Positions 1 to 64,000 of a stretch of DNA of 64,000 nucleotides are shown piece after piece. Source of the stretch: Winogradskyella tangerina (GTDB taxonomy: Bacteria; Bacteroidota; Bacteroidia; Flavobacteriales; Flavobacteriaceae); contig NZ_QERF01000003.1 in NCBI RefSeq assembly GCF_003260205.1, positions 124,001 through 188,000 of the forward strand, given 5' to 3'. How positions within the stretch are numbered: the stretch's first letter is position 1; each line of letters begins with the position of its first letter. The notes beneath the pieces were generated by a model that saw only the letters and a program-made list of their open reading frames with translations, ran no database searches and was not told the DNA's origin. The position numbers were made by a program, and so were the translations under genes.

Positions 1-869
1 CGTCCTGGAGGACGACGTAATAATAATGACACCTCACGATATGCTACCGCTTGCTTAGATAAATCATCGTAAACGATTAATGCCGGACGACCAGTATCTC
101 TAAAGTACTCACCGATCGCAGCACCTGCAAATGGTGCATATACCTGCATCGGAGCAGGATCTGATGCATTTGCAGCAACGATTACTGTATAAGCTAAAGC
201 GCCTTTATCTTCTAAAGTTTTAGCGATGTTTGCAACAGTTGAGGCTTTCTGACCAACAGCTACATATACACAGAATACAGGCTCACCTGCATCATAAAAT
301 TCTTTTTGATTTAAGATGGTATCGATACAAACTGTAGTTTTACCAGTCTGACGGTCACCAATTACCAACTCACGCTGACCTCTACCTACAGGGATCATGG
401 CGTCTACCGACTTAATACCTGTTTGTAAAGGCTCATCTACCGGCTGACGGAAGATTACACCTGGCGCCTTACGCTCTAATGGCATTTCGTATAAATCACC
501 ACCGATTGGACCTTTACCGTCAATTGGGTTACCTAAGGTATCCACAACACGACCAACCATTTCTTCACCTACTTTGATAGAGGCGATACGGTTTGTACGC
601 TTTACTGTAGCACCTTCTTTAATTTCTTTTGAAGGACCTAATAATACGATACCAACGTTATCTTCTTCAAGGTTAAGAACGATACCTTCTAATCCACCTT
701 CGAATTCTACTAGCTCACCGTATTGTGCGTTCGATAATCCGTAAGCACGTACAATACCATCACCAACAGTTAATACTGTTCCTACTTCGTCTAATGAAGC
801 ACCTGCTTCAAAACCTGAAAGTTGTTGTTTCAAGATTGCTGATATCTCAGCTGGTTTTACTTCTGCCAT
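1..869 (-). CDS. atpA: ATP synthase F1 subunit alpha (partial, 3' end outside window)
   Basis: Nucleotide-binding alpha subunit of F1 ATP synthase, which alternates with beta in the cytoplasmic catalytic hexamer. About 289 codons are present from ATG at 869 to the window edge; the C-terminal part is missing. The product starts [10 protein letters not shown], has the N-terminal beta-barrel, and carries the P-loop GDRQTGKT at about residues 171-178, as expected for alpha. It is the last of the atp genes seen here, after atpB-E-F-H. A 67-nt spacer with a degenerate TTAGAT repeat separates it from an unknown small gene, instead of the usual direct atpH-atpA junction. Confidence 0.97.
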
Positions 870-879
870 CTCAATTTTA

Positions 880-922
880 GATATTAGATGTTAGATTTAA
901 GATGTTAGACATCTGATCTAAA
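880..922. repeat. Degenerate TTAGAT/GATGTTAGA spacer repeat
   Basis: The leader of atpA consists of imperfect copies of a TTAGAT-like unit (TTAGATATTAGATG, TTAGATTTAAG, ATGTTAGACATCT). A similar array lies at 12256-12320. It has no coding potential that I can see. It may be slippage-generated filler or a local mRNA structure. Confidence 0.5.
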
Positions 923-936
923 CTATTTATTTAAGC

Positions 937-1404
937 TTAATTTTTAGTTAAAAATCTTCGTTCTGATACATTATCAGAATATTTTTCTTTCAATCTTTTA
1001 ATATTCTTCGTCGATAACTCGCCGTCAACGACAATTTTCGATTTATGCATCATTCTGATCAGTTCTTTTATACTGCCTTCATCAACTTCGAATGCTTCGT
1101 CTAAGTCTTCAATATCCAAAAACTTAAAAACTGAATAGTAATGATATATTTCTGTGTCTTGACCAGGAACTGGGTTTCTTACGGCCATATGTTTTCCTGT
1201 TCCAAACTTTTCTAACGATACTGAGAGAAACTCTACGTCATCTAAGGTTGAAAAAAAGTATTTTGATCCATTAACTTTTTCGACCTTTAAAAACTTCACC
1301 TTGTCTACATAGACAAACCCCTTTTTCATTTTTACTTTTTGAGCACTTGCATTGTAAGCAAATACCATTAATAGGGCAACGATGATTGTTTTAGTGAGTT
1401 TCAT
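937..1404 (-). CDS. Small secreted protein of unknown function inside the atp operon
   Basis: 155-residue protein that I do not recognise. An N-terminal signal peptide ends near AYNASAQ (about residue 22), so export to the periplasm or outer membrane is likely. The mature part is mixed alpha/beta, rich in Lys, Val and Asp, with no cysteine and no recognisable catalytic motif. The gene begins 6 nt after the atpH stop on the same strand, so it is almost certainly co-transcribed with the atp genes. Its place between atpH and atpA is unusual. It may be an inserted lineage-specific gene; a direct role in ATP synthase is unproven. Confidence 0.85.
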   Translation of the reverse strand: MKLTKTIIVALLMVFAYNASAQKVKMKKGFVYVDKVKFLKVEKVNGSKYFFSTLDDVEFLSVSLEKFGTGKHMAVRNPVPGQDTEIYHYYSVFKFLDIEDLDEAFEVDEGSIKELIRMMHKSKIVVDGELSTKNIKRLKEKYSDNVSERRFLTKN

Positions 1405-1410
1405 ATTGAT

Positions 1411-1947
1411 TTAGTTTAGTGTGAATTCTCTCTTCAATTTATTGAGCTTGTTAGCAATACTCGCGTCGTATTGTAAATCACCTACACGTAAAATGAAACC
1501 ACCTAGTATAGATTCGTCTACTGTGTTCTCGATTTCTGTAGTTTTACCTGTTAGCTCCTTTACTTTGGCTAGTATTTTTTTCTCTAAAGCTTCCGTTAGT
1601 GGGGCCGCTGAAGTTACTTTTGCTACTTGCGTGTCTCTTAATTGATCGTATAATTGAATATACTTAGATGCAACATCTCCTAATAATGCAATTCTTTTAT
1701 TTGCGATCAGTGTATCAATCAGGCTTGAAGTAGCTGCGTTTACACCAGAAAAAACTGATGTTAAAACCGCCTTCTTATCTGAAGATCTAATCACAGGGCT
1801 TTGAAGCATGGCGCCTAAATCACTGTTTTCTGCAATTACAGAAACGATTTGTTTCATGTCTGTATTTACAACTTCAGCAACCTTATTGTCTGATGCCAAG
1901 CTAAGTACTGCTTTTGCGTAGCGTATTGCTGCTCTAGACTCTGCCAT
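1411..1947 (-). CDS. atpH: ATP synthase F1 subunit delta
   Basis: 178-residue delta (OSCP-type) subunit, which joins the top of the alpha/beta hexamer to the b-subunit stalk. The length matches the family. The N-terminal six-helix domain (about residues 5-105) and the C-terminal signature region with GGFILRVGDLQYDASIANKL near residues 149-168 are recognisable. The gene starts 6 nt downstream of the atpF stop, in the conserved order B-E-F-H. The product lacks a signal peptide, as expected for a cytoplasmic stalk protein. Confidence 0.97.
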   Translation of the reverse strand: MAESRAAIRYAKAVLSLASDNKVAEVVNTDMKQIVSVIAENSDLGAMLQSPVIRSSDKKAVLTSVFSGVNAATSSLIDTLIANKRIALLGDVASKYIQLYDQLRDTQVAKVTSAAPLTEALEKKILAKVKELTGKTTEIENTVDESILGGFILRVGDLQYDASIANKLNKLKREFTLN

Positions 1948-1953
1948 TTATTA

Positions 1954-2454
1954 TTAGTTTAATGTTGTTTCAACTAACATATCTTCAACAAGCTTCAGTT
2001 GCTTGTTTTTGTTAGATAATTCTCCTTGTACAACCTTTTCTGCAATATCAATAGATAAACCTGCAACATGGCTTTTTAATTCTGCCATAGCTACTTTCTT
2101 TTCTCTTTCAATTGCTTCCTGAGCTTTTTCAATAATCTTGCTTGCCTTTTCTTGAGCTTCTTGTTCTGCTTTAGCTATAGTTTGCTCTCTAATTTCACGA
2201 GCATCCTTTAATAGCTTTTCTCTTTCAACTAAAGCCTCCTTTAATAATCTTTCATTATCTGCAGTAAGATTCTCCATTTCGCGCTTAGCTTTCTCTGCTG
2301 AATCTAATGCATTCTTTATACCGTCTTCTCTTTCATTTAATGAATTGATAATTGGCTTCCATGCATATTTAGCCATTAAGAAAATAAGGATAACAAACAA
2401 TACTGTTTGCTTAACAAAAAGGTCTAGAGAAAAATTTTCTAATAGTTGTTCCAT
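1954..2454 (-). CDS. atpF: ATP synthase F0 subunit b
   Basis: 166-residue b subunit of the peripheral stalk. One N-terminal membrane segment (about residues 12-30, LFVKQTVLFVILIFLMAKYA) is followed by a long charged Glu/Lys/Ala-rich coiled coil, typical of the family. It lies between atpE and atpH. A 10-bp inverted repeat in the atpE-atpF gap precedes it on the transcript. Confidence 0.97.
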   Translation of the reverse strand: MEQLLENFSLDLFVKQTVLFVILIFLMAKYAWKPIINSLNEREDGIKNALDSAEKAKREMENLTADNERLLKEALVEREKLLKDAREIREQTIAKAEQEAQEKASKIIEKAQEAIEREKKVAMAELKSHVAGLSIDIAEKVVQGELSNKNKQLKLVEDMLVETTLN

Positions 2455-2484
2455 AATTTTTTTTGTAATCTTTAAAATTAATTA

Positions 2485-2517
2485 TCATTCCCTGCAACCA
2501 ACCGTTACAGGGAATGA
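2485..2517 (-). promoter_or_regulatory. Intercistronic hairpin between atpE and atpF
   Basis: Perfect 10-bp inverted repeat TCATTCCCTG/CAGGGAATGA with a 13-nt loop, just downstream of the atpE stop. No T-run follows in the transcript, so a simple intrinsic terminator is unlikely. A structure here could stabilise the upstream atpB-atpE message or reduce readthrough, helping to produce the excess of c subunit. That role is an inference. Confidence 0.55.
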
Positions 2518-2526
2518 CGTTTAGGA

Positions 2527-2742
<216 letters not shown>

Positions 2743-2762
2743 TTAAACAAATTCTTCTTTTA

Positions 2763-3887
2763 TTAATGATGTTCGTGCTCTTCAACGGCCATACCGATAA
2801 ACAATGCTGATAACATTGTGAAAATGTACGCCTGAAGAAAGGCAACTAATAATTCTATTAGTGTTATAAATAATGACAATACTAATGACAACGCTGTTGA
2901 TCCGTAGATCGTCATATCTTTTTGAAAGGTCATACCGATAGCTATTAAACTCATCAATACGATATGCCCTGCTGTTATATTTGCAAATAAACGTACCATT
3001 AATGAAAATGGCTTAATGATCAATGTACCTGCCAATTCGATAACCGCTAAAATTGGTCGAATTAAATAAGGTACACCTGGCATCCATAATTGGTGCATCC
3101 AGAAATCTTTAGTACTTGACGCTAAATAAATCACAAGTGTTAGCACTGCAAGTGCAGCTGTAACTGCTAACTGACCAGTTACGTTAAATCCGAACGGTAA
3201 TAAACCTAATAAGTTTGAAATCCAGATAAAAAAGAACGTCGTCATTAAGAAGCCCATAAACTTTCTATACTTAGGACCGATGTTTGGCTTGGCGATCTCA
3301 TCTCTTACGTAAACCACTAAAGGCTCTAATACTCTACCGAATCCTTTAGGAATATCTCTCTTTCTGTATTGCTTAGCTAAACCACCAAACATTAAAAACA
3401 TAAGTGCACCTAATAATAAAATTCCGAAAACACTTTTTGTTATAGAAAGATCAATAGGTTTTGTGGCGTTCGTTGGATGGTGTTCTGCGTCGAAAGCAAC
3501 AGTAGTTTCACCTTCCTTTAATTCGTAAATATGACCATGAAGATTTACAAAGTTAGACTCACCTTTAGTAACAATTGTTTTTCCTTCTTCATCATGGTGA
3601 AATTCTGAAGACATAAACATTGATAATCCGTTTTCCCCATAAAGAATAACAGGTAATGGAAAACCTACGTGATGTTCCTCACCGTCAGAGAAATATGAAA
3701 ATAAATGGAAATCGTGAGAGTCTTTAACGTGATGCTTAATGTACTCATTAATTTCTTCAGGAGTGTTAACTGGATCGCCTTCTTTGTTGTCTCCTCCGCC
3801 TCCGTTTGCATCTGATGCAAAACCAATATTAAAAGCTGATAAAAATAATGCTGCTAATATTATGTTTTTAAAGGTGTTTATGCTCAT
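2763..3887 (-). CDS. atpB: ATP synthase F0 subunit a with His-rich N-terminal extension
   Basis: 374-residue a subunit, the stator of the proton channel. The essential Arg is R299 in the segment SLMVRLFANITAGH, opposite c-subunit E54. It is about 100 residues longer than E. coli subunit a. The extra part is N-terminal: a signal-like segment (residues 1-24), a Gly/Asp-rich linker and a His/Asp/Glu-rich region (about 50-140, with KHHV, EHHV, FHHDEE, AEHHP) predicted to be periplasmic. Such extensions are known in Bacteroidota AtpB. The gene has its own strong promoter match upstream and starts the atpB-E-F-H transcript. Confidence 0.95.
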   Translation of the reverse strand: MSINTFKNIILAALFLSAFNIGFASDANGGGGDNKEGDPVNTPEEINEYIKHHVKDSHDFHLFSYFSDGEEHHVGFPLPVILYGENGLSMFMSSEFHHDEEGKTIVTKGESNFVNLHGHIYELKEGETTVAFDAEHHPTNATKPIDLSITKSVFGILLLGALMFLMFGGLAKQYRKRDIPKGFGRVLEPLVVYVRDEIAKPNIGPKYRKFMGFLMTTFFFIWISNLLGLLPFGFNVTGQLAVTAALAVLTLVIYLASSTKDFWMHQLWMPGVPYLIRPILAVIELAGTLIIKPFSLMVRLFANITAGHIVLMSLIAIGMTFQKDMTIYGSTALSLVLSLFITLIELLVAFLQAYIFTMLSALFIGMAVEEHEHH

Positions 3888-3925
3888 TATTATGGTCTTA
3901 AAAATACCTTACTTTAAATTCGGTG

Positions 3926-3956
3926 CAAATGTACGTACATTATATGAATTGACAAA
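3926..3956 (-). promoter_or_regulatory. Bacteroidota-type promoter of the atp operon
   Basis: Read on the minus strand, TTTG (3956-3953), a spacer of exactly 19 nt, then TACATTTG (3933-3926). This fits the Bacteroidota sigma-A consensus TTTG-N19-TAxxTTTG very well. Transcription would start near 3919-3921, giving a 5' leader of about 33 nt before the atpB ATG at 3887. Confidence 0.75.
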
Positions 3957-4010
3957 CACTAAATTTGATATAATTTCAAAGTGCTTTTTTGTGCGTAAAA
4001 TATCGACTTT

Positions 4011-4406
4011 TTAAGCCTTTTGAAGAAATTTGGAAATGGCATAAACTTCGAAAAAAAGATATAAGAAATACGGCACGAAAAAATTGAGAAAATCGGGTTG
4101 CGTATTCTCGAAATCTGACAACAAAAATGGAAGCAAAAATATGATGGATAATGCTATTTTTGAGAAGGTCAGAATCATGAATAAATTGATAATATTCTTT
4201 TGTCCGGCGGCGAACCTGTAGTTGATAATGCTGAAAAACAGTAGGGTTACAACAAAATGAAAGGCATAGATCTGCCATAGAGGAAAGAAGAATTCTACCG
4301 ATGATGCAAATTGATATAACACATAGCTATGTGCTCCAAACAGAATACCGCTTACGATCAATAACTTAAGAATAAACGACAGTTGTCGTTTCTTAAATGT
4401 GCTCAT
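4011..4406 (-). CDS. DUF6168-like membrane protein in the AtpI position
   Basis: 131-residue protein with four predicted membrane helices (about residues 10-32, 40-62, 72-97 and 104-126). It occupies the place upstream of atpB that AtpI/AtpZ proteins take in other bacteria and resembles the Flavobacteriia family DUF6168. By position it may assist F0 or c-ring assembly, or magnesium handling, but no motif shows this. A separate small AtpZ gene cannot fit in the 48-nt gap to the bactofilin gene. Confidence 0.8.
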   Translation of the reverse strand: MSTFKKRQLSFILKLLIVSGILFGAHSYVLYQFASSVEFFFPLWQIYAFHFVVTLLFFSIINYRFAAGQKNIINLFMILTFSKIALSIIFLLPFLLSDFENTQPDFLNFFVPYFLYLFFEVYAISKFLQKA

Positions 4407-4454
4407 TTAATTGTCTTTTGAAAAGATAGATTTTACCAAAAATGCATTCACAAA

Positions 4455-4901
4455 TTAGGCCTGTCTTTCTGGTCTTTGAGGTGCTGTTCCGGCAGGTTTT
4501 TGTTGTACAGGTTCACTTGGTAAAGCTTTTACGGTACCCTTCATGCTACAGGTTGCATTAAATGTAGCGCCTGGTTCAACAGCTAATTTACTGGTGTGAA
4601 CTTCGCCTTCAATATGTGCTGTAGATTTTAGAGATAATGTTCCCGACAGAATTAGTTTTCCTGAAAACTTTCCTTCGAAATCAGCGTTTTCACCTTGTAA
4701 TGTGCCTTTTATATAACCCGATTTTCCGATCACTATTTTTCCTGAAGTCTTAACGTTTCCTTCTACGGTTCCGTCTATTCTAAATGGCCCTTGGCTGGCA
4801 ATATCACCAACTATTTTTGTGCCTTTTGCTATAATATTCTGTTGCGTACTTGTTTCCATACTGTTCTGTTGTTTAGGTTTTTTGCTGTCTGAGGAAAACA
4901 T
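4455..4901 (-). CDS. Bactofilin (polymer-forming cytoskeletal protein)
   Basis: 148-residue bactofilin. Flexible polar ends flank a central region (about residues 18-120) of short Gly/Ile/Val-rich repeats (GTKIVGDI, GTVEGNVKTSGKIVIG, GYIKGTLQG, GTLSLKSTAHIEGEV), the pattern of a right-handed beta-helix that polymerises into cytoplasmic or membrane-associated filaments. It follows sprE by 19 nt on the same strand and precedes the DUF6168-like gene, so the three may be co-transcribed. There is no membrane segment. Confidence 0.9.
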   Translation of the reverse strand: MFSSDSKKPKQQNSMETSTQQNIIAKGTKIVGDIASQGPFRIDGTVEGNVKTSGKIVIGKSGYIKGTLQGENADFEGKFSGKLILSGTLSLKSTAHIEGEVHTSKLAVEPGATFNATCSMKGTVKALPSEPVQQKPAGTAPQRPERQA

Positions 4902-4920
4902 CGTTACTATAGTTTTTTAT

Positions 4921-7527
4921 TTATTCTAATTTGAGATAAGCATTCAAATTCTTATGGCGTTGAATAATAGCATAGTTAGGTGAAGAGATCGCAAAATACT
5001 CTTTGGTGATCTTAGGTTTAACCGGTCTTCCGCGGTCATCTTTTTCATCTGCTACCAACAATTGCGCAAATCCACTTGCACCTTGAATACTGGTTAGCCC
5101 GTGCACTACTACAAAGGTAGTATTTTCATCATATACATCTTTTGAAGTGCTTAAGTCAAAGTATGTTATCTTTTTCTCAATTTCTTCATCTAAGATCTTC
5201 ATGAATTCGTCAATGTCTTCATCCGAGCCATTTTCAAACTGATAAACCACATTAAAATGCTTTGGCTTATCATCTGGAATGAATTCCTTTTTTGCTAAGG
5301 CCGGTATAGCATTCTCTAGTAATTCTTGTGCCTTTCTACCTTCTTCTGTATTGGCATAAGTTAATGCGATATAATCAATGCCTTTTTTATAGGCTTCGAA
5401 TCCGTATAATCTACCACTGGCAGATGCTTTTAATATTTCGAACTTAGGCACAAAATCATCACCTTCTAATCGCTTGATCTGAACTTCAGCCTCTGCAATG
5501 ACCTCAGCGTACTTTTGCTCATCGAACTTATTGTAAAGGTTGGTATAGATCACCTCTGGACTATTAGCATCTTTGGACAATTCTGATTCAGGATTTAATA
5601 GGATCTCAGCATAGCGTGAATCTGGATAATTCGCAATAATGTCAGCCTTCATGGCTTCGGCCTTTCTTGATAATCCAAGTTCAGAATATATTTTGTAGAG
5701 GTTATATTTTGAAGGCAATATAAGTCGCTCTTCCGGAGAATTCTGTAGTAAGTTTTCAAAGCGCGATTTTGACAACTGTAGCTCTCTAAATTTTTCTTTG
5801 TAGATAATTCCTAATTGATAATACGCGAAGTTTCTTTCTCTAGCCAGATCATCAATTACTTCTTGATCTGTTGGAAGTGTGGCGATATAGGTTTCAGGAT
5901 TGTACTGTGCTTCGTTGCCAGTGATCTTCGTAATGCTGTCGTTACTTGTAACGCCTTTTAAGCCAGCACTCTCGTTTGATAGTCTCCAATTATCTTGAAG
6001 TTTACGATCACCCCAAATTTTTAAAAATTCATTCTTTCCGTAGGCTACTGTTGTTTGATTATAGAAGTAAAACTTACTAGTGCCTCCTTTATCTGTGAAT
6101 TCTCCTGGTAATCCTTTAGGTGTTAATCCTCCTCTCTGATTAGGATTTGCCGCAACGGTATTCTGTTTTATTTCAGCTTTCTCACGAGCTTCTTCAAGTC
6201 GTTTTTCCTCTTCTAAGGCTTTCGCTTTTAGGTCTTCGGTATATTTAGTATAGATGGCTAGTTGTTCTTCTTTCGGAAGACTGATCATGTAGAGAATACT
6301 ATCGTTTGTTTGAGCTATGCCTTCGTAATAAATAACATCATCTAAATTTTCACGCTTTCGCTTAATTACTCTAAAAGGCTTCGAATTAGGAACCATCGCG
6401 GTCATGGTACTATCGTAATATGCTCCAGCCGTTTTATAGATATTTCTATCGAAATACATGTTCCCAAGTGTTTCGTAATTGAGAGCGCGTAGATATTTAT
6501 CTGAACTGATCTTCCTTAGGGATTTATTGTAGTATGCCTCGGCCAAACTATCGGATGCGCCATTGCGATGATATTCTGCAATGCGATAATATATTTTATC
6601 TAAAAATGGACGGTTTTCTCTGTTTTCCTCCATTTCAGTAAGGTATTCTTCGAAGGCTACCACATCACCATCTAACATATCGAAATTATAGGATTTCTGA
6701 AGATGCGCATTAATGTAAAATGCTCTTGGTATTTTTCGGTGCATATCGATAATGGCATCGAATTCTAAATTGGCGCTATCCTTTTCTTTAAACTCATTAT
6801 AAAGTTGACCTCTAATAAAATGATAGCGTGCTTTCTCGCGTTTCACCTTCGTATTTTCTGCGGCAATACCGAGTAAGGCTATGGCACTATCCTTTTGCTT
6901 TAGATTAATATAGGCCTGAGCTAGTGCTGCAGTAGCGTCAGCCAAATCCTGACCCTTAATCACGCCTTCTTCTTCAACCAGTAATCGACTTAAGCGCTTA
7001 ATAGCCACCTCATCGTTGTTGAGTCGCATATTGGTTTTTTCACGCCAGATCTTTACTTGATTGATCTTGTCGCTAGTTGGATATTTATTCAGAATATTAT
7101 TGAATGCTGCCAAGGCTGGTACAAAGCGCTGATCGTAATAGCGTGCCTGACCTAATAATAGATAGGCTTCATCGATCTGAGGATTTTTTTCCTTACCGTC
7201 GATGTTCATGCCGTGTTTCTGAATGGCCTTAATAGCTTTTTCTTCAGCACGCTCAAAATCTGCATTTTTGGCCTGCCCCGGAAGAAAGACATCGTCGTTA
7301 ACCGTCATTCTTTCAACGGGTAATAATTCCCAAAAATTTTCAGTAAACGCATTATTTACAGCGTCCTTGCCACGTTCAAGCGCAATATTACCATTGTAAA
7401 GTATGTTGTATTTGGTTCCTAAGGCATGAAAATTTCTGTTGATAAAAGTATTCTTTTTTCGAGAACAACTCTGAGCAATCATCGCCATTAAAAGGACTAG
7501 TAATATGGTGTTTCTGCGAATCTTCAA
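4921..7527 (-). CDS. sprE: Type IX secretion / gliding lipoprotein SprE (PorW)
   Basis: 868-residue TPR lipoprotein matching SprE/PorW, needed for type IX secretion and gliding motility in Bacteroidota. The signal peptide ends in a lipobox with Cys21 (MIAQSCS), giving a periplasm-facing lipoprotein. Helical repeats with TPR character (EAYLLLGQARYYDQRFVPALAAFNNIL; YETLGNMYFDRNIYKTAGAYYD) fill much of the protein. A charged segment near residues 420-460 (EEEKRLEEAREKAEIK) is probably a helix. Length and N-terminal sequence agree with the F. johnsoniae family member. Confidence 0.9.
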   Translation of the reverse strand: MKIRRNTILLVLLMAMIAQSCSRKKNTFINRNFHALGTKYNILYNGNIALERGKDAVNNAFTENFWELLPVERMTVNDDVFLPGQAKNADFERAEEKAIKAIQKHGMNIDGKEKNPQIDEAYLLLGQARYYDQRFVPALAAFNNILNKYPTSDKINQVKIWREKTNMRLNNDEVAIKRLSRLLVEEEGVIKGQDLADATAALAQAYINLKQKDSAIALLGIAAENTKVKREKARYHFIRGQLYNEFKEKDSANLEFDAIIDMHRKIPRAFYINAHLQKSYNFDMLDGDVVAFEEYLTEMEENRENRPFLDKIYYRIAEYHRNGASDSLAEAYYNKSLRKISSDKYLRALNYETLGNMYFDRNIYKTAGAYYDSTMTAMVPNSKPFRVIKRKRENLDDVIYYEGIAQTNDSILYMISLPKEEQLAIYTKYTEDLKAKALEEEKRLEEAREKAEIKQNTVAANPNQRGGLTPKGLPGEFTDKGGTSKFYFYNQTTVAYGKNEFLKIWGDRKLQDNWRLSNESAGLKGVTSNDSITKITGNEAQYNPETYIATLPTDQEVIDDLARERNFAYYQLGIIYKEKFRELQLSKSRFENLLQNSPEERLILPSKYNLYKIYSELGLSRKAEAMKADIIANYPDSRYAEILLNPESELSKDANSPEVIYTNLYNKFDEQKYAEVIAEAEVQIKRLEGDDFVPKFEILKASASGRLYGFEAYKKGIDYIALTYANTEEGRKAQELLENAIPALAKKEFIPDDKPKHFNVVYQFENGSDEDIDEFMKILDEEIEKKITYFDLSTSKDVYDENTTFVVVHGLTSIQGASGFAQLLVADEKDDRGRPVKPKITKEYFAISSPNYAIIQRHKNLNAYLKLE

Positions 7528-7663
7528 CGTTGGTTCAATTTAGTTTATAGATAACTGAACTATTGGGGTTTTAGTGTGCTAAGTGGTAAAAATAAGCATC
7601 TTTTTGAATTTTCGATATTATTAAACTGTTTTTCGAGGAATTGCGTGCTATTGACAAATAAAA

Positions 7664-7694
7664 AAGCCCATGATTACTAATTAATCATGGGCTT
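7664..7694 (-). terminator. Intrinsic terminator of the ABC transporter operon
   Basis: Perfect 13-bp stem (AAGCCCATGATTA/TAATCATGGGCTT) with a 5-nt loop. On the minus strand it is followed by a run of T (complement of AAAA at 7661-7664 and beyond). It lies 22 nt after the stop codon of the ABC ATPase gene. Confidence 0.85.
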
Positions 7695-7716
7695 CAATTA
7701 AAATTGATTGGCTGAT

Positions 7717-8439
7717 TTACTCTTCTTCTTGAGAAACACTCATGTTACTAGCAAAATGTGCTTCTAATTCTTTCAAAGTAGTTGGGTTGGTTTCTAAATC
7801 TTTTACGACGTCACCTTTTTCTAACACCACAATGCGTTCACATACATCGGTTACATGCATAAGATCATGGCTAGAAATTAAAATCGTCACCCCTTGCTTT
7901 TCTGCTAAATCCTTTAAAAGTTGCTTTAACCGTATTTGAGTTGTTGGATCAAGGTTGGCAAAAGGCTCGTCTAAAATGATGACTTCAGGATTACCAATTA
8001 GGGCAGCTACAATACCTGCTTTCTTTTGGTTACCCTTACTTAGGTCTCTTAGGTATTTTTTCTTCCCAAGAATTTCACCATTAAAGAAGTCTTCAAATTG
8101 AGAAGTTAATGCATCGACATCAGCTTTGTTCTGACCGCGTAGATCACCAATAAAATAGAAATATTCGTCTGGCGTTAAATACCCAATTAAAAAACTTTCG
8201 TCTATAAATGACGAAGTAAAGGGTTTCCAGTCTTCACTTTGATCTACCACCACGCTGTTGTTGGTAATATTACCTGTAGTTGGTTTTATAAGGTCTAATA
8301 ACAGGCTGAAATATGTTGTCTTACCAGCACCGTTATTTCCAACCAAACCAAAACTTTGGCCTTTTGGAATACTTAATTCCTCTATATTTAAAACAGTTGT
8401 ACCGTTATAGGATTTTGAAAGGTCTTTTGTATATATCAT
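7717..8439 (-). CDS. ABC transporter ATP-binding protein
   Basis: 240-residue ABC ATPase. Walker A is GNNGAGKTT (residues 34-42), the signature is LSKGNQKK (133-140), Walker B is VIILDEP (153-159), and the switch His is in ISSHDL. I chose ATG 8439 (MIYTKDLSKSY), where the domain naturally begins; an in-frame start at 8484 would overlap the permease gene and add an atypical tail. It follows the DUF5687 permease by 19 nt and probably forms an exporter with it. The PadR gene upstream suggests ligand-responsive control. The substrate is unknown. Confidence 0.92.
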   Translation of the reverse strand: MIYTKDLSKSYNGTTVLNIEELSIPKGQSFGLVGNNGAGKTTYFSLLLDLIKPTTGNITNNSVVVDQSEDWKPFTSSFIDESFLIGYLTPDEYFYFIGDLRGQNKADVDALTSQFEDFFNGEILGKKKYLRDLSKGNQKKAGIVAALIGNPEVIILDEPFANLDPTTQIRLKQLLKDLAEKQGVTILISSHDLMHVTDVCERIVVLEKGDVVKDLETNPTTLKELEAHFASNMSVSQEEE

Positions 8440-8458
8440 GTTATGAAATCTTTTGTTA

Positions 8459-9937
8459 TTAATTGTCTTGACTAAAGGCGTCAATCATTTTGTATTTTGA
8501 ATCTAAATAGCGCTTGGTTATCATTTTCATCAGTCGCTTATGAAGCACGATCCCCGCGACTCCCATAAGAATCAGTAGTGCTATTCCTGCCTCGAAACCA
8601 ACTAACCAATTCATTAAAGCGAATATAAGCATAGGTAAGATCATTAATGGCAAACCAATGATCCATTGTACGGCTCCCGTTCCTTGATAGTTAAAGGCTG
8701 CACGCTGGTTAAGGTCGATCTTTTTTCGGTTGAACGAACCACCATAGAGCATTACATGCGAATTAACACCTACATTATAAACTGCTGCTGCGAAATGAGC
8801 GATTAATATCTTCCAACCAAAATAAACATAAGGAATGCTCAATACGAACATAATACCCACACTAAGAACCATTAGCACAAATTTTGATCTCAAATATTGT
8901 TCATATTTAATATTCTGGCTCATCAGCATTTTGTAGTATCCACTATCCCATGCAGGAATAAACTGTCCGAAATTGATAAGGAAAATTCCGGTAACGAAAA
9001 TACCTATGAACGGAAACAGCCAAACCATATCTTTATACATCGGTTGAGGATAGAAGAACAAACCGTAAACCAAACCGATAACCATAATAAATACCGATGA
9101 TTTAGTGCGTTTATTTCTCCAAATAAGTTTCAGATCTAATTGCATAAATGGCGCTATATCTCCAAAACGTTTGGTCCACGATAAGTCTGCTGCTTTGACT
9201 TCCTGAACTTTCGATTTTAACGAGCTGTCAAGAAATAATTTGCTTTTCAATATTTTGAAATTGTACCAATAGCAAACCAATAAAAAACCAATGGGAATTA
9301 AAATTAAAATCGGATTATTGGCCACTGCTATCAAGGCATTACCAATAGTAGCCTTAATTGGAACTACGTTAAAATAATCTAGGCCATATAAGGTTCCTAC
9401 GATTGCTATAAGCGGTAAAAAGGATAATTCTGTTTCTGCTGAAAAAGCTTCAATAATAAAGTTTACGAAGTTAATGATCAGTACCAAGATGATCATGGTG
9501 AACATCCAGGTTAAGATCATTGAAGAATCTTTGCCATCTATCATTAACATTATACTAAACGGAATGATGGCAAACAGTGGTAAAAAGTTAAAGAAATTCA
9601 GCGCTGATTTTCCTAAAACATAATTAACAACCGTAGATCGTTTAATTGGGAGCGTAAGTAACGGCTTTACACTCATAACAGGTAGTTTCTGCAAAAAGAA
9701 CCGCATCATGAGGTCTGCAATAATCCAGAAGAATAAAAACCCATTCGCCACAACGAAAGGGTCTTCATCGGGATATAATTTTTTCAGAATTGGGAGTAAC
9801 CCAAAGCCTAATCCTAAAAATATCACGATAAAATAAAGTGCAAAAAATACTAAAAGAATATTGAGGCCTAAACTCTTTTGCCAATAAGAAGAACGGAAAT
9901 ACTGCTTCCATTCTAAATTAAGAAAGTGTTTTATCAT
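8459..9937 (-). CDS. DUF5687 family ABC transporter permease
   Basis: 492-residue membrane protein of the DUF5687 type, about 12 predicted helices, beginning MIKHFLNLEWKQYFRSSYWQ. DUF5687 proteins pair with ABC-2-like ATPases in Flavobacteriia, and an ATPase gene follows directly. The middle has a cytoplasmic stretch (about residues 225-265) with LDLKLIWRNKRTKS, resembling the N-terminal amphipathic start, which suggests two related halves. The substrate cannot be inferred. Confidence 0.88.
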   Translation of the reverse strand: MIKHFLNLEWKQYFRSSYWQKSLGLNILLVFFALYFIVIFLGLGFGLLPILKKLYPDEDPFVVANGFLFFWIIADLMMRFFLQKLPVMSVKPLLTLPIKRSTVVNYVLGKSALNFFNFLPLFAIIPFSIMLMIDGKDSSMILTWMFTMIILVLIINFVNFIIEAFSAETELSFLPLIAIVGTLYGLDYFNVVPIKATIGNALIAVANNPILILIPIGFLLVCYWYNFKILKSKLFLDSSLKSKVQEVKAADLSWTKRFGDIAPFMQLDLKLIWRNKRTKSSVFIMVIGLVYGLFFYPQPMYKDMVWLFPFIGIFVTGIFLINFGQFIPAWDSGYYKMLMSQNIKYEQYLRSKFVLMVLSVGIMFVLSIPYVYFGWKILIAHFAAAVYNVGVNSHVMLYGGSFNRKKIDLNQRAAFNYQGTGAVQWIIGLPLMILPMLIFALMNWLVGFEAGIALLILMGVAGIVLHKRLMKMITKRYLDSKYKMIDAFSQDN

Positions 9938-10047
9938 AGCTTTTGGTTAGTGATTTTGTTGGGTTAGTATTAAATATTGGTAATTTGTTACAAGAGAACA
10001 TAAAATTCTGTGGCAATCCCAGATGTATGTTTCTGTCTGCTAATTGA

Positions 10048-10692
10048 TTATTCAACAAATTCAAAACGGTTTCTATAATATGCCACCATCTGCGTATAGA
10101 CTTTCGCCAAAGCAAAAAGCAATACCATCGAGAAACCTGCGATTAGCGCTAGGACTATTGTTTTTTGTTCTAATATGTTCTTATAAAAGATAGAGACAAA
10201 ATAGAATAGTTGAAAAAACATACCACAAACAAATCCCAATCGCTCTATTGACGAATATCGATCTAATTTGAAAAATTTCATACCCGAAAAATAGGTAATA
10301 GCAAATATTACGAAGCCTATAATAGGAGCTGACAAAATGTAAGGGACAAATACAACACTATTCACATTTATACTCATAAGGTAGATCGAAGCAAATGAAA
10401 TTGCAAAAACCAGAATGCCATAAAATGATAGCATAGTGCGACCAATTGCTTTTAGAATTTTTATTTCGGCTGCTCTTAAAAATTTCTTGTTATTCTTTAG
10501 TAATAATGACTTGTTCTTTACCATATAATCCTTAAATATGAAATAAAAATCGCGCTTATCACCATTACTAATTCGTTCTTCAATGTTTGAAGCTACATGG
10601 TCTACCATCTCTAGACGAATATCGATATGGATAATATCAGAGTTTTCTAGATAATCATTTATAAACTGAATTTGTTCTCTACTCAACTTCAT
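10048..10692 (-). CDS. Membrane protein encoded next to PadR regulator
   Basis: 214-residue unknown protein. The N-terminal third is soluble and acidic (LSREQIQFINDYLENS...IDIRLEMVDHVASNIEERI), resembling the short helical domain that precedes membrane parts in PadR-linked DUF1700/HAAS-type proteins. Four membrane helices follow (about 84-107, 112-134, 150-169 and 178-200). Its gene starts one base after the padR stop, so the two are co-expressed. It may modulate the downstream ABC exporter. The 110-nt gap before the permease gene shows nothing distinctive. Confidence 0.8.
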   Translation of the reverse strand: MKLSREQIQFINDYLENSDIIHIDIRLEMVDHVASNIEERISNGDKRDFYFIFKDYMVKNKSLLLKNNKKFLRAAEIKILKAIGRTMLSFYGILVFAISFASIYLMSINVNSVVFVPYILSAPIIGFVIFAITYFSGMKFFKLDRYSSIERLGFVCGMFFQLFYFVSIFYKNILEQKTIVLALIAGFSMVLLFALAKVYTQMVAYYRNRFEFVE

Positions 10693-10693
10693 C

Positions 10694-11026
10694 TTAAGCT
10701 AATTTTGAGTTTACCAATACCTGCATGGTTTTAATATATTCTGCAAGTTCTGTCAACTTATTTACGGTTTCGCGATTACCCATCGAAGTAAGTTTATAAT
10801 ACTTCCTAAGACGATTATCAACTTTAGTAACTTCGACTTCTAATAATCCTTCAGCCTCTAATTTGTGCAAAGCAGGATACAAAGCACCTTCAGTAATGTT
10901 AAGCTCACCATTAGTAATGGCTTTCACCTTTTGTGTAATCTCATAACCATACATCTTATGATGCACCTGAAGCAATTTTAATATTATGGTATTGAGACTT
11001 CCTTTGTATAATTTTGAATTACTCAT
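10694..11026 (-). CDS. PadR family transcriptional regulator
   Basis: 110-residue winged-helix repressor. The PadR fold is clear: LNTIILKLLQVHHKMYGYEI, then the wing with TEGALYPALHKLEAEGLLE, then LRKYYKLTSMGNRE. ATG 11026 (MSNSKLYKGSL) is chosen because an upstream ATG at 11074 lies inside the palindromic operator and adds an unrelated hydrophobic tail. It is first in an operon with a membrane protein, a DUF5687 permease and an ABC ATPase, and so probably represses its own exporter operon. Confidence 0.92.
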   Translation of the reverse strand: MSNSKLYKGSLNTIILKLLQVHHKMYGYEITQKVKAITNGELNITEGALYPALHKLEAEGLLEVEVTKVDNRLRKYYKLTSMGNRETVNKLTELAEYIKTMQVLVNSKLA

Positions 11027-11050
11027 AAGAACTTCAATTTGAACAACAAA

Positions 11051-11092
11051 AATATACATAATTTTCTTATGCATAAATTTCTTATGTATATT
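11051..11092 (-). promoter_or_regulatory. Composite palindromic operator upstream of padR
   Basis: 11-bp arms AATATACATAA (11051-11061) and TTATGTATATT (11082-11092) are perfect inverted repeats around a central perfect palindrome TTATGCATAA (11067-11076) with the same centre. The half-site is thus a repeated TTATG(T/C)ATA motif, compatible with PadR dimers. It sits 25-66 nt upstream of the padR start, where it would overlap the promoter and allow autoregulation. Confidence 0.7.
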
Positions 11093-11172
11093 TTTTACGA
11101 TTTAGCTTCATTTTTAAGAAAAGATTAGGTTTAGTACAGACTAAATCCCCATGTGTTGATTAAGAGATTCAT

Positions 11173-11180
11173 TATTTTTG
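11173..11180 (+). promoter_or_regulatory. Possible -7 element of the PaaE-like gene
   Basis: TATTTTTG fits TAxxTTTG and ends 16 nt before the ATG at 11197. No well-spaced -33 TTTG is present (a TTG at 11156 is too close), so the call is weak. Confidence 0.3.
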
Positions 11181-11196
11181 CAAAAAAAATTTCGCT

Positions 11197-12255
11197 ATGG
11201 CACAATTTCATGAGCTTCAAATAAAGTCTATAGACAAGGTTACAGACAAATCTGTAGCTATTTCTTTTGATATCCCAGAACACCTGAAATCTAATTTCAA
11301 ATTTGAAGCCGGACAATATATTACCCTTAAAACACAAATTAATGGTGAAGACGTCCGCAGAGATTACTCCATCTGCTCATCACCAACTAGCGAAGCCCTC
11401 ACCGTTGGTGTAAAGGCTGTAGAAGGTGGAACATTTTCGGTATATGCCAACGAAAAATTAAAAGCTGGCGACACTCTTGAAGTTGCTGAGCCAAACGGAC
11501 GATTTACATTTGAAGCCAACGAAGTTAAAACCAGAACTGTTGCAGCCTTCGCTGCCGGCAGTGGTATTACTCCGATATTGAGCATTGCAAGAACACTTTT
11601 AGAAGGTGAACCTTTTAGCAATTTTATATTGGTTTATGGTAACAAGACCTTATCCGATGCCATGTTTACAAAAGAACTTCTAGAGCTTAAAGAAGCGCAT
11701 GGTAATCGTTTTCATATTCATTTTATATATAGCCAGGCACAAGAAGAAGATGCGCTTTTTGGACGTATTGAAAAAAGTACGGTAAACCTCATCGTCAAAA
11801 ACAAATACAAAGGAGTTACAATTGAAAAGTTTTACCTGTGCGGACCAGAAGCAATGATTCATACCGTGAAAGATGTATTGCTCGAAAATAATATTAAAGA
11901 GAAAGACATTCTATTTGAATTATTTACAGTTCCTGTGGAGACTTCAAATGATTCTAATGTTGAAGTGTTAGATGGCCATTCAAAAATTAAGGTGATTGTT
12001 GATGAGGAAGAATTTGAATTTGAAATGTCTCAGGAGCAATCTATTCTTGAAGCGTCATTAAAAGAAGACATTGATGCACCTTACTCTTGCCAAGGTGGTA
12101 TCTGCAGTAGTTGTATTGCACGATTAACCGAAGGCGCAGCCACTATGCGCCAAAACAACATTTTAACGGACAGCGAAGTTGCGGAAGGTTTAGTGCTAAC
12201 CTGCCAGGCGCATCCAACAACTGCAACTATTACAGTTGATTATGATGATGTGTAG
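11197..12255 (+). CDS. PaaE-like NAD(P)H oxidoreductase with 2Fe-2S domain
   Basis: 352-residue electron-transfer flavoprotein. The FAD domain carries RDYSICS (residues 55-61), the NAD(P)-binding domain has AAGSGITPILSI and YLCGPEAMI, and a C-terminal plant-type ferredoxin domain binds 2Fe-2S through C298, C303, C306 and C336. This order matches PaaE, the reductase of phenylacetyl-CoA epoxidase. No paaABCD genes lie nearby, so it may instead feed electrons to another oxygenase or desaturase. It is transcribed away from the padR operon as a single gene. Confidence 0.88.
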   Translation: MAQFHELQIKSIDKVTDKSVAISFDIPEHLKSNFKFEAGQYITLKTQINGEDVRRDYSICSSPTSEALTVGVKAVEGGTFSVYANEKLKAGDTLEVAEPNGRFTFEANEVKTRTVAAFAAGSGITPILSIARTLLEGEPFSNFILVYGNKTLSDAMFTKELLELKEAHGNRFHIHFIYSQAQEEDALFGRIEKSTVNLIVKNKYKGVTIEKFYLCGPEAMIHTVKDVLLENNIKEKDILFELFTVPVETSNDSNVEVLDGHSKIKVIVDEEEFEFEMSQEQSILEASLKEDIDAPYSCQGGICSSCIARLTEGAATMRQNNILTDSEVAEGLVLTCQAHPTTATITVDYDDV

Positions 12256-12320
12256 GTTGGATGGTTAGAATGTTGGATCGTTGGATCCTTAGATCTTTAG
12301 ATTATTAGATTTTTGGATAC
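12256..12320. repeat. Degenerate TTGGAT/TTAGAT spacer repeat
   Basis: About nine imperfect units (GTTGGAT, GGTTAGAAT, GTTGGATC, CTTAGATC, TTTAGATTATTAGATTTTTGGAT) follow directly after the PaaE-like stop codon. They resemble the array upstream of atpA at 880-922. No coding potential was seen. Confidence 0.55.
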
Positions 12321-12356
12321 TTTCAAATTATCCTTAGTTTTAGTCGTAAAATAGAA

Positions 12357-12794
12357 TTGGCTTCAAATTTGAATAATCAAAGAACAATAGCGAAAAAGCG
12401 ATTTCGCATTTTAGCATTTTTCATGGACTTTATAATTTTTATAGCCATTGGATGGGTCATCGCCTATTTAACTGACAGTTTATATGATGATGGCTTTGGT
12501 TTTGAGCTCTCTGGCTTGCCAGCTTTACTGATGTTTTGTATTGGTTTTTTTCTTTGGCCCATAAGTGAAGCCATTTTTGGTCAAACTATTGGAAAACGAT
12601 TTTTTGATCTAAAAGTGGTTAGTGATAATTTAAAACCTATTGGTTTCGGACAGGCCTTTGCACGTTTTTTTCTCGGATTTGTAGATTACTGTTTTCTTGC
12701 CGGTATAATCGTTGCTGCTTTTAACAAACATAACAAACGAATTGGTGATCTTGTCGCAAACACTGTGGTTATAAAGTATAAATATTCTAGTTAA
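12357..12794 (+). CDS. RDD family membrane protein
   Basis: 145-residue RDD-family protein. Conserved features are KKRFRILAFFMDF near residues 12-24, an internal GKRFFDLKV motif and the C-terminal NKHNKRIGDLVANT. Three or four membrane helices are predicted. Function is poorly known; some relatives affect ion or osmotic tolerance. The frame has no ATG between the upstream stop and residue 23, which is inside the first helix, so TTG 12357 is the most likely start. Its 3' end overlaps the convergent GT9 gene by 8 nt. Confidence 0.82.
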   Translation: MASNLNNQRTIAKKRFRILAFFMDFIIFIAIGWVIAYLTDSLYDDGFGFELSGLPALLMFCIGFFLWPISEAIFGQTIGKRFFDLKVVSDNLKPIGFGQAFARFFLGFVDYCFLAGIIVAAFNKHNKRIGDLVANTVVIKYKYSS

Positions 12795-13806
12795 CTACAG
12801 ACTGTATTTTCTTTACGATATCCTCCACAACAACACTTCCAGCAGCATTTTCATAACCTTCTGGATATTTATTTCCGTATACAGACGTTGGTATCTTCGG
12901 ATACTGTGTTCTATCAGCAACCAAAGCATAATCTTCTGGTTGATTGAAAGGTGTAAAACCAGCATAAGGATGGGTTACGCCCCAAATGGTAATGACCTTC
13001 ACACCAAGCATAGCCGCTAAATGGCCATTCCCAGAATCCATAGACAACATCACATCGAGATTAGAAATCAATGCTAATTCTTCTTCTAAACTTAATTTGC
13101 CGGCCACGGATTGCGTATTTTCAAACGTCGCTTCAACCGTTTTTAAGTATTCTACTTCTTTTCGACCACCACCAAAAAGTATAATATTATAATCTTTCGA
13201 AAGTTGATCAATAACAGCTTCCATTTGTACCAAAGGATACATCTTGCTTTCATGCGCTGCAAATGGCGCGATTCCAATAGTTTGCTTTTCAGAATTTGAA
13301 ATAAAAGTACTGAGATTTGAAGTCAGATTTACTTTTTCAGGAAATTTTGGAACAGACAGGTCAATAGGAAAACCCAATTTTCCAAAGACATCAGCATAGC
13401 GTTGATGGGTAGTTTTTAGTGGTTCAAACTTTTTTCCTGTTGTAAGTGCTTTTTTCTCAGGACGTCCTTTATCAATTTGAACTAATATCTTTCCCGCAAA
13501 GAAGAATTTTAAAATCTTCGTTCTTAAGACATTGTGCAGGTCGGCAACCACATCAAATTGTAAGGCTTTGAGTGATTTTGAAAGTTTGTATAAACCAAAA
13601 ATACCTTTGTGTTCTCCTTTAAGGTCTGCCTTGTAAAAGTTGACATTTTGAAGACCACTGAACATAGGTTCAAAAAAACCTTTTGAAACAACCGTGATCT
13701 GTAGTTCAGGGTGTTGTTCGGTTAACGCTCTCAACACAGGCACTGTCATAGCTACGTCTCCCATTGCTGAGAATCTTATGACCAGTATGTGTTTTGGTTT
13801 AGGCAT
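12787..13806 (-). CDS. Glycosyltransferase family 9 (heptosyltransferase-like)
   Basis: 339-residue GT9 protein, related to ADP-heptose:LPS heptosyltransferases. The N-terminus ILVIRFSAMGDVAMTVPVLRAL and the nucleotide-sugar region MDSGNGHLAAMLGVKVITIWG are typical. It probably adds a sugar to the LPS core at the inner face of the membrane. The DUF4254 gene lies upstream on the same strand, a pairing I recognise from Flavobacteriia. The donor sugar cannot be told from sequence. Confidence 0.88.
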   Translation of the reverse strand: MPKPKHILVIRFSAMGDVAMTVPVLRALTEQHPELQITVVSKGFFEPMFSGLQNVNFYKADLKGEHKGIFGLYKLSKSLKALQFDVVADLHNVLRTKILKFFFAGKILVQIDKGRPEKKALTTGKKFEPLKTTHQRYADVFGKLGFPIDLSVPKFPEKVNLTSNLSTFISNSEKQTIGIAPFAAHESKMYPLVQMEAVIDQLSKDYNIILFGGGRKEVEYLKTVEATFENTQSVAGKLSLEEELALISNLDVMLSMDSGNGHLAAMLGVKVITIWGVTHPYAGFTPFNQPEDYALVADRTQYPKIPTSVYGNKYPEGYENAAGSVVVEDIVKKIQSVVN

Positions 13807-13850
13807 TTATTTCAGAATGTGAGATCCTGAAACACGTTCAGGATGAGCTA

Positions 13851-14459
13851 TTATTTCTGTCCTCTAAGTACAGGATTAAGCTCATCATCGTTGTACATCT
13901 TCATTTGCTTATACACTTTCATATACTTATCGCCATTAGCAATGTCATTAAGCAAATCATCAATAGCCGTACTTAAATCTACACGCTGCTCTAACAAGAC
14001 GTCTAATTTCTTTTGGCAAGCAGCCTTGTGTGCGTCTGTAGCATCTTCTCTAACGGTTTCGAGGTGCATATGATAGATCTTCAGTGCTAAAATTGAAAGA
14101 CGATCTATAGCCCAAGCCGGACTTTCAGAATTTATTTTAGCATCGGCTTTTACTTCAACGTCCTTGTACTTGTCTAGGAAATAACTATCAATAAACTCAA
14201 CGGTGTCTGTTCTGTCTTGATTTGATGCATCGATCATACGCTTTAACTTTAAAGCCGCCTCTGGATCGATATTTGGATCTCTAATGATGTCTTCATAAGC
14301 CCACTGAACAGTATCTATCCAACATTTTCTATAAAGTAAATGAGCGATAAGGTCGTCGTTTCTGTCGTACTTATTGGTAAAAGGCTGATCTACGGTATTT
14401 AAAACCTTGTAGGTTTTAATAACATCCTGAAATATCGTATTGGCTTTTTCTGAAAACAT
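13851..14459 (-). CDS. DUF4254 domain protein
   Basis: 202-residue soluble, largely helical protein of family DUF4254 with no known function. ATG 14459 (MFSEKANTIFQDVI) matches the usual family start. Starts at 14471 and 14543 are also possible; the last would overlap the divergent upp start, which makes it unlikely. Conserved-looking stretches are HLLYRKCWIDTVQWAYED and SPAWAIDRLSILALKIYHM. It is transcribed toward the GT9 gene 44 nt away, so a role in LPS core assembly is plausible. Confidence 0.82.
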   Translation of the reverse strand: MFSEKANTIFQDVIKTYKVLNTVDQPFTNKYDRNDDLIAHLLYRKCWIDTVQWAYEDIIRDPNIDPEAALKLKRMIDASNQDRTDTVEFIDSYFLDKYKDVEVKADAKINSESPAWAIDRLSILALKIYHMHLETVREDATDAHKAACQKKLDVLLEQRVDLSTAIDDLLNDIANGDKYMKVYKQMKMYNDDELNPVLRGQK

Positions 14460-14531
14460 ATTTTGAATCATTTTAGAATATGCAAATATACTTTGAATTA
14501 TTAACTTAGCCATTGAACTAATTGACCATTT

Positions 14532-15191
14532 ATGCATATTCATAATCTTTCTGAAACGCCTTCGATATTAAATTCATTTATTTCTGAAATTCGGGATAAA
14601 AACATACAAAATGACAGCATGCGATTCCGAAGAAATATTGAACGCATTGGCGAAATCTTAGGTTATGAGTTAAGCAAATCTCTTAACTACGAAGCACATC
14701 AGGTTGAAACACCTCTTGGCACTTCAGATACCGTATTGCATAAAAAAGACATTGTGTTGTGCTCAATTTTAAGAGCTGGTGTCCCACTTCATAATGGGCT
14801 GCTAAATTACTTTGATTCCGCCGAAAACGCTTTTATTTCAGCATACCGCCAGCACAAACATAATCCTGAAAGTTTCGAAATCGTAGTAGAGTATTTAGCT
14901 TGTCCAAGTTTAGAAAACAAAACCTTAATTCTGGCCGATCCTATGTTAGCCACCGGACAATCTATGGTAGCAACATTTGAAGCGCTAAAACCATTTGGCA
15001 CTCCTAAAGAAGTACACCTAGTCAGTGTTATCGGAGCTCAAAAGGGGGTTGATCTGGTCACCGAAGAATTTGGGTCGGATTCGCATCTTTGGATTGCAGC
15101 TATCGACGAGACTCTAAATAACAAAGGCTATATAATCCCAGGATTGGGCGATGCGGGTGATCTGGCCTTCGGAAATAAATTACAACAGTAA
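14532..15191 (+). CDS. upp: Uracil phosphoribosyltransferase
   Basis: 219-residue enzyme converting uracil and PRPP to UMP in pyrimidine salvage. The PRPP loop is DPMLATGQS (residues 136-144); the early SILRAGVPLH and the C-terminal uracil-binding IPGLGDAGDLAFG are diagnostic. It is divergent from DUF4254 and its last 12 nt overlap the convergent DUF6427 gene, so no terminator fits between them. Confidence 0.96.
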   Translation: MHIHNLSETPSILNSFISEIRDKNIQNDSMRFRRNIERIGEILGYELSKSLNYEAHQVETPLGTSDTVLHKKDIVLCSILRAGVPLHNGLLNYFDSAENAFISAYRQHKHNPESFEIVVEYLACPSLENKTLILADPMLATGQSMVATFEALKPFGTPKEVHLVSVIGAQKGVDLVTEEFGSDSHLWIAAIDETLNNKGYIIPGLGDAGDLAFGNKLQQ

Positions 15192-16097
15192 GCTTAAAAT
15201 AGGCGCAATAAGTAATAAGGTAACAAACACTTCCTTAAACCAACTGTCTGAAATGACTTCGATATAATTCGCCATGATTATTGAAAACGGCACAAATAAG
15301 AACAAAAACTCACTTCCGTTTTTTAACGGCGCAATGATCGCCACTAAAATGGCAATTATTGCTGCCCAGGCTATGAGGAAAAAAGATGGACGAAGCTTTT
15401 TGTTTTTGTCTGGAAGTATTCTGAAAAAATAAATTAGCGTCCAAATAAACGCCGTAAACAGTATAGTGAATATAAGTATATGGTCTATGCTGTTATATAC
15501 TGTGAAATCTAAGCTTGCATAACGTTGAAAATTTGTACCGGTAACATAGGTGTCGTGAACAATGATGTTGTAAGCTACCAGCATTAACACTACTGAAATC
15601 AACCCAACAAATGGAATGATGGTATTTTTAATGTCATTTTTTGAATGGTAGATCAATGCTACTATGACCAACGCAAAGAACAAAATGGCCCAAAAATAAA
15701 ATAGCGTTGCCAGCATGATCCAAAAGCCAGCATCAAAAAGTTTCTTTTTAACATGAAGGTTAGAGTGCAAACTTATAAGGCGTCTCAGCGCGAAGAGGAC
15801 TAGTAAGTTGGCGCATAGCAGCTCTAAATGTTTCAATGCTTCGGGGAACATCCCAAATAACAAACCAAAGGTCATTATAGCATAGCTATTCTTTTTGGTT
15901 AAGGTATTTTTTGAGATAATAAAATCTAAAATGAAAAGCGAAAAAAAAGCAATAAACAGCTTTGCAACCGCCTTTAAAGATTGATCTAATTCATTAAAAA
16001 GCAGGGCAAAATTTGAAATCACGAAAACGATCAGAATGAAAACTGCAACTATAATAATATTTATAGGCTTAGATTTACTAAAAACACTTGTAATCAT
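15180..16097 (-). CDS. DUF6427 family multi-pass membrane protein
   Basis: 305-residue hydrophobic protein with about nine predicted helices and the MITSVFSKSKPINI start typical of family DUF6427. Function is unknown. In Flavobacteriia this family often lies beside upp, DUF6341 and purD, as it does here. There are no catalytic motifs, and charged loops are short (KKNSY, HSKNDIKN, PDKNKKLRPS). Confidence 0.85.
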   Translation of the reverse strand: MITSVFSKSKPINIIIVAVFILIVFVISNFALLFNELDQSLKAVAKLFIAFFSLFILDFIISKNTLTKKNSYAIMTFGLLFGMFPEALKHLELLCANLLVLFALRRLISLHSNLHVKKKLFDAGFWIMLATLFYFWAILFFALVIVALIYHSKNDIKNTIIPFVGLISVVLMLVAYNIIVHDTYVTGTNFQRYASLDFTVYNSIDHILIFTILFTAFIWTLIYFFRILPDKNKKLRPSFFLIAWAAIIAILVAIIAPLKNGSEFLFLFVPFSIIMANYIEVISDSWFKEVFVTLLLIAPILSLLL

Positions 16098-16179
16098 TTA
16101 CTGTTTTTGTATTTTTGCATTCGATCGTGCAGTTTCATTAATTCTTCGGAATGCTAAAAACTGCTGATTTATTTAAATC

Positions 16180-16224
16180 ATGAACGTTAAACTCGTACTT
16201 GCGAGTAAATTTATAAAGTTATGA
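16180..16224 (+). other. Possible 14-codon leader ORF coupled to the DUF6341 gene
   Basis: ATG at 16180 opens a frame of 14 codons (MNVKLVLASKFIKL) whose TGA overlaps the ATG of the next gene as ATGA (16221-16224). The geometry would allow translational coupling. A small hairpin ACTCG/CGAGT (16191-16206) lies within it. Chance occurrence is quite possible. Confidence 0.25.
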
Positions 16225-16448
16225 AAGATTTCTTTTACGGAATACAAGATTTATTTGTTGATTATCTTTTCGCTCCATTCGATGCCTTAAGAGCATTTGA
16301 ATTAGAGAATTGGTTTGGTGCCAATATTATGTCTTGGATATTCTTATTAATTGGTATGGTTGCCTTTGTTTATTGGATGATGCAACTTGCCAAGTACAAC
16401 GCCAACAACGAAGAAGATAAAAGTGTTACGGCACACTCTTACCTATAA
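16221..16448 (+). CDS. DUF6341 small membrane protein
   Basis: 75-residue protein of the Flavobacteriia family DUF6341 (start MKDFFYGIQDLFVDYLFAPFD). One membrane helix at about residues 36-55 (MSWIFLLIGMVAFVYWMMQL) and an acidic tail. Relatives are sometimes mislabelled as uracil phosphoribosyltransferase because of their position, but no such domain is present. It converges on purD with only 3 nt between the stop codons. Confidence 0.88.
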   Translation: MKDFFYGIQDLFVDYLFAPFDALRAFELENWFGANIMSWIFLLIGMVAFVYWMMQLAKYNANNEEDKSVTAHSYL

Positions 16449-16451
16449 GGT

Positions 16452-17723
16452 TTAGAGGTCGAATCCGATATCTTTACGATAATACATCTTATCGAAGCAT
16501 AACAGATTTATGCTTTGATAAGATTTTTTTATGGCCTCTTCGTAATTACTGCCATAAGAAGTAATTGCCATTACACGGCCGCCTGAAGTTACTACTTTAC
16601 CATCGCGAGACTGTGCGCCAGCATGAAAAACAATAGAGTCTTTTACTTCATCTAGGCCAAAAATCTCTTTACCCTTCTCGTACGCTTCAGGATATCCACC
16701 AGACACAAGCATTATGGTAGTTGCTGCGCGATTATCAATTTCGATTTCGATTTCAGATAGAGTTCCTTTCGACATAGCTTCGAAAATATCTACCAGGTCA
16801 TTTTTAAGTCTGGGTAATACAACTTCTGTTTCAGGATCGCCCATTCGCACATTGTATTCTATCACCTTAGGATCGTCGCCCACTTTTATGAGACCAATAA
16901 ATATAAATCCAACATAGGGCAGATTATCTTTCTTTAAGCCTTCAACCGTAGGTTTTACAATTCGGTGTTCTATTTTATTTAGAAATTCTTCCGAAGCAAA
17001 AGGTACAGGTGAAACGGCACCCATTCCGCCGGTATTCAAACCTGTATCGCCTTCACCAATACGCTTGTAATCTTTGGCTGTTGGGAGGATTTTATAGTCT
17101 TTACCATCCGTTAAAACGAAACAACTCAACTCAATTCCGTCTAAAAATTCTTCAATAACAACCTTGGCGCTTGCATTCCCGAATTTGGCATCAACCAGCA
17201 TATTTTTTAATTCAGATTTTGCCTCGTCCAAATCCTGAATGATAAGTACGCCCTTACCTGCAGCTAATCCGTCGGCTTTCAAAACGTAAGGCGGCTGTAG
17301 AGTTTCTAAAAATTGGTAGCCTTCTTCAATATTGTCTTTGGTAAAACTGCTATAGGCTGCAGTCGGAATTTCATGACGCTTCATAAATTCTTTAGCAAAC
17401 TCTTTACTTCCCTCTAATTCGGCAGCGGCCTTTTGCGGTCCAATTACTGAAATCGATTTTAGGTCCTCGTCTGCTAAAAAATAATCATGAATGCCTTGTA
17501 CTAACGGATCTTCCGGCCCTACAACAACAAGATCGATATGGTGTGTGATTACAGCATTTTTTATGCCTTCAAAATCAGTGACAGAAATATTAAGGTTTGT
17601 TGCTATTTCGGCGGTTCCGGAGTTTCCTGGGGCTACAAATAACGAATCACATTTTTCACTTTGTGCAATCTTCCAGGCAAATGTATGCTCTCTTCCTCCA
17701 GAGCCTAGTACTAAAATATTCAT
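16452..17723 (-). CDS. purD: Phosphoribosylamine--glycine ligase
   Basis: 423-residue GAR synthetase, the second step of purine synthesis (phosphoribosylamine + glycine + ATP). The N-terminal MNILVLGSGGREHTFAWK, the ATP-grasp LKADGLAAGKGV, GGMGAVSP and the metal-binding RMGDPETEVVLPRL are all present. Length is normal. A possible promoter (TATTTTTG on the minus strand, 17749-17742) lies in the divergent gap. Confidence 0.97.
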   Translation of the reverse strand: MNILVLGSGGREHTFAWKIAQSEKCDSLFVAPGNSGTAEIATNLNISVTDFEGIKNAVITHHIDLVVVGPEDPLVQGIHDYFLADEDLKSISVIGPQKAAAELEGSKEFAKEFMKRHEIPTAAYSSFTKDNIEEGYQFLETLQPPYVLKADGLAAGKGVLIIQDLDEAKSELKNMLVDAKFGNASAKVVIEEFLDGIELSCFVLTDGKDYKILPTAKDYKRIGEGDTGLNTGGMGAVSPVPFASEEFLNKIEHRIVKPTVEGLKKDNLPYVGFIFIGLIKVGDDPKVIEYNVRMGDPETEVVLPRLKNDLVDIFEAMSKGTLSEIEIEIDNRAATTIMLVSGGYPEAYEKGKEIFGLDEVKDSIVFHAGAQSRDGKVVTSGGRVMAITSYGSNYEEAIKKSYQSINLLCFDKMYYRKDIGFDL

Positions 17724-17741
17724 GGCTTAATTTTGTTTGGG

Positions 17742-17749
17742 CAAAAATA
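17742..17749 (-). promoter_or_regulatory. Possible -7 element of purD
   Basis: TATTTTTG on the minus strand fits TAxxTTTG and ends 18 nt before the purD ATG. No clear -33 TTTG at the expected spacing. Confidence 0.3.
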
Positions 17750-17808
17750 ATTGGTTTTGATTTGAAAAAAGAATTAATTTTCGGAAACCTTTTTAGGCCT
17801 TAAAGATC

Positions 17809-19119
17809 TTGCAGTTATTCGATTTATCTCTTAAACTAAACGGCTTTGATATTGACAAAGCCAAGCGTGCTTTGTCTGATATTCAGGCGCTAAGCGATCT
17901 TGAATTCACCGAATACGTCGCTAACAAAAAAAGAGACATCGTTGCCTTTCATTTAGAGCATAATGACTTTTATAAGGGCTTTGCTAAAAATGCTAATGCT
18001 AACGACTGGCAATCTATACCTGTGATGACGAAACGTCACTTGCAACAACCCTTAGAAAATAGATTAAGCACTGGTTTTCATAAGAAAAACATCTACATAA
18101 ATAAGACCTCGGGGAGTTCTGGAGATCCGTTCATTTTTGCTAAAGATAAGTGGAGCCACGCGTTGACTTGGGCAGAAATTATCAACCGATTCTCTTGGTA
18201 TGGTATTGATTTCAATGCTTCAAAACAGGCGCGTTTTTATGGTATTCCATTAGATAAGAAAGGTTATTATAAGGAGCGTTTCAAGGATTGGTTGAGTAGT
18301 CGCTATCGGTTTTCTGTTTTTGACCTGAGCGATGCTGCTTTTTCACGAGCATTAAAAATCTTTAACTCCAAAAAGTTCGATTACATCAACGGGTATACGA
18401 GTCCGATCGTTCAATTTGCGAAATACCTTCAGCGGAACAATATTGTTCTAAGTACGGTTTGCCCAAGTTTGAAAGTGGCTATTGTTACTTCGGAGATGTT
18501 ATTCGATGATGACAAAGCTCTTTTGGAAGCGCAATTTGGTGTTCCGGTTGTTAATGAATATGGGGCTTCTGAATTAGATCTGATCGCGTTTCAGAATCCT
18601 TCAGATGAATGGCAAATGAATAGTGAAACCTTATATATTGAAATTTTAGATGATAAGGATCAGGTATTACCTTATGGTGAAGAAGGTCGAATCGTAATCA
18701 CTTCGCTCTACAACAAAGCGCACCCATTTATCAGATACGATATAGGTGATATTGGTGTTCTTGATGAGCAAAGTACGCTCAGAAAACCCATTTTAAAGAA
18801 GTTGATTGGTCGTACCAACGATATAGCTATTCTCCCAAGTGGAAAAACAGCAGCGGGTTTAACTTTTTACTACATCACCAAGAGTGTGATTGAAAATGAT
18901 GGCAATGTTTCTGAATTTATAATTGAACAAACAGCTTTAGATCAATTTGTCGTTAAATTTGTTAGTCGAGAGCCTTTGTCTGACGAGCAAAAAACCAAAA
19001 TATCAAAAGCCATGGAGCAGTATTTAGAACCAGGCATATTCATTTCATTTGAGCGCGTAGATGTTCTAGACCGATCGAAGTCGGGAAAATTAAAGCAGTT
19101 TACCTCCTATGTCAGCTAA
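17809..19119 (+). CDS. Phenylacetate-CoA ligase-like protein (CapK type)
   Basis: 436-residue member of the adenylate-forming ligase superfamily, CapK/PaaK-like type found in polysaccharide loci. It has the ATP-binding loop KTSGSSGDP (residues 99-107), VNEYGASE, the hinge region IRYDIGDIG and GRTNDIAI. It probably activates a carboxylic acid that decorates a sugar. No in-frame ATG occurs after the upstream stop, so TTG 17809 is the start. It begins the plus-strand edge of the glycan locus and overlaps the next gene by 11 nt. Confidence 0.85.
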   Translation: MQLFDLSLKLNGFDIDKAKRALSDIQALSDLEFTEYVANKKRDIVAFHLEHNDFYKGFAKNANANDWQSIPVMTKRHLQQPLENRLSTGFHKKNIYINKTSGSSGDPFIFAKDKWSHALTWAEIINRFSWYGIDFNASKQARFYGIPLDKKGYYKERFKDWLSSRYRFSVFDLSDAAFSRALKIFNSKKFDYINGYTSPIVQFAKYLQRNNIVLSTVCPSLKVAIVTSEMLFDDDKALLEAQFGVPVVNEYGASELDLIAFQNPSDEWQMNSETLYIEILDDKDQVLPYGEEGRIVITSLYNKAHPFIRYDIGDIGVLDEQSTLRKPILKKLIGRTNDIAILPSGKTAAGLTFYYITKSVIENDGNVSEFIIEQTALDQFVVKFVSREPLSDEQKTKISKAMEQYLEPGIFISFERVDVLDRSKSGKLKQFTSYVS

Positions 19120-20284
19120 AACCAAAGAAGATTTAATGATCATTACGAGTTATTTTCCGCCCGAAATCGGTGCGGCATCAAATCGTATTTTTCATTTGGC
19201 TGACGGTTTAAAAAACAGCTATAATGTGCATGTGGTAACACCGTTACCTAATTATCCTACCGGGAAAATTTTCAAAGATTATAAAGGAAAATTCAAAGCA
19301 AAATCAGAGGAGAACGGCATTATTATTAGCCGAATTTGGTTGTACGCTAGCAAGTCGAAAAATAAGTTCTTGAGGCTATTTGCGATGCTATCTTACAGCT
19401 TCAGTTTGATGTGGTTTTTTATGTGGAATAGAATTCCTAAAAAGGTCATCATTCAGTCTCCGCCATTACTTGTAGCATTTACTTGTGTATTCTTTTTAAG
19501 GTCTAAAAAAAGAAAAGTAATTCTGAATGTAAGTGATCTTTGGCCAAGTGCAGGTTACGAATTAGGCGCGCTGAAACTAAACTTTAGTTATAGGTTATTG
19601 CAAAAACTTGAAGCCTTCAATTACAAAAACGCAGATCTAATATTAGGACAGAGCAATGAAATACTAGCGCACATTAAGTCCATTACCAAAAAACCTGAGC
19701 TTTTTCTTTATCGTAATTTCCCTGATATTGAATTCAAGGAATTAAATGAATCATCCTCGGGCACAAACAGATTAAAAATTGTTTATGCCGGTCTATTAGG
19801 AGTAGCTCAAGGCATATTAAAAATGTGTCAAAATTTAAACTATGAAGGCATAGAACTTCATATTTATGGATCGGGAGCTGAAGAAGAAGCATTACAAAGT
19901 TTTATTGCTATCAATAAGGAACTCCCTATTGTGTTTCATGGACGCGTCGACCGATCAGAATTGCATAAAGAGCTCCTCAAATATGACCTTGCAATAATTC
20001 CACTACTTAATAGAATTTATGGTTCTGTGCCTTCAAAAATCTTTGAATATGCTAAACTAGGCTTACCTATGCTATATTTTGGTGGTGGAGAAGGCGAAAC
20101 CGTTATTACTGATCATCAATTAGGTTGGGTGGCTGGAGCTACAAATTATGAGCAATTAAATACAACAATCAAATCTATAGATAGGTCTCAGATCAACCTT
20201 CAAATGAAAGAGCGCATTCAGAAAACAGCTTATGAAAACTTTGATTTCGGGGTTCAATTAAAAAGCCTACAAACAGTACTTTAA
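19109..20284 (+). CDS. Glycosyltransferase family 4, WbuB-like
   Basis: 391-residue GT4 protein. The N-terminal acceptor domain begins MIITSYFPPEIGAASNRIFHLA and the C-terminal half has IVYAGLLGVAQG and the donor region VPSKIFEYAKLGLPMLYFGGGEG, as in WbuB-type transferases of O-antigen and capsule loci. It overlaps the CapK-like gene by 11 nt, so the two are translated together. Its end converges on wcaJ with a 4-nt overlap. Donor and acceptor are unknown. Confidence 0.9.
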   Translation: MSAKTKEDLMIITSYFPPEIGAASNRIFHLADGLKNSYNVHVVTPLPNYPTGKIFKDYKGKFKAKSEENGIIISRIWLYASKSKNKFLRLFAMLSYSFSLMWFFMWNRIPKKVIIQSPPLLVAFTCVFFLRSKKRKVILNVSDLWPSAGYELGALKLNFSYRLLQKLEAFNYKNADLILGQSNEILAHIKSITKKPELFLYRNFPDIEFKELNESSSGTNRLKIVYAGLLGVAQGILKMCQNLNYEGIELHIYGSGAEEEALQSFIAINKELPIVFHGRVDRSELHKELLKYDLAIIPLLNRIYGSVPSKIFEYAKLGLPMLYFGGGEGETVITDHQLGWVAGATNYEQLNTTIKSIDRSQINLQMKERIQKTAYENFDFGVQLKSLQTVL

Positions 20285-21636
20285 TACGCTTTGTCCTCGC
20301 CTTTTATCGCATTAATAAAGGTTTGAAAAATAATCTTGAAATCGAGTAGTAACGACCAATTTTCGATGTAAAAGATATCGTATTTAACTCTTCCGATTAT
20401 ATCTTTATCTGTTTCAACCTCACCTCTAAATCCACTTACTTGAGCCAAACCAGTAATACCAGGTTTTACAAAATGACGTACCATAAACTTATCGATCTTC
20501 TTAGCATACATGTTTGTATGACTCACCATGTGAGGTCTTGGGCCAACCACAGACATATCACCAAAAAGCACATTAAAGAATTGAGGTAGTTCATCTATGC
20601 TTGTTTTTCTGATAAACTTGCCCACTTTGGTAACGCGCTGATCGCCTCTGGTTGCCTGATACAGATGTGCGTCCTTATTGGGGGTCATTGAACGAAATTT
20701 ATAGCAATCAAATTCTCGATAGTTAAACCCATTTCGAGATTGTTTAAAAAATACAGGGCCTTTTGATTCTAATTTGATCAGTATAGCAATTAACGGGGTT
20801 AGCCATGATAAAACAAAGACTATCACAATACTTGAGAAAAGGATATCGAAAACACGCTTAATTATGGTGTTCACGGAGTCCTCTAATGGGATTGTTCTTA
20901 AGGTTAGAATTGGTATATAATCGTAATATTCGTAGCGTAGCTTTTTTGAATAGATCTCTTTACTGTCTGGAATAAATTTCAGGATCTTAAGGTTGTTATC
21001 TGCGAAATCAACGAGATCAGCAATTTGAGAATTTGTAAGTTCAGAAATTGAACAATAGATTTCATCTACACGTTCGTTAAGAACAAATTCGAAACATTCT
21101 TCTAGGGATAATTCTTTGTCTTTAAAGTTGAATGTTTTTTTATGCAGATACCCATACTCAGGGTTTTTATTGAAGAAATTTTCTAAGGCTAAGGTTTTTT
21201 TGTTGAGTCCAAAAATCACTGTTTTCCTGTAGTTTCCACCAAAAGAGACCCTATATTTCTGTAATAAATAATAGATCGCAAATTTAAAAATGGTGATAAG
21301 TAAAAAACAGAATAATGTGTATTTTACTATAGGTCTGGGGTAAATATCTAGTTCATGATAAAGCCCAGAAAAGGCAAAAACGAAAAGTGAGAACAAAATG
21401 GCCTGACCCACAATTAGTGCCAAAATATTTATTGGCCTTGTGTATCTATAAACTTGATAAAACTTAGAATATATGGACAACAGAACCCAGCCTAACGAAA
21501 TGAAAACCACAAATATTAAGGGCTCTTTGTCATTTACTAAATATAAAATTCCAACAGCGTTAATTATACTTAGATCAATTAAGTATGAAATAGGTCTTAA
21601 ATATCCTGAGTATCTACCGTGTTTAAATAAGCTCAA
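20281..21636 (-). CDS. wcaJ: Initiating sugar-phosphate transferase, WcaJ type
   Basis: 451-residue polyprenyl-phosphate sugar-1-phosphate transferase that starts repeat-unit synthesis on undecaprenyl phosphate. The N-terminal half has about five membrane helices and a cytoplasmic Rossmann-like region. The C-terminal bacterial sugar transferase domain (about 260-451) carries KRVFDILFS, CYKFRSM, SIDELPQFFNVLFGDMSVVGPRP and KPGITGLAQVSGFRGE. The transferred sugar is probably glucose or galactose phosphate by family, but this cannot be fixed here. It defines the locus as Wzx/Wzy-type. Confidence 0.92.
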   Translation of the reverse strand: MSLFKHGRYSGYLRPISYLIDLSIINAVGILYLVNDKEPLIFVVFISLGWVLLSIYSKFYQVYRYTRPINILALIVGQAILFSLFVFAFSGLYHELDIYPRPIVKYTLFCFLLITIFKFAIYYLLQKYRVSFGGNYRKTVIFGLNKKTLALENFFNKNPEYGYLHKKTFNFKDKELSLEECFEFVLNERVDEIYCSISELTNSQIADLVDFADNNLKILKFIPDSKEIYSKKLRYEYYDYIPILTLRTIPLEDSVNTIIKRVFDILFSSIVIVFVLSWLTPLIAILIKLESKGPVFFKQSRNGFNYREFDCYKFRSMTPNKDAHLYQATRGDQRVTKVGKFIRKTSIDELPQFFNVLFGDMSVVGPRPHMVSHTNMYAKKIDKFMVRHFVKPGITGLAQVSGFRGEVETDKDIIGRVKYDIFYIENWSLLLDFKIIFQTFINAIKGEDKAY

Positions 21637-21757
21637 ATCCTGAAACTAATTTGAAGAATGATTTGCTTGGCCAAAATCGCCTGACTAAATATAATCTAAA
21701 ATAAGGCTTAAAAAAACTTATTCTACTAAATGTTTAAATATAGAATAGAAGGCTGCT

Positions 21758-23056
21758 TTATCTTCCTATTGAGCTGTAAACGAAACCTTCCTTTTCCATA
21801 TCTTCCAAATCATATAAATTTCGACCATCAAAAATTACATGATTGTTCATTAGAGACTTCACCTTATTGAAGTCTGGCGTTCTAAAAATACTCCACTCCG
21901 TACAGATTACTAAAGCGTCTGCATCATTTAAGGTATCGTACATGTTACTGGCAAAGCTAATTTTATCACCAAGTTTACGCTTAACATTTGGCATCGCTTC
22001 CGGATCAAACGCTGTGATCTCAGCACCTTCATTCAATAACTCGTCAATCATATATAATGATGGCGCTTCTCTTATGTCGTCTGTTTCAGGTTTAAAGGCC
22101 AATCCCCAAACAGCAATTTTCTTTCCGTTTAAATTTTGATCAAAATAATTTTTGATTCTCGGTACTAAAATTGTTTTCTGTTTGTGATTAACATTAATTA
22201 CCGAATCTAATATTTTGAAATCGTAGCCAACATCCTGACCAGATTTGTGAAGTGCTTTTACATCTTTCGGGAAACAGGATCCACCATAACCAATACCAGG
22301 AAACAAAAAGCGTTTACCAATTCTTGAGTCAGTGCCCATACCAATTCTAACCTTGTCTACATCAGCGCCAACCATTTCGCAAAAGTTAGCAATCTCATTC
22401 ATGAAGGTAATTTTGGTAGCTAAGAAAGAGTTCGCTGCATATTTAGTAAGTTCAGCTGATCTTTCGTCCATCACAATTATTGGGTTCCCCGATCTTACAA
22501 AAGGCTTATATAGCTTTTTCATGACCTCAGTAGCGCGTTCAGAGCTCGAACCAATAACGATACGTTCAGGCTTTAAAAAATCATCCACAGCAAAACCTTC
22601 TCTTAAAAATTCAGGGTTTGAAACGACATCAAACTCTATATCTGTATGCTTAGCAATAGTTTCTTTTACTTTATCTGAAGTCCCTACAGGAACGGTACTT
22701 TTATCGATGACTACCTTGTAATTTTTAATCATCTTACCGATGTCTTCGGCAACACCTAAAATATACTTTAAATCAGCAGAGCCGTCTTCATCTTCAGGTG
22801 TAGGAAGCGCTAAAAAAATAACATCGGCAAATTCTAGTCCTTCGGCTAAAGAAGTTGTAAACGTTAAGCGTTTTGCTTTAATATTTCTTTCAAATAATAC
22901 ATCTAAGTGCGGTTCATAAATTGGAACTTCACCAGACTGCATTTTTTTTACTTTTTCTTGATCAATATCTACACAAAGGACTTCGTTACCAGTTTCTGCT
23001 AAACAAGTACCTGTAACTAATCCTACATAACCTGTACCTACTACTGAAATTTTCAT
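21758..23056 (-). CDS. ugd: UDP-glucose 6-dehydrogenase
   Basis: 432-residue NAD-dependent enzyme oxidising UDP-glucose to UDP-glucuronate. It has the N-terminal NAD motif VVGTGYVGLVTGTCLAETG, the catalytic Cys C261 in GIGYGGSCFPKDV, and the C-terminal WGLAFKPETDDIREAPS region. It supplies an acidic sugar precursor to the polysaccharide locus. A TACATTTG box 27 nt upstream suggests its own promoter. Confidence 0.96.
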   Translation of the reverse strand: MKISVVGTGYVGLVTGTCLAETGNEVLCVDIDQEKVKKMQSGEVPIYEPHLDVLFERNIKAKRLTFTTSLAEGLEFADVIFLALPTPEDEDGSADLKYILGVAEDIGKMIKNYKVVIDKSTVPVGTSDKVKETIAKHTDIEFDVVSNPEFLREGFAVDDFLKPERIVIGSSSERATEVMKKLYKPFVRSGNPIIVMDERSAELTKYAANSFLATKITFMNEIANFCEMVGADVDKVRIGMGTDSRIGKRFLFPGIGYGGSCFPKDVKALHKSGQDVGYDFKILDSVINVNHKQKTILVPRIKNYFDQNLNGKKIAVWGLAFKPETDDIREAPSLYMIDELLNEGAEITAFDPEAMPNVKRKLGDKISFASNMYDTLNDADALVICTEWSIFRTPDFNKVKSLMNNHVIFDGRNLYDLEDMEKEGFVYSSIGR

Positions 23057-23082
23057 GTTATGGTTTTAATTTGAGTTCGGGG

Positions 23083-23090
23083 CAAATGTA
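23083..23090 (-). promoter_or_regulatory. Candidate -7 element of ugd
   Basis: TACATTTG on the minus strand is identical to the -7 box of the atpB promoter and lies 27 nt upstream of the ugd ATG. The -33 region at the right distance reads TTTC instead of TTTG. Confidence 0.45.
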
Positions 23091-23147
23091 ATGAAGTAAA
23101 GTTATTTTTTAGAAATCTTTATCTTTATTTCGATTAACTATAAGCTT

Positions 23148-24347
23148 TTATAGTTCTTGCAACTTGCTAAACATCTTCGAAAGGATTTTATCTTTAGAAA
23201 ATTGGTCGATAACAAAATTTCTACAATAATCACCCCTGTTTTTCGCCTCCTCTTTGGTTAGTGATGTAAGCTTGTCTAAATGCCCAACTACGGCATTGGA
23301 ATAGTTGGAAAAATAATACCCTCCTTTAGAGGCTTCAAAAATAGATTTCACCTCAGATTTATCGTTTCCGATAATAATTGATGGTTTTGCACTAGCCATC
23401 ATTCCTAGAACCTTTGAGGGCATTACAGAATCTATGATTTCTGTCTTCTGAAATAAAATATGAACATCTGCACTGCAAAGTAAATCTGAAAGTTCATCGT
23501 AAGGAACCGGTGCATAAATGCTTACATGCTCTAACTCTTTTATCCGATCTGCAAGCCACTCTCTTTTAGATCCGTCACCGACTACAATGACCTCATATTT
23601 CTCGCTATCTATATCATTACAAAATTTCAAGAATACGCTCCAGTCTTGCTTATCTCCAATATTGCCCGAATATAGAATTGTTAGTTTTGAAGATTTAAGA
23701 TACCTATGTTGTTTAGATTGCTGAGGATCAATTTTATCTTCATCAATCCAATTAGGTAAATAGTATTGCTCAACAGACGTCTTATCTGATAATTTAGCCA
23801 ACATACTTTGGCTAATGGTACTAACGACATCAGCTTTAGAAAAAAGTCGTTTTTCTAATCTAAAAAGCAGGGAGGCGATGCCTTTTATTTTTTTACCCAA
23901 TCCTGTTTGAAACGCAGCATCAACCTCAAAGTCCTGAACATGCACCCATAGTTTTGCCTTATGTCTACGCTTAAGACGATTTCCTAACCATATATTGCTG
24001 GTAAATGGCACAATGGCTATAATTACATCGGCTTCCTTTAGCTTTCTTAAATTAAAGTAAGATCCAAATGTGAAATCTAAAATGTGGATTATTCTTTTAA
24101 GAAACGTGGGGTTATTGGGCACATATTGTTTATATCTGAAAACCTCTATACCATCTATATTTTCTCTTAAAAATCGTTTCTTGTTTCTGTAATTGTCATT
24201 AATCCTCCATTGAGGATAGTAAGGAAATCCCGTAATTACATTAATTTGGCACCCATGCTTTAGTAGATATTTTACCAGATCGGCATTATACAGCCCAATT
24301 GCTGTATCTTCTGGATAATAATTTGGAGAGATTAATGCAATTTTCAA
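23148..24347 (-). CDS. Glycosyltransferase family 4, WcaI/WbuB-like
   Basis: 399-residue GT4 enzyme. It starts MKIALISPNYYPEDTAIGLYNADL, a WcaI-like acceptor domain, and has the donor-site features ILYSGNIGDKQDWS and VMPSKVLGMMASAKPSI in the C-terminal half. It probably adds one sugar to the lipid-linked repeat unit on the cytoplasmic side. It lies upstream of ugd on the same strand. No membrane helix was seen. Linkage and donor are unknown. Confidence 0.9.
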   Translation of the reverse strand: MKIALISPNYYPEDTAIGLYNADLVKYLLKHGCQINVITGFPYYPQWRINDNYRNKKRFLRENIDGIEVFRYKQYVPNNPTFLKRIIHILDFTFGSYFNLRKLKEADVIIAIVPFTSNIWLGNRLKRRHKAKLWVHVQDFEVDAAFQTGLGKKIKGIASLLFRLEKRLFSKADVVSTISQSMLAKLSDKTSVEQYYLPNWIDEDKIDPQQSKQHRYLKSSKLTILYSGNIGDKQDWSVFLKFCNDIDSEKYEVIVVGDGSKREWLADRIKELEHVSIYAPVPYDELSDLLCSADVHILFQKTEIIDSVMPSKVLGMMASAKPSIIIGNDKSEVKSIFEASKGGYYFSNYSNAVVGHLDKLTSLTKEEAKNRGDYCRNFVIDQFSKDKILSKMFSKLQEL

Positions 24348-24381
24348 TATACTAGTTTAAATTTTTGGGTGCGAAACTTAT

Positions 24382-25233
24382 TTAGTTTCTCGACCATTCT
24401 TTTTCAAATGACATGATCTCATTTTCAGTATAAAAGAACTTTACAAATTTAGAGTTTAGCATTTTATCAATATAGCCTTTCTCCAACTTTATATTCTGTT
24501 TAAATTCTTTATACTCGCTGTAGTAATTTTTTTGAGCACCAACATTCTTGTTCTTTAATTCAAATTGTTTTAAGCCTAAAAACTCTTTTATGATTTTTTC
24601 TTTTGCTTGATCCTCCAAGTCGACTCGTAATAGAAGAATGTTATAGTTATTCGATTTTAGGATTTGATATTTTTTTTCTTTCGGAAAAGCAGTTTCGTAA
24701 ATATCGGTATTTAAGCTCTGATTAAACTCTTTATCAAACCACAACAAAGGTGTTTCGTGATCGTAAATATTATAAAATAAATCAATTAATTCTTCGGTAT
24801 TAGAATAGTTGACTAATCTGGTGTAATGTTCTTTATTTTGAAAGAAGGCAGAAATGTTTCTTTCTATTGGGTTTCTTACCATAGAGATCACATAAACTGG
24901 GCGTTTATTTGATTTAATAAACATATTGAATAACCTTATGCCTCTTTTGTCGACGACCTTAGATTCTACCTCTCCTGTTTTTTTATAGATGGATTCATGA
25001 ACCTCTTGAATATATTTTTTGTTGAGGCGGTGAACGTGATAAACAATTAAATTCTTTTCCTTTAGGCTGTAATAAATCGAAGAAGAAGCGACCTTTCCCA
25101 TTTGATAAATTAGGACCAGGTCTTTTTTCAAAATATTATATTTAAGATAATTAAGAATATCTTGAAGAAAAAAACCTACTGCCCTTAGCCACGAGTTTCT
25201 TAATTTGTCTTTTAGTTTCTTGTTCATTTTCAT
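24382..25233 (-). CDS. Putative sulfotransferase (capsular polysaccharide type)
   Basis: 283-residue protein with sulfotransferase features: a 5'-phosphosulfate-binding loop-like QMGKVASSSIYYSL (residues 44-57) after a hydrophobic strand, and a 3'-phosphate-binding-like VRNPIERNISAF (119-130) with R120 and S128. Families with this pattern are annotated as sulfotransferases or putative capsule synthesis proteins. The donor would be PAPS, and cysN, cysD, cysC and cysQ lie in the same locus. The first helical part (about 12-35) may sit on the membrane. The acceptor sugar is unknown, and overall similarity to characterised enzymes is low. Confidence 0.68.
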   Translation of the reverse strand: MKMNKKLKDKLRNSWLRAVGFFLQDILNYLKYNILKKDLVLIYQMGKVASSSIYYSLKEKNLIVYHVHRLNKKYIQEVHESIYKKTGEVESKVVDKRGIRLFNMFIKSNKRPVYVISMVRNPIERNISAFFQNKEHYTRLVNYSNTEELIDLFYNIYDHETPLLWFDKEFNQSLNTDIYETAFPKEKKYQILKSNNYNILLLRVDLEDQAKEKIIKEFLGLKQFELKNKNVGAQKNYYSEYKEFKQNIKLEKGYIDKMLNSKFVKFFYTENEIMSFEKEWSRN

Positions 25234-25352
25234 TTAAGTAATCAAAAAGTATTGAATACAAATCTCTTTCGAAAGAGGCTTAATAACAGTATTTAAAACG
25301 TATTGGCGGGGCATACAAGTATAATAATCAGGTAATAAAAACGGTCCTTGTG

Positions 25353-26126
25353 CTAAATAATTTGTCTATTTGCTATACGCTCATTTAGATTTCGCTTAAC
25401 AAAAACTTCTAGTTTTCCACCAACAGTATAATCTATAATTTCTATTCCCTTTTCATCAAAAGTTTGCTTTGCAATTTCATATTGTACTTCGCTGTGCTCT
25501 AGATTTGGCGTTCCCCAAATTTGATTTTTAAAATAGTCTTTAGAGAAATGATTCATATCCTCACCTTCAAATTTTTTGTAAGTCTGATTTTTACCTTCAA
25601 ATTTATAGCTGTGATCGATACCTACAATTGAAACTTTTTGTGGATTCAAATAATTAGCGATTTGAAGACAAGGGTAAGACACGGTTACACCATTAGCAAT
25701 TGTCTTTTTTATATCATCAGAAAAATCATCCTTGCTATGAAAATTTAATACAAATACATTTTTCCGCTTTTTAATGCCCAGATATATCGCACGAGGTGGG
25801 ACAAACAAAATGGTGTCCGTGGTATTAAAGAACTCTTTGTTTTGCCATAAAACACTGCCATTAACACAAACTATTATATCTGGCCTCCAGGCTGTTTTAT
25901 CGTAAATTAAGTTAATCTTATTCATCCCAATACTAATGTGGTCGGAAAAGGCTTCAAAATCTGTTTGGTTAAGACTTGGCCCATTACCAACAATAAGCAC
26001 TGGTTTATTTAACATATTATCTAATAAACTCCACTGATTGCGCTTTTTAAGAAAAGAAAAAATTACTTTATCAACAATATCCCTAATCGGTTTACTCTTC
26101 TTTACAAGTTTATCAAACAACTTCAT
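25353..26126 (-). CDS. GT42/DUF115-like putative glycosyltransferase
   Basis: 257-residue protein with a Rossmann-like start KPVLIVGNGPSLN (residues 41-53) and later NGVTVSYPCLQIANYL and VSIVGIDHSYKFEG. This pattern occurs in GT42 sialyltransferases (CstII type) and DUF115/Maf proteins, both linked to CMP-activated nonulosonic acids. The locus also encodes a CMP-sugar synthetase, so transfer of a CMP-activated acidic sugar is my preferred function. It overlaps the upstream wzy-like gene by 4 nt. The main alternative is an uncharacterised DUF115 phosphotransfer enzyme. Confidence 0.6.
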   Translation of the reverse strand: MKLFDKLVKKSKPIRDIVDKVIFSFLKKRNQWSLLDNMLNKPVLIVGNGPSLNQTDFEAFSDHISIGMNKINLIYDKTAWRPDIIVCVNGSVLWQNKEFFNTTDTILFVPPRAIYLGIKKRKNVFVLNFHSKDDFSDDIKKTIANGVTVSYPCLQIANYLNPQKVSIVGIDHSYKFEGKNQTYKKFEGEDMNHFSKDYFKNQIWGTPNLEHSEVQYEIAKQTFDEKGIEIIDYTVGGKLEVFVKRNLNERIANRQII

Positions 26127-27265
26127 TCTTTAACTTTATATATTATTACTAATAAGGGAATAAATATTAGTGTCGGGGTAAAAGTATAATAACTAGGTAC
26201 CGATTCCAAACAACCAAATAAAAAAAAGGTGACAAAAATAATCATCAAATTATTGTCTTTGTGTTTTAGCAAGACGGTCATTGTTTTATACAAAAAGAAG
26301 ATCAATATGGTTAATCCAAAAATCCCATAATCATAGAGCACCTGAAGAAACACATTGTGGGTTGTGCTTAGGGATTTTTCATACTGAGAGATCATTTCTT
26401 TAAACGAATTTAAACCGTGGCCAAATAAAAACCGAAAATCTTCAAATGAACTCGTAATTGCTAACTCCCATATTTTAGGTCGCTTAAAGAAGTTTTCTTC
26501 AAGCTCGCCTGGCCTTTTAAAACCAATAAAAATATCTGTATTATAAAAAATGTAAACAGCAAAAATTGCAGATACCGCAATTATTGCCCAGTAACGCGTA
26601 ATGAAATAGACAATGGTTTTAATCCCCATTCCGACCACAAAGCCTAACAATATCGAAATGATCAGTGGTGATCTAGAATCTAGAACCACTAGAAGATATA
26701 GATTCCAAACATATAGTATGGTTAAAAAATACTTAAGCTGAAGTTTATTTGTATTCTTAATTAAATACAAGGTCAGCAATGATGTAATACCTATCTGTAC
26801 GGAATTCACAGTAAGACCACTAGCCATAGGAAAGTTAACTCTATAGGCTACGATATTAAAAAGCCCTAGCGTTGTATTGATCCCTGTTCTTAAATGTGAA
26901 TATTCTATCTCATACCAAATGAAATTGATCAAATTATACACCGTAAGGCTGTAAACCAGATATTTAATGGCATCAAATTTTGATAAATTCTTAAACTTGT
27001 TTTTAACAAAGAAATACCACAATAAATAAGAGAAAAGTATACCTACAATTTGCAAAGTTACCTGTGAAAAAATAAGAGTATGTGCCAGCATAAATACAAG
27101 CACAAGAATGGGCAACACGTCTTCTTTTTTTAGTCTAATCTTCCAGTTGTTAAACCATAAAATATGAGTAATTAGGACTAGAAACAATATAGAAGTTGCT
27201 ATGATCTTACTGCTATCTTCGAGATAGGATATCAGTCTTAAAAAGAAAACATAGAAAATATCCAT
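26123..27265 (-). CDS. O-antigen polymerase/ligase-like membrane protein (Wzy family)
   Basis: 380-residue multi-pass protein with about ten helices and the Wzy/WaaL-type periplasmic motif TTHNVFLQVLYDYGIFGLTIL followed by a final helix group. ATG 27265 is chosen because it overlaps the wzx stop as TAATG and begins right before the first helix; the frame also extends upstream to 27352. It may polymerise repeat units or ligate the chain to lipid A core. A second Wzy-like gene lies two genes upstream, so the roles may be split. Confidence 0.82.
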   Translation of the reverse strand: MDIFYVFFLRLISYLEDSSKIIATSILFLVLITHILWFNNWKIRLKKEDVLPILVLVFMLAHTLIFSQVTLQIVGILFSYLLWYFFVKNKFKNLSKFDAIKYLVYSLTVYNLINFIWYEIEYSHLRTGINTTLGLFNIVAYRVNFPMASGLTVNSVQIGITSLLTLYLIKNTNKLQLKYFLTILYVWNLYLLVVLDSRSPLIISILLGFVVGMGIKTIVYFITRYWAIIAVSAIFAVYIFYNTDIFIGFKRPGELEENFFKRPKIWELAITSSFEDFRFLFGHGLNSFKEMISQYEKSLSTTHNVFLQVLYDYGIFGLTILIFFLYKTMTVLLKHKDNNLMIIFVTFFLFGCLESVPSYYTFTPTLIFIPLLVIIYKVKE

Positions 27266-28518
27266 TACTTTTTGAGATGAATTAAACTGGTAATAGACAC
27301 GAGTAACGGAATAATTACTAAAATTGAGATTATTGAAAAGAACCAAATCCAATAATTTTCTACTATCAATCCAGAAAGCACTACAGCGATTAAAATGAAA
27401 TAGCCCAGAATAATGAAGTTTTTAAAGTTCCTTATTTCCTTATTCATATAAAAGAAGTAAAAAATTGGATTTATAATAAAATACAATAATACTAATATAA
27501 TCATACAAATGAATTGGGTTTCTAGATAGGCAAAATCTGGCGCAATCAAAAGCAATATTTTTTCTGAAAAGACAATTAGAATAAGTCCAAGTAAAAACAC
27601 AAAATACAGGATAGGAATGGTTAATTTTTTATAAACTTTTAAAAAGGTCTTTCTGTTTAAAACCATATCCTTATGCAATACTATTTCATTTTGAAATGCT
27701 CCAATAATAGAATTGGAAATCAGCATAAATACATTTATAAAGATGATGAGTAGATGCGTCTCTGCCACCATTTTATCACCGTAATAGAAGTCGCCAAATT
27801 GTCTTGATAGATAAAGTACAAATACTGTAATTCCCTTTAATAACGTAAACTTATTAAGAAACCAAAACCTTGAAATACTAAAATTAAATTTTTTGAAAGA
27901 GAAGAAGTTAACGTTAAGGTGTTTTCTAAAATGAATCAGCGCATAAATAATAGTGAGCAACCCGCAGATACTTACAGCTAACGCTAAAGAAAAAATAGGG
28001 TCATTGAAGAATCGCATAAATGCAACACTCAAGAAAATAAACCCAAATGTAAAGAACACATCTTCAATAATTATTGATGCTTTAATTGTATTATTTACTC
28101 TCGAAAAATCCGCAAATAACCGAATTGCAGAGAACGCAAAAGCCACAACATTTACGGCAATAACAATCCCAATTTCATCGAAAATAAAAAAGCTTATAAC
28201 TAGCAATAATAAATGAGAAACAAAAAGATGCGAGATAATCCTATCAATAACATCTTTATTCTCATTGGTTCTAAGATGAATATCTCTCACTTCAGAGAAG
28301 TAGGTAATATGCATGCTATCAACACCAAAGAATGATAAAAATCTTGCTGTTGTATAAAAAATGGAAAAGCTGGCTACATCAGAAACAGAAAAAGTATTTA
28401 TTATATACAAATTGAAGAGAAAAAAGCACCCTTTTGCCAAAGCTTTCATTGACAAATTCTTTATCCCTTTATTGTTATAAAGTGATTTTGTTAACTTTTT
28501 AACTCTACTAATCTTCAT
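27265..28518 (-). CDS. wzx: Polysaccharide flippase-like protein (Wzx family)
   Basis: 417-residue integral membrane protein with about 12 predicted helices in the pattern of MATE-like polysaccharide exporters. The N-terminus (GIKNLSMKALAKGCFFLFNLYIINTFSVSDVASFSIFY contains the typical first helix pair) fits Wzx. It would move undecaprenyl-linked repeat units to the periplasm. It lies between two Wzy-like genes with overlapping stops and starts, which supports the call. Sequence conservation in this family is low, so the assignment rests on topology and context. Confidence 0.8.
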   Translation of the reverse strand: MKISRVKKLTKSLYNNKGIKNLSMKALAKGCFFLFNLYIINTFSVSDVASFSIFYTTARFLSFFGVDSMHITYFSEVRDIHLRTNENKDVIDRIISHLFVSHLLLLVISFFIFDEIGIVIAVNVVAFAFSAIRLFADFSRVNNTIKASIIIEDVFFTFGFIFLSVAFMRFFNDPIFSLALAVSICGLLTIIYALIHFRKHLNVNFFSFKKFNFSISRFWFLNKFTLLKGITVFVLYLSRQFGDFYYGDKMVAETHLLIIFINVFMLISNSIIGAFQNEIVLHKDMVLNRKTFLKVYKKLTIPILYFVFLLGLILIVFSEKILLLIAPDFAYLETQFICMIILVLLYFIINPIFYFFYMNKEIRNFKNFIILGYFILIAVVLSGLIVENYWIWFFSIISILVIIPLLVSITSLIHLKK

Positions 28519-30278
28519 TCCTTCCGTTTAAATATCAATAAAACAGACACCACAATAATAATGGAAATTCCCATTTGTCTAAATTGTATGTTTTCAAAAA
28601 ATGAGTTCACTATAATAGCTACCACATATAAGGTGAGTACCTTATCTGCAGCATTTACGCCTAAGAATACAAACCATCCATATAATAAAATTATAGATAG
28701 AAGACCGATAATTCCGCCTATGTAATACTCTTGTAAAAAAAAATTATGTGCATTAATTCTGGAACCCAAAAGATTTCTTTCATTTTTTGACAACCCTCTT
28801 GCGTACGATGTTTGGTCCGAACCTACTTCTAATTGTGGAGATTTTAAATCAAAAAAATTATTCTCATCACAATGATTGTACTTATAATCCGCACTTACAA
28901 ACCCAATTAAGGCAATATTTCTGGATTTTGTAGCTTTAGTAGTAATGGATAGTCTGTAGTAATCATCGTTTTCCTTTATAAGTTCATGATTTATTATGCC
29001 TTGGCCAATATGTGGAAAGGTATTGGAATTGACATCAAAAACCACCATCTGAGAATTAATCTCACCTAATCTAATGACCACATTGGCCTTATTTGGTTTT
29101 ACGCTTACCGAAAACGCGTATGTTTCATCAATTTTAAGGTCGTCTAGTATTTGAAAAACGGTGTGAGATTTACAACCGTTATTCTTTGAAAAAACGCGAA
29201 ATGAATTGTCCTTGTTGCTTTCTATAGAGGCTCCATTTTTCTTCCATATTAAGCTCTCTAATTGATCGGTATTGATGAGAAGGTTTTTCGCAAAGTCAAC
29301 CCCGTCGTTTGAGGTAATACTTTCTTCCACTATCTGGGTGACCGTTTTTTTACCTCCACAGTAACCATATCCAAGTAATGGCACCTCGTCGATCTTATTT
29401 AATAGTGCTGAATAAATTATCTTTCTCGGATTGTATTGGTTGGCTTTGTGTTCTTCTTCATTGCCTTTTAGATTATCCATAACGAATACAACATCTTCCG
29501 TTATATCTATATTTTTATATTTAAAACTATTATACAATACCAACGAAGTAATACCTATAACTACGACTGCCATTAAGCTCGAAAGTAAAATTTTCTTTTT
29601 CTTGTAAAGGGTGAAAATAAGGTATAATAGGTAGGCAAAAACAATAGCTATATTAGGTAAGGAAATTGGAAAAATTACAGCTATCAGAAAAAAGAGTGTG
29701 AGAAAAATGTTAAGTGTATTGAATTTTTCGTCAATCAATTTCTTGGTCGTAAAAAACAAAGCCAATAATATAATCAACGAAAAGTACGGTTTATGATAGT
29801 TGGAGTCTAATACGTCTATAGTTGGTTTCAAAAAATTCATTATATCCGAATAGAACAAGAACTGCTTTTGGGATACCACCTCCAATTGACCACTATAGAC
29901 TTCTTTTATAACGATGTAAGCAAACCTTAAAACATATAAGACGGCTCCAACTATATAAACGTTTTTAAAGGTGTTTGCTTCTTTTTTGGTTATATAAGAG
30001 GGTGCAAACAATAATAAAACAGAAGGAATATATAATGGTGCTACCTTTTCTAGCCAATAAGTAATCGAACACTCAAAACTACTCTGAAACAGAGGTATGA
30101 GTGTAAGAAGAAATATCAGAATTACAAAGTAAGCTTTCTTTGGGTTAGTTTTTGAAAAGGTCTTAAGATCAAACGGAAGTGATACAAAAAACAGAATCGT
30201 AATGATATTTATTATTGCAAAGTCTAATATGGGGAATAAGGCCAATGCATAAAATAAATATCTATTAAGTCGTCTCAT
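28515..30278 (-). CDS. Wzy/ligase-like membrane protein with embedded lectin-like domain
   Basis: 587-residue protein. About seven helices (residues 10-250) are followed by the polymerase/ligase motif LLGYGYCGG (301-309) and, much later, AHNFFLQEYYIGGIIGL (510-526), then more helices. Between these two motifs sits an extra domain of about 165 residues (329-493). It begins NLLINTDQLESLIWKKNG and ends FFDLKSPQLEVGSDQTSY, the pattern of jelly-roll carbohydrate-binding modules in phage tail fibres. Standard Wzy proteins are about 400-450 residues, so this is an insertion in the main periplasmic loop. Function is probably repeat-unit polymerisation or ligation, with glycan binding added. Confidence 0.8.
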   Translation of the reverse strand: MRRLNRYLFYALALFPILDFAIINIITILFFVSLPFDLKTFSKTNPKKAYFVILIFLLTLIPLFQSSFECSITYWLEKVAPLYIPSVLLLFAPSYITKKEANTFKNVYIVGAVLYVLRFAYIVIKEVYSGQLEVVSQKQFLFYSDIMNFLKPTIDVLDSNYHKPYFSLIILLALFFTTKKLIDEKFNTLNIFLTLFFLIAVIFPISLPNIAIVFAYLLYLIFTLYKKKKILLSSLMAVVVIGITSLVLYNSFKYKNIDITEDVVFVMDNLKGNEEEHKANQYNPRKIIYSALLNKIDEVPLLGYGYCGGKKTVTQIVEESITSNDGVDFAKNLLINTDQLESLIWKKNGASIESNKDNSFRVFSKNNGCKSHTVFQILDDLKIDETYAFSVSVKPNKANVVIRLGEINSQMVVFDVNSNTFPHIGQGIINHELIKENDDYYRLSITTKATKSRNIALIGFVSADYKYNHCDENNFFDLKSPQLEVGSDQTSYARGLSKNERNLLGSRINAHNFFLQEYYIGGIIGLLSIILLYGWFVFLGVNAADKVLTLYVVAIIVNSFFENIQFRQMGISIIIVVSVLLIFKRKE

Positions 30279-30297
30279 GTATCATTTTAGAGCGCCA

Positions 30298-31218
30298 TTA
30301 CAGAGATTTTAAAACATTCTTTATGGCACAAATTCCTTGTTTTTCAATATTCTCATAGGTTCTAGATGCAATATGCGGCGTAATTATGATTTTTTCATTT
30401 CCTAAAAAAGGGTGATTATCAATCATAGGCTCTTTTTCGAGCACATCGGCTAAATAATAACCTAGGTTATTCTCTTTTAAGGCCTTTATTATTTCAGCAT
30501 TATCGACGAGCTTGCCTCTAGAGGTGTTAACTAATATTTTACTGCTATTTGAACTTTGTTTGAGTAATTGATAGTTAACAATTCCTTCCGTATGTCTATT
30601 GAGTGGTAAATGTAATGAAATGATGTCTGATTTTTCAAAAAGTTCTTCAGCATCTGCACATATCTCATAATCTGGATTTACCTCATCCTTATAAAATAAA
30701 TCCAAAACATTAACTTTCATTCCTAATGCGGCACATTTTTCCGCTGTAGCTCTTCCAATATTACCAAATCCCCAGATACCTATACTCTTACCGTTTAACT
30801 CGTTGCCTACTAGCCTTTTCCATTGACCATCTTGTACTAAATTGTGTTGCGGAATCAGGTTTTTACTTGCAAGGAATAATAAGGCAACAACATGTTCTGC
30901 AACAGTATTAACGTTAATCCCTGGACAATTACAAACCGTAATATTTAGGTCTTTTGCAGCCTCGAGATCTACAGAATCTAGACCTACTCCATATTTAGAA
31001 AGCACCTTGAGACCTCTTTTCTTGTACTCGGTTAATACCTTCTCAGTGTACTCATCATCTCCACAAATAATAGCATCAAAATTGTGGTTAAGAGCTAGTA
31101 ATTGGTCCTCGGTTAGTGGTCCTCTTTCTTTCACAACATCCCAATTCTGATCTTTTAAAAAACTCTGATGGTTTCCACTAGAGTCCTGAAACGATGTGCT
31201 TGTGAGTAAAACTTTCAT
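30298..31218 (-). CDS. D-isomer-specific 2-hydroxyacid dehydrogenase (PGDH-like)
   Basis: 306-residue NAD-dependent enzyme. The NAD motif is GFGNIG (residues 150-155) and the catalytic triad is R234 (VNTSRG), E263 (DVLEKEP) and H282 (TPHIAS). It interconverts a 2-keto acid and its D-2-hydroxy acid, as in phosphoglycerate dehydrogenases, but lacks a C-terminal ACT domain. It is the last gene of the tightly packed block 30298-35661; its ATG overlaps the HAD gene stop (TAATG at 31218). It may make a hydroxy-acid building block or a sugar-acid intermediate; the substrate is unknown. Confidence 0.85.
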   Translation of the reverse strand: MKVLLTSTSFQDSSGNHQSFLKDQNWDVVKERGPLTEDQLLALNHNFDAIICGDDEYTEKVLTEYKKRGLKVLSKYGVGLDSVDLEAAKDLNITVCNCPGINVNTVAEHVVALLFLASKNLIPQHNLVQDGQWKRLVGNELNGKSIGIWGFGNIGRATAEKCAALGMKVNVLDLFYKDEVNPDYEICADAEELFEKSDIISLHLPLNRHTEGIVNYQLLKQSSNSSKILVNTSRGKLVDNAEIIKALKENNLGYYLADVLEKEPMIDNHPFLGNEKIIITPHIASRTYENIEKQGICAIKNVLKSL

Positions 31219-31886
31219 TATAAATATTTTTGTATTTCTTTTTCTAGCTCAGTAAACGTCTTAAATCTAATCCCATTAAAATCTTTAAAAACTTCCATGT
31301 TTTCGTGATGCTCTCTTAAGGCAAAGTGTATATTAGAGAAATCAGCGGCATCATAATCTGTAGTAGCATCTCCAAGAAATAAGGTTTCATGGCGTTTCAA
31401 ATTGTTTTCCTTAATGATGTATTCTGTCCAGTATCTTTTGTTTTTTGGGGAGCCACAAAGAGCTTTAAAATGGTTTTCAATACCTCTTTTTTCAACAATT
31501 TGCTCTATTTCTACAGTGGGTGTTCCTGTAATGATCCAAAAATTAAGTCGTGTTGAGTATTTATCTAAAAAATTGCTACAGCCAACAACTTCTTCGGCAT
31601 TAATTACTTTTTCTAATACTAATTTTGAAAACGTCTGTGCTAGATCGTTCAATTGATCTTGAGAAATATCCTGATTTAAAAATTGTTTATGGTAAATCTT
31701 AAACTTTTCATATCTCGAAACACCGCCATTATGGATATGGTGGTCTACTACCTTATCGGCAATTTTTTCTCCATACGGAAGGTACATTTCTCTAAATGCC
31801 TCCGTCTTTACATCCACCGATTCGGCAATTACACCATCAAAGTCAAAAAAAATATTCTTAAAAATTGTACTGTCTTTTAAACTCAT
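31218..31886 (-). CDS. HAD family phosphatase
   Basis: 222-residue HAD hydrolase with motif I DFDGV (residues 15-19; nucleophile D15, acid D17), motif II ITGTP, and motif IV LGDATTDYDAA. A helical cap lies between. It is not of the small KdsC type. ATG 31886 (MSLKDSTIFK) is preferred; the frame opens upstream to 31913 inside the FkbM gene. In this block it could dephosphorylate a sugar-acid phosphate before CMP activation. The overlap with both neighbours implies one transcript. Confidence 0.82.
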   Translation of the reverse strand: MSLKDSTIFKNIFFDFDGVIAESVDVKTEAFREMYLPYGEKIADKVVDHHIHNGGVSRYEKFKIYHKQFLNQDISQDQLNDLAQTFSKLVLEKVINAEEVVGCSNFLDKYSTRLNFWIITGTPTVEIEQIVEKRGIENHFKALCGSPKNKRYWTEYIIKENNLKRHETLFLGDATTDYDAADFSNIHFALREHHENMEVFKDFNGIRFKTFTELEKEIQKYL

Positions 31887-32631
31887 CAAAATCCGTTTTA
31901 GTAGCAAAGGCAATTATATTTCCCCAATCATCAGTTTCAATCTCTTCAATATCTGTAGATAGTTTTTTCCAATCGTGCTGTATGCCATATTCTTTAATGG
32001 GGTGCCATATCGAGTATACTAAAAAATAGCCTTGTTCTATTAAGAAATTACCCATGTCTTTAACTGTATAGTCTAAAAGCACTGTTTTTTTGTCTTCGAA
32101 TTCGCACATGATTACTCGCGGTTTAAATTTGGAAAAATCAAACCCTTCAAGCACCATTAAGTCGTACCCTTCAACATCAATTTTTAAAAAGTCAATAGCA
32201 CTAATATTATTATCTATTACAAAGTCCTTCAGTGTAATAGTATCTACCTCATAAGAAGGAACTTGACTATTATTAAACTTTAACAGGCTGGGAATTCCTT
32301 TTGAAGAAGTACTCGTATAAAACGTTTTGGTTTCTTTAATATTTGAAACTGCATTCTTATGCAGACTAGCTTTTAAATTCCATTTTTTTAGGTATTTGGA
32401 AATTCCTTGGTAATTGTTCTCGTCTGGTTCAAAGGCAAAAACTTTCCAATTTTTTAATAAAAATGGCATAAATGAAAATCCATTTAAGGAACCAACATCA
32501 AACATTACGCCATCTTTATAATCGAGAAAGTCATTTATTAGTAAGATTTCATCAAAATGCTTTTTCAGCTTTTGCCTAAAGAAAAAAAACATTCTCGGTG
32601 GCAAAACTTCTTTTATTAACTTCTTCATCAT
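31858..32631 (-). CDS. FkbM family methyltransferase
   Basis: 257-residue SAM-dependent O-methyltransferase. The SAM motif is FDVGSLNGFSF (residues 44-54), the acidic strand end is AFEPDE (66-71), and the FkbM signature is LKIDVEGYDLMVLEGF (149-164). It probably methylates a sugar of the surface glycan. The gene starts one base after the lactonase stop. A second in-frame ATG directly follows the first. The target hydroxyl is unknown. Confidence 0.85.
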   Translation of the reverse strand: MMKKLIKEVLPPRMFFFFRQKLKKHFDEILLINDFLDYKDGVMFDVGSLNGFSFMPFLLKNWKVFAFEPDENNYQGISKYLKKWNLKASLHKNAVSNIKETKTFYTSTSSKGIPSLLKFNNSQVPSYEVDTITLKDFVIDNNISAIDFLKIDVEGYDLMVLEGFDFSKFKPRVIMCEFEDKKTVLLDYTVKDMGNFLIEQGYFLVYSIWHPIKEYGIQHDWKKLSTDIEEIETDDWGNIIAFATKTDFDEFKRQYNF

Positions 32632-32632
32632 A

Positions 32633-33307
32633 TTAATTTAAGATGAGGTCAATTTGCGGAATTATTTTTGAAATTGGGTAATTATTATTAAAAATATTAT
32701 CTAAGACTTTTTTCTTCTCTTGTCCGGGAGCGATTAAAACGATTTTCTTTGCATTTAATAACAATGGATAGGTCATAGTTATGCGCTCTGTTTTTAGCTG
32801 CGGAACATGGTTTAAAACAACTAAATCGCTCATGTTGAGTAAGGCTTTCGTATCCGGGAAAAGGGATGCCGTATGCCCATCTAGACCCATACCAAGAATA
32901 ACAAGATCTAATTGAGGCATACCATTGGCAAACGAAATATTGGTCTTAATGATTTCTTCATATTTTGAAGCACATTCGTGATAATTTAAATTTTCTACGA
33001 CCATCGAAAAACTCTTGGATGCAACTTTATCAAACAAAAGCTTTCTGATATTGCCATAATTACTTTCAGAATGATTAACGCTTACGCAACGTTCGTCAAC
33101 AGAGAAGAATTTGATTTTATCCCAGTTTATATCTAGAGTACTTAGCTTTTTATAAATCGGAAGCGGCGAATTTCCGCCAGAGAGTGCAACAGATATTTCA
33201 CCTTTTTCTAAAATAAGATCTGCTATAAGGTCTTTTATAAGGTCTGATGATTTATCTACAAAATCCTTGTCATCAAGGGTGATAATTTTTATCGAATCAT
33301 TCTTCAT
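32633..33307 (-). CDS. pgl: 6-phosphogluconolactonase family protein
   Basis: 224-residue protein with the motifs of 6-phosphogluconolactonase (SOL/DevB type): SGGNSPLPIYKKL, WDKIKFFSVDERCV and LDLVILGMGLDGHTASLFP. The canonical function is hydrolysis of 6-phosphogluconolactone in the pentose phosphate pathway. Here there is no zwf or gnd nearby, and the gene overlaps the SDR by 11 nt inside a glycan block. It may therefore act on a different sugar-lactone phosphate, or as a sugar-phosphate isomerase/deaminase relative. Family membership is firm, the substrate is not. Confidence 0.82.
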   Translation of the reverse strand: MKNDSIKIITLDDKDFVDKSSDLIKDLIADLILEKGEISVALSGGNSPLPIYKKLSTLDINWDKIKFFSVDERCVSVNHSESNYGNIRKLLFDKVASKSFSMVVENLNYHECASKYEEIIKTNISFANGMPQLDLVILGMGLDGHTASLFPDTKALLNMSDLVVLNHVPQLKTERITMTYPLLLNAKKIVLIAPGQEKKKVLDNIFNNNYPISKIIPQIDLILN

Positions 33308-34178
33308 TACTGTGAACAGATCTTATGCATTCAAGCAGTCCTTGCCCCATATCTATGTGAGGGTTGGCTATGAGTTTTTTACTGACTGATGGCTCAAATG
33401 AATAAGGCGTGAATTTATAATGATTTGTATATCCACTATTATTATAAACGATATCGACCTTATCATTCATTATCTCATTTATCATATTGAAAAGGTCAGA
33501 ACGCTTCATGCGCTCAGTTCCTGTTAATATAACATGGAGATTGTTGAATTCATCAGATTCTATGACATCAACAGATAGCTTGGCGGCATCTGAGGCATGA
33601 ATATATTCACGTAACTCCTCGCCAGATCCTGAGTGTTCTATTTTTTTGTTTAAAACTGCCTCTTTAACCAAATTATACACGTAATTGTTGTCGTATGGTC
33701 TTTCTGAATAAACAGATCCATACCTTAAAATTACGAAAGGAAGGTTGTATCTTTTGTGGTACTCCTCGATAATTTTTTCTGAAGCAAGTTTACTTATACC
33801 GTAATAGGATCCTTTATTACTCATGGCGTAAGCACTACTGGCATATACGAAATTTGCAACGCCTTTTTTTATGCACTCTTCGAGGATGTACATGTTGCCC
33901 ATTACATTAAGCTCTATGGTCTTAATAGGAAACTTAATGGCATTATCTAAATTAGCAAAGCCTGCTAAATTATATACAACATCAAAATCTGATTGGCTAA
34001 ATACATTGGTCACATCCTCTTTACTTAGAATGTCGCATTTAATAAAATCTGCATAACCTTCAAATTCATTGTTCTCGGAAATATCTGCAACCGTTACTTT
34101 ATAATTCCTCTTCAACAATTCTTCAACTAAGTAATGGCCCAAAAAACCATGACCTCCAAAGACTAAAACCTGCTTCAT
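33297..34178 (-). CDS. NAD-dependent epimerase/dehydratase (extended SDR)
   Basis: 293-residue extended SDR. The cofactor motif is GGHGFLG (residues 8-14), and the catalytic Tyr and Lys are Y126 and K130 (YYGISK) with preceding SSAY. Such enzymes epimerise, dehydrate or oxidise nucleotide-linked sugars. Its stop overlaps the lactonase start by 11 nt, and its start overlaps the aldolase by 4 nt. It is shorter than RmlB or GalE, closer to UDP-sugar epimerases of O-antigen loci. The substrate is unknown. Confidence 0.85.
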   Translation of the reverse strand: MKQVLVFGGHGFLGHYLVEELLKRNYKVTVADISENNEFEGYADFIKCDILSKEDVTNVFSQSDFDVVYNLAGFANLDNAIKFPIKTIELNVMGNMYILEECIKKGVANFVYASSAYAMSNKGSYYGISKLASEKIIEEYHKRYNLPFVILRYGSVYSERPYDNNYVYNLVKEAVLNKKIEHSGSGEELREYIHASDAAKLSVDVIESDEFNNLHVILTGTERMKRSDLFNMINEIMNDKVDIVYNNSGYTNHYKFTPYSFEPSVSKKLIANPHIDMGQGLLECIRSVHSNEE

Positions 34179-34972
34179 TTTTTTTGGCTTAATTTACTTT
34201 TTAATGATTTCATTTCATCTCTTGCCTTATCGCCAAGAAAGAAAAAGTCCAAGCTAAATGCCAAAAAAGAGTATCCCTTATCTACTTTTTCTATGATCTT
34301 AGCATGATTTGAGTCGATAACGTGGAAGCCAAGTGGTTTGTTTTTTTCTAAGGTAATTTTATCTATTCTGTTCAAAACCTCTTTAACGTCATCATCATCA
34401 AACATTCCTGGTTTACTCATCGATGCTGAAAGATCGTATGGACCAACAATTATTCCGTCTACACCTTCCACATCGAGTATTTCTCTTAGATTATTTACCG
34501 CATCAATATGCTCAACCTGAACAATAACTATAGACTCTTCTTGGACCCACTGCTTGTAAGACTCAAAACTAACGCCATAATGCTGCGCTCTAGATAGTCC
34601 AACACCTCTTTTTCCAATTGGCGGGTACTTTACATAGGATACAGCCTCCCGAGCCTCTTCGGCGTTTTTTACCATGGGTACAATAATGCCGTTTGCACCG
34701 GCATCCATAACTCTTTTGATGATGACCTCATCATTTTTACTTACACGCACCAAAGCCTCCATATGGTTACCTTGGATATGGCCAATTAAATTCTGAACTG
34801 TCTCTATATTAATGGCTGAATGTTCAATATCTATGGTCAACCACTCAAATCCTGATGTACCTAAGATTTCAACAACTCCTTGATGCGGAATAGTTAGCCA
34901 AGAGCCTATACTGAGTTCATTATTGCGAAGCTTAGACTTTAATGGACTTTTATTGTGTTCAAAATTTTTCAT
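34175..34972 (-). CDS. HpcH/HpaI family class II aldolase
   Basis: 265-residue metal-dependent pyruvate aldolase. Key residues by family comparison are H51 (DIEH), R76 (LVRV), the metal ligands E154 (VQVEH) and D180 (VGPYDLSAS), and the RAQHY loop at 128-132. The family cleaves or forms 2-keto-3-deoxy acids from pyruvate and an aldehyde. Its 3' and 5' ends overlap the SDR and cytidylyltransferase genes by 4 nt each, so it is part of the same pathway. Making a 3-deoxy-ulosonic acid is the most attractive role; catabolic cleavage is the alternative. Confidence 0.85.
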   Translation of the reverse strand: MKNFEHNKSPLKSKLRNNELSIGSWLTIPHQGVVEILGTSGFEWLTIDIEHSAINIETVQNLIGHIQGNHMEALVRVSKNDEVIIKRVMDAGANGIIVPMVKNAEEAREAVSYVKYPPIGKRGVGLSRAQHYGVSFESYKQWVQEESIVIVQVEHIDAVNNLREILDVEGVDGIIVGPYDLSASMSKPGMFDDDDVKEVLNRIDKITLEKNKPLGFHVIDSNHAKIIEKVDKGYSFLAFSLDFFFLGDKARDEMKSLKSKLSQKK

Positions 34973-35661
34973 TCAGTGGACTCCTTTCTTAATGTTTTAT
35001 ACAATGTTTCGGCGATTAAAAAATCTTGTGGGTCATCAATATCTATGGCTTCTAATTTGTCTATTTCGAACATTTTTGGCTTCTTTCCAATACGTTTTAG
35101 ACCACTTTCCATAAAAGATTCTTTAGTAAAAATAAAGAAATTGGAGTTTTCTTCAAATAAAGGTGGTAAGTCTTGTGTTCTTATGAGTTTTTGGGGATTA
35201 TGGTTAAACGCTTTTCCATTTTCGTCATAGAGCCTAGTTTGAATCTTTGTAACCGAAAATATAGAATCGTAGTTGTCTTTAAAGTCTGGCTCTAAAAATA
35301 GGGCTATTGCATTGTCTATTGAAGCTGTGGTAAGTAAAGGATTTGTACTGTGGGTCTGAAGGTAGATATCAGATTCAAATCTTAATACATCATTTTCAAT
35401 GACTTTATTCATTGACACTAAATCCCCTTGTATTTCAATGGGCCTATCGTGGATAACTATTTTATCGCCATAGGATTCTAAGGCGTCTTTTTTAATCTTT
35501 TCACTATCCGTATTTATAACTACTGCTGAAATGTATTTAGAATCTAAAAGAGTGTCTAAAACTCTGTGATAAAGAGGTTTACCGCTGAAATCTTTTAAAT
35601 TTTTATTCGGAACTCTTTCCGAGTTGCCTTTCATGGGTAGAAGTGCCGTGACTTTGATCAT
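34969..35661 (-). CDS. Acylneuraminate cytidylyltransferase-like CMP-sugar synthetase
   Basis: 230-residue nucleotidyltransferase of the NeuA/KdsB group. The N-terminal CTP loop is LLPMKGNSERVPNKNL (residues 7-22) followed by FSGKPLYHRVL; the C-terminal EIDKLEAIDIDDPQDF fits NeuA-type metal sites. Such enzymes activate ulosonic acids with CTP to CMP-sugars. No NeuB, NeuC, PseI or KdsA gene is in the window. The 4-nt overlap with the HpaI aldolase suggests that the aldolase product is its substrate. KDO activation is an alternative, but the sequence is closer to NeuA than to KdsB. Confidence 0.82.
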   Translation of the reverse strand: MIKVTALLPMKGNSERVPNKNLKDFSGKPLYHRVLDTLLDSKYISAVVINTDSEKIKKDALESYGDKIVIHDRPIEIQGDLVSMNKVIENDVLRFESDIYLQTHSTNPLLTTASIDNAIALFLEPDFKDNYDSIFSVTKIQTRLYDENGKAFNHNPQKLIRTQDLPPLFEENSNFFIFTKESFMESGLKRIGKKPKMFEIDKLEAIDIDDPQDFLIAETLYKTLRKESTE

Positions 35662-35670
35662 ATATGGAAT

Positions 35671-36216
35671 CTAAAATTTTACATTTAAATCGTCCCACAG
35701 CTTTTTTCTGACATAAAGTCTAGGGTTGTGTTGATTATCAACCCTAATCGTTTTTATTTTATAGGTTGTAGAGTCTAATAACGAGAATTTACTGAAGCCA
35801 AAATATTCACTTAATTGCTCTGGACCAATATTAACGCTACTCTGACCGTATTCAAAATTGATTGATATTATTTCTACCTCTTTAGGTTCTTTTCTACCAA
35901 GAGAAATAATCATTTTGTTCGAAATATTACTAGGCCCAAAATTACCTATTATTTGATCAGTCGTTGAGGTAGGAGACACTTTTTCTACTAAATGAATATT
36001 TTTGGTTTGAAATTCATCAACGCTGATTTCATTCATCATAAAAGTAAACTCGTCTTTTTTGTTTGTTTTAAACTTCATAGTAAGCTTAAGCTCTTTTTCA
36101 TTCGGCTCAGCTTGCTGTTGATTGTTTGTAACTTCTGCCTTAGAGGATTTATTTTCCTTGGTATTATTACAAGCAATAATAGTCATTAACATTGCGCAAA
36201 ATAGCAGTCTCTTCAT
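35671..36216 (-). CDS. Lipoprotein of unknown function in the glycan locus
   Basis: 181-residue protein that I do not recognise. A short signal peptide ends at a lipobox with a Cys at about residue 16 (MTIIACNNT). A low-complexity Lys/Glu/Gln linker follows, then a domain of about 130 residues with alternating strands, ending DDLNVKF. It lies 9 nt upstream of the cytidylyltransferase and 10 nt downstream of cysN, so it is co-transcribed. A role in surface glycan export or anchoring is possible but unsupported by motifs. Confidence 0.75.
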   Translation of the reverse strand: MKRLLFCAMLMTIIACNNTKENKSSKAEVTNNQQQAEPNEKELKLTMKFKTNKKDEFTFMMNEISVDEFQTKNIHLVEKVSPTSTTDQIIGNFGPSNISNKMIISLGRKEPKEVEIISINFEYGQSSVNIGPEQLSEYFGFSKFSLLDSTTYKIKTIRVDNQHNPRLYVRKKLWDDLNVKF

Positions 36217-36226
36217 ATAAAAATAG

Positions 36227-37483
36227 TTAGACGATCATTCCAGCGGCTACAGTTTCGTTTGTGGTGTCGTCAATTAAAATGATGCTTCCCGTTGTTCGAT
36301 TTTCTCTGTATTCGTCAATCATTAAAGGCTTAGTTGTTCTAATTTTTACTTTAGAAATGTCATTCATGTGAAGCGTTTTATCTTCCTTGTTACGCTCTAA
36401 AGTCTCTATATCGATCTTATAAACAATTTCCTTAATCATTGCCTTTTGATCATTACTTGTATGCCTTATACTATACTTAGTTCTTGGGCGCGATGGACTA
36501 TTATTTAGCCAACATAGCATCACCTCAATATCTTGTGTTGCTTTTGGCTTATTGTTAGATCTTACAATCATATCGCCTCTACTGATGTCTATATCATCTT
36601 CGAGTGTAATTGAAACAGACATTGGAGCAAAAGCTTCCTTCAGCTCTCCTGAATAATTATCGATAGATTTAATTTTGCTGGTAAATCCAGAAGGCATTAC
36701 TGTAATTTCATCCCCAGGTCTAAATATACCACCTTCAACACGTCCGGCATAGCCTCTGTAGTCTCTATTTTCATCGTCACTTTGAGGCCTAATTACCGTT
36801 TGAACCGGAAATCTTGCATCTACTTTATTGATATCACTACTAATATGCATGGTCTCGAGCGTATGAAGCAACGGTGCACCTTGATACCAATCCATATTTT
36901 CTGATCGATTAACAACGTTATCTCCCAATAATGCACTAATAGGAATAAATCGAACATCCTTTACCAGCATTTTAGAGGAGAACTCTTCAAACTGATTAAT
37001 AACATTATTATACGCATCTTCAGAGAAATCTACCAGATCCATTTTATTAACGCAAACAATAACATGTGGAATTTGAAGAAGCGATGCAATAAAAGAATGG
37101 CGCTTTGTTTGTTCTATTACACCATGTCTTGCATCTACTAAGATAATGGCAGCATTGGCTGTTGAAGCTCCGGTTACCATATTTCTAGTATACTGAATAT
37201 GACCAGGTGTGTCGGCAATGATGAATTTACGCTTAGGTGTTGTAAAATACCTGTAGGCCACATCTATGGTTATACCTTGCTCTCTCTCATCTCGTAATCC
37301 GTCAGTAAAGAGTGCTAAATCAACGCCTTCATGACCTTTCTTTTTACTAGTGTTTTCAATGGCTTCAAGCTGATCTTCAAAAATAGATTTTGAGTCGTAT
37401 AACAAACGCCCAATTAATGTACTTTTTCCGTCATCAACACTTCCTGCTGTTGTAAATCGTAATAATTGATTATTATCTATCAT
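36227..37483 (-). CDS. cysN: Sulfate adenylyltransferase subunit 1 (GTPase)
   Basis: 418-residue GTPase subunit of ATP sulfurylase, which drives APS formation from ATP and sulfate. GTP motifs are GSVDDGKST (residues 14-22), DTPGH (91-95) and NKMD (146-149). Two beta-barrel domains follow. The length is that of CysN alone, so it is not the CysNC fusion; APS kinase is a separate gene here. It follows cysD by 14 nt. Confidence 0.95.
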   Translation of the reverse strand: MIDNNQLLRFTTAGSVDDGKSTLIGRLLYDSKSIFEDQLEAIENTSKKKGHEGVDLALFTDGLRDEREQGITIDVAYRYFTTPKRKFIIADTPGHIQYTRNMVTGASTANAAIILVDARHGVIEQTKRHSFIASLLQIPHVIVCVNKMDLVDFSEDAYNNVINQFEEFSSKMLVKDVRFIPISALLGDNVVNRSENMDWYQGAPLLHTLETMHISSDINKVDARFPVQTVIRPQSDDENRDYRGYAGRVEGGIFRPGDEITVMPSGFTSKIKSIDNYSGELKEAFAPMSVSITLEDDIDISRGDMIVRSNNKPKATQDIEVMLCWLNNSPSRPRTKYSIRHTSNDQKAMIKEIVYKIDIETLERNKEDKTLHMNDISKVKIRTTKPLMIDEYRENRTTGSIILIDDTTNETVAAGMIV

Positions 37484-37497
37484 TATGGTTAATTTCT

Positions 37498-38403
37498 TTA
37501 AAAATATCCTTGTCTTTTTCTATCTTCCATAGCTGATTCAGAGCGTTTATCATCGCTTCTGTTTCCGCGTTCTGTTTGTCGCATCCCTGAAACTTCATTT
37601 GCAATTTTTTCAAGCGTGTCTGCGTCAGATTCTATGCCTCCTGTGATGGTAATATCACCAAGGGTTCTAAAACGTACTTTTTTAGTAACAATCTCTTCGT
37701 GTTCCTCTAATATCAAGAATTCTGAATTTGGTATCCAGCTGTTCTGTCTCCAAACAACTTCTCTTTCGTGAGCAAAATAAAGAGAAGGAATAGCGATATT
37801 TTCGCGTTGAATGTAATTCCACACGTCCATTTCTGTCCAGTTACTAATTGGGAAAGCTCTAAAATGCTCTCCTTCAAAGTGTTTACCATTAAAGATATTC
37901 CACAGTTCCGGTCTTTGATTTTTAGGGTCCCATTGTCCGAAGTCATCCCTGTGCGAAAAGAAGCGTTCTTTTGCTCTGGCTTTTTCCTCGTCACGTCTAC
38001 CACCACCAATAGCACAATCTATCTTATTAGTTTCTATGGCATCGAGCAGTGTTGTAATTTGAAGAGCATTACGTGTGGCATTTTTCCCTTTTTCTTCCGC
38101 AACTCTACCCTGATCTATAGATTCTTGAACAGAACCTACGATAAGTTGTACACCAAGCTCTTTAATTATATCATCTCTAAATTTGATGGTTTCAGGAAAA
38201 TTATGTCCTGTATCTACGTGCATTAAAGGAAATGGAATCTTAGCGGGGGCGAAAGCTTTTTTAGCTAAATGCGTTACCAAAATTGAGTCTTTTCCACCAG
38301 AAAATAAGATTACTGGATTATCAAACTGCGCCCATACTTCGCGTAAAACAAATATGGCTTCGCTTTCTAACTCGTCTAGATAATTTAAATAATATTTACT
38401 CAT
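37498..38403 (-). CDS. cysD: Sulfate adenylyltransferase subunit 2
   Basis: 301-residue catalytic subunit of ATP sulfurylase, a PP-loop enzyme with SGGKDS at residues 35-40 and the family stretch HVDTGHNFPETIKFRD. It ends with the typical DRKRQGYF tail. It partners the CysN GTPase. Its ATG overlaps the cysC stop by 8 nt. In this locus the product APS feeds the adjacent APS kinase. Confidence 0.96.
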   Translation of the reverse strand: MSKYYLNYLDELESEAIFVLREVWAQFDNPVILFSGGKDSILVTHLAKKAFAPAKIPFPLMHVDTGHNFPETIKFRDDIIKELGVQLIVGSVQESIDQGRVAEEKGKNATRNALQITTLLDAIETNKIDCAIGGGRRDEEKARAKERFFSHRDDFGQWDPKNQRPELWNIFNGKHFEGEHFRAFPISNWTEMDVWNYIQRENIAIPSLYFAHEREVVWRQNSWIPNSEFLILEEHEEIVTKKVRFRTLGDITITGGIESDADTLEKIANEVSGMRQTERGNRSDDKRSESAMEDRKRQGYF

Positions 38404-38998
38404 AATTGAGTTTTAGTTTTGGTTTTATATAGTCAATAATTCTAGCAACAGCATCTTCAACAGATTCTGTTTCGGTCTTTATTTCAATGTTAGGGTTTTC
38501 GGGTGCTTCGTAAGGCGCAGAGATCCCTGTCATGTTCTTTATTTCACCTGCTCTTGCCTTTTTATACAAACCCTTTACATCCCTGCGTTCACATTCTTCT
38601 ATACTCGTATTTACATAGATCTCAACAAAGTTAAAATCTTTAACGATAGTTCTTATATTATCCCTGTCTTTTTTATAGGGCGAAACAAATGCTGCTAAAA
38701 CCACCAAGCCAGCATCAATCATTAGGTTAGAGACTTCTGCAATTCGTCTTATATTCTCCGTTCTGTCTTGGGGAGAAAATGAAAGATCATTGTTAATTCC
38801 CTTTCGGATATTATCACCATCTAATGAATAAGTTTTAATGCCAAGCTTAAACAATTCCTGTTCTACTACATTGGCAATCGTAGACTTACCAGAACCAGAT
38901 AAACCCGTAAACCATAATAGAAATGAATTGTGATTATTGGCCGTTATTCTGTCTTTTTTTGAAACCTGATAACTATGGGGTATAACATGTTTTGCCAT
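38396..38998 (-). CDS. cysC: Adenylylsulfate kinase
   Basis: 200-residue APS kinase that makes PAPS from APS and ATP. Walker A is GLSGSGKST (residues 32-40); DGDNIRKGIN and FVSPYKKDRDNIR are typical APS-binding parts. ATG 38998 is chosen because it follows the upstream stop by one base; a start at 39016 would overlap that gene. A separate APS kinase beside cysDN and cysQ, without a PAPS reductase, points to PAPS as sulfo-donor for sulfotransfer. Confidence 0.95.
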   Translation of the reverse strand: MAKHVIPHSYQVSKKDRITANNHNSFLLWFTGLSGSGKSTIANVVEQELFKLGIKTYSLDGDNIRKGINNDLSFSPQDRTENIRRIAEVSNLMIDAGLVVLAAFVSPYKKDRDNIRTIVKDFNFVEIYVNTSIEECERRDVKGLYKKARAGEIKNMTGISAPYEAPENPNIEIKTETESVEDAVARIIDYIKPKLKLNYE

Positions 38999-38999
38999 A

Positions 39000-39455
39000 T
39001 TAGTTTTTTTTACCAATGAAAAATTGCCTTACTTTTCCAAGTGGAAGTTTTAGCCATAATCTCTCGTGTAAATAATACAGCACAAATTTCGTAAATAATT
39101 CTGTTAGAGCAATAAACATCGCTATCTCGTCAAAAGTTTCGAGGATCGTACCTGAAATTAGAAAAGTCATGGTCGTTGCGATTATTCTCCAAGATATAGT
39201 TTTATGAAGTGTCTGTTTTTTATTTACTTCCTTGTTTTGTAAAATATTCTGCCATACACGTTCGTGCAGATAATAAACAAAGAATTTTATGAAGAATTCT
39301 AGAGCGCCAATTTTAATGGCATTTTCGAGGCTACATTGACCGTTGAGACAGGTAACTAGTAGTACAACGACAATTGTGTCTGTAGTAGCAACAATGCGCC
39401 AAGATACTCCCTTAAGGATACTCCTAATATGTGATTCTTTTTTATAAGTAGGCAT
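39000..39455 (-). CDS. Tandem DUF2061 membrane protein
   Basis: 151-residue protein made of two DUF2061 units of about 60 residues each. The first contains SWRIVATTDTIVVVLLV and FFVYYLHERVW, the second SWRIIATTMTFLISGTI and FVLYYLHERLW. Each unit has two hydrophobic helices. DUF2061 genes are often beside cysC and cysDN, and this one lies between cysC and cysQ. A role in sulfate or PAPS-related transport is only suggested by context. Confidence 0.85.
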   Translation of the reverse strand: MPTYKKESHIRSILKGVSWRIVATTDTIVVVLLVTCLNGQCSLENAIKIGALEFFIKFFVYYLHERVWQNILQNKEVNKKQTLHKTISWRIIATTMTFLISGTILETFDEIAMFIALTELFTKFVLYYLHERLWLKLPLGKVRQFFIGKKN

Positions 39456-39467
39456 GGGGTTTAAATT

Positions 39468-40271
39468 CTAAGAAACTACGAACCAGGGATTCAGTAGGTT
39501 CTCTTTGTTATAAGTGAGTGGTTTTTCGGTTTCTTTTGAGATCACCTCAACTCCTACTGCATTGCAAATGGCTTGACCCGCAGCAGTATCCCACTCCATT
39601 GTTGGCGCAAATCTTGGGTAAATATCAGCATTCCCTTCTGCGACCAGACAAAATTTTAGTGAGCTCCCTTTAGACACTATTGAAACCTGATTACCTTTCT
39701 TTTCAAGTTGGTGTACAAATGAGAGGGTTTCGTCGTTCATGTGCGATCTGCTTCCCACAACTTCTAAAGCATTGGTTCTTTGCTTTGGTTGAAGTGGCTG
39801 CAGTAAATTCAATATGTTTTCAAAGGTTGTATTGTGGTCTGAAAGCTGTGCCTTGTAAGCTTTACCATTTGGCACGTCTCCAATATATAATACTTTAATT
39901 GCCGGAACATATATAACACCTAATCTTGGCTTTCCTTCATTGACTAAAGCTATATTTACGGTAAACTCACCATTTCTTTTTATAAACTCTTTTGTACCAT
40001 CAACAGGGTCTACAATCCAACAGGTACTCCATTCCTTGCGGCTTATGTAATCGATCTGCTTATTCTCTTCGCTAATAATCGGAATGTTTGTAGGAATCAA
40101 AAAGGTATTAATGATGTCATTCGCATTTTTATCAGCAATTGTTAAAGGGGATTTATCGTCTTTGATTTCTACATCAAATTCGGAATTATAAACCTCCATA
40201 ATGGCTTCGCCTGCTTTTAATGAGGCTTCTATAGCTGTGCGTAGTTCTCTATTTTGATCTATACCAGTCAT
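39468..40271 (-). CDS. cysQ: 3'(2'),5'-bisphosphate nucleotidase
   Basis: 267-residue inositol-monophosphatase-fold enzyme that hydrolyses PAP, the by-product of PAPS-dependent sulfotransfer, to AMP. The metal site is IVDPVDGTKEF (residues 86-96), with SEEN near 67-70 and EWDTAAGQAI near the C-terminus. It lies in the cys block, which supports the PAP assignment over inositol phosphatase. Its first bases overlap the end of fcl by 23 nt. Confidence 0.92.
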   Translation of the reverse strand: MTGIDQNRELRTAIEASLKAGEAIMEVYNSEFDVEIKDDKSPLTIADKNANDIINTFLIPTNIPIISEENKQIDYISRKEWSTCWIVDPVDGTKEFIKRNGEFTVNIALVNEGKPRLGVIYVPAIKVLYIGDVPNGKAYKAQLSDHNTTFENILNLLQPLQPKQRTNALEVVGSRSHMNDETLSFVHQLEKKGNQVSIVSKGSSLKFCLVAEGNADIYPRFAPTMEWDTAAGQAICNAVGVEVISKETEKPLTYNKENLLNPWFVVS

Positions 40272-41295
40272 ACATTTCTTTTATACCGTTTTCTAAACTC
40301 ATACTGTGTTGCCACCCAAGGTCGTGTAATTTTGAAACGTCAGTTAATTTTCTAGGTGTACCGTCAGGTTTATCGGTGTTATAAACAAATTGGCCACTAA
40401 ATCCGATGATCTGCGCAATAATTTGAGCTAATTCAGCAATAGAAATGTCTTCTCCTGTGCCAATATTGATATGTGTATTACGAATTTCTTTTTGATGTGC
40501 TTCAAAAGTGTCTTTGAAATTTCGATTTTCCATTATGAAAACACAAGCATCGGCCATATCTTTCGACCACAAAAATTCGCGCCTAGGATTTCCAGATCCC
40601 CAAATTTCAACACTATTTTCGCTTACACCAAAACCTGAAAGATATGCTTTGGCTTTTTCAATTGTTGAATGCCCCGTATCTTTCATTACAGCTTCAGAAT
40701 TACCTTCGTGTAGCATTTTAGCAAGATGTATCTTTCTGATTAATGCTGGCAATACATGTGATTTTTCCAGATCAAAGTTATCGTTTGGCCCATATAAATT
40801 TGTTGGCATAACCGAAATAAAATTGGTGCCATACTGCAAATTGTAACTCTCACACATTTTGATTCCGGCAATCTTTGCTATTGCGTAGGGTTCATTTGTG
40901 TACTCTAAGGAATTTGTGAGTAAATAGTCCTCTTTCATGGGTTGAGGGCAATTCTTAGGATAAATACAAGTGCTACCAAGAAACAACAACTTCTTTACAC
41001 CGTTAGCATAGCTCTGGTGGATTACATTGTTTTGAATCATTAGGTTATGGTAGATAAAATCTGCTCTGTAACTATTGTTTGCAATAATACCACCTACTTT
41101 CGCAGCTGCTAAAAATACATATTCTGGTTGCTCTTCTTTAAAGAATTTTTCAGTTGCCTTTTGGTCAGCAAGATCAAGTTCGGCAAAGGTTCTTGTTATA
41201 GTATTTGTATAACCTTTTTGATGAAGATTTTCGAGAATAGCGCTCCCAACAAGGCCTCTATGGCCCGCAACATAAATTTTAGAATCCTTTTTCAT
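40249..41295 (-). CDS. fcl: GDP-L-fucose synthase
   Basis: 348-residue epimerase/reductase that converts GDP-4-keto-6-deoxymannose to GDP-L-fucose. N-terminal NADP motif AGHRGLVGSAI (residues 10-20), catalytic region GSTCIYP and Y137/K141 (YAIAK). It is longer than E. coli Fcl (321 residues) because of a segment around 200-270. It follows gmd by 8 nt, forming the two-step GDP-fucose pathway. GDP-mannose must come from genes outside the window. Confidence 0.95.
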   Translation of the reverse strand: MKKDSKIYVAGHRGLVGSAILENLHQKGYTNTITRTFAELDLADQKATEKFFKEEQPEYVFLAAAKVGGIIANNSYRADFIYHNLMIQNNVIHQSYANGVKKLLFLGSTCIYPKNCPQPMKEDYLLTNSLEYTNEPYAIAKIAGIKMCESYNLQYGTNFISVMPTNLYGPNDNFDLEKSHVLPALIRKIHLAKMLHEGNSEAVMKDTGHSTIEKAKAYLSGFGVSENSVEIWGSGNPRREFLWSKDMADACVFIMENRNFKDTFEAHQKEIRNTHINIGTGEDISIAELAQIIAQIIGFSGQFVYNTDKPDGTPRKLTDVSKLHDLGWQHSMSLENGIKEMYDWYRSK

Positions 41296-41303
41296 ATATA
41301 ATT

Positions 41304-42422
41304 CTACTCAAAATAATTCTTGATTCTGAAACCACCTTCTTTAAGGTACTGTTGCTTCTTCATAAGTTTTATGTCACTACTCATCATATCTTCAACTAGG
41401 GCAGGTAAATCGTACTTTGGCACCCATCCTAATTTATTCTTGGCTTTTGATGCGTCGCCGACAAGAAGATCAACTTCTGTAGGCCTAAAATATTTAGCAT
41501 CTACTGCAATGACTTCCTTGCCAATTTCCAATTGATATTCTGGATTGCTACAAGACTTCACAAAGCCTTTTTCTTCGGTTCCTTCACCCTTGAATTCTAA
41601 TTCAACGCCTATGTGTGCAAAGCACATTCTGATAAAATCTCTAACTGTGGTGGTAATTCCTGTAGCAATAACCCAATCTTCAGGTTGATCAGCTTGAAGG
41701 ATCATCCACATCATTCGAATATAATCCTTTGCGTGTCCCCAGTCTCTTTGAGCGTTAAGATTCCCTAAGTACATTTTATCTTGCATTCCTAATGCAATTC
41801 TGGAGGTAGCTCTGGTAATTTTTCGCGTTACAAAAGTTTCTCCTCTGATTGGCGATTCATGATTAAACAAAATTCCGTTGCACGCAAACATTCCGTATGC
41901 TTCACGGTAATTTACAGTAATCCAATAGGCATATATTTTTGCAACCGCATAAGGACTTCTCGGATAAAATGGCGTTGTTTCCGTTTGAGGAACTTCCTGA
42001 ACTTTTCCGTACAATTCAGACGTAGATGCCTGATATATTCTTGTTGACTTTTCTAAACCAAGCATTCTCACTGCTTCGAGAATTCTCAATGTTCCTATGC
42101 CGTCAGCATTGGCTGTATACTCTGGTGTTTCAAAAGAGACATGCACATGACTCATGGCTGCTAAGTTGTAAATCTCGTCTGGTCTTACCTCTTGTATAAT
42201 TCGGATAAGATTGGTACTATCGGTAAGGTCTCCATAATGCAAGAAAAAATTCTGGTTTTCTTCATGTGGATCTTGATACAAGTGATCTATTCGATCTGTA
42301 TTGAATAATGAAGACCGACGCTTTACACCGTGAACTGAATAGCCTTTCTTTAACAAAAATTCACTTAAATAGGCCCCATCTTGTCCAGTAACTCCAGTGA
42401 TTAATGCAACTTTTTTCTTCAT
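41304..42422 (-). CDS. gmd: GDP-mannose 4,6-dehydratase
   Basis: 372-residue dehydratase for GDP-mannose, the first committed step to GDP-L-fucose. NADP motif GVTGQDG (residues 10-16), active-site STSELYG and Y158/K162 (YAVAK), and [15 protein letters not shown] are typical. Length matches the family. A TATTTTTG box about 40 nt upstream may allow separate transcription from the rfb genes, since a 75-nt gap occurs here. Confidence 0.96.
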
Positions 42423-42461
42423 CTTATTTTTTTAAATTTTGTACTATCTTTTGTTCATCAG

Positions 42462-42469
42462 CAAAAATA
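42462..42469 (-). promoter_or_regulatory. Candidate -7 element upstream of gmd
   Basis: TATTTTTG on the minus strand fits TAxxTTTG in the largest gap (75 nt) of the rfb-gmd-cys gene run, 39 nt before the gmd ATG. The -33 region is T-rich without a clear TTTG. Confidence 0.35.
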
Positions 42470-42497
42470 ACTTTTTTTAACTACTAGCTAAGAAAAA

Positions 42498-43367
42498 TTA
42501 AGTTATTGATTCTTGCGACTTAAATAGGTTAATCGTTTCTGATAAAGCCGCTTGCCAAGTCTTTAAGCTTTTGTTGTATATAGCTTCTGTATTACTGATA
42601 TCCAAAACGCTATATTTTGGTCTTTTTGCTTTTGTTTTAAAGGATTCTACAGAATTTATATTGTTTATTTTACGCGAATCGTAGCGCATTGCAATTTCGC
42701 GTGCAAAACCAAACCATGTTGTACTACCTCGGGCAGAAAAATTGTAGATTCCACACGGAATATTCTTTGAAGTTGCGAGATATAATATAAACCTTCCTAG
42801 CTCTAGACAACTTGTTGGTGTTCCGGTTTCTTCAGTAGTTATATTCACCACCTTATCTTCTAAAATCCAATTGATGATAGTTTTCATGAAGTTTTTGCCA
42901 TAAACTGAATAAAGCCATGACGTTCTTATGATATAATAGTCTGCCAAAATCTCCTTGATGTGCTTTTCACCCTTTAATTTTGATCTGCCGTATTGACTAA
43001 TTGGGTTGGTAGTGTCATTGGCGAGGTAAGGTTCATTTTTAGTGCCATCAAAAACATAATCTGTAGATATGTGAATTAGTTTTATTTTAAGATCCTTACA
43101 AACTTCAGCAACGTTTTTAACGCCAGTGGCGTTAACCAAAAATGCGTTTTGAATATCGCTTTCTGCAGCTTCAACATTTGTGTAGGCAGCACAATTAATA
43201 CAAAAATCGAACTGATTTTTTTGAAAAGTATTTTCAATACTGCTTTTATCTGTTATGTCTACCTCGTCACTTGAGAAGAACTGAAATGATCCATCGGCAT
43301 CCTTTACTAAATAATTTAGTGTTTGACCCAATTGACCCGAAGCTCCTAAAACTGCAACAGATTTCAT
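42498..43367 (-). CDS. rfbD: dTDP-4-dehydrorhamnose reductase
   Basis: 289-residue NAD(P)H-dependent reductase, the last step to dTDP-L-rhamnose. N-terminal AVLGASGQLGQTL, STDYVFDG and the catalytic YGRSKLKGE are present. It overlaps rfbC by 4 nt and completes the set rfbB-A-C-D on one strand. Confidence 0.95.
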   Translation of the reverse strand: MKSVAVLGASGQLGQTLNYLVKDADGSFQFFSSDEVDITDKSSIENTFQKNQFDFCINCAAYTNVEAAESDIQNAFLVNATGVKNVAEVCKDLKIKLIHISTDYVFDGTKNEPYLANDTTNPISQYGRSKLKGEKHIKEILADYYIIRTSWLYSVYGKNFMKTIINWILEDKVVNITTEETGTPTSCLELGRFILYLATSKNIPCGIYNFSARGSTTWFGFAREIAMRYDSRKINNINSVESFKTKAKRPKYSVLDISNTEAIYNKSLKTWQAALSETINLFKSQESIT

Positions 43368-43909
43368 AATTGCGCATTTTTTAGACTTGGAAGCAATAAA
43401 TCCTTTTCAGAAATAATTAGATCACCCATTGGAAAATTCCAATCGATATTTAATTCTGCGTCATTATAAATAATTCCGCCTTCAGCTTGCTTATTATAAT
43501 AATTATCGCATTTGTAGTTAAAAATGGTATGGTCTTCTAGTACTAAAAACCCATGAGCAAAGCCTCTTGGCACATAAAACTGAGTTTTATTTTCTTCGGA
43601 TAAAACTATAGAAAAATGTTCGCCATAAGTAGAGGAATCAGGACGAAGATCAACAACCACGTCCAAGACTTTCCCTTTTATAACCCGAACCAATTTTGCC
43701 TGAGCATACTCGCCTCTTTGATAATGAAGCCCTCGGAGCACTCCTTTCGAGGACAGCGACTCATTATCCTGTACGAATTCTACCTTAAGACCTGTTTTAT
43801 CTTCAAAGGTTTTTTTATTAAAACTCTCTATGAAATACCCTCGTTTATCTTCAAAAATCTGAGGTTGTAAAATGTAGCTCCCTTTTAATTTAGTCTCTTG
43901 TACTGTCAT
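43364..43909 (-). CDS. rfbC: dTDP-4-dehydrorhamnose 3,5-epimerase
   Basis: 181-residue cupin-fold epimerase of the rhamnose pathway. The catalytic His lies in LRGLHYQRGEYAQAKLVRV, and YVPRGFAHGFLVLED is typical of the family. Length is normal. It follows rfbA with a one-base gap. Confidence 0.96.
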   Translation of the reverse strand: MTVQETKLKGSYILQPQIFEDKRGYFIESFNKKTFEDKTGLKVEFVQDNESLSSKGVLRGLHYQRGEYAQAKLVRVIKGKVLDVVVDLRPDSSTYGEHFSIVLSEENKTQFYVPRGFAHGFLVLEDHTIFNYKCDNYYNKQAEGGIIYNDAELNIDWNFPMGDLIISEKDLLLPSLKNAQL

Positions 43910-43910
43910 A

Positions 43911-44774
43911 TCATTCAGAAAGTAAACTCAGAAGATGCTTGCTATAGCCACTTTTTGTAAGCGATTTGGCAACCTCTCTAAGTTGGTCTTCGTCTATAAA
44001 TCCCATTCTGTAGGCAGCCTCTTCAATAGCGCCAATTTTTAAGCCTTGCCGTTCTTCAATAACCTGAACAAATTGCGAAGCCTGCATTAAAGAGTTAAAG
44101 GTGCCCGTGTCTAGCCAAGCCGTACCTTTATCTAAAACACTCACTTTTAGTTTACCGCGCTCGAGATAAGTTTTATTAACGTCTGTGATTTCTAATTCGC
44201 CTCTCTTGCTAGGCTTAATATTTTTAGCAATTTCAACAACCGAATTATCGTAAAAGTATATTCCCGGTACTGCATAATTAGATTTTGGGTCCTTTGGCTT
44301 TTCTTCGATAGAAACAACTTTGCCAGATTTATCAAATTCAACGACACCATAACGTTCTGGGTCATGAACATGGTAAGCATATATAATGCCACCGTCAGGG
44401 TCGTTGTTTTGCTGAAGAAGATCTGATAAGCCTGTTCCGTAGAATATATTATCTCCTAAAATGAGCGCTACCTTATCGTCTCCGATAAATTCTTCTCCAA
44501 TGATGAAGGCCTCGGCCAATCCATTGGGTGCTTCTTGAACCGCATATTGAAAATTACAACCGTATTTTTTACCATCTCCCAATAGCTTTTCGAAAAGAGG
44601 GATATCCTGTGGCGTAGAAATAATAAGGATATCCTTTATCCCTGACCACATCAATGTAGAAATGGGATAATAGATCATCGGCTTATCGTATATTGGCATT
44701 AATTGCTTACTGATAGCCAATGTTATTGGGTGTAATCGTGTGCCCGAACCTCCTGCTAGAACAATTCCCTTCAT
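43911..44774 (-). CDS. rfbA: Glucose-1-phosphate thymidylyltransferase
   Basis: 287-residue nucleotidyltransferase forming dTDP-glucose from dTTP and glucose-1-phosphate. The N-terminal [11 protein letters not shown] and the sugar-binding [17 protein letters not shown] are diagnostic, with LGDNIFYG downstream. It overlaps rfbB by 4 nt and starts the dTDP-rhamnose pathway. Confidence 0.97.
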
Positions 44775-45793
44775 TGATTTTCGTACTTGTTTAAATACCA
44801 GTTTATTGTTTTTACAATTCCTGATTCAAAATTCTCTTCCGCCTCCCAGTTCAGTTCAGTTTCAATTTTTGAAGCATCTATAGCATATCTGAAATCATGA
44901 CCAGGTCTATCCGTTACAAATGTAATTTGTTCGGCATATTTTGAACTTTTTGGTTTTAATTCATCTAAGATACCACAGATTTTGTGAGCGATATACAAAT
45001 TATCTCTTTCGTTTTTTCCTCCAATATTATACGTTTCTCCTGATCGTCCTTTTTGATAAACTAGATCAATACCTCTACAATGATCATCAACGTAAAGCCA
45101 ATCTCTAATATTTTTACCATCGCCATAGATCGGAATAGCTTCATTAGTTAAAGCCTTTCTGATAATTGTTGGAATTAGTTTTTCATCGTGTTGTTTAGGC
45201 CCGTAATTATTGCTACAGTTAGTTGTTACGACATTCATTCCGTAGGTGTGGAAATAGCTCCTAACGATAAAATCTGATGATGCCTTTGAGGCACTGTATG
45301 GGCTGTTTGGTGCATAGGGCGTCTTTTCAGTAAATAATCCTGTTTTACCTAAAGTTCCGTAAACCTCGTCTGTTGAAATATGGTGAAATCTGTTATTCTC
45401 GCAGCCAGATTTAAAAGAAAACGGAGCATCCATCCAATGGTTCTTCGCGGTATTAAGCAAATTAAAAGTTCCATAAACATTTGTATTTATAAATGCGTCT
45501 GGATTGGCAATAGAATTGTCTACATGAGACTCAGCAGCGAAATGAACAACCCCTGAGAAATTGTGCATTCTGAATAATTCATCTACAAGGGTTACATCGC
45601 AAATATCCCCTTTTACAAACGTGTAATTTTTATTTTTTTCGTGTTCTTTTAAATTAGAAAGCTCACCTGCGTAGGTAAGCTTATCTAAATTAACAACTTC
45701 GATGTTTTGGTATGTTTTTAAAAAGTATGAAATAAAATTTGAACCAATAAATCCAGCGCCACCTGTTATAAGTATGGATTCGTGGTTATTCAT
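44771..45793 (-). CDS. rfbB: dTDP-glucose 4,6-dehydratase
   Basis: 340-residue SDR dehydratase of the rhamnose pathway. NAD motif [11 protein letters not shown] near residues 11-21, [20 protein letters not shown] and the catalytic YSASKASSD are all present. Its start overlaps the Wzz-like gene by 8 nt. Confidence 0.97.
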
Positions 45794-46841
45794 AGTTCTT
45801 TATATATTTAAATGTATTAAATAGGAGGTATACCGCCGCCATTATAATCAGTGCAAGAGCTGGAAAAACCACAGAAAATCTTTGAAAAAAGTCCTTTTCT
45901 AAAGTACCGACTTCTTCAAAGCTCGATAATATGTCATAATATTCCCTTTCCTCTAGTTCGCTCATCTCAAGAGCTCTAAGTGCGTTTCTGATCTTCAATT
46001 CTTCCTGAAATAATTCGTATTCTTTGGTTTCGGTCTTTTCTTGTATCAGTGGCATTATGCCGCCCACGCCAAGCTTCGCCTCATCTTTTGTCGACTCATT
46101 TTGCTTGATTTCCAAATATGTTTTCTGTAAATCCTCTACTCGTTTTAACTCTTGGAGATAGGTAAGCCTTTGAACATTGCGAATAGAATCTGTACGCGCT
46201 TTTAACTTTATAGAGTACTCATTCTTGAATGTTTTTATAAAGCCTTGCTCTAAGCTAGGAAAGATTTCATTGTTTGTTGCTTTGGCTTTAACGGAAAAAA
46301 TATTTCCGGCTAAAATGTCTCTATTTTCAATAAAATCCTCATAGGTAAGATCTACCGCAATGGTACTATCTAGGGATTTTATATATTCATCGTATTCTTT
46401 TACTAGGTCATTTTGGGTTTCTGGGCCGATCTCAATTTCGAAACCTAGTAATTGTTTAGCCGTAGTTGTGCTGTCAATTTCAAAAATGTTAGACAATTCG
46501 CTGTAGTTCTCAGAGCTTATGAGCGCGTTAAAATAATCAACATTGTTAGCTAATTGGTATTTAGAGTCATAATATGGCCTCACTAACATATCTGAAACAT
46601 AGATAGGGCCTTTTAACTTTTCAATACCAAAACCAACCAATGCTGCAACCATTAAAATTATAGCTACAAGCTTAAAATTATTTACTAACGGTTTTAAAGC
46701 AAGTATTAAGGTAACAAATAGGCCTTTTCCAATTTTGCCAATAAATAAGAACAGTTTTTCAAAAAGTCTGCCAATAGCATTAAATAATTGTCCTAAGTCT
46801 ACTTCTTCAGTTTTGTCTTTTTCTGGTAGGTTATCACCCAT
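45786..46841 (-). CDS. wzz: Wzz-like chain length determinant protein
   Basis: 351-residue membrane protein with Wzz topology: an N-terminal helix (about 56-76, FKLVAIILMVAALVGFGI), a periplasmic region rich in coiled coil (about 200-310), and a C-terminal helix (about 322-342, VVFPALALIIMAAVYLLF). An additional amphipathic N-terminal segment (about 25-50) resembles a lipid-surface helix. It probably sets the length of the polymer made by the Wzy protein. No kinase domain is fused. It overlaps rfbB and lies 4 nt after DUF6909. Confidence 0.85.
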   Translation of the reverse strand: MGDNLPEKDKTEEVDLGQLFNAIGRLFEKLFLFIGKIGKGLFVTLILALKPLVNNFKLVAIILMVAALVGFGIEKLKGPIYVSDMLVRPYYDSKYQLANNVDYFNALISSENYSELSNIFEIDSTTTAKQLLGFEIEIGPETQNDLVKEYDEYIKSLDSTIAVDLTYEDFIENRDILAGNIFSVKAKATNNEIFPSLEQGFIKTFKNEYSIKLKARTDSIRNVQRLTYLQELKRVEDLQKTYLEIKQNESTKDEAKLGVGGIMPLIQEKTETKEYELFQEELKIRNALRALEMSELEEREYYDILSSFEEVGTLEKDFFQRFSVVFPALALIIMAAVYLLFNTFKYIKNYE

Positions 46842-46845
46842 TGTT

Positions 46846-48537
46846 CTAAGAATTAAATATTTGTTCTAATATCTTTTTTGTAATCACATAAGTTGGTCTA
46901 ACACCCGAGGTGCCAAGACCCCCAGAAGCCAATGTGCTTCCGGTTTCTAGCGGATTATCACTAGCGTAATAGGCATATCTTACTTTTACATCTTCATTAA
47001 TACTTCCTCTTACCTTTGATGAAGCCTGAATGGCTTTCTGATAATGTGCACCCTCCATTTCTAGGCCTATTACATTCCATGTAGAATTTTTAAAGAACTT
47101 TAATATTTCTTTGTTTTGTAATGAGGTCCCTAATACAGTAATCATTGTTCCCTCATAAACATCTACGCCGCAATCTACTAAATCGTTTTTACTTAGTTCA
47201 TTTTTAAACGGATAATTATCCGCGGTGCCTTCAAAAATATGCGCTGAAGGAATCATAACGTCGCCTTTGCCTCCTTCGAGAATACCAGCTTTACCCATAA
47301 TTGAAATAGATTTCACATCTAAGTGAACTTTTTTACCTCCTGCTTTAATAGGTTTCAAAAACTCATCTAAAGTCTCATAAGCTTGCTCACCAAAGGCATA
47401 GTCCATAACAAAAATAACGGCCTTTTCGTCTTTCGTAGATTGGGAGTATTCAAAGTCTGTTTTAGAAAAATCTATTTTATCAGTATCAAAAATCTGAACG
47501 TCAATGTTGGTTCCTGAAGTATCTTTTATATAGATCATTCCATTTTGCAACGCTGACTTTTCAACTTTATTGCGAATGGCGCTATTGTTTGGATTGCTCA
47601 GCGTTTCAAAAACCTCAAAAATGTCCTTTTTAGCATCGGCCCCTTTTAGAGTTCCTTTTGCAAAAAGAGAATTCATTACACTATGCATGTTAGCACTGAT
47701 GATATGAATTGGGCGTTCTAGTAAGCCGTGTTTGTGCATTACTGCCTTAATGTTATCAGCCCAAATCTCACCATGAATGTGATGTCCAATGCGCTCTCGT
47801 AACACAGGGCTAAAGGTGATGGTTCTTTTTGTGTTGTTTATGACTTCTTCAATGGCTAATTTTCCTAACCAATAAACAATATGTAATAAACGCTCTGGTT
47901 GATCTGGTGTTGCAAATTTTGGATAGGCTCCCGTTAGTTCGTTAAAGGTTCTGCCTAAAATATTTGCCGTATGTGTAATGGCGATCTCGCGTTCTTTTTG
48001 TGTTAATTTCTTTGAGGATTTAACCGCGCTTTCAAGTTTCTGCCAATCTCTAATTGTGGATCCTTCTTCATTAATGAGAACACGCTTACTAATTTTATGA
48101 GATTCCACAAACAAAAATGTAAGATGCGTTAGAATATCGTAGATCTCAGAGCGACCTCTAGTGATTTCAATATTCATTTGCTCGTCATCAATACGGTAGC
48201 AGTTTCGTCTTCGTTTTGGAGGAATTATTGGCTTAAAATGAGAATTAGCGTAACCTTCATCACTTGTTAAATTAATGAATGTACATTCTTCGATTCCTTG
48301 AGGTAAACGATCAATCACATAAAGCAGGCCTTCTAATTCGGCTTTCTCTTCTGCAATAGAACCATAGATTTCTGGTCGTAGAAGTAATAAGGCTTCGCGA
48401 AGCGTTTCTCCTGAAACACCCATTGGTTTATAAAATCCACGATTAAACAGGTGTCGCATGGTAATATACATACGTTCAATTGCGCTAGAGCTTTCTTGAG
48501 CTCTTGTTCTTTCGTGTTTCTTATTGGTTGTGCTCAT
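46846..48537 (-). CDS. DUF6909 family protein, C-terminal half resembles nucleoside phosphorylases
   Basis: 563-residue soluble protein of the Bacteroidota family DUF6909, function unknown. Reading the C-terminal half (about 365-560), I see motifs like those of the purine nucleoside phosphorylase/MTA nucleosidase superfamily: IMGKAGILEGGKGDVMIP (compare GSAGGL...GDIV) and GLEMEGAHYQKAI followed by YYASDNPLE (compare EMEAAAIA...ISDVAD). The N-terminal half is helical and basic. It is the first gene of the minus-strand run that contains wzz and rfb, so it may share their promoter. The similarity is a pattern match only. Confidence 0.8.
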   Translation of the reverse strand: MSTTNKKHERTRAQESSSAIERMYITMRHLFNRGFYKPMGVSGETLREALLLLRPEIYGSIAEEKAELEGLLYVIDRLPQGIEECTFINLTSDEGYANSHFKPIIPPKRRRNCYRIDDEQMNIEITRGRSEIYDILTHLTFLFVESHKISKRVLINEEGSTIRDWQKLESAVKSSKKLTQKEREIAITHTANILGRTFNELTGAYPKFATPDQPERLLHIVYWLGKLAIEEVINNTKRTITFSPVLRERIGHHIHGEIWADNIKAVMHKHGLLERPIHIISANMHSVMNSLFAKGTLKGADAKKDIFEVFETLSNPNNSAIRNKVEKSALQNGMIYIKDTSGTNIDVQIFDTDKIDFSKTDFEYSQSTKDEKAVIFVMDYAFGEQAYETLDEFLKPIKAGGKKVHLDVKSISIMGKAGILEGGKGDVMIPSAHIFEGTADNYPFKNELSKNDLVDCGVDVYEGTMITVLGTSLQNKEILKFFKNSTWNVIGLEMEGAHYQKAIQASSKVRGSINEDVKVRYAYYASDNPLETGSTLASGGLGTSGVRPTYVITKKILEQIFNS

Positions 48538-48553
48538 ACGTTGTTTTAACCTG

Positions 48554-48561
48554 CAAATATA
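48554..48561 (-). promoter_or_regulatory. Candidate -7 element upstream of DUF6909-wzz-rfb run
   Basis: TATATTTG on the minus strand fits TAxxTTTG and ends 16 nt before the DUF6909 ATG. No clear TTTG at -33. It could drive the long glycan transcript. Confidence 0.4.
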
Positions 48562-48564
48562 GCC

Positions 48565-50067
48565 TTATTTCGTTAATTGAAGCTCGTACATCTTATCGGC
48601 AATTTTTCGGTCATTCGCCAATCTAGGGATTTTATTCTGCCCACCGAGCTTCCCGATTGACTTCATATAGGTTTGAAATCCGTCTTTCTTCACGTGTGTA
48701 ACAATCAATGGTCTTAAGACTTTACCCTCAATTAAATCAAAATAATAGCTGTTTTGTTTTTGAAGTGACTGCTCTAAGTCTTCAATGAATTTAGATTCAT
48801 TTTCAGGCTCATTTTCAAACTCAATAAACCACTCGTGATACGGTAGGCCTTCCGAAGGGTTTATTTGTGGTGCCACTGTAAACTCATTGACTGCAATTGT
48901 GGTATTCTGAGAGGCTTCTTTTAAGGCTTGCTCGACTTCCTTTCCAATAACGTGCTCGCCAAAAGCAGAAATAAAATGTTTTATGCGACCACTAACGATA
49001 ACGCGATACGGACGCAGTGATGTAAATTCCACAGTGTCGCCAATATTATATGCCCAAAGACCTGCGGTGGTAGAAATGATCATTACATAATTAACACCAA
49101 GTTTAACGTCTTTTATAGTAATGCGTTCGGGGTTTTCTTCGAAAAAATGCTCGGCCTCAATAAACTCATAAAATATCCCTGAATCGAGCTGAAGCAACAT
49201 GCCGCGTTCGTTTTGTTTATCTTGAAAAGCAAAAAACCCTTCACTCGCAGGGTAAAGTTCTATGCTGTCGACGGATCTACCTATTAAATTTTCAAATTTT
49301 GCCCGATAAGGTTCGTAGTTAACGCCTCCGAATATAAACAGGTTGAAATTCTTGAAGATTTCACCAACCTTCTGTTGTTTCTTTTCGATCAGTTTTTCAA
49401 AATACATTTGCACCCACGACGGAATTCCGGAAATGATGGTCATGTTCTCATCTACCGTTTCTTCAACAATAGCGTCTACTTTTGTTTCCCAATCATCAAT
49501 GCAATTGGTCTCTAAGCTTGGCATTCTGTTTTTCTGAAGATATTTCGGTACGTAGTGGGCTACAATGCCTGAAAGCCGCCCAAGTTTAATCCCATTCTTT
49601 TCTTCTAAAATGGGACTTCCCTGAAGAAAGATCATTTTTCCATCAACAAATTTTGAATTTCCTGTCTCATGAATGTAGAGCAAAATGGCATTTCTAGCTG
49701 CCTGCACATGAGTTGGCATGCTTTCTTTGGTAATCGGAATATATTTTGAACCCGAAGTGGTGCCTGATGTCTTTGCGAAATAGATCGGTTTGCCCTTCCA
49801 AAGAATGTTTTCTTCGCCAGCAACAACGCGCTCAACATAAGGTCTTAACGCCTCATAATCTCGAATTGGCACTCTAGATCTAAAGTCTTCATAGGTCTTG
49901 ATCTCATGGAACTTATGATCTTTTCCGAAGACGGTAGAACTGGCTTCTGAAATCAAATTCTGAAATACACGTTCTTGCGTCTTTACAGGTTGTGTTGCCC
50001 ATTTATTAATGCGCTTCGCAATATATTTAGCAAATGGTTTTGAGAGTGCGGCTTTGATCGATGGCAT
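48565..50067 (-). CDS. GH3-family acyl-adenylating protein
   Basis: 500-residue protein related to plant GH3 (auxin-responsive) amide synthetases of the adenylate-forming superfamily. ATP-binding loop FAKTSGTTSGSKYIPIT (about residues 107-123), then LYPASEGFFAFQ and the hinge-like VEFTSLRPYRVIVSGRIKHFISAFGEHV. It probably activates a carboxylate as an adenylate; the substrate in Bacteroidota is unknown. It overlaps the M23 peptidase gene by one base. It is soluble, with no signal peptide. Confidence 0.85.
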   Translation of the reverse strand: MPSIKAALSKPFAKYIAKRINKWATQPVKTQERVFQNLISEASSTVFGKDHKFHEIKTYEDFRSRVPIRDYEALRPYVERVVAGEENILWKGKPIYFAKTSGTTSGSKYIPITKESMPTHVQAARNAILLYIHETGNSKFVDGKMIFLQGSPILEEKNGIKLGRLSGIVAHYVPKYLQKNRMPSLETNCIDDWETKVDAIVEETVDENMTIISGIPSWVQMYFEKLIEKKQQKVGEIFKNFNLFIFGGVNYEPYRAKFENLIGRSVDSIELYPASEGFFAFQDKQNERGMLLQLDSGIFYEFIEAEHFFEENPERITIKDVKLGVNYVMIISTTAGLWAYNIGDTVEFTSLRPYRVIVSGRIKHFISAFGEHVIGKEVEQALKEASQNTTIAVNEFTVAPQINPSEGLPYHEWFIEFENEPENESKFIEDLEQSLQKQNSYYFDLIEGKVLRPLIVTHVKKDGFQTYMKSIGKLGGQNKIPRLANDRKIADKMYELQLTK

Positions 50068-50936
50068 TACTGAAAATCGATAAAATTAGTAGGGTTTACA
50101 GGATATCCGTTGCTCCATAATTCGAAATGAAGGTGTGGCCCTGTGCTAAGTTCGCCAGTATTCCCAGACATGGCGATTACCTCACCGGCTTTCACCAAGT
50201 CGCCTTGGGATTTGGTTATGGATGAGTTGTGCTTATAAACGGAGATCAGTTCTTGGTTGTGTTCAATTATGATAACGTAACCTGTTTCAACCGTCCACTC
50301 GGCAAAAATAATGGTGCCGTCTGCTGTGGCCTTCACGGGAGTGTTTGCTGCCACAACTACATCTACGGCGTAGTGCTTGTCTTCAATATTATAGCCTTCA
50401 GAAATAGATCCGTTAACAGGTGGAAAAAGCACGAAGTTGTTTTGATCTGCAGAGCCTTCAAACAGATTGTACTTATCCTCTTTTTCGACTTTTTCCCTTA
50501 AGAGCGAGTCTTCTTTATTCGTTGAAACCTGTAAAATATCTAAATCGCTTTTTGCAGCTTCAATAACTGAATCTCTATTAAAATCTTCAGAAGCCACATC
50601 GCCAGTAAGTACTTTACGGATTGAAGCATAATACCGTTTATTTAATTCTAATTCCTGAACCAAAGAATCGGTTTTATAGTTAAGGAAGGTTGCTTTTTTC
50701 TTTAAACTGGTTGAAGAATATCCAGGGATATATTCGCGTAATGGTGTATATGCAATGATTAGAGCTGTCAGAAACACTAAAAATATTGCAGACAGTGAAG
50801 TCATCACAAATACGTTTAGCCTCGTTAGTTTTATGGCAAAACGCTCCTCGAAAGTATCTTCATTTAGTATAACCAGACGATACTTGTGAAGTAACTTTTT
50901 TGTGAATTTCTTTTCTTTTTTGTTCTTTTTCGCCAT
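50067..50936 (-). CDS. M23 family metallopeptidase
   Basis: 289-residue membrane-anchored LytM peptidase. A basic N-terminus and one membrane helix (about 46-65) lead into a coiled-coil linker and the M23 domain (about 175-289). Zinc and catalytic residues are complete: HYAVD (H-x3-D), VYKHN and HLHFE (HxH). It should act on peptidoglycan cross-links or regulate another hydrolase. Its start is far from tatA, which is divergent. Confidence 0.9.
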   Translation of the reverse strand: MAKKNKKEKKFTKKLLHKYRLVILNEDTFEERFAIKLTRLNVFVMTSLSAIFLVFLTALIIAYTPLREYIPGYSSTSLKKKATFLNYKTDSLVQELELNKRYYASIRKVLTGDVASEDFNRDSVIEAAKSDLDILQVSTNKEDSLLREKVEKEDKYNLFEGSADQNNFVLFPPVNGSISEGYNIEDKHYAVDVVVAANTPVKATADGTIIFAEWTVETGYVIIIEHNQELISVYKHNSSITKSQGDLVKAGEVIAMSGNTGELSTGPHLHFELWSNGYPVNPTNFIDFQ

Positions 50937-51023
50937 CGAAACAAAATTAGTTAAAATAGTGAAATACCCGTATCAATACCTACTAAAGTTAGGTTAACAA
51001 CGCTGTAATTCAAGTTTAATTAC

Positions 51024-51031
51024 TAACTTTG
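51024..51031 (+). promoter_or_regulatory. Candidate -7 element of tatA
   Basis: TAACTTTG fits TAxxTTTG exactly and ends 18 nt before the tatA ATG. The -33 region has no clear TTTG at the ideal spacing. Confidence 0.5.
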
Positions 51032-51049
51032 TACTCTAAATTTGAACGT

Positions 51050-51232
51050 ATGATTTCGAGTAGTATATTTTTAGCATTGGGTCCATGGCAAATCGTTTTG
51101 ATTGTAGTTGCCATTTTACTGCTGTTTGGTGGTAAAAAAATCCCTGAATTAATGCGCGGTTTGGGTAGTGGTATTAAAGAATTTAAAGATGCCAGTAAAG
51201 AAGACCCAGCAGAAAATAAGGACAAAGAATAA
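51050..51232 (+). CDS. tatA: Sec-independent translocase protein TatA
   Basis: 60-residue TatA/E: one membrane helix (about 10-24, [18 protein letters not shown]) followed by the conserved amphipathic [20 protein letters not shown] and a charged tail. ATG 51050 (MISSSIF) is used; the open frame extends upstream to 51029 but lacks a better start. No tatC or tatB is adjacent. TatA oligomers form the pore for folded proteins in the cytoplasmic membrane. Confidence 0.93.
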
Positions 51233-51250
51233 CCTTTTTGAACATTATAA

Positions 51251-51283
51251 AAAAAGCCAACTAAATTTTATAGTTGGCTTTTT
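51251..51283. terminator. Bidirectional intrinsic terminator between tatA and DUF4837 gene
   Basis: Perfect 13-bp stem AAAAAGCCAACTA/TAGTTGGCTTTTT with a 7-nt loop, T-rich on both strands. It sits between convergent genes and can stop transcription from both sides. Confidence 0.9.
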
Positions 51284-51286
51284 TTA

Positions 51287-52267
51287 TTATTTGATTTCAA
51301 TTGATTTTATAATCGATTCGAGCTCAAAAACATAATCTCGTTTCCTTAGCGACGGTGCATAAACATAACCATCTGCTACGAGATAGCGTTTATTAACCTG
51401 GTCTTCTATGGCGTACATAATAAACGGACCTCCTTGGGTAAATCCTACCGTTTCCCAAAGCCCTCTTACTTCATATGCTGGTTTATTATCGATAATTGTT
51501 TTGAACATTGCTGGTGCATAAGCGTCTTCAATAACCATATAGATGTCATCTTCTCCCGGTACTTTCGTTTTTGTAACTCGGTTTCTTAATCGCATGATAT
51601 CTACAATTGTGCTGTCTCCTTTAGAAATACTATCTATCGGAATTTCATAAAACATAATGTCTATGGTTTTGGTTTGGTCTAATCCTTTCCTTAACCAATA
51701 AAAGTCATCTTCAGCTTTTCCGAATCCATAGGCCGACGGAATATTTACAGTAAAGCCCAATTGGTTTTCCATTTGTTCATCCTTTAGCAAGGATAAATTA
51801 ATCCGTCTTTGCTTTTCGGTAACTTCCTCTTTATTAAAAGCGGCAAGGATCTTGTCTTTATTTTCTTCGAGTTGGGTAATGATCTCTTTAATCGTTTTAC
51901 CGCCTACTACCGCAACTGTTTGTGGTTTTGCAAAGGCATTAGTGGCAATTTTGGTTGTTGGTTCTAAATTTCCTTTTTCAATTTTAAGAACCACTCTGCT
52001 TCGGGTTGCAAATCCATCAAATACCTGCGGAGGAATTTGACGTAACTTAAATTTTGGTTCGTCTACAGGAAGTCCATTTAGTGGTGCTGCAAAAATAGAT
52101 CGGATAGTCTCACCTACGGTGCCTTCCCAAAGGTCGCTATCAACCACTACTGAAATGCTATTCAGATTACCATTTGAAGCTGGAAGATAAGTTGTTTTAT
52201 CTCCATCTTTTTTATTATCACATGCTGTCATTAGCACACAAAACAATAAGACGTATAACGTTCTCAT
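51287..52267 (-). CDS. DUF4837 family lipoprotein
   Basis: 326-residue lipoprotein of family DUF4837, function unknown. ATG 52267 (MRTLYVLLFCVLMTACDN) gives a clean signal peptide with a lipobox Cys at residue 16; the longer frame from 52303 would overlap the upstream gene. The mature part contains DLWEGTVGETIRSIFAAPLNGLPVDEPKF, a family hallmark. It lies 22 nt after the transglycosylase gene and is probably co-transcribed with it. A cell-envelope role is likely but unproven. Confidence 0.88.
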   Translation of the reverse strand: MRTLYVLLFCVLMTACDNKKDGDKTTYLPASNGNLNSISVVVDSDLWEGTVGETIRSIFAAPLNGLPVDEPKFKLRQIPPQVFDGFATRSRVVLKIEKGNLEPTTKIATNAFAKPQTVAVVGGKTIKEIITQLEENKDKILAAFNKEEVTEKQRRINLSLLKDEQMENQLGFTVNIPSAYGFGKAEDDFYWLRKGLDQTKTIDIMFYEIPIDSISKGDSTIVDIMRLRNRVTKTKVPGEDDIYMVIEDAYAPAMFKTIIDNKPAYEVRGLWETVGFTQGGPFIMYAIEDQVNKRYLVADGYVYAPSLRKRDYVFELESIIKSIEIK

Positions 52268-52289
52268 ACAAATATTTTTTGTTGGTTTA

Positions 52290-53837
52290 TTACTCAGACA
52301 CAATGAGTGTCATTCCTACTTTGAGTTTATTACCACTAATATCGTTCCAATCTTTAAGATTTTGAACAGAAACTCCAGAAAATTTTTGAGCAATGCTCCA
52401 AAGGGAGTCTCCAGATTTTACCTTGTAGGTTTGTTTCCCTTCGGAATTTACTACTTTTTTAATGGATTTTGGTTTAGTCTGAATCTCGGGGTTTCTGGGG
52501 TAAATTGTAAGGCGCTGGCCGATCCTGAGATTATTACTTCGAAGGCCATTCCAGCGTTTAATTTGACTTACTCTAACACCATAACGTCTCGCAATTTTAC
52601 CTAAATAGTCGCCGCTTTTCACTCGATATCTTATTCGGGTATCTGTATTAAAAAGTTGTGGCAGTGGCTTTTCACGTTTATCAAACTCAGCCTTAGCATA
52701 AGCATAAATTTTATCTTCATTAGAAGTAAATATTCCAACGGCTTCTCTCGGTAATCTTAGAGCATAAGTTTTGCCTTCCACCTTCGGAATAATATCGAGT
52801 TTATAAGACGGGTTTAAAAACTGAAGTTCTTCAATATTGACACCTGTAGTTTCTGAGACCTGATCTAAGGTAATCATCTGTTTCACATGAACGGTGTCTG
52901 TTTGAATGTGCTGAAAAGGAGGTCGTTCTGGCTTAAAGCCGTGTTCTTCGGCATATTCAAAAATATACATGGTGGCGAGAAATGCAGGAACGTAACCAGC
53001 AGTTTCTCGCGGTAAATGAGGTCGAATGTTCCAGTAATTCTGATAGCCTCCAGAACGTCGGATCGCCTTATTTACATTTCCCGGCCCTGAATTATAAGCA
53101 GCGAGTGCCAAATCCCAGTCACCAAATATTTTATACAATCTTGAAAGATATTGCGCAGCAGCAGTAGTGGATTTAATCGGGTCGCTGCGGTCGTCTACAT
53201 AACTACTTACATCTAATTTATACTCTTTTCCTGTGGTAAACATAAACTGCCAAAGTCCGGTGGCGCCTACGCGAGACCGAGCTCTTGGTTTTAGGGCAGA
53301 TTCCACAATAGATAAGTATTTCATCTCAAGAGGAATGTTGTAATTGTCGAACTCTTGTTCAAACATTGGGAAATAAAAATGACTTAATCCCATTAAGCGC
53401 TCTAATGATTTGCGCCTATGTTTCAGATAGCGTTTAATAACACTTTCAAGAGAAGGATTGTATTCAACATTAAATGGCGTTTTGGCGTTTAGTCGTGCTA
53501 ATCTTGCTTTCAATGTATCTGTAGGAAGTTCAGGATAATCAACGGGTTCGTAAGTCATTTCGGTAACAGACTTATAGATAGTGTCGTATAACGAATTGCT
53601 ATAAAGTTCTTCTAACCATTTTCTGTCTAATTCGGCAGCTTCAGGAAGATCCTCAAGATTTTTAATATTTAGTGAATCAATTTCCGCAGGAATTATTTTT
53701 GAAGTACTAATAACCTTGCCATCAATAAGAGAGTCTTTTGATCTATCCGTTGCACGAACGGAATCGGTCTTAGTTTGCGAGAAGCTCAAAGCGGCAACTG
53801 CTAAACAGCAAATTGATATGGTTAATTTTATGTGCAT
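52290..53837 (-). CDS. Lytic transglycosylase with LysM repeats (MltD-like)
   Basis: 515-residue secreted peptidoglycan lyase. Signal peptide (about 1-20, ending ALSFSQ), then a linker and an SLT domain (about 155-300) with the catalytic Glu in LSIVESALKP, GATGLWQFM and AYNSGPGNV. Two clear LysM modules at the C-terminus (RYRVKSGDYLGKIARRYG and TYKVKSGDSLWSIAQKF) bind glycan; a more divergent one may precede them (about 325-375). This order is that of MltD. It probably cuts glycan strands for wall turnover. Confidence 0.93.
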   Translation of the reverse strand: MHIKLTISICCLAVAALSFSQTKTDSVRATDRSKDSLIDGKVISTSKIIPAEIDSLNIKNLEDLPEAAELDRKWLEELYSNSLYDTIYKSVTEMTYEPVDYPELPTDTLKARLARLNAKTPFNVEYNPSLESVIKRYLKHRRKSLERLMGLSHFYFPMFEQEFDNYNIPLEMKYLSIVESALKPRARSRVGATGLWQFMFTTGKEYKLDVSSYVDDRSDPIKSTTAAAQYLSRLYKIFGDWDLALAAYNSGPGNVNKAIRRSGGYQNYWNIRPHLPRETAGYVPAFLATMYIFEYAEEHGFKPERPPFQHIQTDTVHVKQMITLDQVSETTGVNIEELQFLNPSYKLDIIPKVEGKTYALRLPREAVGIFTSNEDKIYAYAKAEFDKREKPLPQLFNTDTRIRYRVKSGDYLGKIARRYGVRVSQIKRWNGLRSNNLRIGQRLTIYPRNPEIQTKPKSIKKVVNSEGKQTYKVKSGDSLWSIAQKFSGVSVQNLKDWNDISGNKLKVGMTLIVSE

Positions 53838-53903
53838 AAATGCCTGATTAGATCTTAAATGCCTAACGCTTCAAAAATAAGAAATCGTATGTATTTGAAA
53901 AGC

Positions 53904-55091
53904 TTAGTCTAAAATAGCTGCAATTCCGGGTAAAGTCTTTCCTTCTAAACTCTCGAGCATAGCACCGCCACCAGTACTCACATAGCTCACTTTTGTTTCG
54001 AAACCAAATTGCTTAACTGCTGCAACAGAATCTCCTCCACCAACTAGTGAAAATGCACCATTCTTTGTTGCATGAGCAATAGAATGCCCTAAGGCTATTG
54101 TGCCTTCAGCAAAGCTTTCCATTTCGAAAACACCTAGTGGTCCATTCCATAATATGGTTTTAGAATTATTGACAACCGAATCAAAATGCTCTAAAGATTT
54201 TGGCCCTGCATCCAGACCTTGCCAACCGTCTGGTATGTGCGTTACGTCAACAACCTGCTTATTTGCGTCGTTGCTAAATGCATCAGCAGCAATTACGTCG
54301 ACGGGTAAATGGATTTTTACGCCTTTGGCCTCGGCTTGCTTAAGAATGTCGAGTGCCAATTCCATTTTGTCATCTTCACAGATCGAATCACCTATACTTC
54401 CACCTTGGGCTTTTATAAAAGTGAAGGTCATACCACCACCAATAATGAGGTGATCTACTTTATCTAAAATATTTTCTATAACTGTAATTTTAGAAGACAC
54501 TTTTGCGCCTCCAAGTACGGCTAGTACTGGTTTTTCACCATCCTCTAGGACCTTTTTTATGCTTTCAATTTCTTTTGCTAACAAATGGCCAAAGCATTTG
54601 GCTTCAGGAAAAAACTGAGCAACTATTGTCGTTGATGCGTGTGCTCTGTGTGCCGTTCCAAAGGCATCGTTCACATAAATGTCTCCAAGTTTTGAGAGCT
54701 GTTCTGCAAACCCTTGGTCGCCTTGTTTTTCTTCTTCGTGAAAACGTAAATTCTCTAACAACAGAATTTGACCCGCCTGAAGTGCATTAGCCTTTTCTTC
54801 AGCTTCAGCGCCAACACAGTCAGAAGCAAATTTTACTTCAACACCCAAAATATCTTCGATCTTAGAAATAATATGTTTTAAAGAAAACTCCTCTTGAACA
54901 CCTTTAGGACGCCCTAAGTGCGACATCAATACACAGCTTCCGCCATCTTCTAAAACCTTTATGATGGTTGGCTTTGCTGAGATAATTCGAGTGGCATCGG
55001 TAACTTCAAAATTTTCATTTAGTGGCACATTAAAGTCCACACGAATTAATGCTTTTTTATCTTTAAAATTAAAATCGTTGAGTGTCTTCAT
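53904..55091 (-). CDS. pgk: Phosphoglycerate kinase
   Basis: 395-residue glycolytic enzyme transferring phosphate between 1,3-bisphosphoglycerate and ADP. Substrate site [10 protein letters not shown] near the N-terminus, [16 protein letters not shown], and the nucleotide site [13 protein letters not shown] near the C-terminus are all present. ATG 55091 ([13 protein letters not shown]) is the family start; the frame also extends to 55133. It is divergent from holB and stands alone. Confidence 0.96.
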
Positions 55092-55199
55092 TTTGTAAAA
55101 TTTGAATGACAAATATAAGTCCATAAAGGGCATTTGGCAAATAGAAACATTATGTGAATATTAAATCTTTTCCTGAGATTTATTCATGACGGATAAAGT

Positions 55200-55229
55200 T
55201 TTGTGGCGCTAAAATATTGCATAGTTTTG
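55200..55229 (+). promoter_or_regulatory. Bacteroidota-type promoter of holB
   Basis: TTTG (55200-55203), 18-nt spacer, TAGTTTTG (55222-55229). The ATG follows only 4 nt after the -7 box, so the mRNA would be nearly leaderless. Confidence 0.6.
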
Positions 55230-55233
55230 TGAT

Positions 55234-56391
55234 ATGCTTTTTTCAGACATCTTAGGACAAAAACATATCAAAAATCACCTTACAAAAAGTGTGGATTCTG
55301 GGCGTATAGCTCATGCTCAACTTTTTGTTGGTCCTGAGGGTTCTGGAACATTACCCATGGCCTTAGCTTATGCGCAATATATATTGTGTGGTAATTCTAA
55401 TGGCGAAAATACTGGTGGTAATGAGGCTTGTAATATTAAATTTAAAAATTTCTCGCATCCAGATCTTCATTTTGCCTTCCCGGTAACTACGAGCGATAAA
55501 GTGAAAAGTAAGCCAGTGTCTAATTTCTATCTTGAAGAGTGGCGCCAACTTTTAGACCAACAACCTTATGGTAATTTATTCGACTGGTACAAGCTTCTCG
55601 GTGTTGATAACAAACAAGGGCAAATTGGTGTTGATGAAGCTTTAGAGATTGTTAAATCGCTCACTTTAAAATCGTATGAAGGCGGTTATAAAGTGATGGT
55701 GATTTGGATGGCTGAAAAAATGAATACTGCCGCTGCCAACAAGCTGCTAAAACTCATCGAAGAACCACCCGAAAAAACCATATTCCTATTAATTGCTGAA
55801 GACGAAGAGCAGATTATAAGCACTATTCGCTCGCGGTGTCAGGTTTTACATTTTCCGCCCTTGGCAGAAGAAATCATTACCGAAGCCTTGGTGAAAAATT
55901 ACCAGGTAGAAAAAGCAGTTGCGGCAAAAATTGCCCATCAGTCTAATGGTAATTATAACAAAGCTTGCGATCTCATTTATCAAGACAGTGAGGATATTCA
56001 GTTTGAAAAATGGTTTGTGCTTTGGGTGAGATCTGCGTTTAGGGCGAAGGGCAATAAAAGTGCGATCCACGATCTTATTTCCTGGTCTGAAGAGATTGCA
56101 AAAACCGGACGCGAAACCCAGAAAAAGTTTTTAAGTTTCTGTTTGAATTACTTCAGGCAGGCCATGTTGCTTAATTATAAGGCTGACGATTTAGTGTATT
56201 TAGAGCCAAAGTCTAACGGTTTCAAGCTTGAAAAATTTGCGCCCTTTGTTCACGATTCAAATATTTTGGAAATATCTGATGAGCTTCAAGACGCCATTTA
56301 TCATATTGAGCGCAACGGAAACTCTAAGATTATTCTTACAGATCTGTCTATTAAATTGACGCGTTTATTGCATAAAAAAAGCCAGGCATAA
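55234..56391 (+). CDS. holB: DNA polymerase III subunit delta'
   Basis: 385-residue clamp-loader subunit of the AAA+ fold. N-terminal LFSDILGQKHIKNHL, a degenerate P-loop GPEGSGTLPMA, MNTAAANKLLKLIEEPPEKTIFLLI (sensor 1 region) and STIRSRCQVLHFPPL are typical of delta', which does not hydrolyse ATP. It acts with DnaX and HolA to load the beta clamp. Its stop lies within a terminator shared with the convergent ompH-like gene. Confidence 0.93.
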   Translation: MLFSDILGQKHIKNHLTKSVDSGRIAHAQLFVGPEGSGTLPMALAYAQYILCGNSNGENTGGNEACNIKFKNFSHPDLHFAFPVTTSDKVKSKPVSNFYLEEWRQLLDQQPYGNLFDWYKLLGVDNKQGQIGVDEALEIVKSLTLKSYEGGYKVMVIWMAEKMNTAAANKLLKLIEEPPEKTIFLLIAEDEEQIISTIRSRCQVLHFPPLAEEIITEALVKNYQVEKAVAAKIAHQSNGNYNKACDLIYQDSEDIQFEKWFVLWVRSAFRAKGNKSAIHDLISWSEEIAKTGRETQKKFLSFCLNYFRQAMLLNYKADDLVYLEPKSNGFKLEKFAPFVHDSNILEISDELQDAIYHIERNGNSKIILTDLSIKLTRLLHKKSQA

Positions 56392-56398
56392 TCTGGCT
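56380..56398. terminator. Short intrinsic terminator between holB and OmpH-like gene
   Basis: 6-bp stem AGCCAG/CTGGCT with a 7-nt loop. On the minus strand it is followed by a run of seven T, so it best serves the ompH-like gene. It includes the holB stop codon. Confidence 0.5.
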
Positions 56399-56422
56399 AG
56401 ATTTTTATGATGTTTTGAAAGT

Positions 56423-56953
56423 CTACTGTTCAGCAGTCTTTTCGTCTTCATATTTTTTATTCAGCGCTTCTAAAACAACTTCTGTAATATCAGTGCCTTC
56501 AGTACCATATAAAACGCTACCGGCTTCATTAGCTCCAAGAATAAAAGTGTAGCCATTCGTTTTACCATAGTCTTTTATGAATGCCTTCACCTCTTTAACA
56601 AGGGTATCGATATTTTTTTGTCCTTCAGCTTGCAGTGCTTTTTCTTCACTTCCGATCTGATAGTCTTGCATCTGTTTTTTAGAAAGTAAAGCGTTATACT
56701 CCTGCTCAGCTTTCGTTTTGTTCATCGTTGCTGCTCTATTTTGAAAAAGTTGTGCTTCAATTTTAATTGCTTGATCTAAACTATCAACCTTTTTATTAAA
56801 TGTATTGATCTTTGCTTGAAACTTAGCTTCAAACTTTTTCTTCTTCTCATATTCATTTACAACTTTTGAATTATCCACAAAGGCTATTTTATGTTGTTCT
56901 TGGCAAGATGTAAATCCGACTAAAAGGATTAATGCTACGATTAATTTTTTCAT
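56423..56953 (-). CDS. OmpH/Skp-like periplasmic chaperone, lipoprotein form
   Basis: 176-residue OmpH/Skp family protein. ATG 56953 gives a signal peptide with lipobox GFTSC (Cys17), then KIAFVDNSKVVNEYEKKKKFEAKFQAK, a long coiled coil, and the C-terminal YTFILGANEAGSVLYGTEGTDIT. Skp proteins hold unfolded outer-membrane proteins; the lipid anchor is a variation on the soluble form. It is a single gene with a TACATTTG box upstream. Confidence 0.88.
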   Translation of the reverse strand: MKKLIVALILLVGFTSCQEQHKIAFVDNSKVVNEYEKKKKFEAKFQAKINTFNKKVDSLDQAIKIEAQLFQNRAATMNKTKAEQEYNALLSKKQMQDYQIGSEEKALQAEGQKNIDTLVKEVKAFIKDYGKTNGYTFILGANEAGSVLYGTEGTDITEVVLEALNKKYEDEKTAEQ

Positions 56954-56977
56954 GTGTGCTTTAAAATTAAATTTTTG

Positions 56978-56985
56978 CAAATGTA
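56978..56985 (-). promoter_or_regulatory. Candidate -7 element of OmpH-like gene
   Basis: TACATTTG on the minus strand, identical to the -7 boxes of atpB and ugd, 24 nt upstream of the ATG. No clear -33 element. Confidence 0.4.
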
Positions 56986-57165
56986 TAAAAGTTCGGGTGC
57001 CGAAGTCTTAAAATTTATTGTATTTATAAAATCTATTGTTAATACAATTCACAATATAAATAATTTATCGAAAGCTATTCGAAATAAAGCCATTTAAGCG
57101 CGTTTCAAAATTCACCCATGTGATTAGCCCTTGTTAATTGAGATGTGCCTTGAACGTTATTTAAA

Positions 57166-58023
57166 TTAAGAATTCTTATGATTTAGAAAATAAATATGGG
57201 AAGAGTGCTCTTTTGAGCGTTTGGCCTTAAGATTTGATCGCCATCCCACCCAAAAAGCTTTGAATGGATTCATAAATCCGGACTTATATTTTTCCGAAAG
57301 TAAACTCACATAATAAGCATCAAAGACCATTGGTAAAATTTCTTTGAGTATAAGATTTTCCTTTTTAAATAATTCAGAAATGGAAGTTTTAGAAAAATGC
57401 CAAAGATGTCTGGGTGTATCATAAGCCGCCCAAAATTCTTTGTAATGCGCCGCATCATAACTTTTAAAATTTGGAACTGCGATGACCAAGGTTCCGTTTG
57501 GTTTTAAAAGATGCTTTAAAATTTTTATATGCAATTCTAATTTCGGAAGGTGTTCTAAAACATGCCAAAGTGTAATAACATCGAAACTGTTTTCTTCGAG
57601 ATTTTTAAGATGCCCAATATTGTAGGCGGCATTATTAGTTTTTGTGTTTGCAATTTCACGAGCCTTTTCATCAGGTTCAATTCCTGTGATCTTCCAATTA
57701 TCTTTCTGAGCTGTTTGCAAAAAATCACCCGTTCCACAACCAATATCTAAAAGACTTTTCTCTTCAGAACGGAAAGAATTGATAAGCTTTAGTTTTTGCT
57801 TTAAGGAGCGTTTTCTTACTAAGTGATATGCTTTTTCTAAGAGATTTCGTTTGCTGTCTGTATGCGAAATATAGTCTTCGCTCTTATAGTATTTTGAAAG
57901 ATCTTCTTCCTTGGGTTGCGGAAATGTCTCCAACATATCTAAAGCCTCATTGTACAAAAGTTGGAATGTTTCGCCAGATACTGAGTGATCTTTTACGGTT
58001 AAATATGTTGGTTTGTTATTCAT
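57166..58023 (-). CDS. Class I SAM-dependent methyltransferase
   Basis: 285-residue methyltransferase (Methyltransf_23/UbiG-like). SAM motif I LLDIGCGTGDFLQ (about 90-102), the acidic end of strand 2 IEPDE, and FDVITLWHVLEHLP are clear. The N-terminal part (LPYNEALDMLETFPQP-like, with YYKSEDYISH) resembles family members linked to glycan or lipid modification. The target is unknown. It has weak ties to neighbours: a small membrane ORF precedes it and a 212-nt gap follows. Confidence 0.88.
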   Translation of the reverse strand: MNNKPTYLTVKDHSVSGETFQLLYNEALDMLETFPQPKEEDLSKYYKSEDYISHTDSKRNLLEKAYHLVRKRSLKQKLKLINSFRSEEKSLLDIGCGTGDFLQTAQKDNWKITGIEPDEKAREIANTKTNNAAYNIGHLKNLEENSFDVITLWHVLEHLPKLELHIKILKHLLKPNGTLVIAVPNFKSYDAAHYKEFWAAYDTPRHLWHFSKTSISELFKKENLILKEILPMVFDAYYVSLLSEKYKSGFMNPFKAFWVGWRSNLKAKRSKEHSSHIYFLNHKNS

Positions 58024-58062
58024 TTAATTAGGGCCTTAATCAGGCAAAGTAATGGTGTTTGC

Positions 58063-58194
58063 TTATGAATTTACAAAGGTTAAAAATATCCATAATAGAT
58101 ATAATACGAAGAGTAGTCCTGACACATACAATACAAATACGAGTAATAAAGAAATTGTACTTAGGCCTTTTAAAAACAGTTTAAGCTTGTTCAT
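58063..58194 (-). CDS. Small hydrophobic protein, 43 residues
   Basis: ATG 58194 opens a 43-codon frame: a basic N-terminus (MNKLKLFLKG) and a continuous hydrophobic stretch (about residues 11-41) that could span the membrane once or twice. It lies between mnmG and the methyltransferase gene on the same strand, right after a parS-like site. I do not recognise it. AT-rich DNA can produce such frames by chance, so it is a candidate only. Confidence 0.4.
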   Translation of the reverse strand: MNKLKLFLKGLSTISLLLVFVLYVSGLLFVLYLLWIFLTFVNS

Positions 58195-58204
58195 TTTAAT
58201 TATT

Positions 58205-58220
58205 TGTTCCACGTGGAACA
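58205..58220. other. parS-like site 1
   Basis: TGTTCCACGTGGAACA, a perfect 16-bp palindrome, 7 nt beyond the mnmG stop. It equals the parS form bound by ParB in Pseudomonas and differs at two bases from the B. subtilis consensus TGTTTCACGTGAAACA. Confidence 0.75.
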
Positions 58221-58227
58221 CTTAAAA

Positions 58228-60099
58228 TTACCTCCCTAAATAAACTAATAAAACTGAAATATCGTTAGGCGATACTCCGCTTATTCTTGAAGCCTGCGAA
58301 ATAGTAACTGGCTGAATTTCGCTCAGTTTTTGACGAGCTTCCATGCTCATTGACTTCAACTTTGAATAATCAAAATTAGAAGGGATTTTTACGTTCTCTA
58401 AGCGATTTAGTTTGTCGGCATTATTCTTTTCCTTTTCAATATATCCAGCGTATTTAACTTGAATTTCTGTTTGTTCAATGACTTCATTATCTAAATCGTT
58501 ATCCAAAACATATTGATCTACGGAAGTCACTTTACGCATATCTTCAATGGTAATATTTGGTCGTGCATACAGCTTAAACATCTTGTCTTGTTGTTTAACC
58601 TTAGCTGAATTTTTAGATTCAAGAATAGGATTTATCTCTTCTGGTTTGACACTTGTGTCTTTAAAGAATTGAACAAAAGCACTAGATTTTGATTCCTTTT
58701 CTTCCATACGCCTTAAACGCTTTTCGGAAGCTAAGCCTAACTCGTACCCTTTTGGAGTTAATCTGAAATCTGCATTATCTTGTCGTAATAACGTTCTATA
58801 CTCGGCACGTGATGTAAACATTCTATATGGCTCTTCTGTACCTTTTGTGATAAGATCATCTATTAAAACGCCTATATATGCTTCATCTCGCTTTAAGGTA
58901 AAAGCATCTCGCTCTTGAACTTTAAGACTCGCATTTATTCCAGCTATTAAACCTTGAGAAGCTGCCTCTTCATAGCCTGTAGTACCATTAATTTGACCAG
59001 CAAAAAATAAACCATCAACAAGCTTGGTCTCCAATGTGTGTTTTAATTGTGTCGGTGGAAAATAATCATATTCTATCGCATAACCAGGTCTAAAGAACTT
59101 CACATTTTCAAAACCTTTAACGGATCGTAAAGCTTTATACTGAACATCTTCTGGTAGTGACGTGGAGAAACCATTCACATATACCTCAACAGTATTCCAA
59201 CCCTCAGGTTCTACAAATAATTGGTGTCGATCTTTATCCGCAAATCGATTGATCTTATCTTCAATCGACGGACAATACCTTGGTCCCACGCTTTTAATTC
59301 TGCCATTGAACATAGGTGAACGATCAAAGCCTTCACGTAGCAATTCATGCACTTCAGGACTCGTATAGGTCATATGACAAGAACGCTGTTCTATCAAAGG
59401 CTTTGTAACATCTAAATAGGAAAACTTTTCAGGGTTGTCGTCACCTGGTTGTTCAATCATCACAGAGTAATCTAAAGAACGCCCATCAACTCTTGGTGGT
59501 GTTCCGGTTTTCATTCGACCCGAATCAAAACCAATGTCAATAAGTTCTTCTGTAATTCCTGTTGCTGCTCGTTCACCTGCTCTACCACCTCCAAAATTCT
59601 TGTCGCCAATATGTATAAGACCATTTAGAAAAGTTCCGTTTGTAAGAACTACTGTCTTTGCTTTAACCTCAATACCAAGTGATGTTTTTACACCGACCAC
59701 TTTATCTTTTTCAATTAATAGCCCTGAAACCATTTCCTGATAGAAATCAAGGTTAGGCGTATTTTCAAGGAGTAACCTCCAGTCTTCAGCAAAACGCATT
59801 CGGTCAGATTGTACTCTTGGACTCCACATGGCAGGACCCTTAGACTTATTCAGCATTTTAAATTGAATAGACGAGGTGTCCGACACAATACCAGAGTATC
59901 CGCCAAGTGCATCAATCTCTCTAACGATCTGTCCTTTTGCAATTCCACCCATAGCAGGATTACAGGACATCTGTGCAATATTTTGAAGGTTCATTGTAAT
60001 CAACAATGTTTTACTTCCCATATTCGCAGCTGCAGCCGCAGCCTCGCTTCCTGCGTGGCCAGCACCTACAACTATAACATCATATACATCGTTAAACAT
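58228..60099 (-). CDS. mnmG: tRNA uridine-5-carboxymethylaminomethyl modification enzyme MnmG
   Basis: 623-residue FAD protein (GidA) that with MnmE modifies the wobble uridine of several tRNAs. N-terminal FAD motif VVGAGHAGSEAAAAAANMG, CNPAMGGIAKGQIVREIDALGG, the conserved Cys in RQ-like EQRSCHMTYTS, and the helical C-terminal domain ending NDISVLLVYLGR are all typical. Length matches the family. In many bacteria gidA lies close to oriC, and here both flanks carry parS-like sites. Confidence 0.97.
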   Translation of the reverse strand: MFNDVYDVIVVGAGHAGSEAAAAAANMGSKTLLITMNLQNIAQMSCNPAMGGIAKGQIVREIDALGGYSGIVSDTSSIQFKMLNKSKGPAMWSPRVQSDRMRFAEDWRLLLENTPNLDFYQEMVSGLLIEKDKVVGVKTSLGIEVKAKTVVLTNGTFLNGLIHIGDKNFGGGRAGERAATGITEELIDIGFDSGRMKTGTPPRVDGRSLDYSVMIEQPGDDNPEKFSYLDVTKPLIEQRSCHMTYTSPEVHELLREGFDRSPMFNGRIKSVGPRYCPSIEDKINRFADKDRHQLFVEPEGWNTVEVYVNGFSTSLPEDVQYKALRSVKGFENVKFFRPGYAIEYDYFPPTQLKHTLETKLVDGLFFAGQINGTTGYEEAASQGLIAGINASLKVQERDAFTLKRDEAYIGVLIDDLITKGTEEPYRMFTSRAEYRTLLRQDNADFRLTPKGYELGLASEKRLRRMEEKESKSSAFVQFFKDTSVKPEEINPILESKNSAKVKQQDKMFKLYARPNITIEDMRKVTSVDQYVLDNDLDNEVIEQTEIQVKYAGYIEKEKNNADKLNRLENVKIPSNFDYSKLKSMSMEARQKLSEIQPVTISQASRISGVSPNDISVLLVYLGR

Positions 60100-60112
60100 G
60101 ATACTCTTTTAT

Positions 60113-60128
60113 TGTTCCACGTGGAACG
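60113..60128. other. parS-like site 2
   Basis: TGTTCCACGTGGAACG matches the first site at 15 of 16 positions, with a perfect 14-bp core palindrome. It lies in the mnmG leader, between a TATATTTG box and the ATG. Confidence 0.72.
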
Positions 60129-60155
60129 TTCTAATTGTCAAAAATTTTCAGTTTG

Positions 60156-60163
60156 CAAATATA
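60156..60163 (-). promoter_or_regulatory. Candidate -7 element of mnmG
   Basis: TATATTTG on the minus strand, 57 nt upstream of the mnmG ATG. The parS-like site 2 lies downstream of it, so ParB binding might affect mnmG transcription. The -33 region is not recognisable. Confidence 0.35.
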
Positions 60164-60183
60164 CGCCGAAATTGGCTTAATCA

Positions 60184-60591
60184 CTAACGCTTACTCAAGT
60201 AGTAGTCTTCTTTACTGCGCATTAACGAAGCGTCTTCTTTTGTCTTATCCTTGTAGCCGCAGTAATGTAGAATACCGTGAATCATTACTCGGGCTAATTC
60301 ATGTTTGAATGGCACCTCGAAATCTGAAGCATTTTCTTTAACTCGATCCACCGAAATATAGATATCGCCATGTAGTTCCTTTCCTACAGTATAATCAAAG
60401 CTAATTATATCAGTAAGTGTGTCATGCTCCAGAAATTCAACATTAATTTTATGAAGATAATCGTCAGAACAAAATATATAATTGATCTCCCCTTCTGATT
60501 TCTTTTCTTCAATTATTGAATTAGAAATCCAAACGGATAGTTCTTGTTCGTCCTCTAATTGAAAATTGGTCTCGTAATTGAAATTAATCAT
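60184..60591 (-). CDS. ybeY: Endoribonuclease YbeY
   Basis: 135-residue RNase for 16S rRNA 3' maturation and ribosome quality control. The metal site is H105-x3-H109-x5-D115 in HGILHYCGYKD; most YbeY proteins have a third His, and Asp occurs here in its place. DTLTDIISFDY and HGDIYISVDRV are typical. It overlaps the DUF4175 gene by 8 nt. Confidence 0.92.
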   Translation of the reverse strand: MINFNYETNFQLEDEQELSVWISNSIIEEKKSEGEINYIFCSDDYLHKINVEFLEHDTLTDIISFDYTVGKELHGDIYISVDRVKENASDFEVPFKHELARVMIHGILHYCGYKDKTKEDASLMRSKEDYYLSKR

Positions 60592-63500
60592 TCGTCTTTT
60601 TGAAATACTCCTGAATCTTCTTCTTGTAATGATTCTGCAAAGGTAAGGCTTGACGATTTAAAATTTCAATAGTGTTGAAGTATTGTTTTGCGTTCGGAAT
60701 CTGACTCGGATTGGCCTTATCGAATTTCTTTTGATTTGTTTCAGACTCGCGCTTTGTGTCCTGACCCTGCATGAAGGTGGCGTTTTCTAATTTTAATAAC
60801 TGATGCTGAAGATCCATCATCTTTTGTAGGGTCTGATTGGTAAATCCATAATTCAACAAATCGAGTTCTACCTCCTCCATTTGCTTGATCAATTCCCCAG
60901 CCGATTCAATTCTTCCTTCTTTAGCCAGTCGATCCTCTAAAGCTTGACGAAGCTGCTGTTGTCGTTGATAGATTTTGAACAGTTCAGCATTTTGTTCTTC
61001 GTTTCCGCCTTCACCGTATCCGTCATTTTTGTTTTCATCGCCATCTCTACCGTCTCTTCCATCCTTTCCATTCTGCCCATTGTTACCTTCATTCCCTTCG
61101 CCATTTTGTTTGCCTTCACCCTCTTGTCCGTTTTGATTACCTTCTCCCTGCTGTTTTCCATTTTCACCACTTTGACCTTCTTGGCCTTGCTGTCCTTTAT
61201 TGCCTTGTTGGCCTTCTTGTTCGCCTTCTCCTTCTTTACCCTCTTTACCTTCTTCGCCAGGTTTTTCACCTTCGCCTTGTTCGCCCTCTTCACCTTCCTT
61301 GCCTTCTTCAGCCTTTTTGACGCCCTCTTCCATTTGTTTATTGAGTTCTTCCTGACTCATAATAATATCGGGCAATTGTTCACCTTCTCCTGAGCCTGGA
61401 GAAGGATTCATAGACATTTCCATATTATCGAGCACATCACTCAAGAAACTCGCTAGTTCGTTGCTCGCTGTAATGGCATATTGCTGTGAAGAAATACCTT
61501 GATATAATCGATTTTCTGTAAGTTGATCTAGCGATTTATCAATATTGAAATAAACTTCGGTAATCTGAGAGTTCACTTGTTCAGAGATTTTTGGTTGTCG
61601 CAATGACAAGGCAAAAAGACTGTCGTCAATGTGCTCAAAATGTTCTCTTAAGTTACTTTGTTCTATGATGTACTTGCCATATTTGTTATTGTCAATATCT
61701 ATACTCTCGAAGGTATTCATCAACTCCTCCTGATCGAAAGAATACAATAGTAAGTTCTCTAATATTTGGCGTAGCGTCTCTGCATCTTCTTGCATTCCGC
61801 CGCCACCGCCTCCGCCACCGCCAAGCATGGATTTCATCTTTTCACCCAGTTCTTTCATTTTTTTAGCGGCCTTCTTTTGTTTTTCAGAAGCACTTTTCTG
61901 CTGCTCCTGTGCTTCTTGTGGCTTTTGCTCTTGTTGACTTTTTTCTTTTTGTTCTAGTGACTTTGTGGCTTCCTTTTGATCATATTCTATACCGTCTTTT
62001 AAGAATTCATCCACCGGTACATTCATTGGTTTTTGAAGGCGTCTGTCTTCTTGTTTTAGGTCTTCAATATCTTTCTGAAGCTTTTCAAACTCTTTATTGA
62101 GTTCTTCTTGCTTCTCCTTAGTGTTTTCTTTATCCTTCTTCGCTAAATCCTCCTGTTTTTTAGATAATTCATCTAGCTGATTGGCAATCTTTTCAGCCTT
62201 TTTCATAACGTAGAAGCGCTTGGTTAATTCTAACAATTGCTTCATGCTACGCTTCTTGTTTTTATTCTGTTTTGCTAATTCTTCAAGCTTCTGAGTGAAC
62301 TCTTCTTTATTGATCTTGTCTTTTAGTTCTTCTAATTCTTCTAAGAGTTTTTCGTCTTGTCGCAGTTGCTCCTCGTTTTCCTTAAGACGTTTTTTAAGGT
62401 CTTCCTTGAATTGATCTTCCTTTTTTTCGTCCTGAAACTCTTCTAAATTATCCTGAAGCTTTTTATTGAAATTCTTCATTAATTGCTCCTGCTGCTTTTG
62501 GCGCTTTAAGAAATCTTCGAACTTCTTTTTATCGTTAAAATTAAGTTCAGGCTTTTCCTTTTGGGTTTTCGAAAACTCTTCAAGTTTTTTATCCTGCTCC
62601 TGAAGTTTCTCGAAAGTCTTGCCAATATCCTTAATGGTTTGGTTTTGCTCCTGAAGTTGTTTCTGCTCTTCTTCATCCTTCGTGAGCTTTCTATAACTAA
62701 ACACACTACTTTTTGTACGCTTATAATTATGTATAGCGTCATTATCGAAAACCTCAAAATAAAGTTGGTAGCTAATGCCTTCCTCAAGATTAAATTGGTC
62801 TGGGAATGCAGAAACAAATTCACTGAAGTTAGACTTCGAAATTGCAATTGGCGATCTCACTGCATTCTCTTCGTCGTCAACAGGATAGTATACTAAGTTT
62901 AGTTTTGACAGCCCAAAATCGTCACTCGCCTGTCCGTAAAAGTATAGGCTTTGCTGATCGAGTGTGTCCTTCTGAACTTTGATGTCTAGCTCTGGATTAA
63001 GGTCCTTTACAACGCTAATGCTATAAGACAGGTTCTCGTAGTCTTTGAGATTTTCATTGCTTGTAGAAATGCTGTAATTATAATTTCTGAAAAGTCTTTT
63101 GGTGGCCTCAAATTCACCCATTTCATTTTCAACAAAACTTAAAGTGTCATTCGCATAAATATTAACAGCCTTGGTAGACTTTGTTAGTGCTTTCCAAGTT
63201 ACCTTGGTGCCTTCAGGAATAACCGCTGAGCCCGTGCTTTTAAGAATCTCATCTTGTTTTTTAGTGTAGGTTGGGTAATCTAAAACCATTTCAAAATTCA
63301 CCAAGTTAGGTGTATTTACAACTTCCAACTCATAAGTTTTGGAATTCACCTCATTTGCTGATAATGAAAATTCTATGTTTTCCTTGGGTAAGTTGAATGT
63401 ATACTGAAACTCACCAGGTGCCAACTGCTGTAAGTAGTAAGATTGTCCGTTAAATTGAATTTGTGCACTTTCAGGAATCACATCTCCAACCGCTGAAATA

Positions 63501-64000
63501 TTCAACTTAAAATCTTTGCCTTCAATTGCTTTTAATGATTCATTCAAAACAAAAAATTGAAAGGGCGCTGGCGGCTCGTAGGCTGTTTGATAATTTACAA
63601 CACGCTCATAACTATCACTAAACCAGTTGATTTTGCCTGTTACTACGGATAATAAAATTATAGCTACAGGTATGGCCGCATACTTCAGGTATTTAGTGTT
63701 GGATCTAAAATTGATTGCCGTCTTAAACGGTATGGGTTTCAATTCTTTTGACTTCTGCTCAATACTGGCGATTAACAAGTCTGATTGCTTCGGGTTTTGT
63801 TCTAATTGCAAAACATTAAGCAGCTTGTCATTGACCTCTGGAAAGTGATTACCGATGAGTCGCGAGGCTGTTTCAAAATTAATGCCTTGGCGCAAGTTGA
63901 ATAAATGCGAAAGTGGAATAGCGATAAACCGAATGAATAACCCAAGTTCAACGACAATGAAGGTCCAGAATAATATGGTTCTGGCTGTTGGGTTAAGCCA
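60584..64000 (-). CDS. DUF4175 family protein (partial, 5' end outside window)
   Basis: At least 1138 residues of a large DUF4175 protein; the frame is open to the window edge, where WLNPTARTILFWTFIVVE encodes a membrane helix, so the start lies beyond 64000. Another helix follows near 63630-63690. Then come an extracytoplasmic beta-rich part, a long Lys/Glu/Gln coiled coil (about 61850-62700), a run of nine Gly (about 61800-61826), and a collagen-like Gly-rich tract (about 61000-61320) with repeats such as GKDGRDGRDG. Function is unknown. A TTG codon at 63895 is an internal Leu, not the start. Confidence 0.9.
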   Translation of the reverse strand, partial: WLNPTARTILFWTFIVVELGLFIRFIAIPLSHLFNLRQGINFETASRLIGNHFPEVNDKLLNVLQLEQNPKQSDLLIASIEQKSKELKPIPFKTAINFRSNTKYLKYAAIPVAIILLSVVTGKINWFSDSYERVVNYQTAYEPPAPFQFFVLNESLKAIEGKDFKLNISAVGDVIPESAQIQFNGQSYYLQQLAPGEFQYTFNLPKENIEFSLSANEVNSKTYELEVVNTPNLVNFEMVLDYPTYTKKQDEILKSTGSAVIPEGTKVTWKALTKSTKAVNIYANDTLSFVENEMGEFEATKRLFRNYNYSISTSNENLKDYENLSYSISVVKDLNPELDIKVQKDTLDQQSLYFYGQASDDFGLSKLNLVYYPVDDEENAVRSPIAISKSNFSEFVSAFPDQFNLEEGISYQLYFEVFDNDAIHNYKRTKSSVFSYRKLTKDEEEQKQLQEQNQTIKDIGKTFEKLQEQDKKLEEFSKTQKEKPELNFNDKKKFEDFLKRQKQQEQLMKNFNKKLQDNLEEFQDEKKEDQFKEDLKKRLKENEEQLRQDEKLLEELEELKDKINKEEFTQKLEELAKQNKNKKRSMKQLLELTKRFYVMKKAEKIANQLDELSKKQEDLAKKDKENTKEKQEELNKEFEKLQKDIEDLKQEDRRLQKPMNVPVDEFLKDGIEYDQKEATKSLEQKEKSQQEQKPQEAQEQQKSASEKQKKAAKKMKELGEKMKSMLGGGGGGGGGMQEDAETLRQILENLLLYSFDQEELMNTFESIDIDNNKYGKYIIEQSNLREHFEHIDDSLFALSLRQPKISEQVNSQITEVYFNIDKSLDQLTENRLYQGISSQQYAITASNELASFLSDVLDNMEMSMNPSPGSGEGEQLPDIIMSQEELNKQMEEGVKKAEEGKEGEEGEQGEGEKPGEEGKEGKEGEGEQEGQQGNKGQQGQEGQSGENGKQQGEGNQNGQEGEGKQNGEGNEGNNGQNGKDGRDGRDGDENKNDGYGEGGNEEQNAELFKIYQRQQQLRQALEDRLAKEGRIESAGELIKQMEEVELDLLNYGFTNQTLQKMMDLQHQLLKLENATFMQGQDTKRESETNQKKFDKANPSQIPNAKQYFNTIEILNRQALPLQNHYKKKIQEYFKKTND

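Follow-up and report, generated by a model that had tools for sequence, protein, structure and literature searches.

To our knowledge, every characterised route to a CMP-activated ulosonic acid (Kdo, Neu5Ac, Kdn, Pse and Leg) uses a PEP-dependent synthase. HpaI-type aldolases are metal-dependent enzymes known mostly from catabolism. Here we describe a seven-gene module from Winogradskyella tangerina, contained in a 64,000-nucleotide stretch of genomic DNA (the window), in which the genes for a NeuA-like cytidylyltransferase and an HpaI-type aldolase lie side by side. In common with the sialic, pseudaminic and legionaminic acid systems (NeuB-NeuA), it has a NeuA-family cytidylyltransferase in a surface-glycan locus together with an MptE-like gene. 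Unlike them, it has no NeuB, contains an HpaI aldolase, an SDR, a lactonase and a 2-hydroxyacid dehydrogenase, and its NeuA belongs to a separate clade. A phosphatase is shared with the Kdo pathway (KdsA-KdsC-KdsB), as is a KdsB-like cytidylyltransferase in 5 of 25 loci, but there is no KdsA, the HAD protein matches HAD_2 and, weakly, phosphoglycolate-phosphatase models, and the module KdsB-like proteins form a clade apart from the others tested. The HpaI, GarL and 2-keto-3-deoxy-L-rhamnonate aldolases are of the same family and share the catalytic residues, whereas the module aldolase scores far below the cut-offs of their models and is distinct in clade and residues. In the E. coli Nan system (NanA with the YhcH/NanQ anomerase), NanA works in breakdown via a Schiff base and YhcH gives the aldolase its open-chain substrate, according to the available text of PMC8141875. 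Some relatives of the module resemble this system in that a YhcH-family gene accompanies their 2-oxo-acid aldolase, but the module aldolase is of the HpaI type and accompanied by a cytidylyltransferase, and a search of the window's own genome gave no YhcH match. Among the matches listed from the openly licensed literature, no HpaI-based or otherwise unusual CMP-ulosonate pathway is described. Klebsiella K38, considered as a source of a known ulosonic acid, was set aside because the accessible part of a review gives a different sugar there (PMC6856556); the accessible part of a capsule-locus paper yielded nothing on the K38 sugar (PMC4616057).

Organisation of the locus

The seven genes are intact and lie on the minus strand, with the Pfam assignments of the first-pass annotation:

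34969..35661 (−), NeuA-like cytidylyltransferase (PF02348); CTP_transf_3 102 bits, PseF model 93.3 bits; module clade; putative CMP activation of a 2-ulosonate
34175..34972 (−), HpcH/HpaI aldolase; Pfam 112.9 bits; catalytic residues; module clade; putative C-C bond formation between a 2-oxo acid and an aldehyde
33297..34178 (−), extended SDR (NAD-dependent epimerase/dehydratase family), core gene; Pfam Epimerase, motifs, conserved linkage
32633..33307 (−), 6-phosphogluconolactonase-type lactonase; Pfam Glucosamine_iso/6PGL, TIGR01198 185.5 bits
31858..32631 (−), FkbM methyltransferase, accessory, not core; PF05050 (Methyltransf_21)
31218..31886 (−), HAD phosphatase, core gene; PF13419 (HAD_2); alternative TTG start at 31913
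30298..31218 (−), D-2-hydroxyacid dehydrogenase (short phosphoglycerate-dehydrogenase type), core gene; PF02826/PF00389 (2-Hacid_dh)

From NeuA to the dehydrogenase the junctions are −4, −4, −11, +1, −29 and −1 nt, where −29 is measured from the ATG of the HAD gene and becomes −56 from the upstream TTG. The largest overlap is thus 29 nt and not 26 as given previously.

Four neighbouring genes were also annotated:

25353..26126 (−), MptE-like/DUF115 protein, candidate ulosonyltransferase; PF01973 43.6 bits, cut-off 34.6
26123..27352 (−), Wzy_C polymerase/ligase-like membrane protein; PF04932 44.8 bits, cut-off 31.7
27265..28518 (−), Wzx-like membrane protein, presumably a flippase; no Pfam match, 28% identical homologue in locus L009
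28515..30278 (−), second Wzy_C polymerase/ligase-like membrane protein; PF04932 32.4 bits, barely above the cut-off of 31.7

The MptE-like protein has a 54% identical homologue in L009, and its predicted structure is poor (mean pLDDT 33). Of the 25 loci that carry the full core defined below, only 5 have a match to its profile inside the 6-kb limit; the window copy lies 8 kb away.

The aldolase and the cytidylyltransferase

The window aldolase belongs to the HpcH/HpaI superfamily (PF03328) by profile match and by residues H51, R76, E154 and D180, which we take to be catalytic; all four are present, as previously claimed, and each is matched by an identical residue in the alignment with two relatives of solved structure. 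It falls below the equivalog cut-offs for HpaI (180 versus 369 bits), GarL (163 versus 407) and 2-keto-3-deoxy-L-rhamnonate aldolase (159 versus 441). In a tree, the module aldolases fall on one side and nine others on the other, with a support of 91, not starred; this and the tree below are quick searches with SH-aLRT support only. Comparison of 34 module aldolases (L059 included, L061 excluded) with the nine others identified polar clade-specific residues, H217 and Q130, the former present in 33/34 and 0/9, respectively. More distant matches comprise seven in IMG/VR (27–36% identity) and two Staphylococcus phage records (34%), and the surroundings of a Haloterrigena plasmid aldolase held no module genes.

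The cytidylyltransferase matches the NeuA/KdsB superfamily (PF02348) and falls well below the PseF cut-off (TIGR03584, 93.3 versus 205.7 bits). In a tree with long branches, the module NeuA-like and module KdsB-like proteins form separate clades, each apart from the others tested. Those others include 12 'other NeuA' proteins, of which eight have a NeuB match no more than 4 kb away and four do not, and eight 'housekeeping KdsB' proteins, a label for the strongest PF02348 match in each of eight genomes.

The remaining enzymes

Inspection of the SDR sequence finds its motifs, for which we assume the roles usually assigned; its predicted structure is poor (mean pLDDT 57). The lactonase passes the 6-phosphogluconolactonase cut-off (TIGR01198, 185.5 versus 124.45 bits). 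The phosphatase matches HAD_2, and a search of the PDB with it returned nothing at E 0.001. The solved chains nearest to the dehydrogenase are phosphoglycerate dehydrogenases. This enzyme is kept in loci without an aldolase, and a simple pyruvate route leaves it without a job. The FkbM gene had been listed as a pathway member, which the comparison does not support: among the 25 full-core loci it is matched only in the window and in L071, with a further FkbM-family protein in L058, and we regard it as accessory. A YhcH/NanQ-family profile is matched in 6 of the 25; all four relatives' proteins tested contain PF04074 (the YhcH family) and score 52.5–94.7 bits against the cut-off of 160 for the NanQ equivalog NF040884.

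Accounting for PEP-dependent synthases

Genome-wide, NeuB is found only on contig C12 and KdsA over cut-off only on contig C15, so neither is in the window (contig C10), in agreement with the first-pass annotation. That annotation had also recognised that a neuB or kdsA elsewhere might supply the window NeuA. Both do exist, and the genome encodes one NeuB, one KdsA and three cytidylyltransferases. NeuB is adjoined by its own NeuA and NeuC, and contig C9 carries a stronger, KdsB-like PF02348 protein, which groups with the strongest PF02348 matches from other genomes and is available for KdsA, a pairing made by count and not by position. No PEP-dependent synthase is therefore left for the window NeuA, judged by count and neighbourhood. 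In 16 of 21 module genomes the cytidylyltransferases over cut-off equal NeuB (>100 bits) plus KdsA (over cut-off) plus one, G932 fitting only by compensation, and the relation fails in five (G791, G1013, G349, G317 and G435). Co-occurrence of the gene set in a genome without neuB and kdsA, proposed earlier as a check, is seen in G602 (98% complete), which keeps the module and one cytidylyltransferase with no NeuB or KdsA match. Profile searches of the module genomes also gave no NeuB match in G215 and G057 and none over 100 bits in G694.

It is very improbable, then, that the window NeuA serves a NeuB or KdsA encoded elsewhere while the aldolase acts in another route. The presence of one of each in the genome favours this reading; the NeuA and NeuC beside NeuB, the stronger protein on C9 and the four genomes just named argue against it.

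Conservation and exchange of module genes

A full core (cytidylyltransferase, HpaI aldolase, extended SDR, 2-hydroxyacid dehydrogenase and HAD phosphatase within 6 kb) is present in 25 of 43 distinct HpaI aldolase neighbourhoods. We counted matches above score thresholds of our own setting (NeuA, KdsB and Cycl, 100; SDR and HADH, 150; HAD, 120; PGL and NanQ, 50), leaving out by choice L019 (on the same contig as L009), L015 and L021; nine loci are flagged as near a contig end (L055, L060, L062, L068, L073, L077, L079, L080 and L084). The dehydrogenase belongs to the core by definition, the presence of the aldolase follows by construction since most loci were found through it, and the loci are not independent, L072–L075 being from one genus. 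Cytidylyltransferases are exchanged within the core (NeuA-like in 20 loci, KdsB-like in 5, never both), as are hydrolases (8 loci have 6-phosphogluconolactonase and 10 a PF04199 hydrolase, none has both and 7 have neither). Of the 33 loci with an aldolase score of at least 235 bits, 32 have a cytidylyltransferase no more than 6 kb away, versus 2 of the 10 with lower scores.

The distribution of the module is patchy. Maribacter (for instance M. flavus KCTC 42508, locus L016), Hufsiella and relatives carry it, as does an Acuticoccus plasmid. The HAD search matched 17 plasmid records; of six inspected besides Acuticoccus, three annotated Azospirillum stretches carry no module, two are unannotated and one is a Leisingera locus. 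A DNA-level search of E. coli genomes with 3983 bases of the cluster gave no match.

Searches anchored on other genes gave a complementary view. With the SDR as anchor, 395 genomes yielded 16, the window's genome among them, and the aldolase search was positive in 14 of these. Since HpaI accompanies the SDR in 15 of the 16, this form of SDR goes with the aldolase; in G807 the module is present with HpaI cut by the contig end, and G468 alone has no HpaI in the stretch read. The NeuA anchor identified nine of 395 genomes (own included), with HpaI in the stretch read in only five. The stretches read in G418 and G486 show NeuA-dehydrogenase-FabG without an aldolase, although in G486 only 1.6 kb of contig remain downstream of the dehydrogenase. 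In G333, NeuA is accompanied only by a dehydrogenase-like gene, 4 kb off, and G220, the weakest match, has a PF00682 aldolase. An aldolase of this family occurs with NeuA and HAD in L155, and with a KdsB-like protein and HAD in Leisingera. The NeuA-dehydrogenase-FabG arrangement with no aldolase seen is that of loci L153 and L154, and so the aldolase as the only ulosonate source for the module NeuA clade is not supported and oxidation at C2 is a live rival.

A proposed pathway and its alternatives

We propose, with a probability of about two in three, that a CMP-activated 2-ulosonic acid destined for a surface glycan is the product of the module, formed with no PEP-dependent synthase. As a reading of sequence data, such an aldolase-linked route to CMP-2-ulosonate is well supported by the linkage in 25 of 43 neighbourhoods, the cytidylyltransferase and hydrolase swaps, the clades and the genome accounting. 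This part of the first-pass annotation, an HpaI aldolase feeding the cytidylyltransferase, is upheld by linkage, swaps and accounting; FkbM membership, pyruvate as donor of a 3-deoxy sugar, and the aldolase as sole route do not gain such support. The aldolase would condense a 2-oxo acid (pyruvate, hydroxypyruvate or a related compound) with an aldehyde, most probably an aldose phosphate, giving an ulosonate phosphate from which the HAD phosphatase would take off the phosphate. Where relatives have one, the YhcH-family protein may open or close the sugar ring, as published for Neu5Ac. The NeuA-like enzyme, or its KdsB-like counterpart in other loci, would then form the CMP-ulosonate, as both families activate 2-ulosonates. 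The SDR, lactonase and dehydrogenase may supply or edit one aldol partner or the ulosonate itself, and the MptE-like/DUF115 protein is a candidate for placing the residue in the glycan.

The identity of the donor divides the variants of this scheme. In the earlier version, a special case of it, pyruvate and an aldose phosphate give a 3-deoxy-2-ulosonate phosphate, which is processed by HAD and NeuA. The matches to the HpaI, GarL and 2-keto-3-deoxy-L-rhamnonate aldolase models, all below cut-off, are in its favour, and so is the PF00682 aldolase of the L155 and L101 triads, whose nearest model, again below cut-off, is 4-hydroxy-2-oxovalerate aldolase. Set against these are the polar H217 and Q130 of the module clade, known from sequence, and the dehydrogenase, which goes unexplained, as pyruvate needs no dedicated one. 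On balance we rate the pyruvate version somewhat short of an even chance. A bolder proposal, more probably wrong than right, is that hydroxypyruvate or some other 2-oxo-3-hydroxy acid, supplied by the dedicated D-2-hydroxyacid dehydrogenase, takes the place of pyruvate as donor. The products would then be CMP-activated 2-ulosonic acids that retain the 3-hydroxyl, made by a modular family that has exchanged its parts among two lineages of cytidylyltransferase, two or three families of lactonase and two of aldolase.

Oxidation offers another way to the ulosonate. The SDR would convert an aldose (phosphate) to a lactone, PGL or the PF04199 hydrolase would open it to an aldonate, the dehydrogenase would oxidise C2 to the keto group, and HAD dephosphorylation and NeuA/KdsB activation would follow, leaving HpaI only to edit the carbon chain or the configuration at C3/C4 through retro-aldol cleavage and re-addition. 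This gives the SDR, lactonase and dehydrogenase each a job, is consistent with a window PGL over its cut-off, and suits L153 and L154, the latter with an adjoining metallo-beta-lactamase/GT2 fusion resembling an ascorbate-6-phosphate lactonase model (at 61.7 bits, against a much higher cut-off of 306), as well as L058, whose dehydrogenase homologue carries a weak CTP_transf_3 domain. We nevertheless consider it unlikely: HpaI accompanies the SDR in all but one of the SDR-anchored genomes, L155 and L101 combine aldolase, HAD and cytidylyltransferase with no such dehydrogenase in the stretch read, phosphoglycerate dehydrogenases are the best matches of the window enzyme, and neither lactonase is found in 7 of the 25 full-core loci. 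We give very little credence to activation of a non-sugar acid such as a phosphonate. Nucleotidyl activation of phosphonates is described in the available text of PMC6697681, but no PEP mutase was noticed among the window ORFs, by reading rather than model search, the KdsB-like replacement in L012 scores over the kdsB cut-off, and relatives carry the YhcH family.

Implications

If the proposed pathway is correct, the recurring aldolase module would be a second solution to CMP-ulosonic acid synthesis, and surface glycans would be predicted to contain acidic sugars not yet known. It would also help annotators to separate these NeuA, KdsB-like, HpaI and PF04199 proteins from the enzymes of sialic-acid and Kdo synthesis and of catabolism.

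Gene content and distribution of the module

The seven tightly spaced genes described in the first-pass annotation are all intact, with successive junctions of -4, -4, -11, +1, -29 and -1 nt, and our analysis agrees with their family assignments: a NeuA-like cytidylyltransferase, an HpcH/HpaI aldolase, an SDR, a 6-phosphogluconolactonase (PGL), an FkbM protein, a HAD phosphatase and a D-2-hydroxyacid dehydrogenase. The features of the surrounding glycan locus are as follows.

24382-25233, NKWYS-family protein
25353-26126, MptE-like protein
26123-27352, Wzy_C (O-antigen ligase/polymerase) protein
28515-30278, second Wzy_C protein
30298-35661, minus strand, seven-gene module
36227-40271, upstream of the module, CysN-, CysD-, CysC- and CysQ-like genes (read from sequence)

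The lactonase scores above the cut-off of the curated 6-phosphogluconolactonase model. No equivalog cut-off is reached by the cytidylyltransferase or the aldolase, and the exact substrates of these two cannot be read from homology.

The aldolase was matched in 7 of 299 same-family genomes (E 1e-40), and a seven-row aldolase profile found 16 of 395 phylum and 21 of 395 class genomes (both E 1e-50), Winogradskyella tangerina being included each time. Carriers include Maribacter flavus, Maribacter sp. 4G9, Hufsiella ginkgonis, an uncultured Flavobacteriaceae bacterium and, on a plasmid, the alphaproteobacterium Acuticoccus sp., where the annotated order is aldolase, acylneuraminate cytidylyltransferase, phosphoglycerate dehydrogenase and HAD hydrolase, followed past a short gap by an NAD(P)-dependent oxidoreductase. 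Among 43 distinct aldolase neighbourhoods mapped, 25 contain a full five-gene core (cytidylyltransferase, aldolase, extended SDR, dehydrogenase and phosphatase within 6 kb). FkbM had been counted as a pathway member, which is not supported: the window gene is matched in only two of these 25 loci (the window and L071), with FkbM-family proteins further present in L058 and L057, and it is accessory to the module.

One side of the aldolase tree (support 91, not starred) holds all 34 included aldolases that have a cytidylyltransferase gene no more than 6 kb away, together with that of locus L059, whose NeuA lies beyond this distance (~7.5 kb); nine others fall on the opposite side. When 34 clade members (L059 in, L061 out) are compared with these nine, H217 is found in 33/34 versus 0/9, H155, directly after the catalytic Glu154, in 32/34 versus 2/9, Q130 in 30/34 versus 1/9, and Y179 in 34/34 versus 3/9.

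Exchange of enzymes within the core

NeuA and KdsB cytidylyltransferases both activate 2-ulosonates. The 25 full-core loci carry either a NeuA-like (20) or a KdsB-like protein (5, that of L012 exceeding the kdsB cut-off), never both. The 20 module NeuA proteins and two from related clusters form one starred branch (98), separate from 12 other NeuA-like proteins, eight of which lie near a NeuB; the five KdsB-like proteins and four from related clusters are likewise separate from eight housekeeping ones (support 84). Two lineages, each from a 2-ulosonate-activating family, occupy the same place, and this exchange at one site is the best argument that the predicted product is a CMP-2-ulosonate. 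The lactonase position varies too, being PGL in eight loci, a PF04199 hydrolase in ten, neither in seven and both in none; on the aldolase tree at least two changes of lactonase type and at least four of cytidylyltransferase type are required. Six of the 25 loci add a PF04074-type protein of the YhcH anomerase family, a member of which, according to PMC8141875, provides the open-chain substrate for Neu5Ac aldolase.

PEP-dependent synthases

The claim that no PEP-dependent synthase serves the pathway is supported for the window NeuA. The genome encodes one NeuB (contig C12) and one KdsA over cut-off (C15), both assigned to other cytidylyltransferases. Of three PF02348 proteins, that on C12 is a NeuA adjoining NeuB and NeuC, and the strong one on C9 clusters with the strongest PF02348 proteins of other genomes, a group that we label housekeeping KdsB; NeuB is thus paired by position and KdsA by count only, leaving no PEP synthase for the window NeuA. 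The C12 locus (L015, 130000-149500) is a second nonulosonate locus, in which one further ORF reads as sulfotransferase-like and several as glycosyltransferase-like.

With NeuB counted above 100 bits and KdsA and cytidylyltransferases above cut-off, cytidylyltransferases equal NeuB plus KdsA plus one module in 16 of 21 module genomes, G932 fitting only because its deviations cancel out (it has a strong KdsB-like protein without KdsA over cut-off, and two NeuB); the accounting fails in G791, G1013, G349, G317 and G435. The suggested search for the gene set without neuB or kdsA finds a case in G602 (98% complete), which has no NeuB or KdsA match and whose single cytidylyltransferase is the module's own.

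Is the aldolase obligatory?

Most loci were reached through the aldolase, and searches were therefore also anchored on the SDR and NeuA. The SDR anchor found 16 of 395 class genomes, W. tangerina included, and 14 of these are also aldolase-positive in the class profile search. In G807 the module is present with its HpaI gene cut by the contig end; in G468 the SDR is accompanied by a HAD gene, a further PF02348 protein and a gene with weak Gfo/Idh likeness, with no HpaI in the stretch read. The NeuA anchor found nine of 395 phylum genomes, again including W. tangerina, and HpaI lies in the stretch read in five (G000, G349, G602, G429 and G677). G333 has only a dehydrogenase-like gene, 4 kb distant, and G220, the weakest match, a PF00682 aldolase and HAD.

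In G418 and G486, both with a NeuA-dehydrogenase-FabG arrangement, no aldolase was seen in the stretch read, and neither is among the phylum aldolase-profile matches at E 1e-50; with only 1.6 kb of the G486 contig left downstream of its dehydrogenase, an aldolase could lie out of view. The NeuA-anchored loci speak against an aldolase being strictly required, and these two lend weight to a less probable alternative in which the dehydrogenase would make the ulosonate by C2 oxidation, HpaI only editing the chain. The conserved core, the enzyme exchanges and the synthase accounting speak for an aldolase-based CMP-ulosonate route, the central part of the original proposal, which is supported in this respect and weakened by the loci in which NeuA and dehydrogenase occur with no aldolase seen.

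Related clusters and fusions

In L059 (12761-17265) and L063 (5204-8628), HpaI and dehydrogenase genes are clustered with NeuA, a PF04199 hydrolase and a YhcH-family gene; also encoded there are a Gfo/Idh oxidoreductase, a FabG-like SDR, an SIS isomerase and a putative sugar phosphate phospholyase related to AroB (over the TIGR04425 cut-off in L059, by sequence likeness only in L063); on gene content, such clusters are a predicted second module type. In L155, a PF00682 aldolase (9859-11409), which resembles a 4-hydroxy-2-oxovalerate aldolase model most closely without reaching the cut-off of that model, adjoins NeuA and HAD and bears an MptE-like domain that scores below threshold (25.6 bits, cut-off 34.6). 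A Leisingera plasmid (L101, 6634-9636) has a PF00682 aldolase, KdsB-like cytidylyltransferase and HAD consecutively, its locus annotation including a sulfotransferase and glycosyltransferases. The L058 dehydrogenase (6182-7954) has a weak N-terminal CTP_transf_3-like domain (23.9 bits, cut-off 22.6), and in L154 a metallo-beta-lactamase/GT2 glycosyltransferase fusion (3248-4912), with sub-threshold likeness to ascorbate-6-phosphate lactonase, adjoins NeuA-dehydrogenase-FabG. An HpaI-type aldolase also occurs at 231525-232106 of OR844989.1, a 283-kb record labelled Staphylococcus phage, which may be host DNA.

Proposed pathway

In the aldolase-based route, an aldol reaction would build a ulosonate phosphate. 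Loss of the phosphate and activation with CMP would precede its transfer, for which the MptE-like protein is a candidate. The dehydrogenase is closest to short phosphoglycerate dehydrogenases and is retained in loci without the aldolase too, which suggests that a non-pyruvate 2-oxo acid may be the aldol donor. The transferase is the weakest part of the mechanism, since only five of the 25 full-core loci have an MptE-like match within 6 kb, and two more have a second, Pfam-less candidate family. Maf proteins share the domain of the MptE-like protein. A Maf-type transferase that uses ulosonic donors is described in PMC11339370. Capsules can contain short ulosonic acids, as 4-deoxy-2-hexulosonic acid is on record for E. 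coli K3 (a reference title in PMC10433991); no link between that capsule sugar and the module was found. The Cys-like genes and the NKWYS-family protein hint at a sulfated glycan. The module is real and conserved, and on the best reading it represents a new form of CMP-ulosonate biosynthesis in which the product and about half of the steps are putative.
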